From positions 1-64,000 of the forward strand of contig CAIOVE010000018.1 in the NCBI GenBank assembly GCA_903861645.1: a stretch of DNA of 64,000 nucleotides, given 5' to 3'. Under the pieces are notes generated by a model. The model saw nothing but the letters and a program-made list of their open reading frames with translations. It did no database searches and had not been told where the DNA came from. The position numbers were made by a program, and so were the translations under genes. Position 1 is the stretch's first letter; every line of letters starts with the position of its first letter. This document shows positions 1 through 64,000 of the stretch, piece by piece. This DNA comes from an uncultured Hyphomicrobiales bacterium (GTDB taxonomy: Bacteria > Pseudomonadota > Alphaproteobacteria > Rhizobiales > Beijerinckiaceae).

Positions 1-1
1 C

Positions 2-283
2 GACTTCAATGGCGACGGGACGGCGGACGTGCTTCTCGAAAACACATCGACGGGCATCGTCGGAACTTGGGAAATCACCAACAACACGCCGACCTGGGCC
101 TACTTCTCCGCCGAGGCGACCGGCTGGCGCATCGCGGGCGTCGGCGACTACAACGGCGACGGAAACGCGGACATCCTTCTATCCAATTCGTCCACGGGGC
201 AGGTCGGCGAATGGCTCATCAACAACAATACGCCCTCGTGGCATTCGCTATCGACGATCAATCCGGGATGGACGGTCAGCTAA
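2..283 (+). CDS. FG-GAP/VCBS-type repeat protein, C-terminal end only
   Basis: The reading frame is open from the first complete codon and ends in TAA at 281-283, so the N-terminal part lies outside the window. Two calcium-loop motifs, DFNGDGTAD and DYNGDGNAD, sit about 48 residues apart. Each is followed by a beta-rich stretch (LLENTSTGIVGTWEI, LLSNSSTGQVGEWLI). This spacing is typical of FG-GAP/VCBS beta-propeller repeats in secreted or surface proteins. The stop overlaps the stop of the convergent PepSY gene by a few bases. The function of the whole protein cannot be judged from this fragment. Confidence 0.8.
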   Translation, partial: DFNGDGTADVLLENTSTGIVGTWEITNNTPTWAYFSAEATGWRIAGVGDYNGDGNADILLSNSSTGQVGEWLINNNTPSWHSLSTINPGWTVS

Positions 284-1263
284 AGCGGCCGCGATATAAA
301 ATCCGGATTCAGATCACGCGCGCGACGCGTCAACGCGTTTGAGCCAGCGCCGCGCGCGCGGTTTGCGCGCCGACGCGCCATGCGCCGCGACCAGATCAGC
401 AGGCCCGTCGCGAGCAGGGCCAACATGGCGAGCGAGGCGATGAGATTGAGGCCTCCCGCCATGACGGCCGACCACGTTCCCTCGTGAATGGCGCGTGGCC
501 AGTTGCCCGGCGCGGGCGCAATCGCGTCCCGCGAAATCGTCCATCCGCGCAGTTCGCCATTGTCAAAGACGCGCGCGAAACCGCCGCGTCGACCGCTGGA
601 CACGGAATAGATCGTCGCGGGGTCAAATCGCGCCTCGACCCGTCCCAGCGCTTCGACGAGCGACAGAGACTCTGATCGCGCGACGCGGGCGTTGCCGCCG
701 CCGAAAGTGACATGCAAGCCGTCGAGCACCCCCGTGAGCGGGCTGAGCACCAGCACGGGCAGCAAAATCCAGGCGATGGTTTTATGCCAGCCCGACGGAT
801 TGTTGCGCGGACGGACGAAGCCCATCAGCAGGCCCAACGCCGCCAGTCCAAGCATCGCGAAACCACAGGCAAGCGTCGGCACATTCGTATGAATCAAGAA
901 TCGCCGATGCAACTCCTTGGCGAACGCAACGACCCTCCGCCACATCGATGTCCGCGCGACGATTTCGCCCGATTGGAGATCGATCTCCATCGTTCCACCC
1001 TTGCCGGCCTGTTCCAGAACCAGCGCGCCGGCGGCGTGATCGACCAGCAGTCCGCTCGCGCGCGCATCGGGATCATGACGGGCGATGAGCGCGGCGAGTC
1101 GTCCCGGCGCCAGTTCGCCGGGACTGATCGACAGCGCCTGCGTGACGGGAGCCAACGACAGGACCACGCCTGTCGTGAACACGACGAAAAACGGCGCGGC
1201 GAAGATCAGGGCGATCCAGAGATGCGCGCGCCGGAACAGGTCGGGTGGAAAGTCGAATCGCAT
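280..1263 (-). CDS. PepSY-associated transmembrane protein
   Basis: A 327-residue membrane protein with an N-terminal hydrophobic segment at about residues 14-40, two more in the middle (about 130-150 and 165-185) and one near the C-terminus (about 270-292), with a PepSY-like extracytoplasmic stretch between the first two. This is the layout of the PepSY-TM family, often linked to iron uptake or ferric reductases. The start motif MRFDFPPDLFRRAHLWIAL, with an amphipathic lead into the first helix, is typical. No TonB receptor gene is adjacent, so an iron role is only a family-based guess. It is convergent with the FG-GAP gene, their stops overlapping. Confidence 0.72.
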   Translation of the reverse strand: MRFDFPPDLFRRAHLWIALIFAAPFFVVFTTGVVLSLAPVTQALSISPGELAPGRLAALIARHDPDARASGLLVDHAAGALVLEQAGKGGTMEIDLQSGEIVARTSMWRRVVAFAKELHRRFLIHTNVPTLACGFAMLGLAALGLLMGFVRPRNNPSGWHKTIAWILLPVLVLSPLTGVLDGLHVTFGGGNARVARSESLSLVEALGRVEARFDPATIYSVSSGRRGGFARVFDNGELRGWTISRDAIAPAPGNWPRAIHEGTWSAVMAGGLNLIASLAMLALLATGLLIWSRRMARRRANRARGAGSNALTRRARDLNPDFISRPL

Positions 1264-1391
1264 GGGAGGAAAATCCGCGAGGCCGCCGTCGAGGCTCGAC
1301 GCGCTCTTCGCGGATATTCATGGCGTCTCCATGACAGCGTCGCCTGGCGCTTCCCGCGGCCAACCCGGCAAGGCCGGAGGAAGCGACCTGT

Positions 1392-2990
1392 TCAGGCCCT
1401 CGCGTTTGCGATCATATCACGCGCGCGGGCCGCCATTTCCTCCATGCCGCGCGATGTAAACCCGGCGGCGACGGCGATATAGCGATCCGGCCGCACCAGC
1501 ATGACGGTTGTCTCGCGGTCGTTGGCGAAGGCCTTCATCGCGCCGTTCACATCCCTGACCGTCGTTCCGACGTCGGGCGCGTCGGCGTCCGCGTTGAGCC
1601 AACGGGGCAGAACCGCGATCGCTTCCTTGACCGGGATTCCGAAGTCGCGACCCGCGGCGTCCGCGACCGCGCGTTGCGCGTCGGGACCAAAAGCCACGAG
1701 GGCGAATTCCTGTCCCAGCAATTCGTCCAGCATCACGCGACCGCGATCCGCGCGCTCGACCTCGGGCTGGGGAATCATGCGGCCAACGATCGTGGAATCG
1801 CCCGCCGCCGCCACGAATCCCCGGCCGTAAAAGGGCTTCGGCTTGTATTTCATTTCCGCGAAATAGGATTGCAATCGGGGAACGAGACCGGCCAACCTGA
1901 ACGCGGATTGCACGGCAAATGCCTGAACGCGCGAGGTCGGCATCATGACATGGCCGAGCCTGATGGCGAGTTCGATCAGCGACGACGCATGGGGCGCGCG
2001 TTCGGCCTGATAGGTGTCGAGAAGACGCGGCCCCAGCCGACCCGCCAACACCTCGACGAGCTTCCAGCCCAGATTGTGCGCGTCGCGCAAGCCGCTGTTC
2101 ATGCCCTGACCCGCGAACGGAGGCGACAGATGCGCGGCGTCGCCCGCCAGAAAAACGCGTTCCCGGCTCCAGATGTCGCAAATGCGCGCGTGGAAAGTGT
2201 AGACCTGACAGCGCGCGATGGGCGCCTCGGCGTCCGGCCCATGAGCGGCCAGCAACTTGCGCGCGAAGTCGATGGACGCGGCCTTGTCGTCGGCTTCATC
2301 GTCCCGCAACATGAACTCATAGCGCCGGATGCCGCCGGGACCCGGTAATGAAATGAGCGGTCGCGCGGGGTCGCATACGACGCGCGTCTGGCGCAGTCGC
2401 TCCTTTGTCGAGGCGAGATCGACGATCAGCCAGCGCTCGCGATAGGTCGATCCCGTGAGCGTCGCGCCAATGGCCTTGCGCGTGGCGCTGCGCGCGCCGT
2501 CGCAGCCAACAAGGAAGGCCGCGTCAACGGCCAGGGATCCGCCCGAGGGATCGCGCAACTCGATGGCGACGCGATCACCCTTGTCGACAAAGCCGAGACA
2601 TTCATGCTGGAACAAGGTCGTGACGTTGGGGAACCGGTCGAGGCCTCGTCGCAATGTCGCTTCGAGCATTGGTTGCGTGAAGGCGTTTCGCCGGGGAAAG
2701 CCGTATTCGCGCGTGGTCGGCTCCACCGCGGCGAAGCGCTTGCCGGCGGCGTCGACGTAATACGAGCCGTAATCAAGCGCGACATTCTTGATGACCTCGC
2801 CGGCGAGGCCGATGGCCTGCATGGTTCGCAAGGCTTCGTCGTCAATGGAAACGGCGCGCGGTTCGCCCACGGTCGACGGATTGCGTTCAACCAGGACAAC
2901 GCTCCGACCCGCCCGGCCCAGAATATTGGCGAGCGTCAGACCGGTCGGACCGGCGCCGATGATGACAACGTCGGGGGACATCGCGCTCAT
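1392..2990 (-). CDS. FAD-dependent aromatic hydroxylase, MhpA/PheA-type (PF01494)
   Basis: 532 residues, the usual size for MhpA-like 3-(3-hydroxyphenyl)propionate hydroxylases. It has the FAD-binding GxGxxG motif near the N-terminus (VVIIGAGPTGLTLANILG), the DG motif (LVGCDGARSATRKAIG) at about residue 165 and the GD motif (VFLAGDAAHLSPPFAGQGMN) at about 285. These define class A flavoprotein monooxygenases, which use NAD(P)H and O2 to ortho-hydroxylate phenols. The ATG at 2990 follows GGGAG. No ring-cleavage dioxygenase or hydrolase of an mhp operon is adjacent, so the substrate is unknown. The N-terminal 170 residues and the GD motif fit MhpA better than the UbiH group. Confidence 0.8.
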   Translation of the reverse strand: MSAMSPDVVIIGAGPTGLTLANILGRAGRSVVLVERNPSTVGEPRAVSIDDEALRTMQAIGLAGEVIKNVALDYGSYYVDAAGKRFAAVEPTTREYGFPRRNAFTQPMLEATLRRGLDRFPNVTTLFQHECLGFVDKGDRVAIELRDPSGGSLAVDAAFLVGCDGARSATRKAIGATLTGSTYRERWLIVDLASTKERLRQTRVVCDPARPLISLPGPGGIRRYEFMLRDDEADDKAASIDFARKLLAAHGPDAEAPIARCQVYTFHARICDIWSRERVFLAGDAAHLSPPFAGQGMNSGLRDAHNLGWKLVEVLAGRLGPRLLDTYQAERAPHASSLIELAIRLGHVMMPTSRVQAFAVQSAFRLAGLVPRLQSYFAEMKYKPKPFYGRGFVAAAGDSTIVGRMIPQPEVERADRGRVMLDELLGQEFALVAFGPDAQRAVADAAGRDFGIPVKEAIAVLPRWLNADADAPDVGTTVRDVNGAMKAFANDRETTVMLVRPDRYIAVAAGFTSRGMEEMAARARDMIANARA

Positions 2991-3370
2991 GCCGCGACTC
3001 CCGGCTTAGGTTCGGCGCGAGAGCGCGACGCGACAAACGCCAGCCAGCCGCCGGCTTTCGCGCCGCCCCGGGCGGAACACGCGAACGAACAGGGGAATTC
3101 AGGGCGAGCACATGCAAATCGCGCCAACTTTGGTCCTCGAGATTATTTGATTGAACGCGCGGCGGAAGCCGCCACGACCGGGAAACGCGGCCTGGCGTCC
3201 CCGCGGACGGCATATCCCGCGCGATACAATTCATTTCGCACAAGCGCGGCGCGATGAAAAGCCAATCCGTGCGCGTCGACACCGGGCGGAATACCGCATC
3301 CTTCGGTCGATTGCTTTCGCCACGCCCCGTGGCGGGCGATGGATTGCGGACGCGCCGGCTTGCCAAAAGT
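2991..3370. other. Non-coding stretch between divergent genes
   Basis: About 425 bases separate the divergent hydroxylase (start 2990) and the DUF2325 gene (start 3416). Open frames here are continuations or shadows with no recognisable protein. The right end turns AT-rich and carries the inverted repeat listed at 3371-3394. I see no RNA gene in the rest. Confidence 0.5.
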
Positions 3371-3394
3371 GAATATATCTGATGGTATATATTC
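3371..3394. promoter_or_regulatory. AT-rich inverted repeat upstream of the DUF2325 gene, probable operator
   Basis: Perfect 8-base arms GAATATAT (3371-3378) and ATATATTC (3387-3394) are separated by 8 bases. The site ends 21 bases before the GTG start at 3416 and stands out against a GC-rich background. The 11-mer ATATATCTGAT within it (3373-3383) recurs at 37408-37418 in the promoter of the YqjI-like regulator. The binding protein is not known. Confidence 0.5.
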
Positions 3395-3415
3395 AAATAC
3401 CCTTGGAGACGCCGC

Positions 3416-4681
3416 GTGGTACAGATGCTCAGCGTGCTTTCCGGGCCGTCCCGGCCCCTGACCTATCGTGACCATCAACCCACGCGGCTGACGCCGCCGG
3501 TGGTCTTCCGGCCGGACATGACGCGGCGAAAACTCTGGGAATTGTCGAAATCCATTCACTGCTCGATCATCGGCACGTGCCTTGGCGCGTCCGAGCTTCG
3601 GCGCATCGTCGCCAAGGCGACGGGGGAGCCGCAGGATCGCTATTCCGATCATGAAATTCACAAGCGCGGCGTGTCGCTCGCTTCCGGGCAACGGTCCGGC
3701 GCCAGAATCCTGCACAAGGCCCTGGAAGCGCGCCACGCCAGCGCCATCAGGCAATTCGACAAGGCGGTGACGGGGGACGACATTCGCCGGTTGTGGAACG
3801 AGGCGCGCGCGAAGGGGGAAATTCCCGGCGCCTATTGGGCCGCGCTGACGCATCCCCAAACCAGCGAGGCGCTGGCGGGCGAGATTTTTGGCGACATCCA
3901 CATGCTGTCGCATCTCGTCGGCTCGGCCAATCGCGCCGACATCCGCCGCCTCGCCGAAATCGAGGCCGAGAACGCGCGACTGACGGACAAGGTTCATCGC
4001 CAGCAAACATTGCTGCACGCGCGCGCGGTCGAACACCGGCGCGAACGCGATCGCCTCGAGCGCCTGCTGGCTGATCGCCTCGCTTCCGGCGACCACCATG
4101 TTTCCAATGATATATCCACGCCCCACGGCGACATGGAGCGAGTTCTCGCGCGCATGCAGGCGAGGCTCGACAGGGAAGCCGCGCATCGGCGCAAATGCGA
4201 GCGCGACAGGGACGCGCTGCGCGCGGAGCGCGATCGCGCGGCCGCGGATTTGCGCGGGGCCGTGGCGCGGGCCGAGGACTTGCGGGCCGAAGTCGCGGCG
4301 CTGGAGGCGCATATGGACGCCGCGGACTCCGGCGAAACCGCCCCATCGCTCGAAGGGCTCGGCGTGCTCTACGTTGGCGGCCGGAGCGGCGGGGCCCATC
4401 GGTTGCGGCACGCGGCGGGACAGCGCGGCGCGCGACTGGAGCATCACGATGGCGGCCAGCAGGAGGCTTCCGGCCTGCTGCCCGGACTGATCTCGCGCGC
4501 GGACGTCGTTTTCTTCCCGGTGGATTTCGTCAGCCACGAGGCCGCGCTGTGGATCAAGCGGCAATGCAAGCAGGCCGGAAAGCCCTATGTGCCGCTGTCG
4601 AGCGCGGGGCTGGGCTGCTTCATGAACGCGCTGGCGCGACTGGACCCAAGTCGGTCGGCAAGCGCGGGCGCGGAAGCCTGA
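3416..4681 (+). CDS. DUF2325 domain protein with central coiled coil
   Basis: 421 residues starting at GTG, chosen because GGAG lies 7 bases upstream (3405-3408); the in-frame ATG at 3425 is too far from it. Residues about 35-180 are mostly helical. Residues about 180-310 are rich in E, R, K and A heptads (repeated RLAEIEAEN and RDALRAERD runs), suggesting coiled coil. The C-terminal 90 residues match DUF2325: VLYVGGRSGG, then RADVVFFPVDFVSH and KPYVPLSSAGLGCF. Such proteins occur in many proteobacteria, but I know of no established function. The palindrome just upstream suggests it is specifically regulated. Confidence 0.72.
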   Translation: MVQMLSVLSGPSRPLTYRDHQPTRLTPPVVFRPDMTRRKLWELSKSIHCSIIGTCLGASELRRIVAKATGEPQDRYSDHEIHKRGVSLASGQRSGARILHKALEARHASAIRQFDKAVTGDDIRRLWNEARAKGEIPGAYWAALTHPQTSEALAGEIFGDIHMLSHLVGSANRADIRRLAEIEAENARLTDKVHRQQTLLHARAVEHRRERDRLERLLADRLASGDHHVSNDISTPHGDMERVLARMQARLDREAAHRRKCERDRDALRAERDRAAADLRGAVARAEDLRAEVAALEAHMDAADSGETAPSLEGLGVLYVGGRSGGAHRLRHAAGQRGARLEHHDGGQQEASGLLPGLISRADVVFFPVDFVSHEAALWIKRQCKQAGKPYVPLSSAGLGCFMNALARLDPSRSASAGAEA

Positions 4682-4754
4682 CGCAAGCGAACGCGACGAA
4701 TGGATCGCCGGGCATCGGACGAACATGCCCGAATCCCCTTGCCCGCGTCAGTCA

Positions 4755-4773
4755 TTCCGGAAATGCTCCGGAA
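4755..4773. repeat. Short perfect hairpin upstream of the cyclodeaminase-family gene
   Basis: TTCCGGA (4755-4761) and TCCGGAA (4767-4773) form 7-base arms around a 5-base loop. It lies 25 bases before the ATG at 4799. It could be an operator or an mRNA hairpin near the ribosome binding site; the sequence does not decide which. Confidence 0.35.
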
Positions 4774-4798
4774 ACGACGCGTCGCTGGAGCAACGGAC

Positions 4799-5755
4799 AT
4801 GAACGCGCTTTACATCACGGAAACGGACGTTGCGCGGCTCGTGACGATTCATGACGCCATCGACGCGCTGGATGAATGCTTCGCGCATTGGCGGGAATTG
4901 CGATCGGAAAATCTGCCGCGCGGCAGGGCGCGCCTGCCCGGCGGCGCGTTCAATCTTCTGGGCGCGGGATACAGCCTCAAGAAGGTCTTCGGATTGAAGG
5001 CCTATTTCGCCGCGCCCGGCGGCGCGCGGTTTCACGTCATGCTCTATTCCGCCGAGTCGGGCGCGCTGCTGGCGATGATCGAAGCCGATCTATTCGGGCA
5101 ACTGCGTACGGGCGCGGCGAGCGGAATCGCCACGCGCCTGCTCGCGCGACCGGACGCTTCGAGTCTGGCCGTGATTGGCGCCGGCCAACAAGCCTTCGCG
5201 CAAGTCGCGGCCATCGCGGCGGTGAGGCCCATTCGATCGGTCAGCATTTTCAGCCGCTCGGCCGAACGCCGGTCGGCCTTCGCGCGCCGGATCGAACGGG
5301 AACTGAACATCGAGGCCGTCCCCGCCGACAGCGCGGATTCATGTGTTGGCGGAGCGGATATCGTCACGACGATCACGAAATCGCCCGAGCCTGTTTGCCT
5401 TGGCGCGTGGCTGAGCCCCGGCGTTCACGTCAATGCCGCCGGGGCCAACGCGGCCAATCGACGGGAACTCGATCAGGCGACCATCCTGCGCGCGGATGCG
5501 CGCTTCACCGACTCGATCGCGCAAGCGCGACTGGAAGCCGGGGAGTTCATCGATCGCGTCGCCGCCGGACAACTTGCCTGGGAGGATGTCGGCGAAATCG
5601 GCGATCTCGCCAGCGGCGCGACGCCAGGCCGCCGCTCGGATCGCGACATCACGCTGTTCAAGTCGCTGGGCCTCGGAATCGAGGATGTCGCCTTCGCCGC
5701 GCTGGTCCAGCGTCGCGCGATCGAGCGGGGAGTCGAGGGCCGACTTAATATTTAA
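4799..5755 (+). CDS. Ornithine cyclodeaminase / mu-crystallin family protein
   Basis: 318 residues from the ATG at 4799, which has GGAG 8 bases upstream; a longer reading from 4700 adds an unlike 33-residue leader. The family signature is clear: GLKAYF, then EADLFGQLRTGAASGIATRLLA, then the Rossmann motif LAVIGAGQQAFAQ and VNAAGANAANRREL. Members include ornithine cyclodeaminase (to proline and ammonia), alanine dehydrogenase, ketimine reductases and N-methyl-L-amino-acid-type dehydrogenases, all NAD(P)-dependent. Which reaction this one performs cannot be read from motifs alone. No arginine-catabolic gene is adjacent. Confidence 0.82.
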   Translation: MNALYITETDVARLVTIHDAIDALDECFAHWRELRSENLPRGRARLPGGAFNLLGAGYSLKKVFGLKAYFAAPGGARFHVMLYSAESGALLAMIEADLFGQLRTGAASGIATRLLARPDASSLAVIGAGQQAFAQVAAIAAVRPIRSVSIFSRSAERRSAFARRIERELNIEAVPADSADSCVGGADIVTTITKSPEPVCLGAWLSPGVHVNAAGANAANRRELDQATILRADARFTDSIAQARLEAGEFIDRVAAGQLAWEDVGEIGDLASGATPGRRSDRDITLFKSLGLGIEDVAFAALVQRRAIERGVEGRLNI

Positions 5756-5763
5756 CAAGCGGT

Positions 5764-5791
5764 CGGACGCCATGCGCGCGCATTGCGTCCG
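5764..5791. terminator. Stem-loop between convergent genes, possible bidirectional terminator
   Basis: CGGACGC (5764-5770) pairs with GCGTCCG (5785-5791), and the inner ATGC/GCAT can extend the stem after one mismatch. It lies in the 48-base gap between the cyclodeaminase-family stop and the ferredoxin stop. No T-tract follows on either strand, so intrinsic termination is uncertain. Confidence 0.35.
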
Positions 5792-5803
5792 GCGGGCGTC
5801 GCC

Positions 5804-6061
5804 TCAGATTTTCAGGCCGAATTGATCGTAGGTGCTGAACCGTCGCGAATTGCTGATGTCGTGGCTCAGCGTGATGCTGTGCTCGGGGCAATCATCCTCG
5901 CAGAGGTAACAGACCTGACAGTCCTTTCCATAGGCGACGACCGCCTTATGCGCCGCCTCGTCCAGGCGAATCACGTCCGCCGGACAGGACAGAATGCACA
6001 GCCCGCAACCCGTGCAGGTGAGCGGATCAATCTCGATTTTCGTGGTGGCGTCGACGGTCAT
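5804..6061 (-). CDS. 2[4Fe-4S] ferredoxin, AprB-like partner of the flavoprotein
   Basis: 85 residues with two complete cluster motifs: Cys16/19/22/26 (CTGCGLCILSCP) and Cys48/51/54/58 (CQVCYLCEDDCP). Each motif ligates a [4Fe-4S] cluster. The start overlaps the stop of the upstream flavoprotein by four bases (ATGA), so the two are translationally coupled and probably form a complex, as AprA/AprB do. It is much shorter than true AprB (about 150 residues) and lacks its long C-terminal tail. I infer electron transfer to or from the flavoprotein FAD. It is the last gene of a three-gene operon. Confidence 0.85.
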   Translation of the reverse strand: MTVDATTKIEIDPLTCTGCGLCILSCPADVIRLDEAAHKAVVAYGKDCQVCYLCEDDCPEHSITLSHDISNSRRFSTYDQFGLKI

Positions 6062-7815
6062 GGCGCGCCTCCCTTCGGGGTCTCGCCGCGGATAATCGCG
6101 CCGATACGGCCAAGACCCGAATCAAGATTCCTGATCGGGAAGCGGACGCCCTCGGTTGGAAACGGCAAGCGCTCCATGATGACGCCATCCCGTCCCCGGC
6201 GGATTCCATGCCAGCAGAACCACGACGGATCGGTCATCGGATAGTCTTCCCTGAAGAATTGTTCGCGGCTTTCATGACGATCGAGCCCCGACTGATAAAC
6301 CGCGCCCGCGCATTCGGCGACATTTCGCGCCTCGTGAATTTTCACCAGATCATGCAAATCCATGGCGGCGATTTCGCCCGACAGTCTTGCGACGTCCCGC
6401 GTCACCTCAAGCATGGCTTGCAGCCGATCGCCGCTCAACACCATGCCGTCCACCACGCTCGCCTCCAGCCGGGCGAGATCGTCGTGAAGGGCGTCCGCGC
6501 TCTTCTCGTGGACGGGTTTGCCGAGCGGCGCGAAAGCCGCCTCCCGCAATTCGTTAAAAACGTGAGTGGGCGTGGGCGGCAACTGGTCTTCAAGACTCTC
6601 ACGCGCGGCGCATTCGCCGGCGTGCCAGCCCGAGACGTTGCAGAACGCGGTTGGCGAACCAGCGCTCGCGTGCGTGCCCGTGGCGTCGTTCTTCGCGGCG
6701 GAGCCCGCGGCGAGAAGGCCGGGAATATTCGTGCGGCCCTGAAGGTCGATTTGCAAACCGCTGCGCCCGCTCGCCCACATGCCCCACGTTGGCTCGATGG
6801 GCAGGGGATGAACGCGGGGATCCGGCACGTGCTCGGACATCAGAATCGAGCCGCCACGATGAATTTTCGCCATATCGGACCAGTATGTATCATCGACATG
6901 CCGCAGATCGATATAGACGGGACCGTTGCCATCGATCATCTGCTTGGCGAAGGCCGCGACGACCTGCGACAACTCGCCCCGTTCCAGGCGCACCGGGTCG
7001 ATCGCTTCCATGAAGCGCTCGCCGCGCGCATTGATCAGCCGCGCGCCGTGGGCGATCGCCACGTTATAGCTTGGAAAGTCATAGCGCTTCATCAACACGT
7101 TGAACGTGCCGCCGAATGTGAACTCCATGTCGACGAGGCGCGCCCCGGCTCGAAAGGCCATGGCCACCCCATCGCCCGTGTCGTTGTCAACGCGATGGGT
7201 GCCCTTCATGGCGATCATGCCTGTCGCGATGATCGTGCGTTTGGCCCGCATGACGATGAATTGGCCGTCATGAACGTTGAAACCGACGGCGCCCGCCACT
7301 GAGCCGCTAGTCGGCCATTGCCCGTCCGACGTGATCAACTCGGTCACGCAAACACGGTCCAGAATGACGACGCCGAGGTCCAGAACGCGCCGGCGCAACT
7401 CGCGCATGGCGACCTTGGGTTGATACTGCATGCCGCGCACGTTGATCATGCCGCGGCTGGCGAACCGGCGAATATTCCCCTCGGCGTCGCGCGAGATCGG
7501 CACGCCCCAGCTTTCGTAATCCTTCACGCGCGCGCGCTGGCCCTCCAGAAGCTGATAGGTCCAGCGCTGGTCGCACATATAGCCGCCGCGCGTGATGAAC
7601 TCCTCGGCCCAGACATCGATGTCGTCGGAATCCAGCGGACAGGTCGTGATGCCGCCCGACAATGTCGAGGCGCCGCTGCGGCTGACGTAGGCCTTGTCGA
7701 CCAGGATGACCCGCGCGCCCAGTTCGGCGGCCCGCAGCGCGGCCCAGCTTCCCGCGAAACCGCCGCCGATGATGAGAACATCCGTCTCGCGCGCCACCAT
7801 TTCAGTGGATTTCAA
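6058..7815 (-). CDS. FAD-dependent oxidoreductase, AprA/fumarate-reductase flavoprotein superfamily
   Basis: 585 residues with N-terminal FAD motif VLIIGGGFAGSWAALRAAEL, the flavin loop SRSGASTLSGGI, and a helical C-terminal domain as in succinate dehydrogenase/fumarate reductase/APS reductase alpha subunits. A TTG start at 7815 is preceded by GAGGGGGG overlapping the previous stop. The ATG at 7800 (580 residues) is an alternative with a poorer ribosome site. It is coupled to a ferredoxin gene and sits 10 bases after a solute-binding-protein gene. No sat, qmo or dsr gene is present, so APS reduction is unlikely; the substrate is probably the organic acid captured by the neighbouring binding protein (inference). 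Confidence 0.78.
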   Translation of the reverse strand: MKSTEMVARETDVLIIGGGFAGSWAALRAAELGARVILVDKAYVSRSGASTLSGGITTCPLDSDDIDVWAEEFITRGGYMCDQRWTYQLLEGQRARVKDYESWGVPISRDAEGNIRRFASRGMINVRGMQYQPKVAMRELRRRVLDLGVVILDRVCVTELITSDGQWPTSGSVAGAVGFNVHDGQFIVMRAKRTIIATGMIAMKGTHRVDNDTGDGVAMAFRAGARLVDMEFTFGGTFNVLMKRYDFPSYNVAIAHGARLINARGERFMEAIDPVRLERGELSQVVAAFAKQMIDGNGPVYIDLRHVDDTYWSDMAKIHRGGSILMSEHVPDPRVHPLPIEPTWGMWASGRSGLQIDLQGRTNIPGLLAAGSAAKNDATGTHASAGSPTAFCNVSGWHAGECAARESLEDQLPPTPTHVFNELREAAFAPLGKPVHEKSADALHDDLARLEASVVDGMVLSGDRLQAMLEVTRDVARLSGEIAAMDLHDLVKIHEARNVAECAGAVYQSGLDRHESREQFFREDYPMTDPSWFCWHGIRRGRDGVIMERLPFPTEGVRFPIRNLDSGLGRIGAIIRGETPKGGAP

Positions 7816-7825
7816 TGTACCCCCC

Positions 7826-8806
7826 TCATTGTTGAATGCCGGTGGCCTTGATCATCTTTGACCAGTTGGCGACCTCGTCGGCAAAGAAGGCGGTCGTTTC
7901 GGCGCGGTCGCGAATGAAGATGTCGAGCCCGCTGGCCTCCATGAATTTCCGCGTGTCTTCCTCGCGCATGATGGCGTTTATTTCCGTGTTGAGCTTGTCG
8001 ACAATCGCCCGCGGCGTGCCGGCTGGCACGAAAAAGCCGACCCACGACGACGCCTCGAAGTCCCGATAACCGGATTCGGCGAAGGTCGGCACATCGGGCA
8101 GAATCTTCGATCGCTCGCGCCCCGCGATCGCTATGCCGACAACATCGCCATTGTTGATGTTTCTGATGGTCGTGTTGGTGGCCGTGGCCGCGAGCACGTT
8201 GACATCGCCCGTGATGAGGCCCAGCGCGGCGGGATTGCCCCCCGCGAAGGGAATATGGCGGACATCGACCTTGACGAGTTGCTTGAAGAAATATTCGGCG
8301 GCGATATGCGAGCCGCTGCCAAGGCCCGGCGTTCCCAGATAGACCTCGCCGGCCTTCGCCTTGGCCACGAGATCGGACACCGTCCTGATCCCCGCCTTGT
8401 TGTTGGCGGTCATGCCTTCCGGCGCGGAGACGGGGATGGCGACCGCCTGCAACTGATCGGCCTTGTAACCGCGGTTCGCGACGAGGGATTCATTGATGGC
8501 GAGAGAACTTGTCGTCACGAGAATGGTATAGCCATCCGGCGCGGAAACCGTCGCCTGACGCGCGGCGCGGATGCCGCCGCCGCCCTCCATGTTCTGCGCC
8601 GAGAAGCTCTGGCCAAGTCGCTCGCTAAGCTTCGCGCCAACCGCCCGCGCGATCGTGTCGGCGAAACCGCCGGCGGCGAATCCGATGAACATGTTGACGC
8701 GTTGGTTCGGATAGGCCGCTTGCGCCGCGGCGCGATGCGCGGAGCCCGTCAGGACGAATGCGATCGCCATCGCGAAAGCGCGGGTTCCAATGCGTTGGCA
8801 GGTCAT
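7826..8806 (-). CDS. Bug/TctC-type solute-binding protein of tripartite tricarboxylate transporters
   Basis: 326 residues from the ATG at 8806, which follows GGGAGGAATTC; the longer frame from 8857 adds an unlike leader. A signal peptide ends near AHRAAAQA. Family motifs follow: YPNQRVNMFIGFAAGGFADTIAR, VSAPDGYTILVTTSSLA, HIPFAGGNPAALGLITGDV and VPAGTPRAIVDKLN. Bug proteins bind carboxylates in the periplasm. No TctA/TctB membrane subunit is encoded nearby, so it is an orphan binding protein that must use a distant transporter or act as a sensor. It heads the operon with the flavoprotein and ferredoxin, divergent from the MarR gene. Confidence 0.88.
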   Translation of the reverse strand: MTCQRIGTRAFAMAIAFVLTGSAHRAAAQAAYPNQRVNMFIGFAAGGFADTIARAVGAKLSERLGQSFSAQNMEGGGGIRAARQATVSAPDGYTILVTTSSLAINESLVANRGYKADQLQAVAIPVSAPEGMTANNKAGIRTVSDLVAKAKAGEVYLGTPGLGSGSHIAAEYFFKQLVKVDVRHIPFAGGNPAALGLITGDVNVLAATATNTTIRNINNGDVVGIAIAGRERSKILPDVPTFAESGYRDFEASSWVGFFVPAGTPRAIVDKLNTEINAIMREEDTRKFMEASGLDIFIRDRAETTAFFADEVANWSKMIKATGIQQ

Positions 8807-8908
8807 GAATTCCTCCCGTTCAAGCTGGATGGCGCCTCTCGGCGGACGCCTGTCCACTGAAGCCAGCCCGCGCCTGTTTCGGGAAAGGGCCGGTTGACGA
8901 AAATAGTT

Positions 8909-8928
8909 TATTCATTAATGAATGAATA
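8909..8928. promoter_or_regulatory. Palindromic operator between divergent operons, probably for MarR
   Basis: TTCATTAATGAA at 8911-8922 is a perfect 12-base palindrome. A second overlapping repeat (TGAATGAATA) extends the symmetry to 8928. It lies between the Bug operon (start 8806) and the marR gene (start 8970), and its length and AT-richness fit MarR-family sites. It could repress both directions. Confidence 0.6.
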
Positions 8929-8969
8929 CGTCAAGCCAACGCGGCTTGCGCGAGGGAGCGGCGACGGCG

Positions 8970-9488
8970 ATGCGGGTCGCGAGACCGGGAAAGAAACAAG
9001 CGATCGCGACGCGCGACGACGCGCGCGCGTGGCACCCCGACACGGGATCGGGTTTCACGCCGCGATTTTCCGCCGACCTGCATGTCGGCACGGCCTTGCG
9101 CGAGACGTTCCGTCTGTTCGCCAAGTCGGTCTCGAGCAACGTTGCGTCTCTCGGACTGACATTGAACATGTGGTTCATCCTGCGGGCATTGTGGGAATCC
9201 GACGGGTTGGCGCAGGTCGATCTGGCCGCGCGGCTGGATGTTTCGCCCGCCGCGATCGTTGGCATTCTGAACGCGCTCGAGGAACTTGGACTCGTGGAGC
9301 GCCGTCTTTCCAGCAAGGATCGTCGGGCGTATCGAATTTTCCTGACGTCGTCCGGCCGTGGCGTCCGGACAAAAGCGACGTCGCTGGCGTTGCAGGTGGA
9401 CGCCAGGGCCTTGCGGGGCCTGTCGGTCGCGGAAGTCGAGACCTTGCTGGCGCTCATGAAACGCTTGCGCGTCAACCTGTCAGAATAA
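8970..9488 (+). CDS. MarR-family transcriptional regulator
   Basis: 172 residues from the ATG at 8970, preceded by GAGGGAG. An in-frame ATG at 8922 falls inside the palindrome and has no ribosome site, so it is less likely. The winged helix spans about residues 60-125: LTLNMWFILRALWE, QVDLAARLDVSPAAIVGILN, and the wing VERRLSSKDRRAYRIFLT. MarR regulators usually bind phenolic ligands and repress neighbouring catabolic genes. Here it precedes VOC, FAH-fold and PNPOx genes and faces the Bug/flavoprotein operon, so both are likely targets. Confidence 0.85.
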   Translation: MRVARPGKKQAIATRDDARAWHPDTGSGFTPRFSADLHVGTALRETFRLFAKSVSSNVASLGLTLNMWFILRALWESDGLAQVDLAARLDVSPAAIVGILNALEELGLVERRLSSKDRRAYRIFLTSSGRGVRTKATSLALQVDARALRGLSVAEVETLLALMKRLRVNLSE

Positions 9489-9511
9489 GATCGACATTGG
9501 AGGGAATGGTC

Positions 9512-10099
9512 ATGGCGGGGAACGGAACGATCGGCGAAAGCCTCAAGGAATTCAGGCAGGCGGGCAAAGCCCCCTTCGCCATCACGAAAATCGGCCACGT
9601 CGTGCTCAACTGTAGCGACCTCGAGCGATCGGTTCGATTTTACACACAAATTCTTGGCTTCAAGATTTCCGACATCTATGAAACCGACATGGTTCCCGGC
9701 GGCATGGTGTTCCTGCGCTTCAACGCCGATCACCATGGGGTCGCGCTTGTCGGCGCGCTGAAATCCTCCTCCGAGCAGGTCGAGCTTCATCACATGGCCT
9801 TCGCGGTCTCGACACTCGATGAAGTGTTTCGCGCGCGCGACCATCTTGAAAAACACGGGGTCAAGCTCGAGGCGCAGGGGCGTCGGCGCGCCGGCGTTCA
9901 GATCGCGGTCGAGTTTCCCGACCCCGACGGGCACATGCTGGAAATCTATTGGGGTCTCGATCAAGTCGGCAGCGATGGAATCACCCGGCCGCCAAACGAA
10001 TGGAAGGGCGCCCATACGCTGGAGCAAGCGATTGACGATCCCGTCCGCGGCCAGGATACGACCGTGCATGACGAGCGTCTGATTCGCCGCAAGAAATAA
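9512..10099 (+). CDS. VOC-family protein, small extradiol-dioxygenase-like
   Basis: 195 residues from the second of two ATGs; the first (9506) is only one base from the GGAGGG ribosome site, while 9512 is at 7 bases. A single glyoxalase/bleomycin/dioxygenase fold shows the 2-His-1-Glu metal triad: His29 (ITKIGHVVLNCSDLERSV), His93 or His94 (VELHHMAFAV) and Glu144 (PDGHMLEIYWG). This triad is used by catechol 2,3-dioxygenase and glyoxalase I. With an FAH-fold hydrolase downstream, ring fission of a catechol-like compound is plausible, though the size is small for classical extradiol enzymes. Confidence 0.8.
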   Translation: MAGNGTIGESLKEFRQAGKAPFAITKIGHVVLNCSDLERSVRFYTQILGFKISDIYETDMVPGGMVFLRFNADHHGVALVGALKSSSEQVELHHMAFAVSTLDEVFRARDHLEKHGVKLEAQGRRRAGVQIAVEFPDPDGHMLEIYWGLDQVGSDGITRPPNEWKGAHTLEQAIDDPVRGQDTTVHDERLIRRKK

Positions 10100-10134
10100 G
10101 CTCAACAACAACAAGCGAAACATGGGAGGCGCGC

Positions 10135-10914
10135 ATGAGATGGTGTCGTATCGAAACGTCGGCGGGACCGAGTTTCGGCATTGTTCGCGACGATGAGATC
10201 GAGGTCGTTCAGGGCTCGCCTTTCGCCGAATGGAAGACGACCGGCGACCGCGTCGGACTCGCCAGCGCGAAACTGCTGGTTCCCGTTATCCCGCCGGTGT
10301 TCTACGCCATCGGCTCTAACTACCGCGGCCACATCCTGAAAATGGCGGAAGGGCACGGGCGCGAGCCGATTTTCTATGAACGTCCGCGCGTGGGCTATCG
10401 CGCCAACAGCGCCTTGATCGCGCAGGGCGAGAATATCGTGAAGCCCGCCGACGCGAGCGAGGAATTTCAATACGAGGCGGAACTGGTGGCCGTCATCGGG
10501 CGACGCGTCCGCAATGCGTCGAAGGAGGAAGCCGCGGCCAGCATTTTCGGCTGGACGATCGGCAACGATGTCAGCGAGCGCGTCTGGCAGGCGCGAGACC
10601 AAACGAATATCCGCGGAAAGAACTGCGACACGTTCAAGCCGATGGGACCGTGGATCGATCAGGACGCCGACGTCGCCGCGATGCGGACCCGCGTGACGCT
10701 GAATGGCAAGCTCGTGCATGATTTTCCGACCGGCGACATGCTGTTCGACGCGGCCGACGTCATTGTGGAAATTTCCCGCTACAACACGCTGAGCCCCGGC
10801 GACGTTGTCTGGCTGGGCACGGACGACAAGCCGCTCAACATGAAGCCCGGCGATCAACTTGAAATCGAGATCACCGGCATTGGAACGTTGCGAAACGCGG
10901 TCGTCGCTGGCTGA
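10135..10914 (+). CDS. Fumarylacetoacetate hydrolase-fold protein
   Basis: 259 residues starting at an ATG with GGGAGG 6 bases upstream. The FAH fold is shown by YAIGSNYRGH, the metal ligands Glu115 and Glu117 in FQYEAELVAVIG, and Asp145 in FGWTIGNDVSER, followed by KNCDTFKPMGPW. Family members hydrolyse C-C bonds in beta-diketo acids, decarboxylate oxalocrotonate or hydrate dienoates after ring cleavage. It follows the VOC gene by 35 bases in the same operon, which suggests it acts on the ring-fission product. The exact reaction (hydrolase, decarboxylase or hydratase) is unresolved. Confidence 0.85.
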   Translation: MRWCRIETSAGPSFGIVRDDEIEVVQGSPFAEWKTTGDRVGLASAKLLVPVIPPVFYAIGSNYRGHILKMAEGHGREPIFYERPRVGYRANSALIAQGENIVKPADASEEFQYEAELVAVIGRRVRNASKEEAAASIFGWTIGNDVSERVWQARDQTNIRGKNCDTFKPMGPWIDQDADVAAMRTRVTLNGKLVHDFPTGDMLFDAADVIVEISRYNTLSPGDVVWLGTDDKPLNMKPGDQLEIEITGIGTLRNAVVAG

Positions 10915-10959
10915 TCCTGCCCAGTCTTCGGAGCATTACAGGCGCCAAGGAAACATGAC

Positions 10960-11403
10960 ATGAAACTGAACGACACCATCCGCCGATTGATCACGAACGC
11001 GTGGACGGATGGCTATCCGTGCCTCGTCGGCACGGCGGGCCAAGACGGACCCAACATCAGCCCGAAGGGCAGCCTGTTTTTATTCGACGACGATCATTTC
11101 GCCTATTGGGAAAGATCGAAGCGGCAGGCGCTGGAAAACCTGCGCCACGACAATCGCGTCATCATCGTTTACTGCAACATGAAGGCGCAAGCGGACAAAA
11201 TTCTGGAATCGGGCATTCTGCGTTTTCATGGCCGCGCCGAACTGCACGAAAGCGGCCCGATGCGCGACGCGATTTTCGCCCGCCTCAGCGAACGCGAGGC
11301 GACTCATGTCGGAGCAGACACGGGCCTTGGCGTGCTGGTTCGGATCGAACGCGCCGAGGATGTTCGGGGCAAGCCGCTGGATGGCGGCGGCTCCCGAAGC
11401 TGA
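10960..11403 (+). CDS. Pyridoxamine 5'-phosphate oxidase-fold protein
   Basis: 147 residues. The split-barrel flavin-binding fold is indicated by PCLVGTAGQDGPNISPKGSL near the N-terminus, FAYWERSKRQALENLRHDNR in the middle and the barrel strand ILRFHGRAEL. Such proteins bind FMN or F420 and include small oxidases and reductases of unknown substrate. It is 45 bases behind the FAH-fold gene and probably the last gene of the marR operon. It could supply a flavin step in the same pathway; this is inference from position. Confidence 0.72.
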   Translation: MKLNDTIRRLITNAWTDGYPCLVGTAGQDGPNISPKGSLFLFDDDHFAYWERSKRQALENLRHDNRVIIVYCNMKAQADKILESGILRFHGRAELHESGPMRDAIFARLSEREATHVGADTGLGVLVRIERAEDVRGKPLDGGGSRS

Positions 11404-11495
11404 TCAAGCAAGTGGTTTAATGCGACTCCGCGAGGGCCAGCGCCAACGCGCGGGCTTTGTCGCGAGGCGCGACCCAGCACGCACAACATCATTAT

Positions 11496-12476
11496 CTATT
11501 CGGGCTTGATGCCGGCGATATCGATGGCCCGCCGAAACATGGCCTGATTCGATTTGATGAGGCTGGAATAGTCGTTCGGCGACATCCATTTGATGGATCT
11601 GGTGCCCTCGACACCGAGCTTTTCGCGCAACGCGCGGTCCATCAGCGCCTTGTTCAGGTTGGTCGAAAGCGTTTCCAGAATCGCGTCCGGCAGCTTGGCT
11701 GGAGCCAACAATCCGAGTTGCGATTCGACCGCGTATCCCGGAATGATCTCTGAAAGCGAAGGCACGTCGCCTATGGCTGGAAGACGCGCGCCCGCCGTGA
11801 CAGCCAGGATATTGACGTCGCCATTTTTCACGTAAGGCCAGACCCTTTGCAGCGCGGCGATGAGAATTGGCACTTGACCGCCGAGGAACGCGGGCAAGGA
11901 TTCGCCGCCGCCCTTGAAGGGCACGTGATTGAGCTTGATCCCGGCGCCATCCTGAAAAAGCTCCATCGCGATATGATGGATGCTGCCGACGCCCGCGGTT
12001 CCATAGGCGATCGAACCCGGTCGCGCCTTCGCCTCGCGTATGAGATCGTGAATGGACCTGATGTCCGTCACCTTGGCGTTGGAGACGATTACAAGACCGG
12101 CCGCGTCGGTTATCAAACCGATCGGCGTCAGACTCTTAAGCGTATCGTAGGGCAGATTTTTAAAAAGAAACGGAGCAATTTCGAGCTGCGCGGTTTCGCC
12201 AAGCAATAGCGTATAGCCATCCGGCGCCGCGTTCGCCACGAAGGCGGTGGCGATGGTTCCACTCGCGCCGGGCTTGTTCTCCACGACAAATGGTTGGCCA
12301 AGCAGTTCCGAAAGCTTGGGCGCCACGACGCGGGCGGCGTAATCCGGGCCAGTCGGGCCGGGTACGTAGCCGACCTCGACCTTTACGGGCTTATCCGGAT
12401 AGGCCTGAGCCATTGCGCCGGAAGACGCAATGGCCATTGTCAGGCCAAGAACCGTCAGGCCGATCCTCGAAAACAT
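11496..12476 (-). CDS. Bug/TctC-type solute-binding protein
   Basis: 326 residues from the ATG at 12476 with GGAGG 5 bases upstream; the ORF could extend to 12494, but without a ribosome site. The signal peptide ends near ASSGAMAQA. Motifs: YPDKPVKVEVGYVPGPTGPD, VANAAPDGYTLLLGETAQL, LNHVPFKGGGESLPAFLGGQ. It is the second orphan binding protein in the window, again without TctAB. It lies 30 bases downstream of the Rieske oxygenase gene on the same strand, so it probably captures the oxygenase substrate, an aromatic or other carboxylate. Confidence 0.88.
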   Translation of the reverse strand: MFSRIGLTVLGLTMAIASSGAMAQAYPDKPVKVEVGYVPGPTGPDYAARVVAPKLSELLGQPFVVENKPGASGTIATAFVANAAPDGYTLLLGETAQLEIAPFLFKNLPYDTLKSLTPIGLITDAAGLVIVSNAKVTDIRSIHDLIREAKARPGSIAYGTAGVGSIHHIAMELFQDGAGIKLNHVPFKGGGESLPAFLGGQVPILIAALQRVWPYVKNGDVNILAVTAGARLPAIGDVPSLSEIIPGYAVESQLGLLAPAKLPDAILETLSTNLNKALMDRALREKLGVEGTRSIKWMSPNDYSSLIKSNQAMFRRAIDIAGIKPE

Positions 12477-12506
12477 GCTTTCCTCCACATTCATTGTCGT
12501 TGGACG

Positions 12507-13846
12507 TCAAGCCTGGGACGCGAGCGCGTCGCGCCGATAGGCCTCGATGAACTCATCGAAGTCGGCGATGTCGCAGATCCTGCTCACCGCGCGAATGGCG
12601 TAGAGATCGGCGCGTGAAACCTCCTTGAGAGGCTCGCCTTGTTGCATCGTCTTGATCATGCGCAACAGCCGCCGGCGGGCCGCGACAATCGCGAGGTCCG
12701 CCGCGACCAGATGCTCCCGCGAGCGATCGACGATTCCCCTGTCGCGCGCGCTGGTCGCGCGCAGCGATTCCTGCAGGCTTCGATCCTGCTCGTTGACGCC
12801 CCAGATACCCATGAAGTTGACCGTCTTCTGAGCCTCGCGGTCGACGAGATAGTCGTTCTCGTTGTTCGCGTCAGGCAAATAGGTGTCGATGCGATGCCCC
12901 ACTTCCAGTCGCACGGTTCCACGTTTCATGCGTGGCGGAAAATGCGCGCCTTCCTCGATGAGTTGAAGCTCCGGTTGCTCAATGGCCGATCAACGCGAAA
13001 ATTGTACGCGAATGTGATGGTGTTGTTGTCGTCGACCGGCACCCAGGCGCGACCGCCGCCGCTCGTGAAGTCGTCGGCGGGGGCGCGCGGAATCAGACTG
13101 AACATCGGCGCCATCCATTGGGTCATGCGCCAGAAGTATTTGCCATCGTAATTTCTACGCGAACCGCTCATGAATCCGTAGTCCGTCTCCTTGATGCTGA
13201 GAACCGGTGAACTGTCCGCCAGCGAGTACTGGAGCCCCGTTATGCCCACCTTCTCATGCTCGCTGGACAGATCCTTGTGGGCGAAACTGATGTGCGAGGT
13301 ATCGATTTCGCCCTCGGCGCCCTGCAACCAGTTCGACCGCTGAAGCCAGCGCGACGCATGACAATAACCCTTGGGAACCCCGGTGAACTCGAAGGCGGGA
13401 AAGTCCGGCTTGTGCTCGGGCGGCCCCATGTAGACCCAGACGATTTCGCCGGCCTCATGGGTTGGATAAGCGACGATCGCGAGGCGCTCCTTGGCGTTCG
13501 GCACGTCACGGAGATAGTTTTGCGAATTCGAAACCTCGACGCATTCGCCGTTCACGTCGAATCGCCAGCCATGATAGGGACACTGGATCGCGCAGTTTTC
13601 ATTCCTGCCGAAGAAAAGCGGCGCCTGGCGGTGCGAACAATAGGCTTCGATGATTCCGATCCTTCCGGAGGAGTCCCGAAACGCTAGCAGGTCCTCGCCA
13701 AGGATGCGCAGCCGAACGGGCACGCCGCCTGGCTCGGCGAGTTCCTCGCTCAGGGCGGCGGGAAGCCAGAACCGACGAAACAAGTCGCCCATCGGCGTTC
13801 CCGGCCCCACGCGCGTCAGCAGCTCATTTTCATCCTTGCGCAACAT
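12507..13846 (-). pseudogene. Phthalate 4,5-dioxygenase-type Rieske oxygenase, interrupted by a frameshift
   Basis: From the ATG at 13846 (GGGAG upstream) the frame gives the Rieske site Cys70/His72...Cys89/His92 (CSHRQAPLF, CPYHGW) and the mononuclear iron motif EGEIDTSHISFAH. It loses homology after RVDRPLS and stops at 12926. The next frame continues the same domain: QLIEEGAHFPPRMKRG, then NENDYLVDREAQ and FMGIWGVNEQDRSLQES, ending at 12507. One base is missing near 12975-12979. Restored, the protein would be about 446 residues, the family's normal length. The family uses a separate reductase to cis-dihydroxylate aromatic carboxylates. It may be a decayed gene, a recent mutation or a sequencing error. 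Confidence 0.85.
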
Positions 13847-13862
13847 GACGCTTCTCCCTTCT

Positions 13863-14642
13863 TTATGTATCGACGTCACCTCGATAGCCGAGGCTATCGC
13901 TGATGGCGGCCGCGGCCGATCTGATAGCGGCAACCATCGGCGATGTCGGTTTCGCGTCCATCAGCGTCGCGACGCCCAGCATGCTGACAGCGCCAGCGAG
14001 CGATCCCTCATGATCGAACACGGGCGCGGCGAGCGCTGAAAAGCCGCGAAACAGGTCGCCGCGCGAAGCCGCGTAGCCCAGCTCTCGGACCTCGTCCCGA
14101 ATGAGTTCCGCGCGCGCCAGCAGGTCGGGGTTCACCCTGCCCTCCGCCTCGATGAGGGATTGTGTCGCGCGCGCGGGCAAGTGCGCGAGGAAGACGCTTC
14201 CGGTCGCCGTCGTGAGCAAGGGAAAAACGAAACCCACGCGTATGCTGAAGGGCGTGGGCAATTCGGTCTCCTGCTTGAGCAGAATGAACGGGCCCATGCG
14301 CCCCCAGATCGAGATGTAGGTCGGCAGCTCGAATCGCAGATGAAGCTCTTCGAGCGGGCCGCGCGCGACATCGGCCAGATTGACCTGATGAAGAGCGGAA
14401 ATCCCGAGTTGCAGGGCGTATGGACCCAGACCGTAGTGGCTCGTCGCGGGGTCTTGCACGACAAGCCCCAGCTTCATGAAGCTCACGAGGTAGAGATGCG
14501 CCTTGCCCGGCGGCATGTCCGCCAGCGCCGACAAGGTCTTGAGCGCGAGCTTTCCCCTCGCCTCCTCGAGCACGCGAATAAGCCGGAAGCCAACCTCGAT
14601 CGAATGAATGGAGCGCTGCTCGGGCCTATGTTCGTCGTCCAT
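13863..14642 (-). CDS. IclR-family transcriptional regulator
   Basis: 259 residues starting at the ATG at 14642, which follows GGAGG. The long upstream extension of this frame to 15341 is antisense-like and lacks homology. The N-terminal winged helix is visible as SIEVGFRLIRVLEEARGKL, LKTLSALADMPPGKAHLYLV and FMKLGLVVQDPATSHYGLG. The IclR effector domain follows: RMGPFILLKQETELPTPFSI, FPLLTTATGSVFLAH and AAPVFDHEGSLAGAVSM. It lies 8 bases downstream of the oxygenase beta subunit and 16 bases before the frameshifted Rieske gene, all on one strand, and probably controls this oxygenase operon. Confidence 0.88.
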   Translation of the reverse strand: MDDEHRPEQRSIHSIEVGFRLIRVLEEARGKLALKTLSALADMPPGKAHLYLVSFMKLGLVVQDPATSHYGLGPYALQLGISALHQVNLADVARGPLEELHLRFELPTYISIWGRMGPFILLKQETELPTPFSIRVGFVFPLLTTATGSVFLAHLPARATQSLIEAEGRVNPDLLARAELIRDEVRELGYAASRGDLFRGFSALAAPVFDHEGSLAGAVSMLGVATLMDAKPTSPMVAAIRSAAAAISDSLGYRGDVDT

Positions 14643-14650
14643 GTCGCCTC

Positions 14651-15151
14651 CTACAAAATGAAGCTCACGGAACCCAGGACCCCCAGCTCGGCGGCGTCGA
14701 GCACGGCGCGTCGCTCGACGATTTTCCAGTTCTCGCCGGATATCCGCAGAATGTAGCGGTATTCGCCGGTGAACACGCGTGTATCGCCGTTGCGGCGGTG
14801 GCGATGAACGATGAAATTCGCCTTCACCGGCACGCATCCGTCGCGCTCGGCGCCCAGGCGCACGTTGGTAATCATGCGGCGCGTGCGCGAAGGCGGGTAT
14901 TCGGCGTGGCACGAAGGATCCTTCAGACGGATAATTCGTTCGCGCAGTCGCACGATATCGTCGGCGATGATGAAGAGGGTGTCCTCGTGACTGGCTTCCG
15001 GTTTGTCGGTCGCGGGGACGTAATACGTCGCGTTCGCGTCGAGCAGTTCGCGCCATTCGTCGAGCTTCCACGCGTCGAGAAGCTCGGCCTCGTGGAACAG
15101 GAAGTCCTCTATCTCCGCGCGCGTGACGGAGAAGGTCGGGGCGGCGCTCAT
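14651..15151 (-). CDS. Ring-hydroxylating dioxygenase small (beta) subunit
   Basis: 166 residues from the ATG at 15151, which overlaps the alpha-subunit stop as TGATG and has GGAGG 7 bases upstream. The SnoaL-like beta-subunit fold is shown by EIEDFLFHEAELLDAWKLDE, NATYYVPATD, the conserved RLRERIIRLKDPSCHAEYPP and RRMITNVRL. Beta subunits are structural partners in alpha3beta3 Rieske oxygenases. Coupling to the upstream alpha gene makes the pairing secure. Confidence 0.88.
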   Translation of the reverse strand: MSAAPTFSVTRAEIEDFLFHEAELLDAWKLDEWRELLDANATYYVPATDKPEASHEDTLFIIADDIVRLRERIIRLKDPSCHAEYPPSRTRRMITNVRLGAERDGCVPVKANFIVHRHRRNGDTRVFTGEYRYILRISGENWKIVERRAVLDAAELGVLGSVSFIL

Positions 15152-16425
15152 CAATTCGCCTCCATGAGTTGCGACCATTTGCGCCAGAAGCAACGCATAT
15201 GACCCTCGTCGGTGTCCAGTTGATCGTCCGGCGCCTTGTGCATGCCACGCGAGAGGTCGTTCCAGCCGGCCTCCCTGAAAGCGCTGTAACCTTCCTGCGC
15301 CGCTTCGAGCGCGGCGACGTCATCGGGCGTCGCGAAGCCACCCGGCCCGTAGAACGTCAGAAAAGCATGCAGCCTTCGAGCGCGCTGCTCCTTGGTTTCC
15401 TCGACGGTTCCAAGCGCCCAGGACGTGACCTTCATCAGGTCGGCGGAGACGGGCGTGAAATTGCGAACCGTGACGGAAGATCCGTCATTGATCACGAGGT
15501 TCGGGAAGATCACGAGATTGCGGTTGGTGTTGGCCACGCGCTCGGCGCGCGCCTCGCCAAGTCGCGCGACGAGTTCCTCGCGAATATGGTCGATATCGGC
15601 CTTCGCCTCCTCGCCATAGACCGAAATCCATTTCGCCACGGGGCGACCACGATAATTCGGATTGTCGGTGGTCAGGTGTCCGTTTCCGAGATCGACGCCC
15701 TTGCCGGCGGATGGCAGAAGCAGGCCCTTCGGGCGCTTCATGTTGACGCCCGAGTTGATCATGTACTGGATCCACGTCGTGTGCGTCGCGATGATGTGGT
15801 AATCGTCGACGGAATTCTCGACCAGCAGTTTCCAGTTGGCCTTGATGTCATATTCCTGCGTGCCGGAAATGATTTCCATCCGGCCCGAGGGCGATTGATC
15901 GACCACCAGATCGATATAGTCCTTCGCGCCCGCGAGATATTCGTCAAGGCTCACCGCGTCGGGATCGAAATTCACAAACCAGAAGTCGCGATAGCTTTCG
16001 AGACGCGGCGCCGGTGTAAGTCCGTGCGTCGAACGGTCGAATTTCGGCCCGTAGGCGTCCTCCCCCGGCGCCGCCTTGAGCGAGCCGTCGGTGTTGAAGG
16101 TCCAGCCATGATACATGCAGTAAAAGCCGCGGGCGTTGCCCTCGCGCTCGCGGCAAACGATCGCGCCGCGATGACTGCAGACATTCAGCAGCGCGCGAAC
16201 CTCGCCGTTCACATCACGGCAAAACAGAATCGGCCGTCCCGCGACCTTGCGGGTCTGGAAATCGCCGGGATTGCGAATCTCGGAAGCGTGTCCGACGTAA
16301 ATCCAGCATGTGTTGAAAATTTTTCGCCATTCCAGCTTCAACACGTCGTCGGAAATGAAGGCCTCGCGATTGATCAGGAAGGAATTCTCGTCGCGATTCT
16401 CCAAGACCCATGGAGCGTTCTTCAT
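15151..16425 (-). CDS. Ring-hydroxylating dioxygenase large (alpha) subunit
   Basis: 424 residues. The Rieske [2Fe-2S] ligands are Cys83/His85 and Cys103/His106 (NVCSHRGA, FYCMYHGW). The catalytic domain carries ENSVDDYHIIATH with bridging Asp207 and iron ligands His210 and His215, so all key residues seen are intact. Enzymes of this class insert O2 into aromatic rings using electrons from a reductase, sometimes via a ferredoxin. Neither is encoded next to it. It is similar in layout to benzoate/anthranilate/salicylate-type oxygenases; substrate unknown. It is divergent from the SsuA-like binding protein across a 108-base promoter region. Confidence 0.9.
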   Translation of the reverse strand: MKNAPWVLENRDENSFLINREAFISDDVLKLEWRKIFNTCWIYVGHASEIRNPGDFQTRKVAGRPILFCRDVNGEVRALLNVCSHRGAIVCREREGNARGFYCMYHGWTFNTDGSLKAAPGEDAYGPKFDRSTHGLTPAPRLESYRDFWFVNFDPDAVSLDEYLAGAKDYIDLVVDQSPSGRMEIISGTQEYDIKANWKLLVENSVDDYHIIATHTTWIQYMINSGVNMKRPKGLLLPSAGKGVDLGNGHLTTDNPNYRGRPVAKWISVYGEEAKADIDHIREELVARLGEARAERVANTNRNLVIFPNLVINDGSSVTVRNFTPVSADLMKVTSWALGTVEETKEQRARRLHAFLTFYGPGGFATPDDVAALEAAQEGYSAFREAGWNDLSRGMHKAPDDQLDTDEGHMRCFWRKWSQLMEAN

Positions 16426-16465
16426 GGAAACCTCCCGGACGCCGAAGCCCGAACTGAATTTGATA

Positions 16466-16494
16466 ATGACAAATTTAACTCAACTATGTATAAT
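16466..16494 (+). promoter_or_regulatory. Predicted sigma70-type promoter for the SsuA-like gene
   Basis: ATGACA at 16466-16471 (one mismatch to TTGACA) and a perfect TATAAT at 16489-16494 are separated by 17 bases. They lie in an AT-rich gap between the divergent dioxygenase alpha gene and the binding-protein gene at 16534. The predicted transcript would start near 16501. Confidence 0.6.
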
Positions 16495-16533
16495 ACACAA
16501 GTTCGAAATTCGCGCCGAACGCGGGAGGGCGAC

Positions 16534-17571
16534 GTGGGACTGGCTCAACATCTGAGATTGCTGGCAATCATCGCGACGATGGGTCTGACCGGCGCGGCGG
16601 CGCTGGCGGAGGAGCGGCTGAAGGTCGGCGTTATCGGCACCGTGAGCGACGCGCCTTTTTTCATCGCGGAAAAGAAGGGGTACTTCCGCGACGAGGGACT
16701 GTCGGTGGAATTCATCTTTTTCGATTCCGCCGCGAAGATGATCGCGCCGCTGGGAATCGGCGAACTTGACGTGGGTGGCGGGGCCACGTCGGCGGCGCTC
16801 TATAACGCGGCGGGCCGATCGGTGAATATCCGCATTGTCGCGGACAAGGCCCGGAATTCGGCGGGCTTTGGCTTCCAGGCGCTCATGGTGCGCAAGGATC
16901 TTCAGGACAAGGTCGCGCGCTTCGCCGATCTCAAGGGATTGAAGGTCGCCGTGAGCGCGGCGGGCAACAGCGAAGCCTTTCTGCTTGATCAGGCGATGCG
17001 CAAGGCGGGCATGACCATCGCGGACGTTGAAACGGTTTTCCTGGGCTTTCCCCAGCATCCGGCCGCGTTCCTGAACAAGGCGATCGACGCCAGCATTTCA
17101 ACCGAACCCACCACGAGTCTGGAAATACAGCGGGGCGCGGCGTTCAAGCTCGCGGGCGCCGACGCGTTTTATCCCGATTTCCAGACGGCCGTGACGTTTT
17201 ACGGCGGCGACTTCATCAAGAAGAAGCCCGACGCCGCCGGCAAGTTCATGAAGGCGTTGATGCGGGGCATGCGCTACTACGTGGACAATCTGGTCGATGG
17301 CCATCTCGCCGGTCCCCGGTCGCAAGAGATCATCGACATCATGGTCGCGGAATCTCCCCTCAAGGATCCGCGCGTCTACCGGGATATCGTTTCGCACTAT
17401 GTCGATCCCAATGGCGCCATCGACGAGGCCAGCCTGCGCGCTGTCTGGCAATTCTTCAAGGCGCAAGGGCAGATCAACGGCCAGATCACGATCGACGACG
17501 TTCTCGACCTGCGTTTCGCCAAGGCGGCCGCGGCCGAACTCGGCCCCTATCAGCGAGCGGGAAAACAATGA
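16534..17571 (+). CDS. ABC-type nitrate/sulfonate/taurine-like substrate-binding protein (SsuA/NMT1 family)
   Basis: 345 residues from a GTG at 16534 with GGGAGG just upstream; the open frame continues far upstream but crosses the divergent gene. The signal peptide ends near GAAALAEE. NMT1/SsuA features include LKVGVIGTVSDAPFFIAEKK, GYFRDEGLSVEFIFFDSAAK and IGELDVGGGATSAALYNA. No ABC permease or ATPase gene is adjacent. The stop overlaps the next start (ATGA), so it is co-transcribed with the dihydrodiol-dehydrogenase-like gene. An aromatic or sulfonated substrate is plausible from context. Confidence 0.85.
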   Translation: MGLAQHLRLLAIIATMGLTGAAALAEERLKVGVIGTVSDAPFFIAEKKGYFRDEGLSVEFIFFDSAAKMIAPLGIGELDVGGGATSAALYNAAGRSVNIRIVADKARNSAGFGFQALMVRKDLQDKVARFADLKGLKVAVSAAGNSEAFLLDQAMRKAGMTIADVETVFLGFPQHPAAFLNKAIDASISTEPTTSLEIQRGAAFKLAGADAFYPDFQTAVTFYGGDFIKKKPDAAGKFMKALMRGMRYYVDNLVDGHLAGPRSQEIIDIMVAESPLKDPRVYRDIVSHYVDPNGAIDEASLRAVWQFFKAQGQINGQITIDDVLDLRFAKAAAAELGPYQRAGKQ

Positions 17572-18731
17572 CGACGCCTTCCATGGAGCCAGTGCGACTC
17601 GGCGTCATCGGTCTTGGAATGGCCGGCGCGGTGATGGTTTACGCGGCCTCGCTGCATGCGGGAATCAAGCTGGTCGCCGCCGCCGATCCGCAACCGGCGC
17701 CGCGGGACGCCTTCATCCGGGATTTCGGCGGCGCCGCCCACGCCGACGCGCGTCAGGTTTGCGAAAGACCGGACATCGAGGCCGTCTATATCGCCACGCC
17801 TCATCAATTCCATCGCGAACACGCCATTCTCGCCGCCAATTGCGGCAAGCACATCATTGTCGAAAAGCCGCTGGCGCTGACGCTCGAGGATTGCGACGCC
17901 ATCATCGAGGCGGTGGATCGCAATCGCGTTCATCTCGTGGTTGGACATACCCATGGTTTCGACCCGGCCGTCCGGCGCATGCGCGCGCTCATACAATCGG
18001 GCGAGGTGGGCGAGCTTGGGCTCGTCGCCATGTGGAATTACACGAATTTCATCTATCGCCCGCGCCGTCCGGAGGAACTGGACACCGCGCGCGGCGGCGG
18101 CATCCTGTTCAATCAAATTCCCCATCAGATCGACACGATCCGGGTTCTCGGCGGCGATATCGCAAGCGTGCGCGGTTATGCGCGCCAGCTCGATCCCACG
18201 CGCCCCACCGAGGGGCTGGCTTCCGCGCTGATCCAGTTGAAGAGCGGCGCCGCCGCGAGCCTCGTGTATTCCGGCTACGATCATTTCGATGGCGACGAAT
18301 TTCATCACTGGATCGCGGAAAGCGGCGCGCCGAAGGCCGCCGACCAGCACGGGGCGGCGTTCCGGGCCCTCGCCGCGCGAACCGCTGATGAAACCGAACT
18401 GCGCGTGAAATCGTTCGCGCTCGGGGCGCGACCCTACACCTCGCCCCGGCATCAGCCGCATTTTGGCGCGATGCTCGTGATCTGCGCGAAAGCCGACCTG
18501 AGGGCCTCGCGGGATGGCGTCCTCGTGTACGACGGCAACGGCGCGCGGGAGATTCCGCTGGAAACCCGTGTTGGCGTTCCCGGACGCAACGAGGTCATGG
18601 ACGATCTCGTGGCGGCCGTTCGCGCGGGCGTCGCGCCCTTGCAGGACGCCCGATGGGGAAAGGCGACCCTCGCGGCCGCGCTGGCGCTGCAAAAGTCGGC
18701 GGAAACCAAGCGGGAGGTCGAGATCGCCTGA
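17568..18731 (+). CDS. Gfo/Idh/MocA oxidoreductase, similar to 4,5-dihydroxyphthalate cis-dihydrodiol dehydrogenase
   Basis: 387 residues. The N-terminal Rossmann motif RLGVIGLGMAGAVM binds NAD(P). The family catalytic lysine is in HIIVEKPLALTLEDCD, and the C-terminal sheet domain includes RGGGILFNQIPHQIDTIRVL with the conserved His. Most Gfo/Idh/MocA enzymes oxidise sugars or inositols, but Pht4 of phthalate catabolism belongs here. The Rieske oxygenases next door and a Pht5-like gene at 62 kb favour a dihydrodiol dehydrogenase role (inference). It overlaps the binding-protein gene by four bases. Confidence 0.8.
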   Translation: MTTPSMEPVRLGVIGLGMAGAVMVYAASLHAGIKLVAAADPQPAPRDAFIRDFGGAAHADARQVCERPDIEAVYIATPHQFHREHAILAANCGKHIIVEKPLALTLEDCDAIIEAVDRNRVHLVVGHTHGFDPAVRRMRALIQSGEVGELGLVAMWNYTNFIYRPRRPEELDTARGGGILFNQIPHQIDTIRVLGGDIASVRGYARQLDPTRPTEGLASALIQLKSGAAASLVYSGYDHFDGDEFHHWIAESGAPKAADQHGAAFRALAARTADETELRVKSFALGARPYTSPRHQPHFGAMLVICAKADLRASRDGVLVYDGNGAREIPLETRVGVPGRNEVMDDLVAAVRAGVAPLQDARWGKATLAAALALQKSAETKREVEIA

Positions 18732-18822
18732 CGGGCGCGTCGATCGCGTCCCGGCGACGGCGTCAGGGCTCAGCCCATGCGACCATAGTCACGCGTCGGA
18801 GAAAAAGAGCTTCAGCGTTATG

Positions 18823-18912
18823 TGGCGGAGAGGGAGGGATTCGAACCCCCGATACCCTTGCAGGTATGCCGCATTTCGAGTGCGGTGCATTCGACCACTC
18901 TGCCACCTCTCC
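18823..18912 (-). tRNA. tRNA-Ser(CGA)
   Basis: 90 bases including an encoded 3' CCA. Acceptor strands GGAGAGG/CCTCTCC pair perfectly, with the T-arm GGGGGTTCGAATCCC and a long variable arm as expected for serine tRNA. The seven-base anticodon loop CTCGAAA gives anticodon CGA, reading UCG codons. The 3' end faces the catabolic block to its left. Confidence 0.96.
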
Positions 18913-19139
18913 GGGTCACGACGGGGCGCGCCCCGCTTGGTCGACGCGGCGCATAACATCTTGCCGCGCGCCTCGCAAGGCGTGAGCGCCCGGCGATGGA
19001 CGCGAGGGGCTAGCCAGCGCTTGCCGGCGCGGCCGATTGCGTGCCATTCTACCCGCAAGGACGCGACATCCGGCGCTTTTCGCCGGAGAGTCGCGCATCC
19101 GCGGCGCGCCACGCGTCGCCCGTCACGGGAGGGAACCAC

Positions 19140-21332
19140 ATGTCCAACGTCAGTCGTCACGCCTGCCTGTCCGCCGCCGCCGTCGCGGCGTTGATGGCCT
19201 CCACGATCATCTCGGCGCGCGCGCAGGCGCCCGCGATCGGCGAAAAGGATCTCGGCGGCGTCGTCTCCAGCGCCAGCGGTCCCGAGGCGGGCGTCTGGGT
19301 CATCGCCGAGACCACCGACCTGCCGACGAAATTCGCCAAGATCGTCGTCACGGACGACGCCGGCCGGTACGTCATTCCCGACATGCCGAAGGCGAAATAC
19401 AAGGTCTGGGTGCGCGGCTATGGACTCGTGGATTCCGACAAGGTCGATGGCGAGCCCGGCAAGAGCCTGAACCTGACCGCGAAAGTCGCGCCGACGCCCG
19501 CCGCGGCGGCGAAATACTATCCAGGCATGTACTGGTATTCGATGCTGAACATTCCGCCGAAGGACCAGTTTCCCGGCAAGGGAACCGGCCCGGATGGCAA
19601 CGGCATACCGACCTTCATGAAGACGCAGGGCGCGTGGGTCGACACGATCAAGAACTCCTGCCAGTCCTGTCATGCGTTGGGCAGCGAGAATGTTCGCTCG
19701 CCACATGTCAAGGAACTGGCCGAAACCGTCGGCGAGAAGGAGTTCAAGACCTCCGCCGACATGTGGATGCGGCGCATCGCCTCCGGTCAGGCCATGGGCG
19801 GCATGAACCTCGCCATCGCGCGGCTTGGGCCGGACCTCGGCCTGAAGAACTTCGGCGACTGGACCGACCGCGTCGCCAAGGGCGAGCTGCCGGCCGAAAA
19901 GCCCTCGCGCCCCACCGGCATCGAGCGCAACATGGTGGTCAGCCTGTGGGACTGGGCCGAGCCCTTCACCTACATGCATGACGCGATCTCGACCGACAAG
20001 CGGAACCCGACCGTCAACGCCAACGGCTACATCTATGGCTCGCCGGAGGATTCGACCGACGACGTGCCGGTGCTCGATCCCGTCAACAACAAGGCGTGGA
20101 AGATCACCCACCCCTTCGCCGATCCCAAGACACCGAGCTCGAAAAACGATCCCAAGGGGCCGTCCGTGTTCTGGGGCGAGGATCCGATCTGGGACAGCCA
20201 CACGACCATCCACAACCTGATCATGGACGAGAAGGCGCGGCTCTGGTTCAGCGCCCGCGGGCGCCCGCTGGAAAACCCCGATTATTGCAAGTCCGGCCCC
20301 AACGCCCTGCCATCGGCGAAACTCGCGCCGATCGCCGCCAATGGCCGGCAGATGTCGTTCTATGATCCCAAGACGCAGAAGTTCACGCTGATCAACACGT
20401 GCTTTGGCACCCATCACCTCTATTTCGGCCACGACAAGGACAACACCCTGTGGACCAGCGCCGGCGGCCCCGCCGCGGTCGCGGTCGGCTGGCTGAACAC
20501 CAAGGTGTTCGAGGAGACCGGCGACGTGAACAAGGCGCAGGGCTGGGCGCCGGAAATCGTCGACGTGCCGGGCCTCGGCAAGCGCGGCGACTATGTCGAC
20601 GAGAAGGCCCCCGTCGACCCCGCCAAGCAGAAGCGCGTCATCGCCGGTTTCTATGGCGTGCAACCGAGCCCGGTGGATGACTCCATCTGGGGTCAGTCGA
20701 TGGACATCGGCTTCTCGCGGCTCGAGCAGCCGGGCTATCTCATCCGGTTCATCCCCGGTTCCGATCCCATCAACACCGGCCTGACGGAACTCTTCCAGCC
20801 GCCGGAAGGCACGTTCGGTCCGCGCGGCGTCGACGTCGACACCAAGGGCGTGGTCTGGACGGCGCTCGCCAGCGGCCAGATGGCCAGCTTCGACCGCTCG
20901 AAGTGCAAGGAACCGCTGAAGGGACCGAACACGGTCACCGGCAAGCAGTGCATGGAAGGCTGGACGCTCTATCCCTTCGCCGGCCCGACCTTCAAGGGCG
21001 TCGAGGGCAGCGCCGAGCACGCCTATTACGTCTGGGTCGATCGCTACAACACGCTGGGCCTCGGCAACGATGTCCCGCTGGCGATGACGAACGGCGGCGA
21101 GTCCATCACGGCGCTCGTCGGCGGCAAGCTCGTCAGCCTGCACGTGCCCTACCCCGCCGGCTTCTTCACCAAGAATGTCGACGGTCGCATCGACGATCCG
21201 AACGCGGGCTGGAAGGGCCGCGCGCTCTGGACCACCTCGGGCACGCGCACGATGTTCCACAGCGAAACCGGCAAGGGCGAACGCCCGCGGGTGTTCAAGA
21301 TCCAGATGCGCCCGGACCCGCTGGCGCACTAG
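19140..21332 (+). CDS. Secreted mono-haem cytochrome-like protein with carboxypeptidase-regulatory-like domain
   Basis: 730 residues from the ATG at 19140 with GGGAGGG upstream. A signal peptide ends near TIISARAQA. Residues about 35-115 resemble a carboxypeptidase-regulatory (Ig-like) domain: GVVSSASGPEAGVWVIAET and DDAGRYVIPDMPKAKYKVWV. One haem c site, CQSCH, has Cys174, Cys177 and His178. The long remainder has repeated tryptophan-rich strands (FWGEDPIWDSHTTIHNLIMD, WTALASGQMASFDRSKC), suggesting a beta-propeller. Codon choice looks strongly optimised compared with the genes to its left, which suggests high expression. Function is unknown; a periplasmic redox role is likely. Confidence 0.75.
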   Translation: MSNVSRHACLSAAAVAALMASTIISARAQAPAIGEKDLGGVVSSASGPEAGVWVIAETTDLPTKFAKIVVTDDAGRYVIPDMPKAKYKVWVRGYGLVDSDKVDGEPGKSLNLTAKVAPTPAAAAKYYPGMYWYSMLNIPPKDQFPGKGTGPDGNGIPTFMKTQGAWVDTIKNSCQSCHALGSENVRSPHVKELAETVGEKEFKTSADMWMRRIASGQAMGGMNLAIARLGPDLGLKNFGDWTDRVAKGELPAEKPSRPTGIERNMVVSLWDWAEPFTYMHDAISTDKRNPTVNANGYIYGSPEDSTDDVPVLDPVNNKAWKITHPFADPKTPSSKNDPKGPSVFWGEDPIWDSHTTIHNLIMDEKARLWFSARGRPLENPDYCKSGPNALPSAKLAPIAANGRQMSFYDPKTQKFTLINTCFGTHHLYFGHDKDNTLWTSAGGPAAVAVGWLNTKVFEETGDVNKAQGWAPEIVDVPGLGKRGDYVDEKAPVDPAKQKRVIAGFYGVQPSPVDDSIWGQSMDIGFSRLEQPGYLIRFIPGSDPINTGLTELFQPPEGTFGPRGVDVDTKGVVWTALASGQMASFDRSKCKEPLKGPNTVTGKQCMEGWTLYPFAGPTFKGVEGSAEHAYYVWVDRYNTLGLGNDVPLAMTNGGESITALVGGKLVSLHVPYPAGFFTKNVDGRIDDPNAGWKGRALWTTSGTRTMFHSETGKGERPRVFKIQMRPDPLAH

Positions 21333-21352
21333 GGCCGCGAAAAACAACAAAT

Positions 21353-21382
21353 GGCGCGGATCGCGAGGTCCGCGCCCTTTTC
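21353..21382 (+). terminator. Rho-independent terminator after the cytochrome-like gene
   Basis: GGCGCGGA (21353-21360) and TCCGCGCC (21369-21376) form an 8-base perfect stem with an 8-base loop, followed by CTTTTCATT. It lies 20 bases after the stop at 21332. Confidence 0.8.
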
Positions 21383-21395
21383 ATTGGGCGAGCGT

Positions 21396-22010
21396 TCAGC
21401 GCGGCGGGATTTCGGCCAGAATTTCGGCGACCGCGGCGATCCGCGCGACGGGTCGAAGCGCCTCGATCGAGACCTCGTGAACCCGGCGCGAGAAGGTCGC
21501 GCACCCGTCCTCGAGCACGGTGATATCGAACTCCCGCACATGCGCGTCGCGCACGGTGGAGGCGACGCCGCCATTGGTGACGATTCCAGCGCAGATCAGC
21601 CGCGTGACGCCCGACTTGCGCAGCACGTATTCCAGTCGCGACATGTAAAAGGCCGAATAGGCGATTTTCTCGACGCAGGCGTCGGCGGGCGCGAGTTCAT
21701 CCACCAGCGCCTGACCCCACGCGCCCGGCGCGAAATCGCCCTTGCGCAAAAACGGTCGCAACTGTTTGAGATGTGGCGAGATGATCGGTTCGCCGCCACG
21801 ACCCGGCGGCAGCGTGAACAGGGTCGCCACGATCATGCCGCCGCCCGCCCTGATCGCGTGGGCCAGCGGCGCGAGGCGCGCCGGCAACGCGGCGATATCG
21901 TCGCTCTTCTGCCCGCCACGCCCGTAGGCGCCGTCGGGATGAATGAAATCGTTCTGCAAATCGAGCAGCAGCAGCGCCGATTCGCGCATGTCGAACGCGG
22001 CGCCGCTCAT
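21396..22010 (-). CDS. Isochorismatase-fold hydrolase lacking the nucleophilic cysteine
   Basis: 204 residues. Asp17 (LLLLDLQNDFIHPDG) and Lys115 (VEKIAYSAFY) match two of the catalytic triad of isochorismatase-like hydrolases. The usual cysteine in the GIxTNxCVxST motif is Gly148 (GIVTNGGVASTVRDAH). Amidases of this family (nicotinamidase, maleamate amidase) need that Cys; isochorismatases such as PhzD use Asp/Lys without it. So an acid-base vinyl-ether-type or other reaction is more likely than amide hydrolysis. It overlaps the upstream lyase gene by four bases and ends the GntR-led operon. Confidence 0.82.
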   Translation of the reverse strand: MSGAAFDMRESALLLLDLQNDFIHPDGAYGRGGQKSDDIAALPARLAPLAHAIRAGGGMIVATLFTLPPGRGGEPIISPHLKQLRPFLRKGDFAPGAWGQALVDELAPADACVEKIAYSAFYMSRLEYVLRKSGVTRLICAGIVTNGGVASTVRDAHVREFDITVLEDGCATFSRRVHEVSIEALRPVARIAAVAEILAEIPPR

Positions 22011-22885
22011 CGCCCGCCGCCCTCGTAGCGCTTGCCGCGCGCCAATATGCCGGCGGTGCCCAGCATGTCGTTCAATCCATCGAAATCATACATGCGGTTG
22101 CGGAAACCGTCGCTGGTGCCGTCGCGCGCGAGACCCGCGTAGAAATCGCGCGCGGCGAGCGCCAGCGCGCGCACGATGCCGCCGGGAAAGATCACCAGCG
22201 CGAAACCCATTTCCTGCAATTGCGCCGCCGGCGTCACCGGCGTCGCGCCGCCCTCCACCATGTTGGCCATCAAGGGCGTCGCGCGGTCGAAGGCGCCGCC
22301 GACCCGCGCGAGATCGTCGCGGCTTTTCGGCGCCTCGATGAACAGCATGTCGGCGCCCGCCGCGCGATAGGCGCGCGCGCGCTCGGTGGCGCGCTCGAAT
22401 CCTTCCACCGCGACGGCGTCCGTGCGCGCGATGACGAGTGTTTCCCGATCGCGACGACTGTCGACGGCGGCGTGTATCTTGCCGACCATTTCGTTGGTCG
22501 AGACCAGTTCCTTGCCGGCGAGATGCCCGCAGCGTTTCGGCAGCACCTGATCCTCGAATTGCAGGGCGCTCGCGCCGGCGCGCTCGAACACCCGCATGGT
22601 TCGCTCGACGTTGAGCGCGTTGCCGTGGCCTGTGTCCGCGTCGACGATGAGCGGCGTGTCGACCCGCTCGCGGATGTGCGACAGCGTGTCGGCGACTTCC
22701 GTCATCGTCACGAGGCCAATGTCGGGGCGGCCCAGCTTCGTGTAGGCAATGCCCGCGCCCGAAAGATAAAGCGCCTCGAAGCCCGCATCCGCCGCGATCG
22801 ACGCGGTCAACGCGTCGAATACGCCGGGCGCGACGACGATGGGCGAGCGCGCAAGCCGCGCGCGCAAGGTCTCGGGCGTGCTCAT
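22007..22885 (-). CDS. Isocitrate lyase/PEP mutase-family carbon-carbon lyase (dimethylmalate/methylisocitrate lyase-like)
   Basis: 292 residues from the ATG at 22885, which overlaps the gntR stop as ATGA. Family features: PGVFDALTASIAADAGFEAL, metal-binding VDADTGHGN, and the lyase signature EDQVLPKRCGH with the catalytic Cys. Then come GKELVSTNEMVGKI and VIARTDAVAVEGFERA. Such enzymes cleave 2-methylisocitrate, 2,3-dimethylmalate or similar hydroxy-acids into pyruvate-type products, or decarboxylate oxaloacetate. Being in one locus with an aconitase-family hydratase suggests it cleaves the hydratase product, as Dml follows dimethylmaleate hydratase in nicotinate fermentation (inference). 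Confidence 0.85.
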   Translation of the reverse strand: MSTPETLRARLARSPIVVAPGVFDALTASIAADAGFEALYLSGAGIAYTKLGRPDIGLVTMTEVADTLSHIRERVDTPLIVDADTGHGNALNVERTMRVFERAGASALQFEDQVLPKRCGHLAGKELVSTNEMVGKIHAAVDSRRDRETLVIARTDAVAVEGFERATERARAYRAAGADMLFIEAPKSRDDLARVGGAFDRATPLMANMVEGGATPVTPAAQLQEMGFALVIFPGGIVRALALAARDFYAGLARDGTSDGFRNRMYDFDGLNDMLGTAGILARGKRYEGGGR

Positions 22886-23664
22886 GCGTCGGCTCCAGCC
22901 ATTTCGCGCGCCGCCGGCGCCCAACGGACTCCCGCCGCGCCCGCCTCGCGCGCCAGCGCCATGCGGAATGTGTAGCGATCGGGCCGATAGAGCGCGCGCA
23001 GATATTCAATGCCGCGCCCGCTGGCGTCATGCACCACGCGCGTCATGGCGATCAGCGGCGCGCCGATGGCGACGTCAAGCGCGGCAGCGGCCTCGGGCGT
23101 GGCGAGTTCCGCGGAAATGTCCTGCGTCGCGTGATCCGCGGCGAGTCCATTGAGTTCGAGCAGGGCGAGCAGCGGACGCCGCGCCAGATCGCGGCGCGTG
23201 TAGAGACGCCCGATGTCTTCCGGCACGCAGGTTGTCAGAAACGAGAACGGCGCGCCGTCGATGAGCCGACGTCGCAGCGACCATTGCACGCGTTCGCCGG
23301 GCTTCAGCCCGAGCGCGCGGGCGACGTCCGGCAGGGGATCGCGATAGTCGAACTCCAGCAGATTCACTTGCGTCGTGCGACCCATCTCGACGAGATGGGT
23401 CATCACGTCGGCGAGCTCCACCGCGATGGGTTGCGGCTTGCCGCGATCGGAGAGGAACGTGCCGGCGCCCTGCCGCCGCTCGATCAGGCCCTCTTCCTCG
23501 AGCAGCGCCAGCGCGCGCCGCAAGGTCACGCGCGAGACGCCGAATTCCGCCGCGAGCGACTGCTCGCCGGGCAGGCCGCCATCGCGATCGAACGCGCCCC
23601 GGGCGATCCGGTCGCGCAGGGTCAGGTGGATTTGCCTCGTCTTGGAGAGGTCGGCGACCGCCAT
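22882..23664 (-). CDS. GntR-family regulator, HutC subfamily
   Basis: 260 residues. The winged helix spans about residues 10-78: RQIHLTLRDRIARGAF, LPGEQSLAAEFGVSRVTLRR and the wing IERRQGAGTFLS. A UTRA effector domain follows (about 95-240), with VQWSLRRRLIDGAPFSFLTT and RALYRPDRYTFRM, which marks the HutC subfamily. It is first in an operon with the lyase and isochorismatase-fold genes and is divergent from the LeuC/D-like genes. The TTGTC-N10-GACAA site in the gap, repeated upstream of the gene at 35347, is its likely operator. Confidence 0.9.
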   Translation of the reverse strand: MAVADLSKTRQIHLTLRDRIARGAFDRDGGLPGEQSLAAEFGVSRVTLRRALALLEEEGLIERRQGAGTFLSDRGKPQPIAVELADVMTHLVEMGRTTQVNLLEFDYRDPLPDVARALGLKPGERVQWSLRRRLIDGAPFSFLTTCVPEDIGRLYTRRDLARRPLLALLELNGLAADHATQDISAELATPEAAAALDVAIGAPLIAMTRVVHDASGRGIEYLRALYRPDRYTFRMALAREAGAAGVRWAPAAREMAGADA

Positions 23665-23692
23665 TGCAAACCATCCGGAAATGCGGTTTCAA

Positions 23693-23734
23693 TTGTCCAC
23701 ATTATAAGACAAGTGGCCGATGACAAGTGGCCGA
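23693..23734. promoter_or_regulatory. Probable GntR operator plus tandem repeat in the divergent promoter region
   Basis: TTGTC (23693-23697) and GACAA (23708-23712) are spaced by 10 bases; the right side reads TAAGACAA. The 13-mer GACAAGTGGCCGA occurs twice in tandem (23708-23720 and 23722-23734), giving a 14-base period. All lie between the divergent gntR (23664) and leuC-like (23754) starts. The same TTGTC-N10-GACAA arrangement is at 35304-35323. Confidence 0.6.
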
Positions 23735-23753
23735 AGCGTGGAGACGCGGTGGG

Positions 23754-25160
23754 ATGGCGACGCCCCGCACCATCATCGACAAGATCTGGGACGCGCACGC
23801 CATCGTCACGCGCGTGGATGGTGACACGCTGCTGTGGATCGACCGGCATTTCGTGCATGAAGGCTCGCACCACGGTTTCGGACAGGTCGCGGCGCGGGGC
23901 GCGCGCGTCGAGCGCCCGGACCTCACCTTCGGCGTCGCCGACCATTACGCGCCGACGCGGCCCAACGCCGTCCAGTCGCCGGAAGTCCGTGCCATGGTCG
24001 CCAAGCTCGACGCCAATACGCGGACCCATGGCGTGCGCAACTTCGGCATCGGCGATCCGCGCCGGGGCATCGCCCACGTGGTCGCGCCGGAACTAGGCCT
24101 GACGCTGCCCGGCCTCGCCATCGTGTGCGGCGACAGCCACACGTCCACCCATGGCGCGCTGGGAGCCTACGCCTTCGGCATAGGCGCTTCGGAAGTCGCC
24201 CACGTGCTGATGACGCAGACGATCTGGCAATCGCGTCCGCGCCGCATGCGCATCCGCGTCGATGGCGCGCTGACGCCCGGCGTCGCCGCCAAGGACATGG
24301 CGCTGGCGCTGATCGAGCGGCTGGGCGCGGGATACGCGCGGGGCTGCGCCATCGAATACGCGGGCTCGGCGATCCGCGGTCTTTCCATCGAGGGTCGTCT
24401 GACCCTGTGCAATCTGTCGATCGAACTGGGATCGCGGCTGGGACTCGTCGCGCCGGACGAGACAACCTTCGCCTATCTGCGCGATCGGCCCTTTGGCCCC
24501 GGGGGCGCGGCCTTCGAGGCGGCGGTCGCCAACTGGCGCGAACTCGCCAGCGATGATGAGGCCGCCTTCGACGTCGACATCGCCATCGATGGCGCGGCGA
24601 TCCCGCCGACGGTGACCTGGGGCGTCAATCCCGAGCAGGCGGCGCCGATCACGGCCACGGTGCCCGATCCCGACCGCGCGCCCGATCCATTGAAGGCCGA
24701 GGCGTGGCGCGACGCCATCGACTACATGGGCCTGCGCGCCGGCATGAAGCTGACGGAAATCCGGGTCGACAGGGTTTTCATCGGCTCCTGCACCAACAGC
24801 CGCATCGAGGATCTGCGCGCGGCGGCGGCCGTGCTGACGGGCCGCAAGGCCGTCGTGCCGGGCCTCGTGTCGCCCGGCTCGATGACGGTGAAGCGCCGGG
24901 CCGAGGCGGAAGGTCTCGACCGCGTGTTCATCGACGCGGGGCTGGAATGGGCGGACGCCGGTTGCTCCATGTGCGTCGGCATGAATGGCGAAGAGGTGCC
25001 GCCCGGCGAACGCTGCGCCTCGACGACGAACCGCAACTTCAAGGGGCGACAGGGCAAGGGCAGCCGCACCCATCTGATGTCGCCCGCCATGGCGGCCGCG
25101 GCCGCGGTCACCGGCCATCTCACCGATGCGCGGCCCCTGCTTGCCGGGAGGCGCCCATGA
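23754..25160 (+). CDS. LeuC-like large subunit of an aconitase-family hydro-lyase
   Basis: 468 residues from the ATG at 23754; an upstream in-frame GTG at 23727 lies in the repeat region. The three [4Fe-4S] cysteines are present: one in FIGSCTNSRIEDLRAA and two in the CxxC of AGCSMCVGMNGEEV. VCGDSHTSTHGALGAYAFGI is the family active-site block. LeuC makes 3-isopropylmalate from 2-isopropylmalate; relatives (DmdA, maleate or citraconate hydratases) hydrate substituted maleates. Its placement opposite gntR-lyase rather than with leuB points to the catabolic type (inference). True leuC should be elsewhere in the genome. Confidence 0.88.
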   Translation: MATPRTIIDKIWDAHAIVTRVDGDTLLWIDRHFVHEGSHHGFGQVAARGARVERPDLTFGVADHYAPTRPNAVQSPEVRAMVAKLDANTRTHGVRNFGIGDPRRGIAHVVAPELGLTLPGLAIVCGDSHTSTHGALGAYAFGIGASEVAHVLMTQTIWQSRPRRMRIRVDGALTPGVAAKDMALALIERLGAGYARGCAIEYAGSAIRGLSIEGRLTLCNLSIELGSRLGLVAPDETTFAYLRDRPFGPGGAAFEAAVANWRELASDDEAAFDVDIAIDGAAIPPTVTWGVNPEQAAPITATVPDPDRAPDPLKAEAWRDAIDYMGLRAGMKLTEIRVDRVFIGSCTNSRIEDLRAAAAVLTGRKAVVPGLVSPGSMTVKRRAEAEGLDRVFIDAGLEWADAGCSMCVGMNGEEVPPGERCASTTNRNFKGRQGKGSRTHLMSPAMAAAAAVTGHLTDARPLLAGRRP

Positions 25161-25786
25161 CGCCGTTCACCTCGCTGGAGGCGCCGGCCTGCCCGCTGGG
25201 GCTCGCCAATGTCGACACCGACCAGTTGATCCCCGCGCGCTTCATGCAGACGCCGCGCGCCGAGGGTTACGGCAAATTCCTGCTGCATGATCTCAGGCGC
25301 GACGAGGCGGGCGCGCCGAAAACAGGTTTTCCCTTGAACGACCCGCGCTACGCCGGCGCGCGCGCGATGATCGCGCGCAAGAATTTCGGCTGCGGCTCGT
25401 CGCGCGAGGCGGCGGTCTATGTGCTGGTCGACAGCGGTTATCGCTGCGTGATCGCGCCGAGCTTCGGCGATATTTTTTCGTCGAACGCCATCAAGAACGG
25501 TCTTCTGCCGGCCATCGTCTCGGAGGCCGACGCCGACGCGCTGCTCGCCAACGCCTCCATCGTCGCCGGCGGCGCGCTGCGCGTCGATCTCGCCGAACAG
25601 ACCATCGTCGCGGGCAACCTTGTCGTGCCTTTCACGGTCAGAACCGACTGGAAGCAACGTTTGCTCAACGGCTGGGACGACGTCGATCTGACGAAATCCT
25701 TCGCGCGGGACATCGCCGCCTTCGTCGCCGCCGACGCGAAGCTGCGGCCATGGGCGCGACCCGTCGCGCCCGACGGAGAGAACTAG
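25157..25786 (+). CDS. LeuD-like small subunit of an aconitase-family hydro-lyase
   Basis: 209 residues, starting at an ATG that overlaps the LeuC-like stop (ATGA) with GGGAGG 6 bases upstream. The swivel domain is recognised by ANVDTDQLIPARFM near the N-terminus, ARKNFGCGSSREAAVYVL and APSFGDIFSSNAIKNGLLP. The length matches the bacterial LeuD of about 200 residues rather than the short archaeal form. Together with the large subunit it should hydrate or dehydrate a substituted malate. Its stop overlaps that of the convergent 696-residue membrane protein. Confidence 0.88.
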   Translation: MTPFTSLEAPACPLGLANVDTDQLIPARFMQTPRAEGYGKFLLHDLRRDEAGAPKTGFPLNDPRYAGARAMIARKNFGCGSSREAAVYVLVDSGYRCVIAPSFGDIFSSNAIKNGLLPAIVSEADADALLANASIVAGGALRVDLAEQTIVAGNLVVPFTVRTDWKQRLLNGWDDVDLTKSFARDIAAFVAADAKLRPWARPVAPDGEN

Positions 25787-27873
25787 CCGCGCGCGCGACG
25801 GCCTTCCCATAGCCAGGCGGCGAGCACGCCCGCGAGCAGCACGATCAGGCCAACAAAACCGATCGCCAGCGGCGCGACGCCGACGCCCACCACGACGCTC
25901 GCGCCCGCGCGCTTCACGCCGATGTAATCGGCGCCGCCGTAGAGCGGGCTTTCGCGCATGGCCGCGAAGCGCGGCAGGACGATCTCGTCGCCGGTTCCTG
26001 TTCCGATGCGGCGCGTCGTGCCGCCCGTTGATTCCGCCAGCGCGCGCAGATGCTCCGTCGTCGAGACGACTTCCTGAAACTCGCGCGGATTTTCCGGTCC
26101 GACGTTGACGAGCGAGCTCAGTTCGCCGTCGGTCAGCCTGTAAAGGCCGAATTCCTCGACCTTCACGCTCGCGCGCGAGACGCCGGGCGTCGAGGCCGCC
26201 AGCGTCACGACCCGCGTCGCGCCCGAGGGCGCCGTGAGCGTCACGGGCGGCGTTTCGTTTTTCAGCGTCTGGCGCTCGATCGAAATCTCGCGCCCTCGCG
26301 CGGTGGCGCGCAACGCCTCTTCCTCCAGTTCCGGTTCCTTCATCAGCCAGTGCGCGAGACGGCGCATCAGGTCGATATGCGGTCCGCCGCCCTGATAGCC
26401 GCGCGCCCACAGCCACATCTGGTCCGTCAGCAACAGGGCCACGCGCCCCTTGCCCTCGCGCGACAGCAGCAACAGCGGCTTGTCGTCGGCGCCCGACAAC
26501 ACGGGCACGCCGCGCAGCCGCTCGGTGGCGACCAACCGGTACCATTCGCTCCACGCGGGCGGATTGACCTCCGAGCCCGGCAAGTCCCGCGTGACCGGGT
26601 GCTTTTGTCCCTCCGCGGTGATCGCGGCGCGGAACGGACGTTCGATCACCGCGCCCGTGGGCTTGGCCGGCGCGATGCGGCCAAGCGGCGAATAATACAA
26701 CCCGTCGGGCGTCGAATAATCCGGCCCCGTCGCCATCAGCAAGGCGCCGCCATCGCGCACATAGCGCACGATGTTGTCGAAATAGACCTGCGGCAGAATC
26801 GTCTGCGTCGAATAGCGATCGAAAATGATCAGGTCGAATTCGGTGATCTTGCGTCCGAAAAGATCGGCCGTCGGGAACGCGATCAGCGACAGTTCGTTGA
26901 TCGGCGTGCCATCCTGCTTGTCCGGCGGACGCAGGATGGTGAAATGCACGAGATCGACATTGGCGTCGGACTTGAGCAGGTTGCGCCACGCGCGTTCGCC
27001 GGCGTGCGGCTCGCCCGACACGAGAAGCACCTTCAGCTTGTCGCGCACGCCCTCGATGGTCACGACGGCCTTGTTGTTCAACGTGGTCAGTTCATTCGGC
27101 AGCGGCGCGACATCGAGTTCGACGACGTTGGGACCGCCGTGCTCGATGCGCACCGTGGCGCGAAACGTCGCGCCGGGCGCGACGCGCTGGGAAATGATCC
27201 GTTGACCGTCGCGACTGATGACGACGTCGGCGGGTTCGCCGCGATCGCCGCTGTCGAGCACGCGCGCGACGATGGTCTGATCCCGTCCGACGATGCCGAA
27301 CCGCGGCGCCTCGACGAGTTCGATGCGACGGTCGCGCTCGCCCGCGTGGCCGGTGATGAAGGCATGCAGCGGCGCCTTGAACCCGAGCGCCTCGGCGCTC
27401 GCGGGAATGTCGTGCACGACGCCATCGGTCACCAGAATGGCGCCGCCGACGCGCTCCGGCGGCACGTCGGCGAGCGCTGAATTCAACGCGCCGAACAGGC
27501 GCGTGCCATCGGCGCCGGATTCATCGTCGGTTCCGCCATCGACAAAGCGCGCCTCGATATTGCCGAGCGCCTCGAGTTTTTTGGCGATCTCCTCGCGGGC
27601 GCGATCGGTTTGCGCCTTGCGCTCGCCGATGGACTGGCTGCCGCTGCGGTCGAGCACGACGGCGACGACATCCTTGAGCGGATCGCGATCCTCGCGCACG
27701 AGCGAGGGATCGGCCAGCGCCAGCAGGATCAGCGCGAGGCCGAGCGCGCGCAGCCACGCGCCGCGCCGACCGGAGACAATCATCAGGCCGACGACAACAA
27801 CCGCCGCGAGCGCCAGCGCGACCAGCAACGCCAGGGGAACGAGCGGCGCGAAGGACAGATTGAAATTCGTCAT
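25783..27873 (-). CDS. Membrane-anchored VWA/glutamine-amidotransferase-like protein of the MoxR operon
   Basis: 696 residues. Two hydrophobic helices near the N-terminus (about 10-32 and 40-57) and one at the C-terminus (about 660-688) frame a large periplasmic part. Residues about 65-190 look like a von Willebrand A domain (VAVVLDRSGSQSIGERK, GGAILVTDGVVHD). The middle region LIIFDRYSTQTILPQVYFDN followed by YVRDGGALLMATG resembles the class I glutamine-amidotransferase-like domain found in these operons. The start overlaps the upstream gene's stop by one base (TGATG). The function is not established; in this gene order it is presumed to work with MoxR in envelope protein maturation. Confidence 0.75.
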   Translation of the reverse strand: MTNFNLSFAPLVPLALLVALALAAVVVVGLMIVSGRRGAWLRALGLALILLALADPSLVREDRDPLKDVVAVVLDRSGSQSIGERKAQTDRAREEIAKKLEALGNIEARFVDGGTDDESGADGTRLFGALNSALADVPPERVGGAILVTDGVVHDIPASAEALGFKAPLHAFITGHAGERDRRIELVEAPRFGIVGRDQTIVARVLDSGDRGEPADVVISRDGQRIISQRVAPGATFRATVRIEHGGPNVVELDVAPLPNELTTLNNKAVVTIEGVRDKLKVLLVSGEPHAGERAWRNLLKSDANVDLVHFTILRPPDKQDGTPINELSLIAFPTADLFGRKITEFDLIIFDRYSTQTILPQVYFDNIVRYVRDGGALLMATGPDYSTPDGLYYSPLGRIAPAKPTGAVIERPFRAAITAEGQKHPVTRDLPGSEVNPPAWSEWYRLVATERLRGVPVLSGADDKPLLLLSREGKGRVALLLTDQMWLWARGYQGGGPHIDLMRRLAHWLMKEPELEEEALRATARGREISIERQTLKNETPPVTLTAPSGATRVVTLAASTPGVSRASVKVEEFGLYRLTDGELSSLVNVGPENPREFQEVVSTTEHLRALAESTGGTTRRIGTGTGDEIVLPRFAAMRESPLYGGADYIGVKRAGASVVVGVGVAPLAIGFVGLIVLLAGVLAAWLWEGRRARG

Positions 27874-30671
27874 CAGTGCGCCAGCCTTTCAAGCAGGTCG
27901 CGCACATGCACCTGATCGGCCTTGTAGTTGCCGGTGAGCGTGTACATCACGAGATTGACGCCGGCGCGCAGCGCCATCTCGCGTTGTCGTCCCGTGCCCG
28001 GCGTCAGCGGAAACAACGGTTGGCCCTCGCGCGTCACCGCCCAGGCGGCGGCGAGGTCGTTCGACGTGATGATCAGCGGCGACACGCTGTCGCTCGACCG
28101 CACGGGGCGATTGGCGCCGTCGCCAGCCTCGGCGGGCAGCGCCTCGATCCATGTCTGGCCGATGGTCGTGCGCCCGACGAAGGAGTCGAGCAGGTAGAAT
28201 GTCTTGGTCACGACATGATCGCGCGGCACGGGCTCCAGCTCGGGCACGTCGACATTGTCGAGCAGCTTGCGCAGCCACGCCTGCTCGGGCGTCGGCGGAC
28301 CGCCGGCGCGCGCGTTCAGCGCGTCGCGCGTGTCGAACACGATCATGCCGCCCTGCTTCATGTAATCGGAGATTTTCGCCACGGCCTCGGCGGACGGCAG
28401 CGGCCGCTCGGCGACGATCGGCCAGTAGATGAAGGGATAGAAGGCGAGTTCGTCGCGGGCGGGATCAAGTCCCATGGGCTCGCCGGGAGTCAACGCGGTG
28501 CGCGCGCCAAGCGCCCGCGACAGGGCGGCGAGACCGACCTGACTGGCCTCGTCGACCTTAGCGTCGCCGGTGACGATATAGGCGAGCCGCGTCTTCAGCG
28601 CGGCGTCCATGTCGCGCTTGCTCGTCGTCTGGGCGTGTCCGGGCGCCGGCGTCGCGAGCACGCCCAGCGCGAACCCCATGGCGAGGATGGCGGCGGCGGC
28701 GACGGATCGACGGCCGCGCCAGCGCGGGCCGCCCGCCAGCCACAGCGAGGCCAGCGCGTCGGCGATCAGCAGCGCCGCCGCCAACACGACCAGCAAGGGG
28801 CGCAAATCGATCGCGTCGGCCTTTTGCAATGTATCCATGCGCAGGTTGAGACCGGAAAAATCGGCGGGCGCGAGGCGATCGGTCGGCGCCAGCGGATTGA
28901 CCGCGACCAGCGCCTCGGGAGGCCCGTAGAAGCCCGGCGGATGTTCGGCGGTGGCGCCGCCGTCGTAATGGGCGGGGATGGGTCGCGCCGTGAGGGGCGG
29001 CGGCCCCATGGCGCCGAAGCCATCGAGCACGCGGGTCGGCGCCACGGTGTTCTCGCGCGCCGCCTCGCCATTGACAAAGTCGCCCTTCGTTCCGGCCTCG
29101 GCGCCGGTCGACATCGAAACGACCCGACGGAGGATATCGACGAACATGCCGGACAGCGGCAGGTTGGACCACGTCGTGTCGGCGGTGACGTGAACCAGCA
29201 CGATGAGCCCCTTGCCGCGCCGTTCGGCGGTGATCAGCGGCGTGCCGTCGACAAGCGCCGCCCAGGTCTTGCCGGGCAGGCCCGCCTCGGGCTCGGCCAG
29301 CACCTGCCGGTTCACCGCCACCTCGCGGGTCACGGGCACGCCAAAAAGCGGACTATCCTTGTCGAAGGGTGCCAACGCCTTGGGCGATTCCCACGACAGT
29401 GAGCCGCCGAGCACGCGGCCGCCGCGACGCAGGCGCACGGGCACGAGATCGTCCGACGCGTTGGCCAGGCGCGTGCCGGCGAAGCGCAGCAGCAAGCCGC
29501 CATCCTCGATGAATTTCACGAGGCGGTCGTGGGCCGCGCCGGCGACGACGCCCACGTCGGCCAGTACGAGCACGGACACCTGATCGTCGAGCAGCGACAG
29601 GACGGGATCGCCACGACCGAGACGGGCCTCGCGCACGTCAGCGAAGGGCGCGAGCGCCTTCGCGACATAATAGGTGGGCGACAGCAACGGCTGGGCCGTG
29701 TCCGCCGTCTCGCCCGAAACGAGCCCAACGCGGCGGCGCTTCCAGCGCGAATCGAGCAGCGTGACGGCGCCGGTCGAGCGTTCGTCGACGATCTCGACGC
29801 GGGCGATGTCGTTACGCAGTTCCAGCGGCAGGTCGAAGCGCGCGGTCGCCTCGGTCTTGCCGGCGAGGTCGAAGGCGGTCTCGCCGATCATCACGCCCTT
29901 CATGTCGAGCGCGCGCAGGGTTCCCGTGGCGCGTCCGGCGGTCGTCGGGCGGATGACGGTCGCCTCCAGCGCGCCAGCGTTGTTTTGCGCGCCGGCGATG
30001 GCGAGTTGCGGCCGGTCGAGACTCACCGCGCGCACCTCGCGCGCGCCAGCGGCGGCGACCAGCGCCGTCGCGAATTCACGCGCCCCGCCGGAGGCGAGGC
30101 CATCCGTCAGCCAGACGATTTCCGCGTCCGCGTTGGCGGCGAGAAACCGCTCGGCGGCGGGCAGGGCCGCCATGCGGTCGGGAATGACGGGCGCGGGCTT
30201 GAGCGCGCGCAGCCGGTCCATGGCGGTCGTGGCGTCGGCGATGGCGATATCGCGGGGCCCCGCCGAAAGAGGCAAGAGCGCGCTGGCGCGGCCAAGGCGA
30301 CCCGCGCCGAGGATGCGCTCGCCGGCGTCGCGGACGCGCAGATCCCATGTCGGGGCGGCGGGCCATCCGTCGTCGAGGATGACCAGCAGCGGCCCCTTGC
30401 CGCCGAGACCCGCGGGCGGCGGGTTCCAGATCGGTCCGGCCATGGCCAGAATGACCAGCGCCGCCAACGCGAGCCGCAACAGCATCAGCCACCACGGCGT
30501 GCGCGCGGGCGTCTCGTCCTTCGGCTTGAGGTCGAGAATGAGTTTCAGCGGCGGAAAGGCGATCTGGCGCGGGCGCGGCGGCGTAATCCGCAGCAGGTAA
30601 TAGAGCGCCGGCAGCAGGGCCAGCGCCGCGAGCACCATGGGAACGGAAAAAGCGAGCGGCAATCCGGCCAT
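27873..30671 (-). CDS. DUF4159 protein with N-terminal BatA-type membrane domain
   Basis: 932 residues from the ATG at 30671, which overlaps the DUF58 stop as TGATG (a GTG at 30674 is the alternative). The N-terminal about 95 residues form a BatA-type pair of helices: VPMVLAALALLPALYYLLRI and WWLMLLRLALAALVILAMAG. A VWA-like part with VILDDGWPAA follows. Two more helices appear at about 630-690, and the C-terminal 210 residues match DUF4159 (ALKTRLAYIVTGD, FYPFIYWPI, GGMIVFDTRDA). It is the third gene of the moxR operon in alphaproteobacteria. Biochemical role unknown. Confidence 0.82.
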   Translation of the reverse strand: MAGLPLAFSVPMVLAALALLPALYYLLRITPPRPRQIAFPPLKLILDLKPKDETPARTPWWLMLLRLALAALVILAMAGPIWNPPPAGLGGKGPLLVILDDGWPAAPTWDLRVRDAGERILGAGRLGRASALLPLSAGPRDIAIADATTAMDRLRALKPAPVIPDRMAALPAAERFLAANADAEIVWLTDGLASGGAREFATALVAAAGAREVRAVSLDRPQLAIAGAQNNAGALEATVIRPTTAGRATGTLRALDMKGVMIGETAFDLAGKTEATARFDLPLELRNDIARVEIVDERSTGAVTLLDSRWKRRRVGLVSGETADTAQPLLSPTYYVAKALAPFADVREARLGRGDPVLSLLDDQVSVLVLADVGVVAGAAHDRLVKFIEDGGLLLRFAGTRLANASDDLVPVRLRRGGRVLGGSLSWESPKALAPFDKDSPLFGVPVTREVAVNRQVLAEPEAGLPGKTWAALVDGTPLITAERRGKGLIVLVHVTADTTWSNLPLSGMFVDILRRVVSMSTGAEAGTKGDFVNGEAARENTVAPTRVLDGFGAMGPPPLTARPIPAHYDGGATAEHPPGFYGPPEALVAVNPLAPTDRLAPADFSGLNLRMDTLQKADAIDLRPLLVVLAAALLIADALASLWLAGGPRWRGRRSVAAAAILAMGFALGVLATPAPGHAQTTSKRDMDAALKTRLAYIVTGDAKVDEASQVGLAALSRALGARTALTPGEPMGLDPARDELAFYPFIYWPIVAERPLPSAEAVAKISDYMKQGGMIVFDTRDALNARAGGPPTPEQAWLRKLLDNVDVPELEPVPRDHVVTKTFYLLDSFVGRTTIGQTWIEALPAEAGDGANRPVRSSDSVSPLIITSNDLAAAWAVTREGQPLFPLTPGTGRQREMALRAGVNLVMYTLTGNYKADQVHVRDLLERLAH

Positions 30672-31612
30672 CACGCGCCCTCCGCCGGGGCGGCGACCGC
30701 GCCCTGCATGGCCTCGACCCGCAGGCGCAGATCAAGCAGCGCCCGCGACGCGGGCCGGTCGGTACGGTGCAGGGCGAAGGTCCAGCCGCGCGAGCGGCAG
30801 GCCTCGCGCACCGCGTCGCGATGGGCGGCGAGGCGGGCGATGTATTCGGCGCGAAAGCTTCGCGCCTCGCCGACGCGCAACCGCGCGCTCGAGTCGACAT
30901 CGAGAAATTCGGTGTGGCCGTCGAAGGGAAACGTCTCCTCGACGGGATCGGCGATCATCAGCAGGTGGCCCATGGCGCCGCGCGCGGCCATGCCGTGAAT
31001 GGTCCGCGCGATCTCGTCGGGCGGCGACAGGAAATCGCCAATGAGAATCGCCTGCGTGCGGGGCGCGAGCGCGTCGGCGGGCGGCAGTTCGCGAGCGCCG
31101 CCGCCGACCCGCTCGTCGAGGATCATCGCCTCGGCGAAGCGCTCGATGATGCCGCGCGTCGCCAGCGCGCGCGTCAGGCCGGGGATGCCGACGCGCTCGC
31201 CGCCGCGCACCAAGAGGTCGGCGGTCGCCATGCCCAGCGTCACCGCGCGGTCGAGCTTCGACTGCATGGCGAGCGAGGAGACAAAGGCCATTGACGGCGA
31301 ACGGTCCATCCAGATCCAGACCGTGTGCGCCGCCTCCCATTCGCGCTCGCGCACATAGACCCGATCATCCCTGGCGGAGCGGCGCCAGTCGATGCGGGTG
31401 GTCGATTCGCCCCAGACGAAGGGCCGGAATTGCCAGAAGGTTTCGCCGACGCCCGCGCGCCGACGTCCGTGCACGCCATGCATGACCGTCGCCGCGACCT
31501 CCCGCGCCGACACGACCAGCGCCGGCAGGCGCCGGGCCAGATCGAGCGCGCCGGTCTGGTGGCGGGCGTCGACGCCGCTGTCCGATGGATCAAGGAGCCG
31601 GGCGTCGGCCAT
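30671..31612 (-). CDS. DUF58 domain protein
   Basis: 313 residues. DUF58 is marked by FRPFVWGESTTRIDWRRSAR and the VWA-like MIDAS region TVWIWMDRSPSMAFVS, followed by LLVRGGERVGI and AILIGDFLSPPDE. In MoxR systems DUF58 proteins are presumed to present clients to the ATPase. The start lies 4 bases after the moxR stop, and the stop overlaps the DUF4159 start. No transmembrane helix is evident, so it is probably cytoplasmic. Confidence 0.88.
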   Translation of the reverse strand: MADARLLDPSDSGVDARHQTGALDLARRLPALVVSAREVAATVMHGVHGRRRAGVGETFWQFRPFVWGESTTRIDWRRSARDDRVYVREREWEAAHTVWIWMDRSPSMAFVSSLAMQSKLDRAVTLGMATADLLVRGGERVGIPGLTRALATRGIIERFAEAMILDERVGGGARELPPADALAPRTQAILIGDFLSPPDEIARTIHGMAARGAMGHLLMIADPVEETFPFDGHTEFLDVDSSARLRVGEARSFRAEYIARLAAHRDAVREACRSRGWTFALHRTDRPASRALLDLRLRVEAMQGAVAAPAEGA

Positions 31613-31616
31613 GCGG

Positions 31617-32627
31617 TCAGCCGAGCCGCGCCGCGAGGCGGGCGATGACGCCGGAGATGGTCTCGCCCTCCGCGCGGGCGGCGAAGGTCAGGGCCATGCG
31701 GTGCTTGAGCACCGGCTCGGCCAGCGCGCGCACGTCGTCGATGGAGGGCGCGAGGCGGCCGTCGATGAGGGCGCGGGCGCGCGTCGCCAGCATCAGCGAT
31801 TGCGCGGCGCGCGGACCGGGGCCCCAGGCGATGTGTTTCGTCAGTGCGCCATCGCCCTCGCCCGGACGCGCGGCGCGCACGAGATCGAGAATGGCGTCGA
31901 CCACGCTGTCGCCCACCGGCAGCCGGCGCACGAGCCGCTGCGTCGTCATGAGGTCATCGGCTGTCATGGCGGGGCGGGCGCTGGCGTCGGCCTCGCCCGT
32001 GGTCTCGATGAGAATGCGGCGCTCGGCGGCGCGGTCGGGATAGAGCACGTCGATCTGCATGAGGAAGCGGTCGAGCTGCGCCTCGGGCAGGGGATAGGTG
32101 CCCTCCTGCTCCAGCGGATTTTGCGTCGCCAGCACGTGGAAGGGCCTCGGCAGGTCGTGCCGCTCGCCCGCGACGGTGACGTGATATTCCTGCATGGATT
32201 GCAGAAGCGCGCTCTGGGTGCGCGGGCTGGCGCGGTTGATTTCGTCGGCCATGAGCAATTGCGCGAAGATCGGACCGCGCACGAAGCGGAAGGCGCGCTT
32301 GCCGGATTCGCCCTCCTCCATGATTTCCGAGCCGAGAATGTCGGCGGGCATCAGGTCGGGCGTGAACTGCACGCGGCGCGCGTCGAGGCCGAGCACGACG
32401 CCAAGCGTTTCCACGAGTTTCGTCTTGGCGAGGCCGGGCACGCCGACCAGCAGGCCATGACCACCCGCGATGAGGGTCACCAGCGCCTGTTCGACGACGG
32501 TTTCCTGACCGAAAATGACGGCGCCGATCGCGGCGCGGGCGGCGGCGACCTTTTCCAGCGCCGCCTCGGCCGTTCGCGCGACGGCCGATTCCAGCGAGGT
32601 GGCGTTGTTGTCCTGCGTCGCGCTCAT
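31617..32627 (-). CDS. MoxR-family AAA+ ATPase
   Basis: 336 residues from the ATG at 32627 (GGGAG 5 bases upstream); the longer form from 32654 adds nine residues with no ribosome site. Walker A is GHGLLVGVPGLAKTKLVE, Walker B LLMADEINRASPRTQ, sensor 1 FHVLATQNPLEQEGTYPLPE, and the lid follows RFLMQIDVLYP. MoxR ATPases act as chaperones for metal-cofactor insertion or envelope complex assembly. It is the first gene of a four-gene operon (moxR-DUF58-DUF4159-VWA/GATase). Confidence 0.92.
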   Translation of the reverse strand: MSATQDNNATSLESAVARTAEAALEKVAAARAAIGAVIFGQETVVEQALVTLIAGGHGLLVGVPGLAKTKLVETLGVVLGLDARRVQFTPDLMPADILGSEIMEEGESGKRAFRFVRGPIFAQLLMADEINRASPRTQSALLQSMQEYHVTVAGERHDLPRPFHVLATQNPLEQEGTYPLPEAQLDRFLMQIDVLYPDRAAERRILIETTGEADASARPAMTADDLMTTQRLVRRLPVGDSVVDAILDLVRAARPGEGDGALTKHIAWGPGPRAAQSLMLATRARALIDGRLAPSIDDVRALAEPVLKHRMALTFAARAEGETISGVIARLAARLG

Positions 32628-32785
32628 TCGCTCTCCCGCCGGGGTTGATTCCATTCGGCTTGCGTCCGCACCATAGGCGCGAAATCCGGTTCATGGATAG
32701 AATAGGGGCTTCCGCGGACTTGTCGATCCGACCCGCGGCTGCGAGCTTGGTTAATCCGGTTGAACAGGGACATTGGCGCGAAACC

Positions 32786-33388
32786 ATGGCGAGCGAAGCC
32801 AACGACCCTCGGGGCGCGACGGGTCTCGACGGCATTATCGGCGCGGCGACGCGCGCCGGCGGCCGCGGACCCGCGCCCGTGCATCTGTGGAATCCGCCCT
32901 ATTGCGGCGACATCGGCCTGCGCATCACGCGCGACGGCGTCTGGCATTATCGCGGCTCGCCCATCGCGCGACCCGCGCTGACGCGGCTTTTTTCGACGAT
33001 CCTGCGCAAGGACCCCGAACGCCACGTGCTGGTGACGCCGGTCGAAATGGTGCTGGTCGACGTCGAGGACGCGCCCTTTCTGGCCGTTGAAATGATCGTG
33101 ACGGGCGCGGGCGCGACGCAAATTATTCGCTTGCGCACGAACATGGACGACTGGATCGAGCTTGGCCCCGAACATCCCTTGCGCTTCGAGCGCGGCCCCG
33201 CCGACGGGATGAAGCCCTACGCGCTCGTGCGCGGCGATTTATGGGCGCTGGCGACGCGCGCCGTCTATTACGAACTGATAGAACGCACCGAGACGCGCGA
33301 CATCGGCGGTCGCGCGATGCTGGGCGTCGCCTCGGCGGGACAATTTTTCGTGATATGCCCGGCGGACGAGATCGGGGAGCCGGAATGA
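32786..33388 (+). CDS. DUF1285 family protein
   Basis: 200 residues from the ATG at 32786; earlier in-frame starts at 32645 and 32693 are possible, since no start has a strong ribosome site. DUF1285 features are visible: VHLWNPPYCGDIGLRITRDG near residue 35, WHYRGSPIARPALTRLFSTI and RHVLVTPVEMVLVDVEDAPF. The family is common in alphaproteobacteria and of unknown function. It overlaps the nudix gene by four bases and forms an operon with nudix and cca, a recurrent arrangement in Rhizobiales. Confidence 0.85.
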   Translation: MASEANDPRGATGLDGIIGAATRAGGRGPAPVHLWNPPYCGDIGLRITRDGVWHYRGSPIARPALTRLFSTILRKDPERHVLVTPVEMVLVDVEDAPFLAVEMIVTGAGATQIIRLRTNMDDWIELGPEHPLRFERGPADGMKPYALVRGDLWALATRAVYYELIERTETRDIGGRAMLGVASAGQFFVICPADEIGEPE

Positions 33389-34041
33389 ACACCCAGACGC
33401 CGACGCCGGCGCCGTTTTCAGCCGAGGATGTCAGCCGACGCGCGGCGACCCGCCTGCTGGCCGCGCCCGCGTTCGAGGATCATCGCGAACACTGGGGCGA
33501 CCACGCGCTGAACCAGAACGACCACTGGCGCGCGCGCGCCTCGCGGGAGCGGCGCCCGGCCGCCGTGCTGGCGCCCATCGTCGCGCGACCGGAGGGCGCG
33601 ACGGTGCTGCTCACCCAACGCGCGAGCCATCTGCGCAATCACTCCGGCCAGATCGCCTTTCCCGGCGGCAAGATCGACGCGGGCGAAACGCCGTTGGCGG
33701 CGGCGCTGCGCGAGGCGCGCGAGGAAATCGGGCTCGATCCCGCCTTCGTGCGGCCAGTCGGCTATCTCGATCCCTATGTCACCGGCACGGGGTTTCGCAT
33801 TCATCCCGTTGTCGCGGTCGTCGAGCCGGGATTCACGCTCGACATCAACGCCGACGAGGTCGACGACGCCTTCGAGGCGCCGCTGGCGTTTCTGATGAAC
33901 CCGGAGAATCATCAACGGCATTCGCGCATGGTCGAGGGCGCCGAACGGCGTTTTCACGCCATGCCGTGGCGCGACCGCTACATCTGGGGCGCGACCGCCG
34001 GCATGTTGCTCAACCTGTATCAGCGGCTTTACGGGCCATGA
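33385..34041 (+). CDS. Nudix hydrolase, CoA pyrophosphatase type
   Basis: 218 residues from the ATG at 33385, with GGGAG 6 bases upstream. The Nudix box GGKIDAGETPLAAALREARE continues to EIGL at about residues 94-117. It is immediately preceded by the CoA-pyrophosphatase signature LLTQRASHLRNHSGQIAFPG. Such enzymes cleave CoA or its derivatives to 3',5'-ADP and 4'-phosphopantetheine. Start and stop overlap both neighbours (ATGA), giving tight coupling in the DUF1285-nudix-cca operon. Confidence 0.92.
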   Translation: MNTQTPTPAPFSAEDVSRRAATRLLAAPAFEDHREHWGDHALNQNDHWRARASRERRPAAVLAPIVARPEGATVLLTQRASHLRNHSGQIAFPGGKIDAGETPLAAALREAREEIGLDPAFVRPVGYLDPYVTGTGFRIHPVVAVVEPGFTLDINADEVDDAFEAPLAFLMNPENHQRHSRMVEGAERRFHAMPWRDRYIWGATAGMLLNLYQRLYGP

Positions 34042-35279
34042 GCGACGCCGCCATCGCCGCGCTGTTGCGCGAACCAAAACTCGCCCGGGCGCTGGCGATG
34101 CTCAACGGCGACGGCGAGGAAACGCGCGTTGTCGGCGGCGCCGTGCGGAACGCCTGGCTCGATGAACCGGTCGCCGATGTCGATCTCGCGACGACCGCCA
34201 CGCCCGACGAAGTGACGCGCCGCGCGCGCGCCGCCGGCGCGAAGGTCGTTCCCACCGGTTACGAGCATGGCACGGTGACGGTCATCATCGACGGGCGACC
34301 CTTCGAGGTCACGACATTGCGCGAGGATGTCGAGACCGACGGACGTCGCGCGGTCGTCCGTTTCGGTCGCGATTTCGCCGCCGACGCGCGACGGCGCGAT
34401 TTCACCGTGAACGCGCTGTTTCTCGACGTCCATGGCGCCGTGCATGACGATGTGAACGGTCTCGCCGATCTCGCCGTCCGCCGCGTGCGCTTCATCGGCG
34501 AGGCGCGCCAGCGCATCCGCGAGGATTATCTGCGCATCCTTCGTCTGTTTCGCTTTCACGCCGCTTATGGCGCGGGCGAAATCGACGGGGAGGCCTTCGC
34601 CGCCGCGGTGGCCGAACGCGCCGGGCTCGCGACGCTCTCGCGCGAACGGGTGCGGAGCGAAGTGCTGAAACTTCTCGTCGCCCGACGCGCCGGCGAGGCG
34701 GCGCGCGTCTTTTCGGAGTCGGGCCTGCTGGGACCGCTGCTCGGCGGCGTTCCCATGCCGGGGCGTTTGGCGCGCCTGATCGAGATTGAAAACGCCCGCG
34801 GCGTCGCGCCCGACCCGATCCGTCGTCTCGCCGCGCTCGCGATGCTCGTGGCGGAGGACGCCGCGCGCCTGCGCGACTCCCTGCGCCTGTCGAACGCGGA
34901 AGGCGACCGCCTGGCGAAGGCCGCCGAGGCGCTCGCCGAATGGCATGGACGCGCAACGCCGCCGGCGGCCGGCGCGCTGCGGGAAGCCTTGTTCCATCAT
35001 GGCCGCGTGGCGTGCCTCGACGCGCTCGCGCTCGCGCAGGCCGAGGCGCGCGCCGCGCCGGACGCGCCGGAATGGCTCTCGGCGTGGCGGTTTCTGTCGG
35101 ATACGCCGGAGCCGCGCCTGCCCTTCGGCGGCGCCGATTTGCTGAAACGCGGCGTGCCGGCGGGACGCGCCATGGGCGACATGCTCAAACGCCTGCAAGC
35201 CGCGTGGATACGCGCCGGTTTTCCCTCCGACCCGCGCGATCTCGCGCGATTGCTGGACGAAGCGTCAACCGGCGACTGA
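34038..35279 (+). CDS. cca: CCA tRNA nucleotidyltransferase
   Basis: 413 residues from the ATG at 34038, overlapping the nudix stop. The class II nucleotidyltransferase head shows VVGGAVRNAWLDEPVADVDL with the DxD catalytic pair. DARRRDFTVNALFLDVHG follows, and then REDYLRILRLFRFHAAYG, the nucleotide-selecting block. It adds or repairs the 3' CCA of tRNAs, or only A if split with a CC-adding partner. The tRNA-Ser in this window already encodes CCA, so its role may be repair. Length is normal for alphaproteobacteria. Confidence 0.94.
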   Translation: MSDAAIAALLREPKLARALAMLNGDGEETRVVGGAVRNAWLDEPVADVDLATTATPDEVTRRARAAGAKVVPTGYEHGTVTVIIDGRPFEVTTLREDVETDGRRAVVRFGRDFAADARRRDFTVNALFLDVHGAVHDDVNGLADLAVRRVRFIGEARQRIREDYLRILRLFRFHAAYGAGEIDGEAFAAAVAERAGLATLSRERVRSEVLKLLVARRAGEAARVFSESGLLGPLLGGVPMPGRLARLIEIENARGVAPDPIRRLAALAMLVAEDAARLRDSLRLSNAEGDRLAKAAEALAEWHGRATPPAAGALREALFHHGRVACLDALALAQAEARAAPDAPEWLSAWRFLSDTPEPRLPFGGADLLKRGVPAGRAMGDMLKRLQAAWIRAGFPSDPRDLARLLDEASTGD

Positions 35280-35302
35280 CGCGTTTTGACGGCGGCGATC
35301 AA

Positions 35303-35324
35303 GTTGTCTTATGTTTAAGACAAC
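35303..35324. promoter_or_regulatory. Perfect inverted repeat, probable GntR operator for the monooxygenase operon
   Basis: GTTGTCTTA (35303-35311) and TAAGACAAC (35316-35324) are exact 9-base inverted arms separated by 4 bases. The site ends 22 bases before the ATG at 35347. Its TTGTC-N10-GACAA core equals the one in the gntR divergent promoter at 23693-23712, and TAAGACAA is shared exactly. Confidence 0.7.
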
Positions 35325-35346
35325 GTCTTCCGACGCTGGAGCGGGC

Positions 35347-36555
35347 ATGTCATCGGCGCGAACCGACTCACAGGTGTTCATTTCCGGCGCCGGTCCGGTG
35401 GGGCTGTGCCTCGCCCTGCTGCTGGCGCGCGCGGGCGTCGACGTGCGCGTCTGCGAGGCGGAGCCGACGATATCGGAGGATCTGCGCGCCTCGACCTTTC
35501 ACCCGCCGACGCTTGACCTGCTGGAGCCGCTCGGCGTCACGGCGACGTTGCTGGAACAGGGCCTGATTTGCCCGCACTGGCAGATTCGCCTGCACCCGAC
35601 GGGCGAACGCGCGGTGTTCGATCTTTCCGTCCTCGCCGGGGACACCGGCCATCCCTATCGCTTGCAGGTCGAGCAATGGAAACTTTCGCGCGCGCTGCTC
35701 GACGCGCTGCGCGCCGAACCGCGCGCCGAGGTGACGCTTGGCGCGCCGGTGGTCGGCATGTCGCAGGACAACGATTGCGTCGCCATTGAAATCGAGCGCG
35801 ACGGACGACGCGAAACCCATCGCGCGCTGATCGCGGTGGGCGCGGATGGGGCGCGCAGCTTCATCCGGCGCGCGCTCGACATTCCCTTCGAGGGCGAGAC
35901 CTATCCCGAAATCACGCTGCTGCTGACCACTCTGTTTCCCTTCGAGGATCATCTCGAGGGCTTGTCGAACGTCACCTATTGCTGGAAGGCCGGCGGTAAT
36001 TTCAGCCTGCTGAAAGTGCCCGGACGCTGGCGCGTGTCGATCTATCCACGCGAGGACCTGCCGATCGAGGAACAACTCGCCGACAAGATGATTCAGGCGA
36101 GCATGAACGACATCGTGCCGCGGTCCGAGCCATGGGTTCTCAACGAGAAGCGCGATTATCGGGTACACCAGCGCATCGTTCCGACCTATGTCAGGGGTCG
36201 CGTGGCGCTGGCCGGCGACGCCGCGCATCTCAACAGCCCGTCGGGCGGCATGGGGCTCAACGGCGGCATTCAGGACGCCTTCGAACTCGCCGCCGCGCTG
36301 ACGGATATTCTCGGGCGCGGCGCGCCCCTGTCGCGGCTCGATCTCTACGACCGGCGCCGGCGCCCCATCGCGCGTGACCAGATCATCGCGCAGGCCGATC
36401 GCAACCGCGCCCGCATGCGCGAGAAAGACCCGGCGCGACGCATGGAAATGCTGGCCGAGCTTCAGGCGATCACCGCGGATCGCGCGCGGCTGCGTGACTA
36501 TCTGCTGAAATCATCGATGATCGAGGGGTTGCGTCAGGCCGCGCGCATCGTCTGA
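35347..36555 (+). CDS. FAD-dependent monooxygenase (PF01494 family)
   Basis: 402 residues from the ATG at 35347 with GGAG 5 bases upstream; the longer form from 35311 would start inside the palindrome. FAD motifs: FISGAGPVGLCLALLLARAG, the DG motif AVGADGARSFIRRALD and the GD motif RVALAGDAAHLNSPSGGMGL. It is a single-component class A hydroxylase using NAD(P)H and O2 on an aromatic or N-heteroaromatic ring. The operator upstream links it to the GntR locus at 22-25.8 kb, and a maleate-isomerase-like gene follows by 37 bases. The substrate is unknown. Confidence 0.85.
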   Translation: MSSARTDSQVFISGAGPVGLCLALLLARAGVDVRVCEAEPTISEDLRASTFHPPTLDLLEPLGVTATLLEQGLICPHWQIRLHPTGERAVFDLSVLAGDTGHPYRLQVEQWKLSRALLDALRAEPRAEVTLGAPVVGMSQDNDCVAIEIERDGRRETHRALIAVGADGARSFIRRALDIPFEGETYPEITLLLTTLFPFEDHLEGLSNVTYCWKAGGNFSLLKVPGRWRVSIYPREDLPIEEQLADKMIQASMNDIVPRSEPWVLNEKRDYRVHQRIVPTYVRGRVALAGDAAHLNSPSGGMGLNGGIQDAFELAAALTDILGRGAPLSRLDLYDRRRRPIARDQIIAQADRNRARMREKDPARRMEMLAELQAITADRARLRDYLLKSSMIEGLRQAARIV

Positions 36556-36592
36556 GCCGCGGCCCCGCGTCCCGTTACGCATGGAGGCCTGA

Positions 36593-37354
36593 ATGAGCGT
36601 CGAATACGCGCGCAAGGGACTGATGGGCGTGCTGACGCCGCAGGCCAACACGACCGTCGAGCCGGAATACGCGGTCATGACGCCGCCGGGCTACGCTTTC
36701 ATCAACGCGCGCATGTTGTCGCCGCACAAGACGATCGAGGAACGCCTCGTCGACTATTTCACCAATCTCGACAGGTTCGCGCGCCAGTTCGCCAACGCGC
36801 CGATTGGCGCCATGGCCTTCGCCTGCACGGGCACGTCGTATCTCGCCGGTCGCGAGGCGGAGGACAAGGCGCTGGGCGACCTGTCACGCTCCCTCGGCAT
36901 TCCCGTCATCAGCGCCGCGACGGCCGTGGTGATCGCGCTCAACGCGCTGGGCGCCCGGCGCATCGCGTTGGTGTCGCCCTACGAGGGGCGGCTCGACGCG
37001 GCGTGCACGCCCTATTGGGAGTCACGTGGGTTCGATGTCGCGGTGAAGACCAGCGCGGCGCGGCCGGGCGAGAATTTTCATCCGATCTATTCCCTGCCGT
37101 CGGGCGCCGCGCGGCAGGCGCTCGATGAAATCACCGATGACAAGCTCGACGCCATCGTCATGCTGGGCACGGGCATGCCGACGCTCGCGCCCATCGCCGC
37201 GACGCCGTTTCATCGCGGCGCGCCGGTGCTGTCATGCATGTTCGCGCTGATCTGGGCCGGAACGGTCCTGCTCGACGGCGTCGAGCCGAGCGCGGACAGT
37301 CTGCGACAGTGGCTGACCGGCGACTGGTGGCGGGGACGCCTGCCGCCCGCCTGA
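36593..37354 (+). CDS. Asp/Glu racemase superfamily protein, maleate isomerase / arylmalonate decarboxylase-like
   Basis: 253 residues, ATG with GGAGG 6 bases upstream. The fold is recognised by GLMGVLTPQANTTVEPEYAV, MAFACTGTSYLAG with Cys78, and IALVSPYEGRLDAACTPYWE. Maleate isomerases and racemases use two cysteines (about 76 and 194), and arylmalonate decarboxylase keeps only the second. Here the first is kept, but the second region reads VMLGTGMPTLAP, with glycine/threonine instead. So a standard two-cysteine racemase is unlikely. It shares an operon with the flavin monooxygenase and a regulon with the hydratase/lyase genes, which suggests work on a maleate-like acid (inference). Confidence 0.8.
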   Translation: MSVEYARKGLMGVLTPQANTTVEPEYAVMTPPGYAFINARMLSPHKTIEERLVDYFTNLDRFARQFANAPIGAMAFACTGTSYLAGREAEDKALGDLSRSLGIPVISAATAVVIALNALGARRIALVSPYEGRLDAACTPYWESRGFDVAVKTSAARPGENFHPIYSLPSGAARQALDEITDDKLDAIVMLGTGMPTLAPIAATPFHRGAPVLSCMFALIWAGTVLLDGVEPSADSLRQWLTGDWWRGRLPPA

Positions 37355-37387
37355 CCCCGATTTGCCGAAGAGGTTTAAAAAAAGTGT

Positions 37388-37415
37388 TTGACACGGCTAT
37401 TTCTAAGATATATCT
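37388..37415 (+). promoter_or_regulatory. Promoter -35 element and palindrome upstream of the YqjI-like gene
   Basis: A perfect TTGACA at 37388-37393 is followed by the 10-base palindrome AGATATATCT at 37406-37415, which would cover the -10 region (for example TATATC at 37409-37414, spacing 15). This placement fits autorepression by the PadR-type regulator. A further inverted repeat, AGAGCGA (37427-37433) with TCGCTCT (37448-37454), lies in the leader. Confidence 0.55.
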
Positions 37416-37470
37416 GATTAGCTCATAGAGCGAATTTGATAGATTGATCGCTCTTGTGAAAGTCAGGCAT

Positions 37471-38031
37471 ATGAAAAACGGAATGAATCATTTGAAGCAT
37501 GAACACATGGGTCGCGGCGACCATGGCGGCGGTCGCCACGGCATGGGACGCGGCGGTCACGGCGGCGGACGCCGCCGCATGTTCGACGCGGGCGAATTGC
37601 GGCTGGTGCTGCTGCGGTTGATCGAGGGTCGGGCGCGGCACGGCTACGATCTCATCCGCGAGATCGAAACCCGGACCGGCGGCGCCTATGCGCCGAGCCC
37701 CGGCATCGTTTATCCCACGCTGACCCTGCTCGAGGAACTCGAGCACATTCAGGCCACGACGTCGGAAGGCGCCAAGAAGGCCTTCTCGCTGACGCCGGCG
37801 GGCGAGGCCTATCTGGCCGAACGCCGGGCCGAGGCCGACGCGGCGCTCGGGCGACTGGACGCGCTGCGCGCGGAAAGCGGCCGGATCGAATCGGGCCCCG
37901 TCTGGCGCGCCATGCAGAACCTCAAGGCCGCGATGGCCCAACGGCTGGCCGGCGAACCGGAAAAGCGCATCCTGTTCGACACGGCGGATATTCTCGACGA
38001 GGCCGCCCGCAAGATCGAGCGCCTGTCATGA
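37471..38031 (+). CDS. PadR-family metal-responsive regulator, YqjI-like
   Basis: 186 residues from the ATG at 37471; a TTG at 37444 in the same frame is less likely. The first 36 residues are rich in His and Gly (His7, 10, 12, 18, 23, 30), forming a metal-binding arm as in E. coli YqjI, which binds nickel. The PadR winged helix follows: RLVLLRLIEGRARHGYDLIR, SPGIVYPTLTLLEEL and KAFSLTPAGEAYLAE. The stop overlaps the start of a siderophore-interacting ferric reductase (ATGA), matching the yqjI/yqjH pairing, although in E. coli that pair is divergent. Probably represses its own operon. Confidence 0.88.
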   Translation: MKNGMNHLKHEHMGRGDHGGGRHGMGRGGHGGGRRRMFDAGELRLVLLRLIEGRARHGYDLIREIETRTGGAYAPSPGIVYPTLTLLEELEHIQATTSEGAKKAFSLTPAGEAYLAERRAEADAALGRLDALRAESGRIESGPVWRAMQNLKAAMAQRLAGEPEKRILFDTADILDEAARKIERLS

Positions 38032-38789
38032 GCGAGGCGACAATGACCCGACACCAGATCAGCCGCGTGCGGCGCGAAACACGGCGGCGGACGCTTGCCG
38101 TCGCCAGCGTCGAGCGGCTGACGCCGCGCATGCAACGCGTCCATTTCACGTCGGACGATTTGCGCGATTTCGACAGCGGCGCCCCGGACGATCACATCAA
38201 GCTGTTCCTGCCGACGCCCGAGGGCCCGCAAAGCCGCGATTACACGCCGCGCGCCTTCGACGCGGCGCGGGGGCGGCTGACCGTTGATTTCGCCCTGCAC
38301 GAAGCCGGCCCGGCGACGGCCTGGGCGCTGGCCGCGAAGGCCGGCGACCGGCTGGAAATCGGCGGGCCGCGCGGCTCCAACATCGTCGCGGACGATTTCG
38401 ACTGGTATCTGCTGATCGGCGACGAAACGGCCCTGCCCGCCATCGGCCGGCGTCTCGAGGAACTGCGGCCGGGCGTACCCGTCACGACCGTCGTCGCCAT
38501 CGACGACGACGGCGAGCGGCAGACCCCCGTCACGCGCGCCGCGTGGACGCCCGTGTGGGCGGTTCGCAAGCCCGCCATGACCGACGACGCCGCGCTCATT
38601 CTCGACGCCCTCGCGGGCCATGAGCCGCCGCCCGGCGACGGCTACGTCTGGATCGCGGCGGAAGGACGCGTCGCCCGCGCGCTGCGCGTCCATTTCGTGG
38701 AGGCGCTCGGCCACCCGCGGGAATGGATCAAGGCAGCCGGCTACTGGTCGCGCGGGCAGGTCGCCGTCCACGAGACCTTCAAGGACTGA
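38028..38789 (+). CDS. Siderophore-interacting protein, NAD(P)H-dependent ferric reductase (YqjH-like)
   Basis: 253 residues. The FAD-binding beta-barrel carries SRDYTPRAFD, the flavin motif of the SIP family. The middle has GGPRGSNIV and YLLIGDETALPAIGRRLEEL, and the C-terminal GYVWIAAEGRVARAL and EWIKAAGYWSRGQ are typical of ViuB/YqjH. It reduces ferric siderophores in the cytoplasm to release iron. It is translationally coupled to the YqjI-like regulator, so control by metal (nickel or iron excess) is likely. No siderophore receptor is encoded in the window. Confidence 0.9.
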   Translation: MSEATMTRHQISRVRRETRRRTLAVASVERLTPRMQRVHFTSDDLRDFDSGAPDDHIKLFLPTPEGPQSRDYTPRAFDAARGRLTVDFALHEAGPATAWALAAKAGDRLEIGGPRGSNIVADDFDWYLLIGDETALPAIGRRLEELRPGVPVTTVVAIDDDGERQTPVTRAAWTPVWAVRKPAMTDDAALILDALAGHEPPPGDGYVWIAAEGRVARALRVHFVEALGHPREWIKAAGYWSRGQVAVHETFKD

Positions 38790-38809
38790 ACGCGACCATC
38801 GCGCGCGGC

Positions 38810-40135
38810 CTATCCGGCGGTGACGTCGACGATTTCCTTGCCGTTGAGCACGCGTTCCGCCTGCTCACGGTCGAGATCGCCTTCCCAGGTGCCAATGACC
38901 ACCGTCGCCACGCAGTTCCCGACAAGATTGCCCAGCGCGCGCGCCATCCCCACGAACCAGTCAACGGACAGGACAAGCACCAGTCCGATGGCGGGAATCG
39001 CGGGGACCGCGTTCAGGGTGGCCGCGAGAATGACGATGGCCGATCCGGGTACGCCGTGGGCGCCCTTGGATGTGACGAGAGAAATGCCCAGCACGAGCAG
39101 CAGGTCGCCAAACGACAGGGGCGTATTGGTGGCCTGCGCGATGAACACCACCGCGAGCGTCAGATAGATCGAGAAAGCATCGAGGTTGAATGAATAGCCG
39201 GTGGGCACGACGAGCCCAACGACGGAATCCTTCACGCCGAGGCGCTCAAGCTTGCGCATGATTTGCGGCAACACGGCGTCCGACGAGGCCGTGCCCAGCA
39301 CGATCGTCAGTTCCTCGCGCAAATAGGCGAGGAACTTGAGGATGTTGAGGCCGGCCGCGCGCATGACGAGACCGAGAACGCCAAGGACGAAAACGGCGAC
39401 CGAAACGTAGAACAGCAGCACCAGCGACAGCAATTGCCGCAGCGAGCCAACGCCATACTTGCCGACGGTGTAGGCCACCGCGCCCAGCACGCCGAGCGGC
39501 GCGACGCGCACGATCAGGCCCATGGCCTTGAACAGCACGGTTGCGATGGCGTCGATCATCGACGTCACCTTTTCGCCTTTCTCGCCACCGACCAGCGCGA
39601 GGCTAACGCCGAAAATAATAGCGAAAAAAAGCACTTGCAGAACGTCGTTGCGGGCCAGCGCGTCGATCGAGGTCGTCGGTATGATGTTGAGCAGAAAACT
39701 GCCCACGCCACCGCCCTGCAATTTATGGGCGTTGTCGGCGAAGGCGCCCAGCGCCTTGCCATCGAGCGTGGCTGTATCGATGTTCATGCCGTGGCCGGGT
39801 CCGAAAATGAACGCCGTCGCGAGGCCAAGCGCGAGCGCGATGGTGGTCATGACCTCGAAATAGACCAACGCCTTCACGCCAACACGCCCGACCTTGCGCA
39901 GATCGCCCGCGCCCGCGATGCCGTGCACCACCACGCAGAAGACGATGGGGCCGACGATCATCGAAATGAGTTTCAGGAAGGCGTCGCTGAACACCTTGAG
40001 ACCAATGGCGAAATCGGGCGTGGCGACGCCGAGCGCTATGCCAAGCGCGAGCGCGGCGATGACTTGCGCGAAAAGCGATTTATATAGCGGAGGACGAACG
40101 GATGTCGCCGTGGGCGTGATCGTTGCAGCGGTCAT
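38810..40135 (-). CDS. dctA: C4-dicarboxylate:cation symporter DctA
   Basis: 441 residues from the ATG at 40135, preceded by GGAAGGA; the longer frame to 40318 is spurious. Eight or more hydrophobic helices alternate through the protein. Family blocks include LKLISMIVGPIVFCVVVHGI near residue 60, NDVLQVLFFAIIFGVSLAL, and GISLVTSKGAHGVPGSAIVI followed by AATLNAVPAIP. DctA imports succinate, fumarate and malate with Na+ or H+. It is convergent with the SIP gene and divergent from btaA. No dctB/dctD sensor pair is adjacent. Confidence 0.92.
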   Translation of the reverse strand: MTAATITPTATSVRPPLYKSLFAQVIAALALGIALGVATPDFAIGLKVFSDAFLKLISMIVGPIVFCVVVHGIAGAGDLRKVGRVGVKALVYFEVMTTIALALGLATAFIFGPGHGMNIDTATLDGKALGAFADNAHKLQGGGVGSFLLNIIPTTSIDALARNDVLQVLFFAIIFGVSLALVGGEKGEKVTSMIDAIATVLFKAMGLIVRVAPLGVLGAVAYTVGKYGVGSLRQLLSLVLLFYVSVAVFVLGVLGLVMRAAGLNILKFLAYLREELTIVLGTASSDAVLPQIMRKLERLGVKDSVVGLVVPTGYSFNLDAFSIYLTLAVVFIAQATNTPLSFGDLLLVLGISLVTSKGAHGVPGSAIVILAATLNAVPAIPAIGLVLVLSVDWFVGMARALGNLVGNCVATVVIGTWEGDLDREQAERVLNGKEIVDVTAG

Positions 40136-40341
40136 GAGCGGCAATCCTTCCCAAAATGCGTGAAATGACGCCATCCCGGCGCTTGAAAAAGCCGCGCCAA
40201 CGGCATGACACAGGATGGTCAGCAAACCATGTGCCACGCCGCCAGGCGACCGTCGCGATACTGGAAAAAATCCTTCACGCCGCCGTCGTAACGCCCGCCT
40301 ACATCGCCTCGTCATCACGAACGATTCGATGGGACAGGCTC

Positions 40342-41601
40342 ATGGCGGTATCGCGCGGCGCGCAAATGGTTCAACGCACCACCGTCGCCGGCCTCGCCGA
40401 CGCGGTGCATCGTGGCGCGCCGCTGTCGCGCGAGGGCATCCTCGAACGCCTGTTCACGCTGGCCTTTCGCGGCCTTGTCTATCCGCAAATCTGGGAAGAC
40501 CCGGTCGTCGACATGGCGGCGCTGAACCTTGGCCCGAGGGACCGGGTGATCACCATCGCGTCGGGCGGCTGCAACGCGCTGAGCTATCTCGTCGCCGACC
40601 CCGCCCGAGTCACCGCCGTCGATCTCAATGGCGCGCATGTCGCATTGACGCGCCTGAAACTGGCCGCCGCCCAATGGCTGCCCGATTACAAGAGCTTCCG
40701 CCTCTTCTTCGCCAACGCGGCGAGCCCGGAAAACGTGGCCGCCTACGATCGCCATCTGCGCCCCGTGCTCGATCCCGTCACGCGTGACTATTGGGACGCG
40801 CGCGGCCCGCTTGGCCGCCGGCGCATCGAGATGTTCGCGCGCGGCTTCTACAATCACGGGCTGCTCGGCCGCTTCATCGGCGCCGGCCATCTGATCGGTC
40901 GCCTTTATGGCGCTAACCCCGCGATCATGCTGACCGCGCGGAATCGCGACGAGCAGCGCGCGCTGTTCGAACGCCATATCGCGCCGGTGTTCGAGCGTCC
41001 GACGATGCGCTGGTTGTTGCGCCAGCCCGCCTCGCTTTACGGCCTCGGCATCCCACCGGCGCAGTATCGCGCGCTCGCCAGCGACGACGACAGGGGCATC
41101 GGCGCCGTGCTGCGCCGCCGGCTTGAAAAACTGTGCTGCGATTTCGATCTGCGCGACAACTATTTCGCCTGGCAGGCCTTTGGCCGCGGATACGCGCCCG
41201 ACGACAACGCCTCGCTGCCGCCCTATCTCGAACGAGACAATTTCGAGACGGTTCGCGCGCGCGCCGGCCGGGTTTCCGTTGTCCATGGCTCGATGACGGC
41301 GACCCTGCGCGACCTGCCCGCCGACGCGCTCGACGCCTACGTGCTGCTCGACGCGCAGGACTGGATGAACGACGACGACCTGACCGCGCTCTGGTCGGAA
41401 ATAACGCGCACGGCGCGGCCCGGTGCGCGCGTGATTTTCCGCACCGCCGCGGATGAGCGCCTCCTGCCGGGCCGCGTGCCCGACGCGATCCTGAATTGCT
41501 GGTCCCATGACGAGGCGCGTTGCCGCGAGCTCGACGCGCGCGACCGCTCCTCTATTTACGGCGCGTTCCATCTCCATACGCTGACGGACGCCGCTCGATG
41601 A
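40342..41601 (+). CDS. btaA: BtaA: S-adenosylmethionine:diacylglycerol 3-amino-3-carboxypropyl transferase (DUF3419)
   Basis: 419 residues from the ATG at 40342; an ATG at 40366 is also possible. DUF3419 landmarks: FRGLVYPQIWEDPVVDMAAL, the SAM-binding-like RVITIASGGCNALSYLVADP with AVDLNGAHVALTRLKLAAAQ, then FARGFYNHGLLGRFIGAGH and the C-terminal YVLLDAQDWMNDDDLTALWS. BtaA moves the aminocarboxypropyl group of SAM onto diacylglycerol, the first step of betaine lipid (DGTS) synthesis. The stop overlaps the btaB start (ATGA). In relatives this pair is induced by phosphate starvation; I see no convincing Pho box upstream. Confidence 0.9.
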   Translation: MAVSRGAQMVQRTTVAGLADAVHRGAPLSREGILERLFTLAFRGLVYPQIWEDPVVDMAALNLGPRDRVITIASGGCNALSYLVADPARVTAVDLNGAHVALTRLKLAAAQWLPDYKSFRLFFANAASPENVAAYDRHLRPVLDPVTRDYWDARGPLGRRRIEMFARGFYNHGLLGRFIGAGHLIGRLYGANPAIMLTARNRDEQRALFERHIAPVFERPTMRWLLRQPASLYGLGIPPAQYRALASDDDRGIGAVLRRRLEKLCCDFDLRDNYFAWQAFGRGYAPDDNASLPPYLERDNFETVRARAGRVSVVHGSMTATLRDLPADALDAYVLLDAQDWMNDDDLTALWSEITRTARPGARVIFRTAADERLLPGRVPDAILNCWSHDEARCRELDARDRSSIYGAFHLHTLTDAAR

Positions 41602-42335
41602 ACGACGCCGCGAGCCATATGGATCGCATGTATCGTCATCAGCGGCACTTCTACGACGCGACGCGCAAATTCTACCTTTTGGGCCGCGATGGCCTGATCC
41701 GGGATCTTCGTCCGCCGCCCGGTGGCGGCGTGCTTGAAATCGGCTGCGGCACGGCGCGCAATCTCGTGCTCGCCGCGCGCGCCTACCCGACCGCGCGCCT
41801 GCATGGCGTCGATATCTCCGAGGAAATGCTGACCACCGCGCGCCAGACGATCGCGCGCGAAAATCTCGTCGACCGCGTGCGCGTCGCCCAGGGCGACGCG
41901 ACGGATTTCGATCCCGAGGCCCTGTTCGGCGTCGCCACCTTCGATCGCGTTTTCGTTTCCTACGCCCTGTCGATGATCCCGCCCTGGCAAGCCGCGCTTG
42001 ATCACGCCGCGCGGCTCGTCGCGCCCGGCGGCTCCCTGCACATCGTCGATTTCGGCGATTTCGAGCGGCTGCCAAGCCTGTTCGGCCTTGGCCTGCGGCG
42101 CTGGCTCAAGACGTTCTCGGTGACGCCGCGCGTCGAACTGGACGCCGAGCTTTCGCGCGCCTGTGACCGCCGCGCCCTTTCCAAGCAGGTCGAAAAACGC
42201 TTTCGCGGCTATGCGATTCACGCGGTCGCGCGCGCGAGGCCCATTGGTGGAGACGACGCACATGGACGCGACGCTCGGCGTGACGAGACAGCGATTGTCG
42301 CGGGCGCCAGCCGGGCGCAGGGCGCCGGCGCCTGA
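41598..42335 (+). CDS. btaB: BtaB: diacylglyceryl-homoserine N-methyltransferase
   Basis: 245 residues from the ATG at 41598. The SAM-binding motif LEIGCGTARNL is at about residues 46-56. MYRHQRHFYDATRKFYLLGR at the N-terminus and FVSYALSMIPPWQAALDHA in the middle are typical of BtaB. It trimethylates the homoserine headgroup made by BtaA, giving the betaine lipid DGTS. The last 25 codons overlap the next glycosyltransferase gene by 74 bases, so the C-terminal tail after HAVARARP may be unconserved. Confidence 0.88.
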   Translation: MNDAASHMDRMYRHQRHFYDATRKFYLLGRDGLIRDLRPPPGGGVLEIGCGTARNLVLAARAYPTARLHGVDISEEMLTTARQTIARENLVDRVRVAQGDATDFDPEALFGVATFDRVFVSYALSMIPPWQAALDHAARLVAPGGSLHIVDFGDFERLPSLFGLGLRRWLKTFSVTPRVELDAELSRACDRRALSKQVEKRFRGYAIHAVARARPIGGDDAHGRDARRDETAIVAGASRAQGAGA

Positions 42336-43380
42336 GGCCGATCGTCCACCGCGCATTCTGATCGCGACGGACGCCTACAGGCCACAGGTCAATGGCGTCG
42401 CGCGCACGCTTGAATGGCTGGCGGAAGAGGCGACCGCGCTCGGCGCGGAAATCGTGATGCTCACGCCCGAGCGGTTTCCGACAATTCCCGCGCCCAGTTA
42501 TCCCGCCTTGCCGCTGGCGCTCGCCACGCCCGCGGCGATCGCCCGCGAGATCGAACGGCATCGCCCCGACGCGGTGCATATCGCGACGGAGGGACCGATC
42601 GGCTTTCTCGCGCGTCGCCACTGCCGCGCGACGGGCCGGCCCTTCACGACGTGCTATCACACGCGCTTTCCCGAATATCTCGCCGCGCGCTGGCCGATCC
42701 CGTTGTCGTGGAGTTACGCCGCGTTGCGCCGCTTTCATAACGCGGCGGCCGCGACGATGGTGTCGACGCCCGCCCTCAAGGCCGAGCTGGAATCCCGCGG
42801 TTTCAACAAGCTGGTCTTGTGGCGGCGCGGCATTCCGCTGGCGCGCTTCACCGGGGACGTCGGTCCGCGGCATGACTGGCCGCGGCCGGCGTTTCTCTAT
42901 GTCGGACGCGTCGCGGTGGAGAAAAACCTGGAAGCGTTTCTCGACCTCGATCTGCCCGGAACAAAAATCGTCGTTGGCGACGGACCGGCGCGCGCGGGTT
43001 TCGAGCAGCGTTACCAAAACGCCATTTTCACGGGACGTCTTGACGGCGTCGAACTGGCGCGCGCCTACGCCAGCGCCGACGCCTTCGTGTTTCCGAGCCT
43101 CACCGACACGTTCGGCCTCGTCATGCTCGAAGCCATGGCCGCGGGCCTTCCCGTCGCGGCCTTTCCGGTGACCGGACCGCGCGACGTCGTCGGCGATTCC
43201 GGCTGTGGCGTGCTCGACACCGACTTGCGCAAGGCGGCGCTGGCGGCGCTGGACATTCCACGCGACCGATGCCGGGCGCACGCCGCGCGCCACTCCATGC
43301 GCGAAAGCGCGCGCGGCTTTCTCGACAATATCGCGACCGCGATCGGCGTTCGCGCGGCGAGTCTTCAAGCCGTGGGCTGA
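42262..43380 (+). CDS. GT4 family glycosyltransferase, SQD2/lipid-glycosyltransferase-like
   Basis: 372 residues from the ATG at 42262, with GGAG 9 bases upstream and a 74-base overlap with btaB. N-terminal RILIATDAYRPQVNGVARTL is the acceptor-domain glycine-rich loop. VGRVAVEKNLEAFLD and IVVGDGPARAGFEQRYQ belong to the donor domain, and SLTDTFGLVMLEAMAAGLP is the retaining GT4 motif in the form seen in SQD2-like lipid glycosyltransferases. No membrane helix is evident, consistent with a peripheral enzyme. Context with btaAB suggests it glycosylates diacylglycerol (inference). Stop region overlaps the convergent phosphoesterase gene by 16 bases. Confidence 0.82.
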   Translation: MDATLGVTRQRLSRAPAGRRAPAPEADRPPRILIATDAYRPQVNGVARTLEWLAEEATALGAEIVMLTPERFPTIPAPSYPALPLALATPAAIAREIERHRPDAVHIATEGPIGFLARRHCRATGRPFTTCYHTRFPEYLAARWPIPLSWSYAALRRFHNAAAATMVSTPALKAELESRGFNKLVLWRRGIPLARFTGDVGPRHDWPRPAFLYVGRVAVEKNLEAFLDLDLPGTKIVVGDGPARAGFEQRYQNAIFTGRLDGVELARAYASADAFVFPSLTDTFGLVMLEAMAAGLPVAAFPVTGPRDVVGDSGCGVLDTDLRKAALAALDIPRDRCRAHAARHSMRESARGFLDNIATAIGVRAASLQAVG

Positions 43381-44183
43381 AGCGCCACGACCACCAGACG
43401 CGCGGCCGTCTCGTCGCGCGCGACGACCTCGTCCCAGCGCACGAGTTCGAGCCGACCATCGAAATGCTCGACGATGGCTGTGCGCGATTCGACCCAGTCG
43501 CCACAGTTCATGTAGAAAATCGGACCCATCTGACGCGCCGCCGCGTGGTGGATGTGTCCGCAGATCACGACCTGCGCGCCCTGATGGCGCGCGTCGGCGA
43601 CGACGGCGTCCTCGAAGGCGCTGATGAAATTGACGGCCTTCTTGACCTTCGCCTTCGCCGCGGCGGAGAACGACCAGTACGGCAGGTTGAGCCAGCGCCG
43701 CGCCACGTTGATATAGCGGTTGATGAAGATGGCGAAGTCGTAGGCCCAGTCGCCCAGATGCGCGAGCCATTTCATGTTGCGGACAACGGTGTCGAACTTG
43801 TCGCCATGCAGGATCAGCGCGCGGCGACCGTCCTTCAGCTCGCAGATCGCTTCCTCGACGATTTCGATGCCGCCGAAGCTGTCGCCGCAATAGTCGCGCA
43901 GGAATTCGTCATGATTGCCCGGCACGTAGACAATGCGCGCGCCCTTGCGCGCCTTGCGCAAGAGCTTTTGCAAAACGACATTGTGCGCGGGCGGCCAGTG
44001 CCACGCGGCCTTGAGTCGCCATCCATCGATGATGTCGCCGACGAGATAGATCGTCTCGGCGTCATAGTGCTTGAGAAAGTCAAGCAAGGCGGCCGCCTGC
44101 GAGCCGCGCGTGCCCAGATGCACGTCGGAAATAAAGAGCGTGTTCACGCGCTCCGTCGATGTTGTATCGGTCACGTCAGCCAT
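43365..44183 (-). CDS. Calcineurin-like phosphoesterase, PlcP / LpxH-like
   Basis: 272 residues. Metal ligands are evident: Asp20 and His22 (FISDVHLGTRG), Asp49 (VGDIIDG), Asn89 and His90 (GNHDEFLRDY), a later His in LILHGDKFD and the pair in VVICGHIHH. Databases usually label such proteins UDP-2,3-diacylglucosamine hydrolase. A related group, PlcP, is a phospholipase C that cuts phosphatidylcholine/ethanolamine under phosphate starvation. The neighbours (btaAB, two lipid glycosyltransferases) strongly favour PlcP, which would supply diacylglycerol. It is convergent with the GT4 gene and divergent from the GT21 gene. Confidence 0.8.
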   Translation of the reverse strand: MADVTDTTSTERVNTLFISDVHLGTRGSQAAALLDFLKHYDAETIYLVGDIIDGWRLKAAWHWPPAHNVVLQKLLRKARKGARIVYVPGNHDEFLRDYCGDSFGGIEIVEEAICELKDGRRALILHGDKFDTVVRNMKWLAHLGDWAYDFAIFINRYINVARRWLNLPYWSFSAAAKAKVKKAVNFISAFEDAVVADARHQGAQVVICGHIHHAAARQMGPIFYMNCGDWVESRTAIVEHFDGRLELVRWDEVVARDETAARLVVVALQPTA

Positions 44184-44293
44184 CCGATTTCATGATCTTC
44201 GTCCGTGCCATGCCTGATTCACGTCAAGGTTTGATGACGGAATGGATACGACGTCGTCATATGTTCGACATGCGCGCGGCCTAATGCCCGCGC

Positions 44294-45430
44294 ATGGACA
44301 TTTACGATTCGGCGATGATCCTCGCGGCGGCTCTCGCGCTGGCGCATTTTCTGAGCATCGCGCTCGCGGCCTGGCGATGCAGGCCGGCGCAAGGCCTGGC
44401 GATCGCGCCCGCTGACGCGCCGGGGGTCACGCTTGTTCGCCCGCTGCGCGGCATCGAAAGCCACACGCGCGAAACCCTCGCCGCCGCGCTGCGCCTGACC
44501 TATCCAACGCATGAGGTTTTATTTTGCGTGGCGGACGGGAATGACCCGGTCGTTCCGCTGGTTCGCGCCGCCATGGCCGAGCGTCCCGATGTCGACGCGC
44601 GCCTGCTGATCGGCGCCGACCGCATCGGCGCCAATCCCAAGCTGAACAACATGGCGAAGGGTTGGCGCGAGGCGAAATACGACTGGATCGGCTTCGCCGA
44701 CAGCAATCTGCTGACGCCCGTCGATTACATCGAGCGCTTGATGGCGACGTGGCGACCGGGCACCGGCGCGGTCTCCGCGCCACCGGCCGGGTCCGACCCG
44801 ACCGGCTTCTGGGGCGCGTTTGAATGCGCCTTCCTCAATACATTCGAGGCGCGCTGGCAATACGCCGTGGACACGCTGGGCCACGGCTTCTGTCAGGGGA
44901 AAACACTGTTCGTTCATCGCTCGCTGCTGGGCGCGCGCGGCCTCGCGCCGCTCGCCGAGGAACCAGCGGAGGACGCGGCGCTGACGCGCGTTGTGCAATC
45001 GCAGGGCTTGCGGGCGCGGCTTGTGTCGCCGCCGTTTCCGCAACCGCTCGGCGCGCGCAAGCCGCTGGAGGTCTGGGCGCGACAATTGCGCTGGGCGCGC
45101 CTGCGCCGCGCGACGTTTCCCCTGCATTACGCGCCGGAAATCCTGCTGGGCTACGTCCCGGCCGCGCTGGCGCTGGCGATTGGCGCTTATGGTCGAGACT
45201 GGTCGATCGCCGGCGCGCTGGGCGCGTTGTTTGTCGTCTGGTACGGCGCCGAGGCTTTGTTGGCGGCCATCGCCCGCTGGCCGCTGTCGCTCGCCTCGCT
45301 CCCCTCGTGGATTCTGCGCGACCTGATCATGCCGGCGCTCTGGTGCGCGGCCTGGGCGGGCGACGGCTTTTCGTGGCATGGCGCCACGCTGACCGCGAGC
45401 GACCCCGGCCGCGAAGCGCAAGCGCGCTGA
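44294..45430 (+). CDS. GT21 family glycosyltransferase (ceramide/diacylglycerol glucosyltransferase-like)
   Basis: 378 residues. One N-terminal helix and two or three C-terminal helices (about 280-350) anchor it in the membrane. The GT21 signature D1-D2-D3-(Q/R)xxRW is complete: FCVADGND, GFADSNLL, EEPAEDAALTR and RQLRWARLRR. Eukaryotic members make glucosylceramide. The Agrobacterium Agt enzyme of this family makes glucosyl- and glucuronosyl-diacylglycerol in phosphate-starved cells. The location next to the PlcP-like gene fits the Agt role (inference). No strong ribosome site precedes the ATG at 44294. Confidence 0.85.
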   Translation: MDIYDSAMILAAALALAHFLSIALAAWRCRPAQGLAIAPADAPGVTLVRPLRGIESHTRETLAAALRLTYPTHEVLFCVADGNDPVVPLVRAAMAERPDVDARLLIGADRIGANPKLNNMAKGWREAKYDWIGFADSNLLTPVDYIERLMATWRPGTGAVSAPPAGSDPTGFWGAFECAFLNTFEARWQYAVDTLGHGFCQGKTLFVHRSLLGARGLAPLAEEPAEDAALTRVVQSQGLRARLVSPPFPQPLGARKPLEVWARQLRWARLRRATFPLHYAPEILLGYVPAALALAIGAYGRDWSIAGALGALFVVWYGAEALLAAIARWPLSLASLPSWILRDLIMPALWCAAWAGDGFSWHGATLTASDPGREAQAR

Positions 45431-45491
45431 TTTTTCCCGACTTCGGGTTTGGCAAATTCGCCGGCGCGGCTATAACGCGCGCCCCGATGCA

Positions 45492-46862
45492 ATGACGACA
45501 ACCCGTCGCGCCATCGTTTCCCGTCGCGCGGGTCGATCGCGCGACAAACCATTGCGGAAAAACGTGACGCGCGCGCTCGGACTTGATTTCGGCACCACCA
45601 ACACGGTTCTGGCGACGGTCGCGGAGGGCGACCGGTCGGCCGCGCCCATTCTGTTTCCGTTCGAGGGCGAGACTGTCGACGCCTTGCGTTCGGCGCTTTG
45701 CTTCTGGAAGGACGAAAGCCACGCGCCGCCGACGATCGAGGCCGAGGCTGGACCCTGGGCGATCCAGCATTACATCGACGACCCCGCAGACTGCCGCTTT
45801 CTGCAAAGCATGAAGACGTTTTCGGCGAGTCCACATTTCCAGAACGCCTGGCTCTACGCCCGCAAGTATCGCTTCGAGGATCTGTTGCGCGTGTTCATCG
45901 AACGTTTGCGCGCCCATGGCGGCGAGCGACTGACGAATCTGCCGCCGCGCATCGTGGTTGGCCGTCCCGTGACCTTCGCCGGGGCGAGCCCGGACGCGGA
46001 ACTCGCCATGACCCGCTACCGCGCCGCGCTGACGGGCTTCGGCTTCACGGAAATCCTGTTCGTCTATGAGCCCGTCGCCGCGGCCTTCGCCTTCGCCCGC
46101 TCGCTCAGGCGCGACGCGCGCGTGCTGGTGGCCGATTTCGGCGGCGGGACGACCGATTTCTCGATCATGAATTTCACCGTGCGGCGCGGGGTCGTCGGCG
46201 CCGAGCCGCTGGGCCATGGCGGCGTTGGAGTCGCCGGCGACACGTTCGATTATCGCATCATCAATCACGTCGTGCTGCCGCGTCTCGGCAAGGGCACGAA
46301 GTTCAGGAGCATGGGCAAGACGCTCGATCTGCCGCAGGGCGTGTTCGCGAGCTTTGGCCGATGGAACCAGCTTTCGGTGCTGAAATCGTCGGAGGAGTTC
46401 CGCGATCTGAAGCAGACGCTGCGCTATTGCGTCGAGCCCGAAAAGGTTGGCCGATTCATCGACCTTGTCGAGGACGATCAGGGCTATCCGCTCTACAAGG
46501 CGGTGTCCGCCGCCAAGGCGCGGCTCTCGAAGGCGGAGGAAACGGACTTCGTGTTTCCGCCGCTCGGCGTGGATTTCCGCGCGACGATCCGGCGCGCGGA
46601 TTTCGAGACGTGGATCGCCGACGATCTGGCGCGTGTCGAGGCGGCCCTCGACGACACGCTGGCGCGCGCGAGCCTCGCGCCTGCTTCAATCGACAAGGTG
46701 TTCCTGACCGGCGGCACCTCGTTCGTGCCGGCGGTGCGCCGCCTGTTCGAGCGGCGCTTTGGCGCCGACAGGCTGGAATCGGGCGACGAACTTCTGTCAA
46801 TCGCCAATGGCCTCGCGCTCATCGGCGAGCGCGACGACGCGGCCGCCTGGGCGACTAGTTGA
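45492..46862 (+). CDS. Hsp70-family protein, YegD-like, without substrate-binding domain
   Basis: 456 residues, or 432 if the GTG at 45564 just before ALGLDFGTTNT is the start. The nucleotide-binding domain is complete: phosphate-1 LGLDFGTTNTVLAT, connect-1 FVYEPVAAAFAFA, phosphate-2 VADFGGGTTDFSI and adenosine motif FLTGGTSFVPAVRRLF. No C-terminal peptide-binding domain follows, as in YegD. These are chaperone-like ATPases of unclear role. It follows the GT21 gene by 61 bases; the stop overlaps that of the convergent Bug gene by 8 bases. Confidence 0.88.
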   Translation: MTTTRRAIVSRRAGRSRDKPLRKNVTRALGLDFGTTNTVLATVAEGDRSAAPILFPFEGETVDALRSALCFWKDESHAPPTIEAEAGPWAIQHYIDDPADCRFLQSMKTFSASPHFQNAWLYARKYRFEDLLRVFIERLRAHGGERLTNLPPRIVVGRPVTFAGASPDAELAMTRYRAALTGFGFTEILFVYEPVAAAFAFARSLRRDARVLVADFGGGTTDFSIMNFTVRRGVVGAEPLGHGGVGVAGDTFDYRIINHVVLPRLGKGTKFRSMGKTLDLPQGVFASFGRWNQLSVLKSSEEFRDLKQTLRYCVEPEKVGRFIDLVEDDQGYPLYKAVSAAKARLSKAEETDFVFPPLGVDFRATIRRADFETWIADDLARVEAALDDTLARASLAPASIDKVFLTGGTSFVPAVRRLFERRFGADRLESGDELLSIANGLALIGERDDAAAWATS

Positions 46863-47835
46863 GTTCGATGCCGATATCCTTGACGACCTTGCCCCAGCGC
46901 ACCAGTTCCGAGGCGATGAAACGCGCGAACTCGTCGGCCGTGTCGTTGACCGGGTTGATGCCTGCCTGCAACAGCCGCTCGATGAGCGCGGGATCGGCGT
47001 AAATTTTCGCCACGTCCTTCTGGATTTTATCGACGATGGCGCGCGGCGTCGCGGCGGGCGCGACGAGGCCGATCCATGTCGACACGTCCTCGAGCGCGGG
47101 AATGCCCGATTCCACCGCCAGCGTGCGCAACTGCGGGAGCGCGGGCGTCGGCCCGTTGTTGAGCTTGGCCAGCGCGCGGAACTTGCCCGCCTGAATCAAC
47201 GGCAGGCTGGGCGCGGCGCCGTCGACGATGAAATCGACCGACTTGTTCATCAGGCCCTGCACCGTCGGCGGACTGCCCTGAAAGGGCACGTATTGCGCCG
47301 ATATGCCCGCCTCGCGGTTGAACAATTCGGCGGCGAGCCGCGTCGTGATGATGCCCGCGCCGAAATTCAGCTTGCCGGGATTGGCCTTGCCGCGGGCGAT
47401 CAGATCCTTGACGCTGGTCGCGCCATCCTCGGCGCGCACGGTCAGCAGCGAGGTGTTTTTCGACAGCAGCGTGATCGTCGTGAAATCCTTCACGGGATCA
47501 TAGGGCAGGCTCTTGGTCGTCAGCGGGTTGAGCACCATGGTCACGTCCATGACGACAAACAGCGTGTAGCCGTCGGGCGCCATTTTCGCGACATGGGCGG
47601 CGCCGACGGCGGTGTTCGCGCCGGCCCTGTTCTCGATGACGACGGGTTGTCCCCACGCCGCGCCCAGACGCTCGGCGACCACGCGCGCGAGAATGTCGGC
47701 GGGGCCGCCCGCCGGGAAGGGAACAACCATGCGCACCGGCTGATCCGGCCATTTCGACGCGCCCTGCGCGTGACCCTGTGAAATGGCCGATAGCGCGAAC
47801 ATCGCGGCCGCGGCGAACGCTTTGCGGACGCTCAT
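46855..47835 (-). CDS. Bug/TctC-type solute-binding protein
   Basis: 326 residues, ATG at 47835 after GGGGAGG. The signal peptide ends near ISQGHAQG. Family blocks: WPDQPVRMVVPFPAGGPADI, MAPDGYTLFVVMDVTMVLNP, YVPFQGSPPTVQGLMNKSVD and VAPAATPRAIVDKIQKDVAK. It is the third orphan Bug protein in the window and stands alone, convergent with the Hsp70-like gene and divergent from an alpha/beta hydrolase across about 150 bases. Ligand unknown, probably a carboxylate. Confidence 0.88.
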   Translation of the reverse strand: MSVRKAFAAAAMFALSAISQGHAQGASKWPDQPVRMVVPFPAGGPADILARVVAERLGAAWGQPVVIENRAGANTAVGAAHVAKMAPDGYTLFVVMDVTMVLNPLTTKSLPYDPVKDFTTITLLSKNTSLLTVRAEDGATSVKDLIARGKANPGKLNFGAGIITTRLAAELFNREAGISAQYVPFQGSPPTVQGLMNKSVDFIVDGAAPSLPLIQAGKFRALAKLNNGPTPALPQLRTLAVESGIPALEDVSTWIGLVAPAATPRAIVDKIQKDVAKIYADPALIERLLQAGINPVNDTADEFARFIASELVRWGKVVKDIGIELN

Positions 47836-47989
47836 GCGATTCCTCCCCTGTTACGGCGGATTGCTACACCGCGTCGGCGGAAAATCAAGCAATGACCTCG
47901 TGGAGCCGCTGGCCCGACGAAACCGCCTCGATTAACATGCGCGCACGAAGCGCCCGACAAGGCGCGCCGACACGCCGGGAGGACAGCGC

Positions 47990-48781
47990 ATGCACGCGAG
48001 CGATCGTTTCGCCGAAACACGGATGGGCCGCATCCACTATCTGGAAGCCGGCGAGGGCCCCGTGCTGATGCTCATGCATTCCAACGGCGCCTCGGCTTAC
48101 GAATATGAATTCGTGATCGACGAACTGGCGAAGCGCCATCGCGTCATCGCATGGGACATGCCCGGACAGGGCGACAGCGACCCGCCGCCGCGGTTTTTCT
48201 CCGCGCATGATTTCGCCGACGCGCTCGTCGCGCTGATGGACGCGCTGTGCATCGCCACGGCAAGCGTTGGCGGTTCGTCGGTCGGCGGTTCGATCGCCAT
48301 CGCGCTCGGCGCCCGCCACGCCGCGCGGATGGAGCGCGTGTTCATCATCGAATACCCGATCCGCACGGAGAAAGTCTGGTCGGAGGGCTGGCTCCGCACC
48401 GAGAAGATGTGGACCATCGCGCCGCAGACGGCGGAAACCGTCGGGCCGCGCCTGCGCCCCGGCAAGACAACGCCGGAATTTCTCGATCGCTGGAACATCG
48501 ACCGCGCCAAGGCGGGCCCCCGGACCATGCTCAACGCCATGTGGGCCATGCGCCTGCACGATGTCGCGGCGGACCTCGCCACGCTCAACGCGCCGGCCGT
48601 CGTCATCTATGGATCGCGCGGCCCGGCGATCGCCAGCCGCGCCGCGATGGAAAAGGCGCTGCCCGACGCGCTCGCCATCGTCTGCGAGGACTGCGGCCAT
48701 TTTCCGATGATCGACGATCCCGCCGCCTTCGTCGCGGCTGTGGACAAGGGATTCGTGCACACCGGTCGCAAGACGGGCTGA
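47990..48781 (+). CDS. Alpha/beta-fold hydrolase
   Basis: 263 residues; the ATG at 47990 has GGGAGG 8 bases upstream. The oxyanion loop is LMLMHSNGASAYEYEF, the nucleophile elbow GGSSVGGSIAIALG with Ser as nucleophile, an acid candidate lies in VVIYGSRGPAIAS, and the catalytic His in CEDCGHFPMIDDPAAF. This is the layout of meta-cleavage-product hydrolases, haloalkane dehalogenase relatives and esterases. It is divergent from the third Bug protein, and such pairs often form small catabolic units. Substrate unknown. Confidence 0.82.
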   Translation: MHASDRFAETRMGRIHYLEAGEGPVLMLMHSNGASAYEYEFVIDELAKRHRVIAWDMPGQGDSDPPPRFFSAHDFADALVALMDALCIATASVGGSSVGGSIAIALGARHAARMERVFIIEYPIRTEKVWSEGWLRTEKMWTIAPQTAETVGPRLRPGKTTPEFLDRWNIDRAKAGPRTMLNAMWAMRLHDVAADLATLNAPAVVIYGSRGPAIASRAAMEKALPDALAIVCEDCGHFPMIDDPAAFVAAVDKGFVHTGRKTG

Positions 48782-48788
48782 AAGGCGC

Positions 48789-49007
48789 TCAGGCGATGAT
48801 GTCGGGCGTCAGCATGTCGTCGAGAAAGGCGATGCGATCGCGCAACAGAAGCTTGCGCTTTTTCAGACGCTGAATCTGCAGTTGATCGCCAGGGCCGGCG
48901 GCCATCAGCGCGTCGATGGCGGCGTCGAGATCGCGGTGTTCCTGGCGAAGTCTTTCGAGCTCGGCCTCGAGGGCGGCCGTGGAGTCGCTGCTGGTTCTGT
49001 CGCCCAT
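48789..49007 (-). CDS. DUF465 (YdcH-family) small protein
   Basis: 72 residues from the ATG at 49007; the frame is open further upstream, but the family is about 70 residues long. The helical hairpin is clear: AALEAELERLRQEHRDLDAA, then LQIQRLKKRKLLLRDRIAFL. These small cytosolic proteins are widespread and of unknown function. It is divergent from a second DUF465 gene at 49199. Confidence 0.85.
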   Translation of the reverse strand: MGDRTSSDSTAALEAELERLRQEHRDLDAAIDALMAAGPGDQLQIQRLKKRKLLLRDRIAFLDDMLTPDIIA

Positions 49008-49198
49008 GGTTGGTCCCGGCTCGGCTTTCGGTTCCAGCCCGCCGCCCGCGATGCGGCGCGCATAAGCCTTACCTACCTTGATCGGCTTTATCTTAACAGG
49101 CGGCAAACCAAATTTGAATGCCGGGCGGTTCAAATCCCTTGCCGGTTTTCACAAACGTGTCACACTTGGTTTGTTGAAATCAGCAAGGGAGCTGTCGG

Positions 49199-49387
49199 AT
49201 GTCGCTGCAAAGCCATCTCGCCGAACTCGAAAAACGCCATCAGGCCATCGAGAAGGAAATAGAGACGGAGCTCCATCATCCCTCCAGTAGCGATCTACGC
49301 ATCGTGGAACTGAAACGGAAAAAGCTGAAACTCAAGGAAGAAATCCTCAAGCTGCAAGCCGACAAGACGCCGCGCCGACTGCACTAG
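49199..49387 (+). CDS. DUF465 (YdcH-family) small protein, second copy
   Basis: 62 residues; AGGGAG lies 7 bases before the ATG. The sequence SLQSHLAELEKRHQAIEKEI followed by LRIVELKRKKLKLKEEILKL gives the same two-helix pattern as the divergent gene at 48789-49007. The codons are more AT-rich than in neighbours. Function unknown. Confidence 0.87.
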   Translation: MSLQSHLAELEKRHQAIEKEIETELHHPSSSDLRIVELKRKKLKLKEEILKLQADKTPRRLH

Positions 49388-49457
49388 CGAGCTCCGGCCA
49401 CCAATACTCGCGTATCGCCGCGCGGCCCGGCCTCGCGACGATGCGACAGCGTTTGGC

Positions 49458-51032
49458 CTATTCGTCGTTCCAGGTATAGATCCACGTTTCCGTCAACGGC
49501 CTGCCGGCGGCGCGCAGGAAGACGCGCATGTCGGTCGACCCACCTGGCGCGATGCGCACGTCGAGCGTCGCCCTGACGCCATTGATGCGCGGGTTGGGCG
49601 TCGTGAAGGCGCGGATGACCTTGCCGGACGATACCGCCGCGACCACCTCGATGGCGCCGGGATTGGCGAGATGGAAGCCGACGTCGCCACCGGCGAAATC
49701 CATCATGAACCGGCGCGTTCCCGGTCCCGATTGCTCGCCCGAGCCAAGCGCGCCGACCGGCGCCGAAAATGTATTGACCACCCGGCCGCCCGGCGACAGG
49801 CGGAGGTCGTCGAGCATGGCCGTCAGCCGGTAGCCATAGGCGAAGGGTTTACCCGCCTGCACCGGCTCCTTCGGCCGCCACGCGAGCACGATGTTGTCGG
49901 CGGTTTCGTCGCGCGTCGCCAGTTCGACGAGTTCGAGGCGTCCCTCGCCCCATTTGCCGCGCGGCTCGATCCAGTAGGTCGGGCGCGCCTCGTAGGCGAG
50001 TTCGATGTCCTGATAATGGTCGAAGGCGCGGTCGCGCTGCACCAGCCCGTAGCCCTTGATGTCGGACGCCTCGAAATACCCGATCTTCTGGATGAAGGGA
50101 TTTTTCAGCGGCCGCCAGACCCATTCGTCGGCCGCCGTGCGCATCAACAGACCGTCTGAATCGTGCATTTCCGGACGGAAATCGTCGAAGTGGTTGCGGT
50201 CGTTGAAGTGGCGGTCGTTCTCGCCCATGAAATACATGGAGGTGAGCGGCGCGACGCCGAGCCCCGTCTGGGTCGATCGCGTGAACACGGTGGCCGTGGT
50301 CTCGACCGCCGATTCCTCGCCCGGAAACACATCAAACCGATAGGCGCCGGCGAGCGAGGGCGAATCGAGCAGGGCGTAAATCGACACGTGGTCGCTGTCG
50401 GGCCCGCCCGCGTCGATCCAGAATTCGCGGTAGAACGGGAATTCCTCGTGGTTGTCGAGCAGGCCCGTGTTCACCGACATGGCGCGCGCCGACAGGCCGT
50501 ATTGCTGGCCGCGGCCGAGCACGCGGAAATAGCTGGAGCCGACATAGGAAATCAGCTCGTCATGATATTTTGGATTATTGAGCGGAAAATGAATCCGGAA
50601 GCCCGCGTAGCCGAGATCGGGCGGCAGCGGCTTTTCGAATTTCGTCTTGCCGTAATCAAACAGCGCCGCGGAATAGGCGAAGGGCGTCGACACGCCATCG
50701 CGCACGATGTTGATCTTCACCGCGCGCTTGTAGAGATGCCCCATGTGGAACGTCTGCAAGGTGTAGGGACTGCCGGGCTTGCCGATGATTCCCTTTTCCG
50801 GACGGAACCGGATTTCGCGCCAGGCGTCGAAATCGAGCCGGTCGAGCGCCTCGGGCAGGGCGGGCACCGAGCCGTCGAACGGCGCGGCGGCGAGATCCGA
50901 CGCCTTCCTGACGAGATCGTCATAGCCGAAGCGGACGCCGACGGGCGCCGGGGCCTGCTGGGCAAGGGCGGGCGACGCCGCGCCGGAAGCGGCCAGCGCC
51001 GCCAGAAGGGTGCGTCGGGTAAGAGCGGACAT
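49458..51032 (-). CDS. Periplasmic glucan biosynthesis protein OpgG/OpgD (MdoG family)
   Basis: 524 residues from the ATG at 51032 (GAGGAAC just upstream); the long frame to 51206 is ignored. A twin-arginine-like signal, TRRTLLAALAASGAASPALA, precedes VRFGYDDLVRKASDLAAAPF and FDAWREIRFRPEKGI, the conserved MdoG opening. YFMGENDRHFNDRNHFDDFR with DSDGL, and ARPTYWIEPRGKWGEGRLEL, are family hallmarks. It shapes osmoregulated periplasmic glucans. The RR motif would suit OpgD, which uses Tat. No opgH is adjacent. Confidence 0.9.
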   Translation of the reverse strand: MSALTRRTLLAALAASGAASPALAQQAPAPVGVRFGYDDLVRKASDLAAAPFDGSVPALPEALDRLDFDAWREIRFRPEKGIIGKPGSPYTLQTFHMGHLYKRAVKINIVRDGVSTPFAYSAALFDYGKTKFEKPLPPDLGYAGFRIHFPLNNPKYHDELISYVGSSYFRVLGRGQQYGLSARAMSVNTGLLDNHEEFPFYREFWIDAGGPDSDHVSIYALLDSPSLAGAYRFDVFPGEESAVETTATVFTRSTQTGLGVAPLTSMYFMGENDRHFNDRNHFDDFRPEMHDSDGLLMRTAADEWVWRPLKNPFIQKIGYFEASDIKGYGLVQRDRAFDHYQDIELAYEARPTYWIEPRGKWGEGRLELVELATRDETADNIVLAWRPKEPVQAGKPFAYGYRLTAMLDDLRLSPGGRVVNTFSAPVGALGSGEQSGPGTRRFMMDFAGGDVGFHLANPGAIEVVAAVSSGKVIRAFTTPNPRINGVRATLDVRIAPGGSTDMRVFLRAAGRPLTETWIYTWNDE

Positions 51033-51202
51033 GTTCCTCACGGCGTTGGCGGGGCTCCCCGCCTCTCTCGACTGGCCTTTGTTGTGCCCCGGCTGTCCTG
51101 AAGGCTCGATGAACGGGCCGGACGCTCCGGGGACGAAGATGTAATCCGCCGGATCGTGAAAGCTGGCAAGGGCGGAATGGGACGCGGGCGCCGTCGGCGC
51201 GC

Positions 51203-51751
51203 TCAACCCGCGCGCTGCAGCGCCGCGTCGGCGTCGAGAAAGGCCCGCACCTCCTCGCTCGCGGGCGGCGAGGGGGCGTCGATCCCCATCCGGCGGAACA
51301 GTTCGCTGGCTGGTATGAACCGGCGCGCGGCGGGATTATAGACCCTTCCCCGATTCAGCGAGATCGCGGCGACGATATCGGCGCCATCCTTGTCCCGGGC
51401 GATGATGCGTTGCTCGATGACGAAGGACGTGTCCTCCCAGAAGACGACGCGCGATTCGATTCGGAACGGACGCCACAGGCGCAATTCGCGGCGGTAGCGG
51501 ATTTTCGCGGCGCTGAGCAACGGCGTCCAGCCCGCGCCGCGGATGGCCCGCAGCAGGCCGCCGCGCGCGAAAAGATCGAACCGACCAAGGTCCATGACCG
51601 TGAGATAACGGCCATTGTTCATGTGCAGATTGACGTCGAGATCGTTGGGCAGAACGATCAATCTCACGATCGAGACGCCGAACGGCGCCTCGATCGATGG
51701 GCGATACAGGGTCGTCAGCCAGACCCAGATAAGCCGGAGCCAGAGGTTCAA
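51203..51751 (-). CDS. Thioesterase-fold (hot-dog) protein, acyl-CoA thioesterase-like
   Basis: 182 residues. The hot-dog fold is indicated by LPNDLDVNLHMNNGRYLTVM with the conserved DxxxHMNN, and LRLWRPFRIESRVVFWEDTS. This resembles the 4-hydroxybenzoyl-CoA/Them6-like thioesterases. Its start overlaps the fadB/J-like stop (ATGA), so it belongs to the beta-oxidation operon and probably trims acyl-CoA intermediates (inference). Confidence 0.84.
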   Translation of the reverse strand: MNLWLRLIWVWLTTLYRPSIEAPFGVSIVRLIVLPNDLDVNLHMNNGRYLTVMDLGRFDLFARGGLLRAIRGAGWTPLLSAAKIRYRRELRLWRPFRIESRVVFWEDTSFVIEQRIIARDKDGADIVAAISLNRGRVYNPAARRFIPASELFRRMGIDAPSPPASEEVRAFLDADAALQRAG

Positions 51752-53952
51752 GCGGCCTTCTTGGGCGCGAAGCGCTTGTAGAACGTCTCGCCCCTTGCCG
51801 CCATTTCAACCAGCAGTTTCGGCGGCGCGAAGCGCGGACCGTGACGCGTCGCGAGCTTCTCGCACAGGGCGACGAAGGCCTTGGCGCCCATGCCGTCGAT
51901 ATAGCTCAGCGTGCCGCCGGTGAAGGGCGCGAAGCCGAAGCCGAGGATGGAGCCGACATCGGCCTCGCGTGGATCGACAACCACGCCCTCCTCCATCGTG
52001 CGCGCGGCCTCGACCGATTGCGTGACGAGCAGACGATCCTTCAGTTCCTCGACGTCGATGGCGTCGGGATCGAGGTGTTTCGGTTGCAGGGCGGCGAGGC
52101 CCGGCCAGAGCTTTTTCGCGCCCTTCTCGGGGTAATCATAAAAGCCCTTGCCGTTCTTGCGGCCGAGCCGCCCGCCCTTGACGACGAGTTCCTCCAGCAG
52201 CTTTTCCTGCGCTGGGTCGATGGCGTCGGCGCCGAGATCCTTCTTGGTCGCCTGCACGATCTTCCAGGCGAGATCGAGCGCGACCTCGTCGTTGAGCGAC
52301 AGCGGGCCAACGGGCATGCCCGCCATGCGGCCGGCGTTCTCGATCATGGCGGCGGGCACGCCCTCCATGAGCATCAGATGGCCCTCGCGAATGTAGTTCA
52401 GCACGCAGCGGTTGGCGTAGAAGCCGCGCGTGTCGTTGACGACGATCGGCGTCTTTTTGATTTGCCGCACGAAATCCAGCGCGTGCGCCAGCGCCTTGTC
52501 GCCGGTCTTGTGACCGACGATGACCTCGACCAGCAACATCCGCTCGACCGGCGAGAAGAAATGAATGCCGATGAAATCCGCCGGCCGCGAGAAATTTTCC
52601 GCGAGGGAGCTGATCGGCAGGGTCGAGGTGTTGCTGGCGAAGATCACGTCCTTGCCCATGGCCGCCTCGGCCTTTTTGATCGCCGTCGCCTTGACGTCGC
52701 GATCCTCGAACACGGCCTCGACGACGAGATCGCAACCCGCGAGCTTGCCGTAATCGTCGGTCGCCTCGATACGCGACAGCAGCGCCTCGCGGTCGGCGGT
52801 GGTCGCGCGCCCGCGATTGATCTGCCCGGTGATGAGATTGCGCGAAACGTCCTTGCCCTTGTCGGCGGCGGCCTGATCGCGATCGATCAGCACGACCTCG
52901 ATTCCCGCGTTCGCGCTGACATAGGCGATGCTGGCGCCCATGAAGCCCGCGCCGATGACGCCGAGCCGTTTCACTTTCGCGGCGGGTTCGCCCGCTGGGC
53001 GGCGCGCGCCCTTGTTGAGTTCGCCCATGGAGACGAACAGCGAGCGGATCATCGCCGCCGCCTCCTTCGAGCGCAGGATATGCGCGAACCAGCGGCTCTC
53101 GATGCGCAGCGCCACGTCCATCGGGACTTGCAGGCCTTCATAGACGGCATGGAGGATCGCCTTGGCGGCGGGGTAATTATCCATCGTCTCGCGGCGATAG
53201 ATGGCGTTGGCCGCCGGCCACGTCATCATGCCCGCGGGCGAGAACACCTTGCCCGACGGCAGGCGGAAATCCTTGCGGTCCCAGGGGGCGACGGCCGAGC
53301 CGCCGCCGACGATCCAAGCCTTCGCCTTCGCGACGATGTCGCCAGCGGGCGCGACCTCGTTGACGAGGCCCATCTTCTGCGCGACGGCGCCCTTCAACTG
53401 GTCGCCCTTGAACATCATCTGCAAGGCGTCGCCCGTCTGCATCAGGCGCGACACGCGCTGCGAACCGCCCGCGCCGGGAAACAGGCCGATCTTGATCTCG
53501 GGCAGGCCGACGCGCGTCTTGTCGCTGTCGGACGCGACGCGATAGTGGCACGCGAGCGCCAGTTCGAAGGCGCCGCCGACGCAAACGCCGTTGATCGCGG
53601 CCGCCCATGGCTTGCCGCAGGTTTCGAGCTTTCGATAGAGTTGCGACAGCTTGCGGGTGCCGTCGAAGAAGGCCTGCATGGCCTTTTCCTCGCCATCGCG
53701 CGCGGCGAGATCGGCGAACTGGCGCGAGAATCCCTCGAGCATGGTGAGATCGGCGCCGCCGGAGAAATTATCCTTCCCCGATGTCACGACGCAGCCCTTG
53801 ATCGTGGCGTCGGCCACGACGGCGTCGATGACCTGCTCAAGCTCGCTCATCACGTCGAGGGTGATGACATTCATCGAACGGCCGGGCATGTCCCAGGTCA
53901 GCAGGGCCACGCCATCGGCGTCGGTCTCGAAACGGAAATTGACAAGGTTCAT
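51748..53952 (-). CDS. Fatty-acid oxidation multifunctional enzyme (FadB/FadJ type)
   Basis: 734 residues from the ATG at 53952 (GAGGG upstream). The enoyl-CoA hydratase domain is at about 1-200 (CVTSGKDNFSGGADLTMLEG, INGVCVGGAFELALACHYR). The 3-hydroxyacyl-CoA dehydrogenase domain starts near residue 330 with RLGVIGAGFMGASIAYVSA and contains FIGIHFFSPVERMLLVEVI and FYANRCVLNYIREGHLM. It catalyses hydration and NAD-dependent dehydrogenation in beta-oxidation. It is two bases after the thiolase stop, and the thioesterase overlaps its end. Confidence 0.93.
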   Translation of the reverse strand: MNLVNFRFETDADGVALLTWDMPGRSMNVITLDVMSELEQVIDAVVADATIKGCVVTSGKDNFSGGADLTMLEGFSRQFADLAARDGEEKAMQAFFDGTRKLSQLYRKLETCGKPWAAAINGVCVGGAFELALACHYRVASDSDKTRVGLPEIKIGLFPGAGGSQRVSRLMQTGDALQMMFKGDQLKGAVAQKMGLVNEVAPAGDIVAKAKAWIVGGGSAVAPWDRKDFRLPSGKVFSPAGMMTWPAANAIYRRETMDNYPAAKAILHAVYEGLQVPMDVALRIESRWFAHILRSKEAAAMIRSLFVSMGELNKGARRPAGEPAAKVKRLGVIGAGFMGASIAYVSANAGIEVVLIDRDQAAADKGKDVSRNLITGQINRGRATTADREALLSRIEATDDYGKLAGCDLVVEAVFEDRDVKATAIKKAEAAMGKDVIFASNTSTLPISSLAENFSRPADFIGIHFFSPVERMLLVEVIVGHKTGDKALAHALDFVRQIKKTPIVVNDTRGFYANRCVLNYIREGHLMLMEGVPAAMIENAGRMAGMPVGPLSLNDEVALDLAWKIVQATKKDLGADAIDPAQEKLLEELVVKGGRLGRKNGKGFYDYPEKGAKKLWPGLAALQPKHLDPDAIDVEELKDRLLVTQSVEAARTMEEGVVVDPREADVGSILGFGFAPFTGGTLSYIDGMGAKAFVALCEKLATRHGPRFAPPKLLVEMAARGETFYKRFAPKKAA

Positions 53953-53954
53953 GG

Positions 53955-55163
53955 TCACACCCTCTCGATGATGGTCGCGGTGCCCATGCCACCGCCGATG
54001 CACAGCGTGATGAGGGCCGTGGATTTGCCGGAGCGTTCGAGTTCGTCGAGCGCCGTGCCGAGGATCATCGCGCCGGTGGCGCCGAGCGGATGGCCGAGCG
54101 CGATGGCGCCGCCGTTGACGTTGACCTTGTCGGCGGACACGTCGAACGCCTGCAGGAAGCGCAGCACAACGGAAGCGAAAGCCTCGTTGACCTCGAAGAG
54201 ATCGATATCGGCGATCGACATGCCGGCGCGCGCCAGAACCTTCTTCGTCACGTCGACGGGGCCCGTCAGCATGATCGCCGGCTCGGAGCCAATGTTGGCG
54301 AAGGCGCGGATGCGACCGCGCGGCTTGAGCCCGGCCTTCTTGCCGGCCTCGGCGTTGCCGATGAGCACCGCGGCCGCGCCATCGACGATGCCCGACGAGT
54401 TGCCCGCGTGATGGACGTGGTTCAGCGCCTCGATCTCGGGATGCGCCTGCAACGCGACCGCGCCGAATCCGCCCTGTTCGGCCATCATCGTGAACGAGGG
54501 CTTGAGCGCGGCAAGCGACTGCATGTCGGTCGATGGCCGCATGTGTTCGTCATGGGCCAGAATGGTCAGGCCGTTGACGTCCTTCACCGGCACGACGGAT
54601 TTCGCGAAACGTCCTTCCGCCCACGATTTGCCGGCGCGCTTCTGCGATTCGACCGCGTAGGCGTCGACGTCGTCGCGCGAGAAGCCGTATTTGGTGGCGA
54701 TCAGATCGGCCGAGACGCCCTGCGGCATGAAATAGGCGGGAATGGCGATGGCGGGGTCGACCGGCCACGCCCCGCCCGACGCGCCGATGCCGACGCGGCT
54801 CATGGATTCGACGCCGCCGCCGATGGTCATGTCGTGCTGGCCGGACATGACCTGCGCCGCGGCGAAATTCACGGAGTCGAGGCCCGAGGCACAGAAGCGG
54901 TTGATCTGCACGCCCGGCACGTGATTGCCGTAGCCCGCCGTCAACGCCGCCATGCGGGCGATGTCGCCGCCCGCCTCGCCGACCGGGTCGACGCAGCCCA
55001 TCACGACGTCGTCGACGAGATGCGTGTCGAGTTGATTGCGCTCGCGGATCGCCTTCAGCGCCGTCGTCGCGAGACCGAGGGTCGAGACTTCATGCAGCGC
55101 GCCATCCGGCTTGCCGCGGCCGCGCGGCGTGCGCACGGCGTCATAGATGAATGCGTCCGTCAT
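53955..55163 (-). CDS. Acetyl-CoA acyltransferase (thiolase)
   Basis: 402 residues from the ATG at 55163, with GAGGAG 6 bases upstream. Catalytic Cys91 is in [13 protein letters not shown], the active-site His in [15 protein letters not shown] and the second Cys in [10 protein letters not shown]. With FadB/J and acyl-CoA dehydrogenase on the same strand it completes the beta-oxidation cycle (FadA/FadI role). Biosynthetic acetoacetyl-CoA thiolase activity is less likely from context. Confidence 0.93.
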
Positions 55164-55210
55164 CGTCGTCTCCTCAAGGCCCTGGCGCGCGTCGGGCGCT
55201 ATTTCTAGTC

Positions 55211-57004
55211 TCAGAACATCTCCGCGGGCAGCGACATCATCGTGTCGGCGCCGGTCTGGATGCGGGCGAGATGCGCCGATGTTTCCGGCATCATCCGTTC
55301 CATGAAAAACCGTCCGAGCGTCAGCTTGGCGTCCATCGCCGCGGCGGCGCTCGCGTCGGCGGACTTTTTCTCCATCGCGGCGCGCGCGATGCGGCACCAC
55401 ATATAGCCGAGCGCGGTCAGGCCAAACAGGTGCATGTAGTCGTAGGAGCCGGCGCCGGCGTTGTCGGGTTTCGCCATGGCGTTCTGCATGAACCACATGG
55501 TGGCCTTTTGCAGGTCGCCGAGGCCAGCCTGCAAGCCCTTGAGATAGGGCGTCATTTCTGCATTGGCGCCATTCTCCTTGATGAACGCCTGCGTCTCGGC
55601 GAAGAACGCCGTCAACGCCCGGCCGCCATCCTTGCGCAGCTTGCGCCCGACGAGATCAAGCGCCTGAATGCCGTTGGCGCCCTCGTAAATCATGGCGATG
55701 CGCGCGTCGCGGACGAATTGCTCCATGCCCCATTCGGCGATGTAGCCATGACCGCCGAACACCTGCTGCGCCTTGACGGCGTTGTCGAAGCCGCGATCGG
55801 TGAAGACGCCCTTCATCACCGGCGTCATCAGGCCGAGCAGATCGTCGGACTTCTGGCGCTCCTTCTCGTCCGGCGAGCGGCGCGACATGTCCGCGTGCAA
55901 ACAGCTCCAGATGGTCAACGCGCTGGCGGCCTCGTTGAAAGCGCGGATTTCCATCAGCATGCGCCGGATGTCGGGATGCACGAGTAGCGAATCGGCGGGT
56001 TTTTCGGGCGATTTCGGTCCCGTGAGCGCGCGGCCCTGCAAGCGGTCGCGCGCATAGGCGACGGCGTTCTGATAGGCGACGTCGGAAATCGCTAGTCCCT
56101 GAATGGCGACGCCGAGGCGCGCCTCGTTCATCATCACGAACATGGCGTTGAGGCCGCGGTTGGCCTCGCCGATCAGAAATCCCTTCGCGCCGTCGAAGTT
56201 CATCACGCAGGTCGAATTGGCGTGAATGCCCATCTTGTGCTCGATCGAACCGCAGGACGCCGCGTTGCGCGCGCCCGGCGTTCCATCGGCGTTGGGCAGG
56301 AACTTCGGCACGATGAACAACGAGATGCCGCGCGTGCCGGCCGGGGCGCCCTCGATACGCGCGAGCACGAGATGCACGATGTTCTCGGCGAGGTCGTGCT
56401 CGCCGGCCGAGATGAAAATCTTCTGCCCGGTGATGGCGTATGAACCGTCGGCGGCGGGAACCGCCCTTGTCTTCAAAAGGCCGAGATCGGTGCCGCAATG
56501 CGGCTCCGTCAGGTTCATCGTGCCGGTCCAGACGCCGGCGATCATCCTGGGAAGATATATCGACTTCAGCGCGTCGGAGGCGTGTTCGGTAATGGCGGCG
56601 ATCGCGCTCTGGGTCAGGCCGGGATACATGGTGAAAGCCATGTTCGCGGAGGCGGAATACTGGTTGATCAACGCCGCGAGCGTGTAGGGCAGGCCCTGCC
56701 CGCCATGATCGGCGGTGGCGGCGAGGCCGATCCAGCCGCCGTCCACATAGGCCTTGTAGGCTTCCTTGAAACCCTTGGGCGTCGTGACGCCGCCATCGGC
56801 GTGGCGGACGCAGCCCTCCTTGTCGCCGGTGATGTTGAGGGGCTGCAAAACCTCCTCGCAAAGACGCGCGCCCTCCTGCAGGATGGCCTCGACGATATCG
56901 GGCGTCGTGTCGCCAAATCCCGGCAGATTGCTGTAGCGGTTCCACTGGAAAACATCGTTCAGCAAAAACAGCGTATCCGCGACGGGCGCCTGATAGGTCG
57001 GCAT
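55211..57004 (-). CDS. Acyl-CoA dehydrogenase, long C-terminal-extension type
   Basis: 597 residues, larger than the classical 380-residue enzymes because of an extra C-terminal domain, as in FadE5-like and DmdC-like members. Flavin-binding block: [20 protein letters not shown], with [40 protein letters not shown] is followed by [16 protein letters not shown], which places the catalytic Glu. It oxidises acyl-CoA to enoyl-CoA with an electron-transferring flavoprotein. The start [19 protein letters not shown] is typical of this group. First gene of the operon, 47 bases before the thiolase. Confidence 0.93.
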
Positions 57005-57141
57005 GGAAGGCTCCTGGGGCGTATCGCCCTCGTGAGATTAGCGACTCGCGGCGACGGCACAACGCCGAGGCTTGGCCAATCCGCTATTGGTTCATATGTA
57101 AACTAAAAGGGTCCGTCCCGCAACCGTCATCGCCGCCGAAA

Positions 57142-57181
57142 TGAAAATCGCCCGGAGCAGCGGGGGGAGGCTGCTCCGGGC
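57142..57181 (-). terminator. Rho-independent terminator of the small exported protein gene
   Basis: GCCCGGAGCAGC (57150-57161) and GCTGCTCCGGGC (57170-57181) form a 12-base perfect stem with an 8-base loop. On the minus strand the stem is followed by GATTTTCATTT, giving a short U-run. It lies about 40 bases beyond the stop of the gene at 57220-57498. Confidence 0.8.
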
Positions 57182-57219
57182 GTCATCGCCGGACCGAGGG
57201 GGGATTCGCCGACGAGAGA

Positions 57220-57498
57220 CTATTCAGCGCATTCGAGGGTATGGATGAGCGTCTCACGGCCATCTGGCGCGAAGCCGCGGCGCGTGACGCGCACGCAATC
57301 CTCGTCCTCCGGGCCATGGGCGGGCCGCATGGACAGCCCGCGGCCGTTCGTCAGCGTTCGCGCGGCCGGATGGGAGTCGTGGTCCGGGCCAAGGGAAATC
57401 GCGGCGGTCGCCGTGCCCGCGCCGAGCGCGACAACGAAAAGGCCGGTCAGCAAAATGTTCGTGAATTCGGCGCGACGCGGCTTGATGATCTTGTCCAT
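57220..57498 (-). CDS. Small exported or membrane-anchored protein, unknown function
   Basis: 92 residues from the ATG at 57498, chosen because GGGAGG lies 6 bases upstream; the open frame continues to 57687 without a ribosome site. Residues 1-14 are basic, followed by a hydrophobic stretch NILLTGLFVVALGAGTATAA that would act as a signal or anchor. The remaining 55 residues contain two cysteines (DEDCVRVTRRGF and HTLECAE), which could form a disulfide in the periplasm. No family recognised. A strong terminator follows, so it is monocistronic. Confidence 0.7.
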   Translation of the reverse strand: MDKIIKPRRAEFTNILLTGLFVVALGAGTATAAISLGPDHDSHPAARTLTNGRGLSMRPAHGPEDEDCVRVTRRGFAPDGRETLIHTLECAE

Positions 57499-57692
57499 GT
57501 TGGCCTCCCGGGCTTCCATGTCCGCAACATGCGATGGCGCATGAACGGCGTAAGTGCGTTGTCGCACGCGCGGGTCGCGCGGCCCACTATCGGCAAATAC
57601 GCAAGCGGCGCGGCGATGGTTACAATCCTCACGCGAACGTGACGGCGCGCGCGGCCTTGACGAAGCAACCCGGCGCGCGCAGGTCATCGCGC

Positions 57693-58622
57693 ATGAGCCA
57701 GAACCAGACCCACGCGATCCACGCCTCGTCGGGCGACCTCATCGCCGACCGCCGTTTCGCCTGGGGCGAGGCCGCCGCGCGCGACGGCGATCACGCCGCG
57801 GCGATCGATCTTTTCGCGCAGACGCTCGAACTGACGCCGGACTGGGCGCCCGGCTGGCTGGCGCTGGGCGAGGCGCGCCAGAAAATCGGCGATGTCGAGG
57901 GCGCGCGCGAGGCCTTCGCCTGCGCCGACGCGCTCGACATGGATGGCCAGTTGGGCGCGCGCCTGCGCCTGTCGGCGCTCGGGGCGGGCGCCGCGCCCGC
58001 GGTCGCCCCGGAAGCCTACGTGCGCGACCTGTTCGATCAATACGCCGCGCGCTTCGACGCGCATCTGACGGGCGCGCTCGCCTATCGCGGCCCGGACGTC
58101 CTGCTGGCGGCGGTCGAGGCCGTCGCGCCGGGGCGGCGCTTCGGCCTCCTGCTCGATCTCGGATGCGGCACGGGTCTGGCGGCGCGCGCCTTCGCGCAAC
58201 GCGTTGAAACGATGGATGGCGTCGACCTGTCGCCCGCGATGATCGCGGAAGCCGACAAGACCCGTCTTTATCGCCGACTGGTCGCGGGCGAACTCGTCGC
58301 CTTCCTGAACAATTGTCCGGCGGGCGCGGCTGATCTCGCCATCGCGGCGGATGTTTTTGTTTACATGGGCGATCTTGCTCCGACCTTCGCGGCCGCCCAT
58401 CGCGCGCTCGCGCCCAGCGGCCTGTTCGCCTTCACCACGCAGGCTTGCGAAAGCGGCGACTGGCGGGTGGGCGCGGACCTGCGCTACGCCCATTCAGCCG
58501 CCTATCTGCGCGCGGCCGCCATCACCGCCGGCTTCGAGACGCGCGCGCTCGATCCTGTCTCGACGCGTCGCGACGCGGGCGTCGACGTGCCCGGACTGGT
58601 CTGCGTGCTCGCGCGGGCCTAA
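57693..58622 (+). CDS. TPR-containing SAM-dependent methyltransferase
   Basis: 309 residues from the ATG at 57693. Residues about 20-105 form TPR-like repeats: WGEAAARDGDHAAAIDLFAQ, DWAPGWLALGEARQKIGDVE and GAREAFACADALD. The methyltransferase domain then shows VRDLFDQYAARFDAHLTG and LLLDLGCGTGLAARAFA, with MDGVDLSPAMIAEA. This architecture is common in alphaproteobacteria, but the acceptor is unknown. It lies 9 bases before the helicase gene on the same strand. Confidence 0.85.
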   Translation: MSQNQTHAIHASSGDLIADRRFAWGEAAARDGDHAAAIDLFAQTLELTPDWAPGWLALGEARQKIGDVEGAREAFACADALDMDGQLGARLRLSALGAGAAPAVAPEAYVRDLFDQYAARFDAHLTGALAYRGPDVLLAAVEAVAPGRRFGLLLDLGCGTGLAARAFAQRVETMDGVDLSPAMIAEADKTRLYRRLVAGELVAFLNNCPAGAADLAIAADVFVYMGDLAPTFAAAHRALAPSGLFAFTTQACESGDWRVGADLRYAHSAAYLRAAAITAGFETRALDPVSTRRDAGVDVPGLVCVLARA

Positions 58623-58631
58623 CCTGCGCAA

Positions 58632-61205
58632 GTGAAACGCGCTCCGCCATCGCCGCTGCCCGCCGTCTTCCAGACCTGGTTCGCCACGCGCGGCTGGACC
58701 CCGCGCGCGCATCAGCTCGACCTGCTGACCAAGGCCCGCGCGGGCGACAGCGCCCTGCTCATCGCGCCAACCGGCGCGGGCAAGACACTGGCGGGTTTCC
58801 TGCCGACGCTTGTCGAACTGTCGTCGCGGCCCCGGCGAACGCGCGGCGCGGGCCTGCACACGCTTTATATTTCGCCGTTGAAGGCGCTGGCGAGCGACGT
58901 CGCCCGCAACCTCGAAACGCCCATCGCGGACATGGGCCTCGATATCCGCGTGGAAACACGCACCGGCGACACCCCGGCCTCCAAGCGCCTGCGTCAGCGC
59001 CGCGATCCGCCGGACATTCTGCTAACGACGCCCGAGCAACTGGCGCTGCTGCTCGCCAGCGACGACGCGACGACACTGTTCGCGACGGTTCGCCGCGTGG
59101 TGCTTGACGAGTTGCACGCCATCGTCGCCTCCAAGCGTGGCGACCTGCTGGCGCTGGGTCTGGCGCGGTTGCGACGCCTCGCGCCGGAGGCGACGACCGT
59201 TGGCCTTTCGGCGACCGTGCGCGAGCCCGACGAATTGCGCCGCTGGCTGGTCGATCGCCGCGCCGGCAAGAAGGCCGCGCTGGTGGTCGCGCCGCCCGGC
59301 GCGCCCGCCGAACTCTCCATGCTCGACACGCGCGAACGCCTGCCATGGGCTGGCCATGGCGCCGCGCACGCCATTCATGAAATCTACGAACGGATCAAGG
59401 GCGCGAAAACGACGCTGGTTTTCGTCAACACGCGCGCGCAGGCGGAAGCGATCTTCCAGCAACTCTGGCATATCAACGAGGATGGTCTCGCCATCGCGCT
59501 GCATCACGGGTCGCTGGACGCTGGCCAGCGTCGCAAGGTCGAGGCGGCCATGGTCGAGGGGCGGCTGAAGGCCGTCGTCTGCACCTCGACGCTCGATCTC
59601 GGCATTGACTGGGGCGATGTCGATCTCGTCATCAACGTCGGCGCGCCCAAGGGCGCGAGCCGGCTGCTGCAACGCATCGGCCGCGCCAATCATCGGCTCG
59701 ACGAACCTTCGCGGGCGGTCCTCGTGCCGGCGAACCGCTTCGAGGTTCTCGAATGTCGCGCCGCCATCGACGCCGCGGAAGCCGGCGCGCAGGACACGCA
59801 ACTGGCGCGCGAGGGCGGCCTCGACGTGCTATGCCAGCACATTCTCGGCATGGCCTGCGCCGGTCCGCTCGACGCGCGCGAGCTTTACGGCGAGGTCGTC
59901 TCCGCCGAACCCTACGCGGCGCTGTCGCAAGACCTGTTCGACGACGCGCTCGATTTCGTCGCGACGGGCGGCTACGCGCTCAAGTCCTATGACCGCTTCG
60001 CCAAGATCAAGCGCATGCAGGATGGCCGCTGGCGCGTCGCGCATCCAAAGATCGCGCAGGCCTATCGCATGAACGTCGGCACGATCGTCGAGTCGGAAAT
60101 GCTGCGTGTGCGGCTGGTGCGCGGCGCCGGGCCCGCGAAGCCCACGGGCTCGCCGCGCGGCGGCCAGCGGCTCATCAACTATCCCGCCAGGCTGTCGGGC
60201 GAATCCGCGCCGCAAGCCGCCTATACGGGCCGGGTGACGCGCGGCGGACGCGTGCTCGGCGAAATCGAGGAATATTTCCTCGAAATGCTCAGCCCCGGCG
60301 ACACGTTCCTGTTCGGCGGCGAAATCCTGTCGCTTGTCGGCATCGTGGAAAACGAGGCGCACGTGGCCCGCGCGCGCTCCGATTCGCCGAAAGTGCCTTC
60401 CTACGCGGGCGGCAAGTTTCCCCTGTCGACCTATCTGGCGGCGCGGGTGCGCGAGATCATTTCCAACCCCGCGAAATGGGAGCGGCTGCCGGAGCAGGTG
60501 CGCGAATGGCTCGCCCTGCAACGGGACAAGTCGATGTTGCCGCCGGCCAATCGCCTGCTGGTCGAGACGTTTCCGCGCGGCTCGCGGCATTTCCTCGTCT
60601 GCTATCCCTTCGAGGGCCGGCTGGCCCATCAGACGCTCGGCATGTTGTTGACGCGGCGCATGGAGCGCATGGGGTTGAAGCCGCAGGGCTTCGTCGCCAA
60701 CGAATACGCGCTGGCCGTCTGGTCGCTGGCGGATGTCTCGGCGCCGCGCGTCGACATGGCCGGTCTGTTCGCCCGCGACATGCTCGGCGACGATCTCGAG
60801 GAATGGCTGGAGGAATCCGCGCTGATGAAGCGCACCTTCCGCAATTGCGCGGTGATTTCCGGGCTCATCGAGCGGCGCTTTCCCGGCAAGGAGAAATCGG
60901 GGCGGCAGGTCACCATGTCGACCGATCTCGTCTACGACGTGCTGCGCCGCCACCAGCCCGATCACATCCTGTTGCGCGCGGCGCGCGCCGACGCGATGAC
61001 GGGCCTTCTGGATCTGGCGCGCCTCGCCGACATGCTGGCGCGCGTCGAGGGCAGGATCGTCCATCGCCGGCTGGCGCGGATATCCCCGCTCGCTGTGCCC
61101 GTGATGCTGGAAATAGGCCGCGAGCCGGTCTATGGCGAGGCGCAGGACCAGATTCTGGCGGAGGCCGCCAGCGTGCTGATCGATGACGCCATGGGCCCGG
61201 CATGA
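58632..61205 (+). CDS. Ligase-associated DEXH-box helicase, Lhr-type
   Basis: 857 residues from a GTG at 58632 without a clear ribosome site. Walker A is APTGAGKT at residues 45-52 and motif II is DELH at 159-162. Motif III (LSATVREPDEL) and motif VI (LLQRIGRANHRLDEPSRAVL) are present, followed by the long Lhr C-terminal region. The length and the overlapping pdeM gene identify the ligase-associated DNA-damage group. In the full module a 3' exonuclease and an ATP-dependent ligase are also present; they are not in this window. Confidence 0.9.
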   Translation: MKRAPPSPLPAVFQTWFATRGWTPRAHQLDLLTKARAGDSALLIAPTGAGKTLAGFLPTLVELSSRPRRTRGAGLHTLYISPLKALASDVARNLETPIADMGLDIRVETRTGDTPASKRLRQRRDPPDILLTTPEQLALLLASDDATTLFATVRRVVLDELHAIVASKRGDLLALGLARLRRLAPEATTVGLSATVREPDELRRWLVDRRAGKKAALVVAPPGAPAELSMLDTRERLPWAGHGAAHAIHEIYERIKGAKTTLVFVNTRAQAEAIFQQLWHINEDGLAIALHHGSLDAGQRRKVEAAMVEGRLKAVVCTSTLDLGIDWGDVDLVINVGAPKGASRLLQRIGRANHRLDEPSRAVLVPANRFEVLECRAAIDAAEAGAQDTQLAREGGLDVLCQHILGMACAGPLDARELYGEVVSAEPYAALSQDLFDDALDFVATGGYALKSYDRFAKIKRMQDGRWRVAHPKIAQAYRMNVGTIVESEMLRVRLVRGAGPAKPTGSPRGGQRLINYPARLSGESAPQAAYTGRVTRGGRVLGEIEEYFLEMLSPGDTFLFGGEILSLVGIVENEAHVARARSDSPKVPSYAGGKFPLSTYLAARVREIISNPAKWERLPEQVREWLALQRDKSMLPPANRLLVETFPRGSRHFLVCYPFEGRLAHQTLGMLLTRRMERMGLKPQGFVANEYALAVWSLADVSAPRVDMAGLFARDMLGDDLEEWLEESALMKRTFRNCAVISGLIERRFPGKEKSGRQVTMSTDLVYDVLRRHQPDHILLRAARADAMTGLLDLARLADMLARVEGRIVHRRLARISPLAVPVMLEIGREPVYGEAQDQILAEAASVLIDDAMGPA

Positions 61206-61909
61206 ACGTGAACGCGCCGACGATGCAATCCGCTCGCGAGGCCTTCGACCTCGCCGGCATGGCGGTCGCGCCCGACGCGTCGGGCGCCTTGTGGATCGCG
61301 GCGGAGCGGGCGCTCGTCGTCGCCGACCTGCATCTGGAAAAAGGCTCCGCCTTCGCCGAGCGGCGCGTGTTGCTGCCCCCCTATGACACCGCCGCGACGC
61401 TGGCGCGCCTGACCGCCGTCATCGCGCGGCATGATCCGCGCGTCGTGGTGGCGCTGGGCGATTCGTTTCACGATATCCGCGCCGGCGGCCGCATGACCGA
61501 GCGCGACCGGGATGGCCTGCGCGCCCTGACGTCGGGGCGCGAATGGATCTGGATTGCCGGCAATCACGACCCCGCGCCACCCGAGGGGCTGGGCGGCGTC
61601 GCCATGCCCGAACTGCGGCTGGCTTCGCTGACCCTGCGCCATGAGCCAGTCGTGGGATCGGCGCCGGGCGAAATCGCCGGCCATCTGCATCCGGTGGCGC
61701 GCGTCTGGTCGGAATCCGGCTCGACACGCCGGCGCTGTTTCGTCGGAGATGGAGCCCGCCTCGTGCTGCCCGCCTTCGGCGCCTACGCGGGCGGGCTGAA
61801 CATCCGCGACGTCGCTTTTGGCGGCCTGTTCAGGGGCGAGGTCCACGCGCACGCGCTGGGTCGCGACCGCGTCTATCGCGTGCCCATGAGCCGCTGCGCG
61901 CCCGACTGA
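61202..61909 (+). CDS. pdeM: Ligase-associated DNA-damage metallophosphoesterase PdeM
   Basis: 235 residues, start overlapping the helicase stop (ATGA). Calcineurin-like ligands: Asp42 and His44 (VVADLHLEKGSAF), GDSFHDIRAGG, GNHDPAPPEG and the C-terminal GHLHPVARVW. The opening LWIAAERALVVADLHLEKG and PAFGAYAGGLNI are hallmarks of PdeM. It is assigned to a DNA repair module with the Lhr-type helicase. Nuclease activity is a family expectation, not visible from sequence alone. Confidence 0.9.
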   Translation: MNVNAPTMQSAREAFDLAGMAVAPDASGALWIAAERALVVADLHLEKGSAFAERRVLLPPYDTAATLARLTAVIARHDPRVVVALGDSFHDIRAGGRMTERDRDGLRALTSGREWIWIAGNHDPAPPEGLGGVAMPELRLASLTLRHEPVVGSAPGEIAGHLHPVARVWSESGSTRRRCFVGDGARLVLPAFGAYAGGLNIRDVAFGGLFRGEVHAHALGRDRVYRVPMSRCAPD

Positions 61910-62001
61910 GCGCGCCCCTTCTCTTGCCGACCATCCGGCTGCTACAGTCGAGTTGAAAAACGACGCCGCCCGACGGCGCACCCTTTCTGGAGGAAGTCCG
62001 C

Positions 62002-62985
62002 ATGAGCAAGCTCGACCTGACGCTGGCGGTGAGCCATTACGATCACGTCGTCGACATCGTGCTCGGGCGCGTGACGGTCGAGGGCGTCAATCTCACCTGC
62101 ATGCAACTGCCGTTGCACGACATATTCCAGCGCACGGTCGGTTACGCCGATTTCGACATCGCGGAAATGTCGATGGCGAAATATGTTTCCATGCGCTCGC
62201 AGGGCGACGACCGGCTGATCGCGCTGCCGGTGTTTCTATCGCGCGTGTCGCGCCATTCGGCGATCTATGTGCGCAAGGATCGCATCAGGACGGCGGCCGA
62301 CTTCGCCGGCAAGCGCGTTGGCGTGCCCGAATGGGCGCAGACGGCGGCCGTCTATGGGCGCGGCGTCATGGCGCACGAACTCGGAATCGACCTGACCAGG
62401 ATCAAATGGGTGCAGGCGGGCCTTGGCGAGGCGGGCCGCGCCGAAAAGGTGCCGCTGAAACTGCCGCGCGGCCTCGAATTGACGCCGGTCGCGGATCGCT
62501 CGCTGACCGACATGCTCGACGCGGGCGACCTCGACGCCGTCGTGGCGGCGACGCCGCCGGTCTGCTTCCATTCGAACCCGAATGTCGTGCGTTTCTACGA
62601 CAACTGGCTCGAGGCCGAGATCGCCTACGCCCGCGACAAGAAAATCCTGCCCATCATGCACGTGCTCGTCGTCAAGAAGACCGTGCTCGACAAGGCGCCC
62701 TGGGTGGCGGGCAATCTGTTCCACGCCTTCGATGTCGCGCGCAAGAACAGCATCAGGCGCTGCAACTATCTCGGCGCCGCGGTCATTCCGGTGCCGTGGC
62801 TGTCGGAGGCGGTCAAGCGCGCGAAGGAGGCCATGGGCGGCGATTACTGGCCCTATGGGCTGGAGGCCAACAGGCCGACGCTCGAGGCCTTCCTGCAATT
62901 CGCCCACGAACAGGGCGTCTGCCATCGGTTGCTGACGCCCGAGGAGATTTTTCCGCCGCAGACCCATCACGCCGTTCGCGTCTAA
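62002..62985 (+). CDS. 4,5-dihydroxyphthalate decarboxylase-like protein (Pht5 family)
   Basis: 327 residues; the ATG follows GGAGGAA at 7 bases. The protein has no signal peptide yet resembles periplasmic-binding folds, as Pht5 does. Family markers: LDLTLAVSHYDHVVDIVLGR, DFDIAEMSMAKYVSMRSQG, RTAADFAGKRVGVPEWAQTA and PLHDIFQRTVGYADF. Pht5 decarboxylates 4,5-dihydroxyphthalate to protocatechuate. The upstream enzymes for this route, a Rieske 4,5-dioxygenase and a Gfo/Idh dihydrodiol dehydrogenase, have candidates at 12.5 and 17.6 kb. The family is broad, so other decarboxylations or binding roles remain possible. Confidence 0.8.
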   Translation: MSKLDLTLAVSHYDHVVDIVLGRVTVEGVNLTCMQLPLHDIFQRTVGYADFDIAEMSMAKYVSMRSQGDDRLIALPVFLSRVSRHSAIYVRKDRIRTAADFAGKRVGVPEWAQTAAVYGRGVMAHELGIDLTRIKWVQAGLGEAGRAEKVPLKLPRGLELTPVADRSLTDMLDAGDLDAVVAATPPVCFHSNPNVVRFYDNWLEAEIAYARDKKILPIMHVLVVKKTVLDKAPWVAGNLFHAFDVARKNSIRRCNYLGAAVIPVPWLSEAVKRAKEAMGGDYWPYGLEANRPTLEAFLQFAHEQGVCHRLLTPEEIFPPQTHHAVRV

Positions 62986-63007
62986 ACCATCATTAAGGGA
63001 GAACGCC

Positions 63008-64000
63008 ATGAAGAACGCACAGCCCGTCGCCTCGCGTCGCGAGGCCATCGTATCGCTCGGCGCGCTGACGCTCGCCGCCGCTTCACTGTCAGCCACCGGC
63101 GCGCGGGCGCAACTCGCGCCGCAACGCACCTTCGAGGAGCTGAAAACGGAAATTCAGGCGCGCGCCGACCGCAAGGCCTATCCGGTGGCGCAACTCGACG
63201 CCGCCGAGGTGCGCGAGGCGCTCGTCAATCTCAAGAGCATGGACCGCGACCACTGGGCCAGCGTTTGGGGCGCCATCGGCGACCGTCACCTCGCCCGCGC
63301 GAAAGGGCTTGAGGCGAGCGACAAGAAGCAGGCGGCCGAGGCCTACGACAAGGCGATGCAGTGGTACATGTTCGCCCGGTTCCCGCTGGAGGATTCGCCG
63401 GGCACGGCGAAAGCCTATGAAAAGGCGCTGGAGGCCTTCGCCGGCTACAGCCGGCTGGTCGATCCGCCGATCGAGGCGGTGAAATTCACTTACGAGGGCA
63501 AGGAAGTCACCGGTTATCTGCGCGTGCCCAAGGGTGTGCGCCCGGCGCCTGTCGTCATCGCCATCGGCGGTCTCGACGGCCGCAAGGAGGATGGCGCGAT
63601 CCGCTACGCCAAATATCTGGATCATGGCGTCGCCTTCTTCGCCTTCGACATGCCGGGCACCGGCCAGACGCGTTTGCGGATCGAGCCCGGCGTCGAGAAG
63701 GTGTTCTCGACCGTGCTCGACATCATCGCCAAGCGGCCCGATCTCGACGCCAAACGGGTCGTCGTGACCGGTGGCAGTTGGGGCGGCCACTGGTCGGCCC
63801 GCCTCGCCTATCTGGAAAAGGAACGCATTCTCGGCGCCGTCGTGCAGGGCGGGCCCGTGCACAACTATTTCCAGCCGGAATGGCAGAGCGTCGCCATCAA
63901 GACGCCGGAATATCTGTTCGGCCTGTTCGAGGCGCGCGCCGCCGTCTATGGCGTCAAGACGCTGGATGAGTTCCTCGCCTATGGTCCGCGCATGTCGCTC
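63008..64000 (+). CDS. Secreted alpha/beta hydrolase (FrsA/dienelactone-hydrolase-like), cut by window end
   Basis: The frame is open to the last base (331 codons) and continues beyond. The ATG at 63008 follows AGGGAG. A twin-arginine-like signal, SRREAIVSLGALTLAAASLS, ends near TGARAQ. A helical segment (about 40-155) precedes the hydrolase core: VKFTYEGKEVTGYLRVPKGV, VVIAIGGLDGRKED, and the nucleophile elbow VVVTGGSWGGHWSARLAY with Ser. FrsA-like and pseudooxynicotine-hydrolase-type C-C or ester hydrolases share this layout. It follows the Pht5-like gene by 22 bases and is probably in the same operon. Confidence 0.83.
   Translation, partial: MKNAQPVASRREAIVSLGALTLAAASLSATGARAQLAPQRTFEELKTEIQARADRKAYPVAQLDAAEVREALVNLKSMDRDHWASVWGAIGDRHLARAKGLEASDKKQAAEAYDKAMQWYMFARFPLEDSPGTAKAYEKALEAFAGYSRLVDPPIEAVKFTYEGKEVTGYLRVPKGVRPAPVVIAIGGLDGRKEDGAIRYAKYLDHGVAFFAFDMPGTGQTRLRIEPGVEKVFSTVLDIIAKRPDLDAKRVVVTGGSWGGHWSARLAYLEKERILGAVVQGGPVHNYFQPEWQSVAIKTPEYLFGLFEARAAVYGVKTLDEFLAYGPRMSL

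Follow-up and report, generated by a model that had tools for sequence, protein, structure and literature searches.

Two palindromes as probable binding sites of one HutC-type GntR repressor of a split set of compound-degrading genes

Described systems and the locus compared with them

Breakdown of dimethylmaleate and dimethylmalate employs a LeuCD-like hydratase and a lyase of the isocitrate-lyase family. The same two enzyme families are encoded at the locus analyzed here. A difference is that the best solved match of its lyase is methylisocitrate lyase; dimethylmalate lyase (3fa3) came second. The nicotine lower pathway of Pseudomonas putida S16 comprises HspB, Hpo, Nfo, Ami, and Iso, as given in an excerpt of PMC3812094. 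The flavin monooxygenase encoded here has HspB as its best solved match, the isomerase-like protein has a maleate isomerase, and a gene of amidase fold is also present. The genes scanned included no recognisable dihydroxypyridine dioxygenase or N-formylmaleamate deformylase; in their place, the locus has a LeuCD-like hydratase and a lyase.

As at this locus, regulators of the HutC subfamily (NagR/YvoA, DasR, HutC, and PhnF) combine a GntR helix-turn-helix (HTH) with a UTRA domain, and have their gene beside the targets and palindromic operators. According to an excerpt of PMC4494728, most of these operators are GT-N4-AC, of the type NyGTMTAKACNy, with exceptions. The two operators described here and the conserved orthologous sites, with GntR as their probable binder, are GT-N12-AC and differ from that norm. 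As the subfamily contains exceptions, GT-N4-AC spacing is not a strict criterion for it. One exception is SdhR, for which the same excerpt gives the operator TCTTATGTCTTATATAAGACATAAGA. Compared by motif only, its half-site GTCTTA is the same as here, whereas its core is GT-N10-AC, with a centre two bases shorter, and extra outer repeats are present.

The palindromes, the regulator and the enzyme genes

The window (the whole 64-kb stretch of DNA that was analyzed) contains TTGTC-N10-GACAA at both positions given in the original prediction, 23693-23712 and 35304-35323, and the two operators are 11.6 kb apart (Table 1). The second site had been described as part of a perfect 9-base inverted repeat. 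This was borne out: arms of 9 bp each, GTTGTCTTA (35303-35311) and TAAGACAAC (35316-35324), flank a 4-nt TGTT spacer. TAAGACAA is identical in both copies, as claimed. Read on the gntR strand, operator 1 is TTGTCTTATAATGTGGACAA and includes TATAAT. A third exact copy, absent from the original prediction, was found at 26480-26499. It has a GC-rich core and lies inside a predicted CDS (25783-27873, minus strand), and it was rejected as an operator.

Table 1. Features of the proposed split regulon in the window
Feature	Position	Strand	Remark
Isochorismatase-fold hydrolase (RutB-like), probable amidase	21396..22010	-	overlaps lyase stop
Isocitrate lyase/PEP mutase superfamily lyase (methylisocitrate or dimethylmalate lyase-like)	22007..22885	-	ATG overlaps gntR stop
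gntR, HutC-type regulator (GntR HTH + UTRA), proposed repressor	22882..23664	-	Pfam
Operator 1, TTGTCCACATTATAAGACAA	23693..23712	.	divergent gntR/leuC region; exact pattern match
LeuC-like hydratase large subunit	23727..25160	+	start may be ATG at 23754
LeuD-like hydratase small subunit	25157..25786	+	family scans
Block separating the cluster halves	25783..35279	.	CCA end elsewhere in relatives
Predicted core promoter of monooxygenase	35286..35315	+	TTGACG, 18 nt, TATGTT; -10 wholly within operator 2
Operator 2, GTTGTCTTATGTTTAAGACAAC	35303..35324	.	perfect 9-bp arms, 4-nt spacer; before flavin monooxygenase
Flavin monooxygenase (FAD_binding_3)	35347..36555	+	nearest solved structures HspB, PnpA
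Maleate isomerase/arylmalonate decarboxylase family protein	36593..37354	+	family scan, structure match

The gene beside the first copy had been predicted to encode a HutC-type GntR. Pfam analysis of its product agreed, with the N-terminal GntR winged HTH (4.8e-18, 65 bits, cut-off 27) and C-terminal UTRA domain (2.3e-30, 105.7 bits, cut-off 23.8) of the HutC subfamily. The closest solved structures were NagR/YvoA, followed by 2ra5 and DasR. Against the HutC histidine utilisation repressor equivalog TIGR02018 the protein scored 111.1 bits, below the required 220, and among the best 25 of 26 matched NCBIfam families none reached its cut-off. When it was aligned to the DNA contacts of the NagR HTH, taken from an excerpt of PMC4333415, Arg48 and Gly69 were kept as Arg45 and Gly66, whereas Arg38 was replaced by Gln35. 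SRVTLRR and Gln35 are common to all nine regulators above 58% identity. The genome encodes two further UTRA proteins.

The LeuC-like protein scored 611.9 bits with the LeuC model (cut-off 560.25). Its gene is one of four found in the genome, and the other three are 52-53% identical. A role of leuCD in leucine biosynthesis is made less likely by these three paralogues and by the location, which adjoins catabolic-type genes. The start of the monooxygenase gene (35347) agrees with the beginning of most orthologue alignments.

The enzyme genes form a single stretch in nine relatives. Four of the nine have the complete gene set, with gntR and the genes of an ABC permease and ATPase among them. This arrangement supports the proposal that the hydratase, lyase, isochorismatase-fold, monooxygenase, and isomerase-like genes belong to one response. 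In the genome analyzed here, the cluster halves are separated by an unrelated block of genes that we take to be BatA-like, DUF58, MoxR, DUF1285, NUDIX, and CCA nucleotidyltransferase genes. The CCA end of the block was located elsewhere in all nine relatives examined, on fetched stretches without cluster genes. Because the genes form one stretch in the relatives, operators 1 and 2 are most likely members of one regulon that has since been split.

Frequency and conservation of the sites

With at most one mismatch, TTGTC-N10-GACAA had four matches in the window versus 0.88 expected, a number reached by 1 of 100 shuffles; three of the matches were exact. Genome-wide (4,182,615 bases), the exact pattern occurred at three places, all within the window, and the reversed-pattern control gave one. 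Base composition predicts about 1.2 exact matches per genome, so the excess over chance is modest for the bare 10-base pattern. A search with the fuller palindrome TTGTCTTA-N4-TAAGACAA, with at most three mismatches, recovered only operator 1 (three mismatches) and operator 2 (none) in the genome (control, 1). The genome-wide rarity proposed as a check thus held for the fuller palindrome and was weak for the bare pattern. Across the genus (101 genomes), TTGTCYTA-N4-TARGACAA with at most one mismatch gave nine sites in eight genomes, versus five for the reversed control. Six of the nine precede the monooxygenase gene; the remaining three (G001, G093, and a second G022 site upstream of a UbiD-family gene) are no more than chance would give.

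There were 28 monooxygenase loci in 24 of the 101 genomes, own genome included. Two loci without a 5' end (G025 and G010) and eight below 60% identity were left out. The 18 used (at least 60% identity, 5' end present) plus locus L031 of Rhodoplanes serenus made 19 promoters; L030 and G015:C181 are one contig and were counted once. The operator, with at most one mismatch, was kept upstream of the monooxygenase gene in 13 of the 19. Two hundred dinucleotide-preserving shuffles of these promoters gave a mean of 0.085 and a maximum of 1; shared promoter ancestry is still contained in the 13 of 19. The spacing was fixed at 10, since spacings of 6-9 and 11-14 gave 0 or 1 of 19. No site was found in the promoters of G013, G020, and G030, nor before the 53% orthologue of G004.

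Eight of the 13 site-bearing monooxygenase promoters and eight gntR promoters were aligned. The site position was similar across the aligned promoters, and TTTGAC was invariant in the eight monooxygenase promoters and missing in G003. A promoter pattern scan of 35200-35400 found one promoter (shuffles, mean 0.0). The core GT and AC did not vary among the distinct sites compared, 11 at monooxygenase genes and 6 on the gntR side, all of which had been picked for resemblance. In G022 and G024 both arms were changed together (TTGTCCTA and TAGGACAA), which may fit a palindrome read by a dimer. The G047 site was changed in one arm only.

Before gntR, the operator was at one place in 8 of 9 orthologues (at least 58% identity) with at most two mismatches, so that the expected conservation before orthologues was seen at both loci. 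In the ninth, Rhodoplanes serenus, gntR lies downstream of the monooxygenase and isomerase-like genes without a site of its own. In G079, from another family, a one-mismatch site lies between leuC and the gene of a 53% identical GntR. No such site precedes the gene of the 51% identical GntR of G001, which has the same helix. Imperfect palindromes sought upstream of distant homologues were mostly noise. Symmetry is poor in the gntR-side sites (3-5 of 10 positions), and those with two mismatches, taken one at a time, stand out only weakly from mononucleotide shuffles (0.03-0.07), which preserve base composition only. Promoter constraint may explain part of the gntR-side conservation, though a pattern scan of 23600-23800 found no sigma-70-type promoter.

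Alternative readings and the proposed regulon

Chance recurrence of the 10-base pattern, over-read as a regulon, would fit three exact copies versus about 1.2 expected, one of them within a predicted CDS. It is hardly credible in view of the 13 of 19 orthologous promoters versus a shuffle maximum of 1, at similar promoter positions. Selection on transcription, without a regulator, might keep the conserved bases as promoter elements only (TTGAC and TATAAT); operator 2 does overlap the predicted -10 box, and TATAA is found within the gntR-side sites. We consider this very unlikely, because conservation extends over both arms of the monooxygenase palindrome, ACAA past the -10 included, the arms of G022 and G024 differ in pairs, and the spacing is fixed.

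The palindrome could also be a real operator shared by targets of another regulator, such as a second UTRA GntR, with the adjacent GntR binding something else. All nine genomes with a close GntR had the monooxygenase site, as did two of the five in which none was found; this count omits G022 and G024 (42-45% homologues) and G031, G038, and G040 (46-47% GntR beside the monooxygenase gene). Four genomes kept the site and no close GntR was found in them. The best GntR match in G029 is only 28% identical; in G042 no UTRA protein was found, and the cluster contig ends inside the ATPase gene and so does not reach the place where gntR would be; in G022 and G024, with symmetric sites, the 42-45% homologues are encoded elsewhere in the genome. 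A UTRA GntR of G024 (30% identity) has ATTTGTCTATATCAATAGACAAAT, of the same spacing, near its own gene, with a near copy at the G022 counterpart, and the own genome has its two further UTRA proteins. In the fetched flanks of the genes of those two, however, no site with at most one mismatch was found, and in 8 of 9 close gntR orthologues the site stands before the regulator gene itself. In G013 and G029, in which no close GntR was found, only one of the two sites expected persists, a pattern that decay would leave once the regulator is lost. We therefore judge another owner of the site unlikely.

Most likely, a single repressor binds both palindromes and switches the split compound-degrading genes, because the same sites precede the same genes in related bacteria. 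We put at roughly 80% the probability of one local regulon in which GntR represses from both operators and the enzyme genes are induced together. Observed were the sites, where they lie and how far they are conserved, and the relatives' cluster; binding by GntR, repression, an inducer, and a substrate are inferred, binding from gene adjacency, the site before gntR, and the co-occurrence of GntR and site. GntR probably binds both operators as a dimer. At the monooxygenase gene, where operator 2 covers the predicted -10, bound GntR should block RNA polymerase; the position of operator 2 points to repression by occlusion. Operator 1 includes the gntR-strand TATAAT and lies directly before leuC, so GntR should limit itself and leuCD. 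The repressor would be released when a small pathway compound, probably an organic acid or amide, occupies its UTRA domain. Five functions would then be induced jointly: a ring monooxygenase, an isochorismatase-fold amidase, a maleate-isomerase-like protein, a LeuCD-like hydratase, and an isocitrate-lyase-family lyase.

The pathway itself is proposed from protein families alone. Tentatively, this GntR clade may have its own wide 20-bp operator class (TTG-N14-CAA, here GT-N12-AC) and control an undescribed aerobic pathway, in which opening of a nitrogen-containing ring or imide yields a substituted maleamate-type acid, which the LeuCD paralogue hydrates and the lyase splits. Literature searches found no published description of such a catabolic regulon, for which a testable operator and gene list are now supplied. 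The operators are a probable wide-spaced addition to those of HutC-type regulators, near the SdhR exception, and would help to show how these proteins select operator spacing. The case also shows that a shared operator can still identify a regulon whose cluster has been broken apart.

A search of this genome found nothing close to the ABC permease of the relatives (best match to the L030 permease, 39%). A close relative of L030 HyuA elsewhere in the genome was rejected (best match, 41%). Also rejected, as a counterpart of the substrate-binding protein in the relatives, was an NMT1-type protein at 16.4-17.6 kb, whose best alignments reached 21-39% over 41-289 residues (E 0.002-0.54). In seven of eight relatives examined, the gene on the far side of the operator encodes an ABC substrate-binding protein, with 68-93% mutual identity.

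Putative operator copies in the window and genome

Both TTGTC-N10-GACAA copies were found exactly where the original prediction had placed them, together with the perfect inverted repeat around the second and the HutC-type gntR beside the first. The lyase and hydrolase start codons, read from the sequence, each overlap the stop of the gene before, suggesting that gntR, lyase and hydrolase are probably a single transcript.

Features at the two operator loci
Feature	Position	Strand	Remark
Operator 1, TTGTC-N10-GACAA	23693-23712		exact match
Operator 2 core, TTGTC-N10-GACAA	35304-35323		exact match
Operator 2 full palindrome, GTTGTCTTA-TGTT-TAAGACAAC	35303-35324		perfect 9-bp inverted repeat
gntR, UTRA/HutC type	around operator 1	minus
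Isocitrate-lyase/PEP-mutase family lyase	around operator 1	minus
Isochorismatase-fold hydrolase	around operator 1	minus
leuC-like and leuD-like genes	around operator 1	plus
Flavin monooxygenase, then maleate-isomerase/arylmalonate-decarboxylase family protein	behind operator 2

The genome (4.18 Mb, 108 contigs) contained the exact pattern in three places, all inside the window, against one for the reversed control and about 1.2 predicted from composition. Taken alone, this bare pattern thus provides no strong evidence. With up to three mismatches allowed, the longer palindrome TTGTCTTA-N4-TAAGACAA matched only operators 1 and 2 (control, 1), so the genome-wide claim held for this form and only weakly for the bare one. 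The third exact copy (26480-26499) lies within a predicted coding sequence and is probably a chance occurrence. Adjoining operator 1, nearly two copies of a 14-base unit, GACAAGTGGCCGAT, were observed at 23708-23734, giving an additional GACAA half-site. In the promoter alignment this insert is a gap in six of seven relatives and has other bases in genome G003.

Conservation of the putative operator in relatives

A search of 101 genomes, the own genome included, gave protein relatives of the monooxygenase in 24. Orthologues with a 5' end numbered 19 (18 from the 101-genome search plus Rhodoplanes serenus), and 150 bases upstream of each were scanned. Thirteen carried the site with at most one mismatch, whereas 200 dinucleotide shuffles of the 19 promoters averaged 0.085 and never exceeded 1, which bears out the expected conservation. 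Alternative spacings of 6-9 and 11-14 occurred in 0 or 1 of the 19. Genomes G040 and G038 had the site with two mismatches (ATGTCTTTTCATTAAGACAG); G013, G020, G030 and G031 had none with up to two mismatches in those 150 bases. When 8 of the 13 site-bearing promoters were aligned, conservation was concentrated mainly in two blocks, the operator and, 12-13 bases 5' of it, a TTTGAC; G003 has the site and lacks TTTGAC. The predicted promoter of the window monooxygenase (TTGACG, 18 nt, TATGTT) has its -10 inside operator 2, which a weak terminator-like match also overlaps.

Across the operator, the adjacent gene in seven of eight relatives examined encodes an NMT1-type substrate-binding protein (68-93% mutual identity), which makes it probable that a single operator acts in both directions in them. 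Pfam NMT1 was detected in four of six translations scanned, the exceptions being an unrelated frame (G003) and a stretch in another frame (G047). A further exact TTGTC-N10-GACAA was seen within the substrate-binding reading frame of G029 (contig stretch L081, 8440-8459), and a second near-match to the strict palindrome upstream of a UbiD-family decarboxylase gene in G022 (L125, 1501-1520).

For gntR, the comparison covered nine orthologues that share 58% identity or more and have upstream sequence. In eight (G000, G015, G017, G047, G023, G049, G033 and G003) the site recurs at a common position, with 0-2 mismatches, again as predicted. The ninth is R. serenus, where gntR comes after the genes for the monooxygenase and the isomerase-like protein and is not preceded by a separate site. 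The core GT and AC were retained in all eight sites, and the right arm was frequently TACAA. Taken one by one, two-mismatch sites have little statistical support (fractions of 0.03-0.07 in mononucleotide shuffles); the evidence lies in the shared position. The gntR-side site contains TATAA, and promoter constraint may add to its conservation; a pattern scan of 23600-23800 gave no sigma-70-type promoter.

GntR as the putative binder

We infer that GntR binds the palindrome. The site precedes gntR itself, and the monooxygenase site was present in 9/9 genomes with a close GntR versus 2/5 with none found (present in G029 and G042; absent in G013, G020 and G030). The one-sided Fisher value of 0.027 ignores relatedness and draft gaps, and the count leaves out G022, G024, G031, G038 and G040, which have intermediate GntR homologues. 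Against GntR, G022 and G024 have strong sites, whose two arms differ together, but only 42-45% homologues elsewhere, with the recognition helix SRITAKR versus SRVTLRR in GntR. The G001 GntR (51% identity) has the SRVTLRR helix, yet no such site precedes its gene.

Upstream of the 42-45% homologues, 20-bp palindromes TTGCTATAAAGCTATAGCAA and TTGCCATAAAGTTATAGCAA (L078, L079), picked from a noisy list, equal the operator in length and have other bases. In both G024 and G022, a UTRA GntR about 30% identical also has a separate palindrome close to its gene (L134, about 2285-2310; L136, about 1106-1125); that of L134, ATTTGTCTATATCAATAGACAAAT, has the TTGTC-N10-GACAA spacing of the operators.

Of the base-contacting residues of NagR, the alignment shows Arg48 and Gly69 conserved and Gln in place of Arg38. 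Two arginines read two guanines in the ideal NagR palindrome, whereas the sites here have one; this would fit the replacement and proves nothing. PMC4494728 describes HutC-subfamily operators as mostly GT-N4-AC and lists SdhR (GTCTTA half-sites, GT-N10-AC) as an exception; the sites here are GT-N12-AC. By its domains GntR is a HutC-subfamily member, but its putative sites lack the GT-N4-AC described there as typical.

A cluster probably split in the window

In nine relatives a single stretch contains the monooxygenase, isomerase-like, leuCD-like and hydrolase genes, in agreement with the proposal of one response. In G015, G047, G023 and G033 the stretch also holds the lyase, gntR and ABC permease and ATPase genes, with hydantoinase A/B-like genes in G015. 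G029 has the lyase and ABC genes without gntR, G003 the lyase and gntR without ABC genes, and G013 the lyase without either; the G022 and G024 stretches have no lyase, gntR, ABC permease or ATPase. In the own genome, the best matches to the cluster permease and to HyuA reach 39% and 41%, so neither has a close relative there.

In the window, a block (25783-35279) separates the two halves. Its CCA end is located elsewhere in 9/9 relatives examined, with no cluster genes near it on the fetched stretches. Judged from this gene order, the shared operator would join the parts of a broken cluster.

The nearest solved structures were HspB and PnpA for the monooxygenase, maleate isomerase for the isomerase-like protein, RutB for the hydrolase, and methylisocitrate and dimethylmalate lyases for the lyase. 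Together they suggest that an N-containing ring or imide may be converted via a maleamate-type to a maleate-type acid, followed by hydration and cleavage.

Immediately past the isomerase-like gene, a PadR-family regulator adjoins a siderophore-interacting-protein-like gene (37444-38789). A tRNA gene lies at 18826-18912 (minus strand). A separate-looking cluster (6058-18731) contains two TctC receptors, an IclR regulator, an NMT1-type protein, a Gfo/Idh/MocA oxidoreductase and two Rieske-domain genes, one of them benzoate/anthranilate dioxygenase-like, below cut-off.

Follow-up and report, generated by a model that had tools for sequence, protein, structure and literature searches.

A probable phosphate-starvation lipid-remodelling island in a genus of Beijerinckiaceae, with betaine lipid and glycolipid genes gathered around plcP

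The biochemistry and genetics of PlcP, Agt, BtaAB and Pgt have been published for several Proteobacteria (PMC4796936, PMC9239053, PMC8528852, PMC3972451). In marine Alphaproteobacteria, a 2015 study described plcP beside btaAB (type 1), beside agt (type 2) and beside other glycosyltransferases (types 3 and 5), together with Pho boxes, the loss of DGTS on deletion of plcP and a SAR11 agt that was active when placed in E. coli (PMC4796936). Pseudomonas aeruginosa carries a plcP-agt1 pair (PMC8528852), and similar work concerns plcP-agt of Methylosinus trichosporium (PMC9239053). Among the rhizobia, PlcP, BtaAB, Agt and Pgt have been studied in S. meliloti, A. tumefaciens and M. loti; A. tumefaciens has all of these activities, encoded by genes with tags lying apart (atu1649, atu2119-2120, atu2297; PMC3972451). 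PlcP belongs to the LpxH2 metallophosphoesterases, which have a His in place of the Arg of LpxH and a different insertion (PMC5016852, PMC3087551). The function of this class is given as unknown in the lipid A literature and is supplied by the papers on PlcP.

The window analysed here is a 64 kb stretch of one contig (G000:C18) from a host assembly of 4.18 Mb in 108 contigs, estimated to be 100% complete. It contains five adjoining genes at 40342-45430, as given in the initial annotation, all of which were found at these coordinates:

40342..41601, + strand: btaA, predicted SAM:diacylglycerol 3-amino-3-carboxypropyltransferase (PF11899/DUF3419, E=9.6e-109)
41598..42335, + strand: btaB, predicted N-methyltransferase making DGTS (class I methyltransferase Pfam families)
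42262..43380, + strand: agt-type GT4, predicted to act on UDP-sugar and diacylglycerol (PF13692/PF13439)
43365..44183, - strand: plcP (LpxH2 class), predicted intracellular phospholipase C, a calcineurin-like metallophosphoesterase
44294..45430, + strand: GT21 of the Pgt/ceramide-glucosyltransferase type (PF13506, E=1.3e-44)

The btaA and btaB genes overlap by 4 bp, and the 3' end of btaB overlaps the start of the GT4 gene, for which ATG at 42262 is the likely start codon within a longest ORF beginning at 42163. The GT4 and plcP genes are convergent with 3' ends overlapping by 16 bp, and plcP and the GT21 gene are divergent with a 110-bp intergenic region between them. Given these overlaps and strands, of which that of the phosphoesterase was not stated in the initial annotation, the five genes do not form one operon and are probably organised in three transcription units, btaA-btaB-GT4, plcP and GT21. 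Between 42230 and 42335, btaB extends about 30 codons beyond its homology into the GT4 start, which suggests coupled translation or the loss of a stop codon.

The island shares its enzymes, inferred pathway, putative Pho boxes and close gene neighbourhood with the marine types 1 and 2. The marine types, however, join plcP to a single branch, betaine or glycolipid, and place plcP upstream of agt (PMC4796936), whereas the window has both branches and GT21, with plcP convergent to agt. Identity to the P. aeruginosa pair (PMC8528852) is approximately 52% for the window PlcP and 51% for its GT4, yet the P. aeruginosa plcP neighbourhood is without btaAB and GT21. The scattered lipid genes of A. tumefaciens also differ from this arrangement, as do those of S. 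meliloti Ak57, in which plcP and btaAB are approximately 390 kb apart. The description of the compact gene set as notable was overstated, since a 2015 study had reported plcP-btaAB and plcP-agt clusters (PMC4796936) and clusters of plcP with other glycosyltransferases are likewise already published. What is added is a genus that often has both branches together, and a plcP turned to face agt. The locus adds a Beijerinckiaceae genus to the range of a well-documented phosphate-saving pathway, and here the betaine and glycolipid branches lie within 5 kb.

The phosphoesterase had been proposed to be a phospholipase C that is usually misnamed as LpxH-like. Its assignment to the PlcP type is borne out by the tree, a diagnostic His residue and the score against the LpxH model. 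The protein scores 51.2 bits against NCBIfam TIGR01854 (50.4 in the genome search) and does not reach the cut-off of 190. Across 150 genomes of the phylum, a wide gap separates PlcP-like proteins (50 bits and below) from LpxH (137 and above), and nine of these genomes carry one of each. When 32 PlcP-type and 31 LpxH proteins are aligned, the metal ligands D20, H22, D50, N90, H126, H210 and H212 are invariant in all 63 sequences. The residue following the metal-binding Asn is His in 32/32 PlcP-type proteins and Arg in 31/31 LpxH proteins, and two positions past the Asn the PlcP type has Glu or Asp where LpxH has Phe. The window protein (P0004) accordingly reads GNHDE, as opposed to GNRDF (Asn-Arg-Asp-Phe) in all 31 LpxH proteins. 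In LpxH, the phosphate of lipid X is bound by this Arg, which is reportedly peculiar to LpxH (PMC5016852). The phylogeny places the phosphoesterase apart from LpxH in a clade with 100/100 support that includes Sinorhizobium and Pseudomonas plcP, these references being orthologues picked by identity and gene order and not accession-matched to SMc00171/PA3219. The predicted fold has a mean pLDDT of 77 and is weak in the helical insertion; LpxH provides the nearest solved structures, as expected because PlcP and LpxH are sister families. The phosphoesterase is therefore classed as PlcP and not LpxH, with a predicted phospholipase activity. LpxH was ruled out by the tree, the diagnostic residue and the absence of the gene from sister genomes that encode lipid A synthesis. 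The remark on misnaming also holds, as nearly all annotated plasmid matches carry the label 'UDP-2,3-diacylglucosamine diphosphatase', and the locus provides a clean case for renaming alphaproteobacterial 'LpxH' calls as PlcP.

The proposed betaine lipid synthesis is encoded in standard form, with a DUF3419 protein (BtaA) followed by a SAM methyltransferase (BtaB). The btaA product is 54% identical to an S. meliloti homologue whose gene is itself followed by a methyltransferase gene, and the btaB product is 50% identical over 215 aa to that of the gene immediately following btaA in S. meliloti. The betaine branch appears to be optional, because several sister genomes have plcP without btaAB. 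Two candidate diacylglycerol glycosyltransferases had also been named, and this stands for the GT4, whereas the acceptor of the GT21 is the least certain part. The GT4 contains GRVAVEKN at 217, FPSLTDTFG at 279 and YHT, with a catalytic-type His, at 134, corresponding to the GRVAxEKN and FPSxTDTFG motifs and catalytic His of the Agt group (PMC8231724). With its 51% identity to the glycosyltransferase adjoining plcP in P. aeruginosa, it is an Agt-type enzyme predicted to use UDP-glucose or UDP-glucuronate and diacylglycerol. The GT21 is the single strong GT21 of the host genome and is approximately 48-50% identical to rhizobial GT21s. It fits the Pgt/ceramide-glucosyltransferase group. HpnI was rejected as its identity, with 161 bits against the HpnI equivalog model and a cut-off of 310.

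Linkage of these genes was compared within the genus at 30 plcP loci. Of these, 23 have the GT4 beside plcP, 16 have GT21 and 12 have btaAB, with variable order and strand, and all five genes occur together in four (the window, G010, G017 and G020). The dctA, Hsp70-like and SIP genes on the flanks are not conserved near plcP in the other genus loci and were ruled out as island members. The limits of the island, and a grouping that is not due to chance clustering, follow from this pattern, because the five genes recur in reshuffled form beside plcP and the flanks do not. That one set of genes has been brought together repeatedly is good evidence that they function jointly. Beyond the genus, plcP-agt-btaA-btaB stand in consecutive order in Pseudaminobacter manganicus (L122). 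Among 80 loci from named Hyphomicrobiales, 55 have a GT4 homologue downstream of plcP in the same orientation, and a P. aeruginosa record brings the number to 56.

A search for PhoB motifs with a trained matrix had been recommended. A generic Pho-box consensus was significant at p<0.05 (by shuffling) in 18 of 39 plcP upstream regions of relatives and not significant in the plcP upstream region of the window (p=0.20). Because the generic consensus gave no significance on the window alone, a matrix was derived from relatives, using 35 of their plcP upstream regions and leaving out the window's own clade. Its consensus is cTGTCACaAAAcTGAGAc, an 11-bp direct repeat located mostly 50-105 bp upstream of plcP. 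Three candidate sites were identified in the island promoter regions:

40250..40267, + strand: weak Pho-box-like site CCGTCGCGATACTGGAAA upstream of btaA, score 10.8
44223..44240, - strand: Pho-box-like site CCGTCATCAAACCTTGAC, 57 bp upstream of plcP, score 12.7
44254..44271, + strand: second Pho-box-like site TCGTCATATGTTCGACAT, facing GT21, score 11.6

Among the approximately 128,000 positions of the window, and with rankings that intergenic base composition may help, the plcP site is second (per-region p ~0.006), the GT21-facing site sixth and the btaA site seventh (per-region p ~0.02). The search thus returned sites in both promoter regions, conserved in relatives and degenerate in the window as in the rest of its clade. 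These sites support shared Pho-type control of the island promoters and are not proof of it.

Taken with the gene identities by homology, the separation of PlcP from LpxH and the conserved linkage, the conserved Pho-box-like sites make the island very probably a phosphate-starvation lipid-remodelling module, with predicted activities and lipid products, putative phosphate control and a presumed GT21 acceptor. PhoB would most likely turn on btaA-btaB-agt, plcP and GT21 together. PlcP would remove the phospho-headgroup from phospholipids of the PE/PC type, leaving diacylglycerol in the membrane, and the freed phosphate would be salvaged. BtaA would then transfer the homoserine group of SAM onto diacylglycerol, and three methylations by BtaB would give the betaine lipid DGTS. 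Agt (the GT4) and GT21 would add glucose, glucuronic acid or galactose to diacylglycerol to form monoglycosyl and possibly diglycosyl lipids.

The phosphate control and the GT21 acceptor each admit another explanation. The degenerate state of the Pho-box-like sites in the window would suit a set of constitutive membrane-lipid genes without phosphate control. This is improbable given that a correctly structured box precedes plcP in most relatives, at about -50 to -105, and that three of the seven best sites in the 64 kb window fall in the two island promoter regions. More weight is due to the idea that GT21 is a ceramide glucosyltransferase or another sphingolipid or hopanoid enzyme, which would leave four of the five genes in diacylglycerol remodelling. 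GT21 might glycosylate ceramide or another lipid because its closest annotated homologues carry the name ceramide glucosyltransferase; HpnI is its best curated model, though far under the cut-off, and Caulobacter makes glycosphingolipids under phosphate starvation (PMC6445935). This remains the less likely assignment, as the tight linkage of GT21 to plcP in 16 of the 30 genus loci fits a diacylglycerol acceptor, as does the position of a Fuscovulum GT21 beside an LpxH-annotated PlcP relative, and the rhizobial Pgt enzymes are GT21s that favour diacylglycerol over ceramide (PMC3972451, PMC8231724).

A further explanation returns to lipid A and makes the phosphoesterase a UDP-2,3-diacylglucosamine hydrolase replacing LpxI/LpxH, either with incidental lipid-gene neighbours or in a dual role. 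The gene is the sole LpxH-like gene of the host genome, and the host has no LpxI yet retains lpxD-fabZ-lpxA-lpxB; the closest solved structures are also those of LpxH. The lack of LpxI extends to all 37 genomes of the genus, 35 of which have LpxB, and to 17 of 41 genera of the family in the sample searched. In genomes lacking LpxI, only 0-40 bp separate lpxA from lpxB, against approximately 900 bp otherwise; the two genes abut in all twelve loci read (L069 6116-8064, which is the host's own, L070-L073 and L288-L294). Being the only such gene was thus half of what would have told against the initial annotation; the other half, grouping with true LpxH, was not found, as the protein is without the LpxH Arg and is placed outside the LpxH clade. 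Moreover, three genomes of the genus (G033, 100% complete; G004, 95%; G036, 92%) and two of the family (G064 and G072, both 100%) have LpxB with neither LpxI nor any match to the phosphoesterase or the LpxH model. Close plcP orthologues also share an operon with agt across many further Hyphomicrobiales families, several of which have LpxI as well, and P. aeruginosa LpxH2 is cited, in passages of PMC6286764 and PMC3087551, as having failed to complement an lpxH mutant. Replacement of LpxI/LpxH by the phosphoesterase is accordingly considered very improbable. Since sister genomes have lpxA-lpxB without LpxI, PlcP or LpxH, the lipid A enzyme that is missing is unlikely to be PlcP. The lineage probably uses another hydrolase for UDP-2,3-diacylglucosamine, and this frees the window phosphoesterase to be PlcP. 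The specific proposal that PlcP of LpxI-less Beijerinckiaceae doubles as this hydrolase, coupling lipid A synthesis to phosphate-starvation lipid turnover, deserves hardly any credence. A further lipid A hydrolase is suggested by such a lineage, which keeps lpxA-lpxB but lacks both LpxI and LpxH and in some cases PlcP too.

The host genome also encodes a calcineurin-like phosphoesterase of approximately 300 aa (G000:C66:111539-112198; L104 6330-7211) that is shared by at least ten genus members. As a substitute for LpxI it shows no anticorrelation with LpxI, because the LpxI-positive G048 has a 48% homologue.

The plcP and btaAB genes of S. meliloti, described as chromosomal in the literature, are present in a 3.7 Mb record that bears the label S. 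meliloti pSymB (CP090106.1; L114, L285), and this replicon label may be wrong. One genome of the genus, G020, has two copies of the island with differing gene order (L223 on G020:C274 and L212 on G020:C120), one of them with an apparently split GT4; these may reflect assembly mixing or a real duplication. The plasmid pRsa of Fuscovulum blasticum contains an operon (L287 4036-7262) in which a distant PlcP-like gene and a GT21 annotated as 'ceramide glucosyltransferase' are accompanied by genes for a VTT-domain protein and a further glycosyltransferase.
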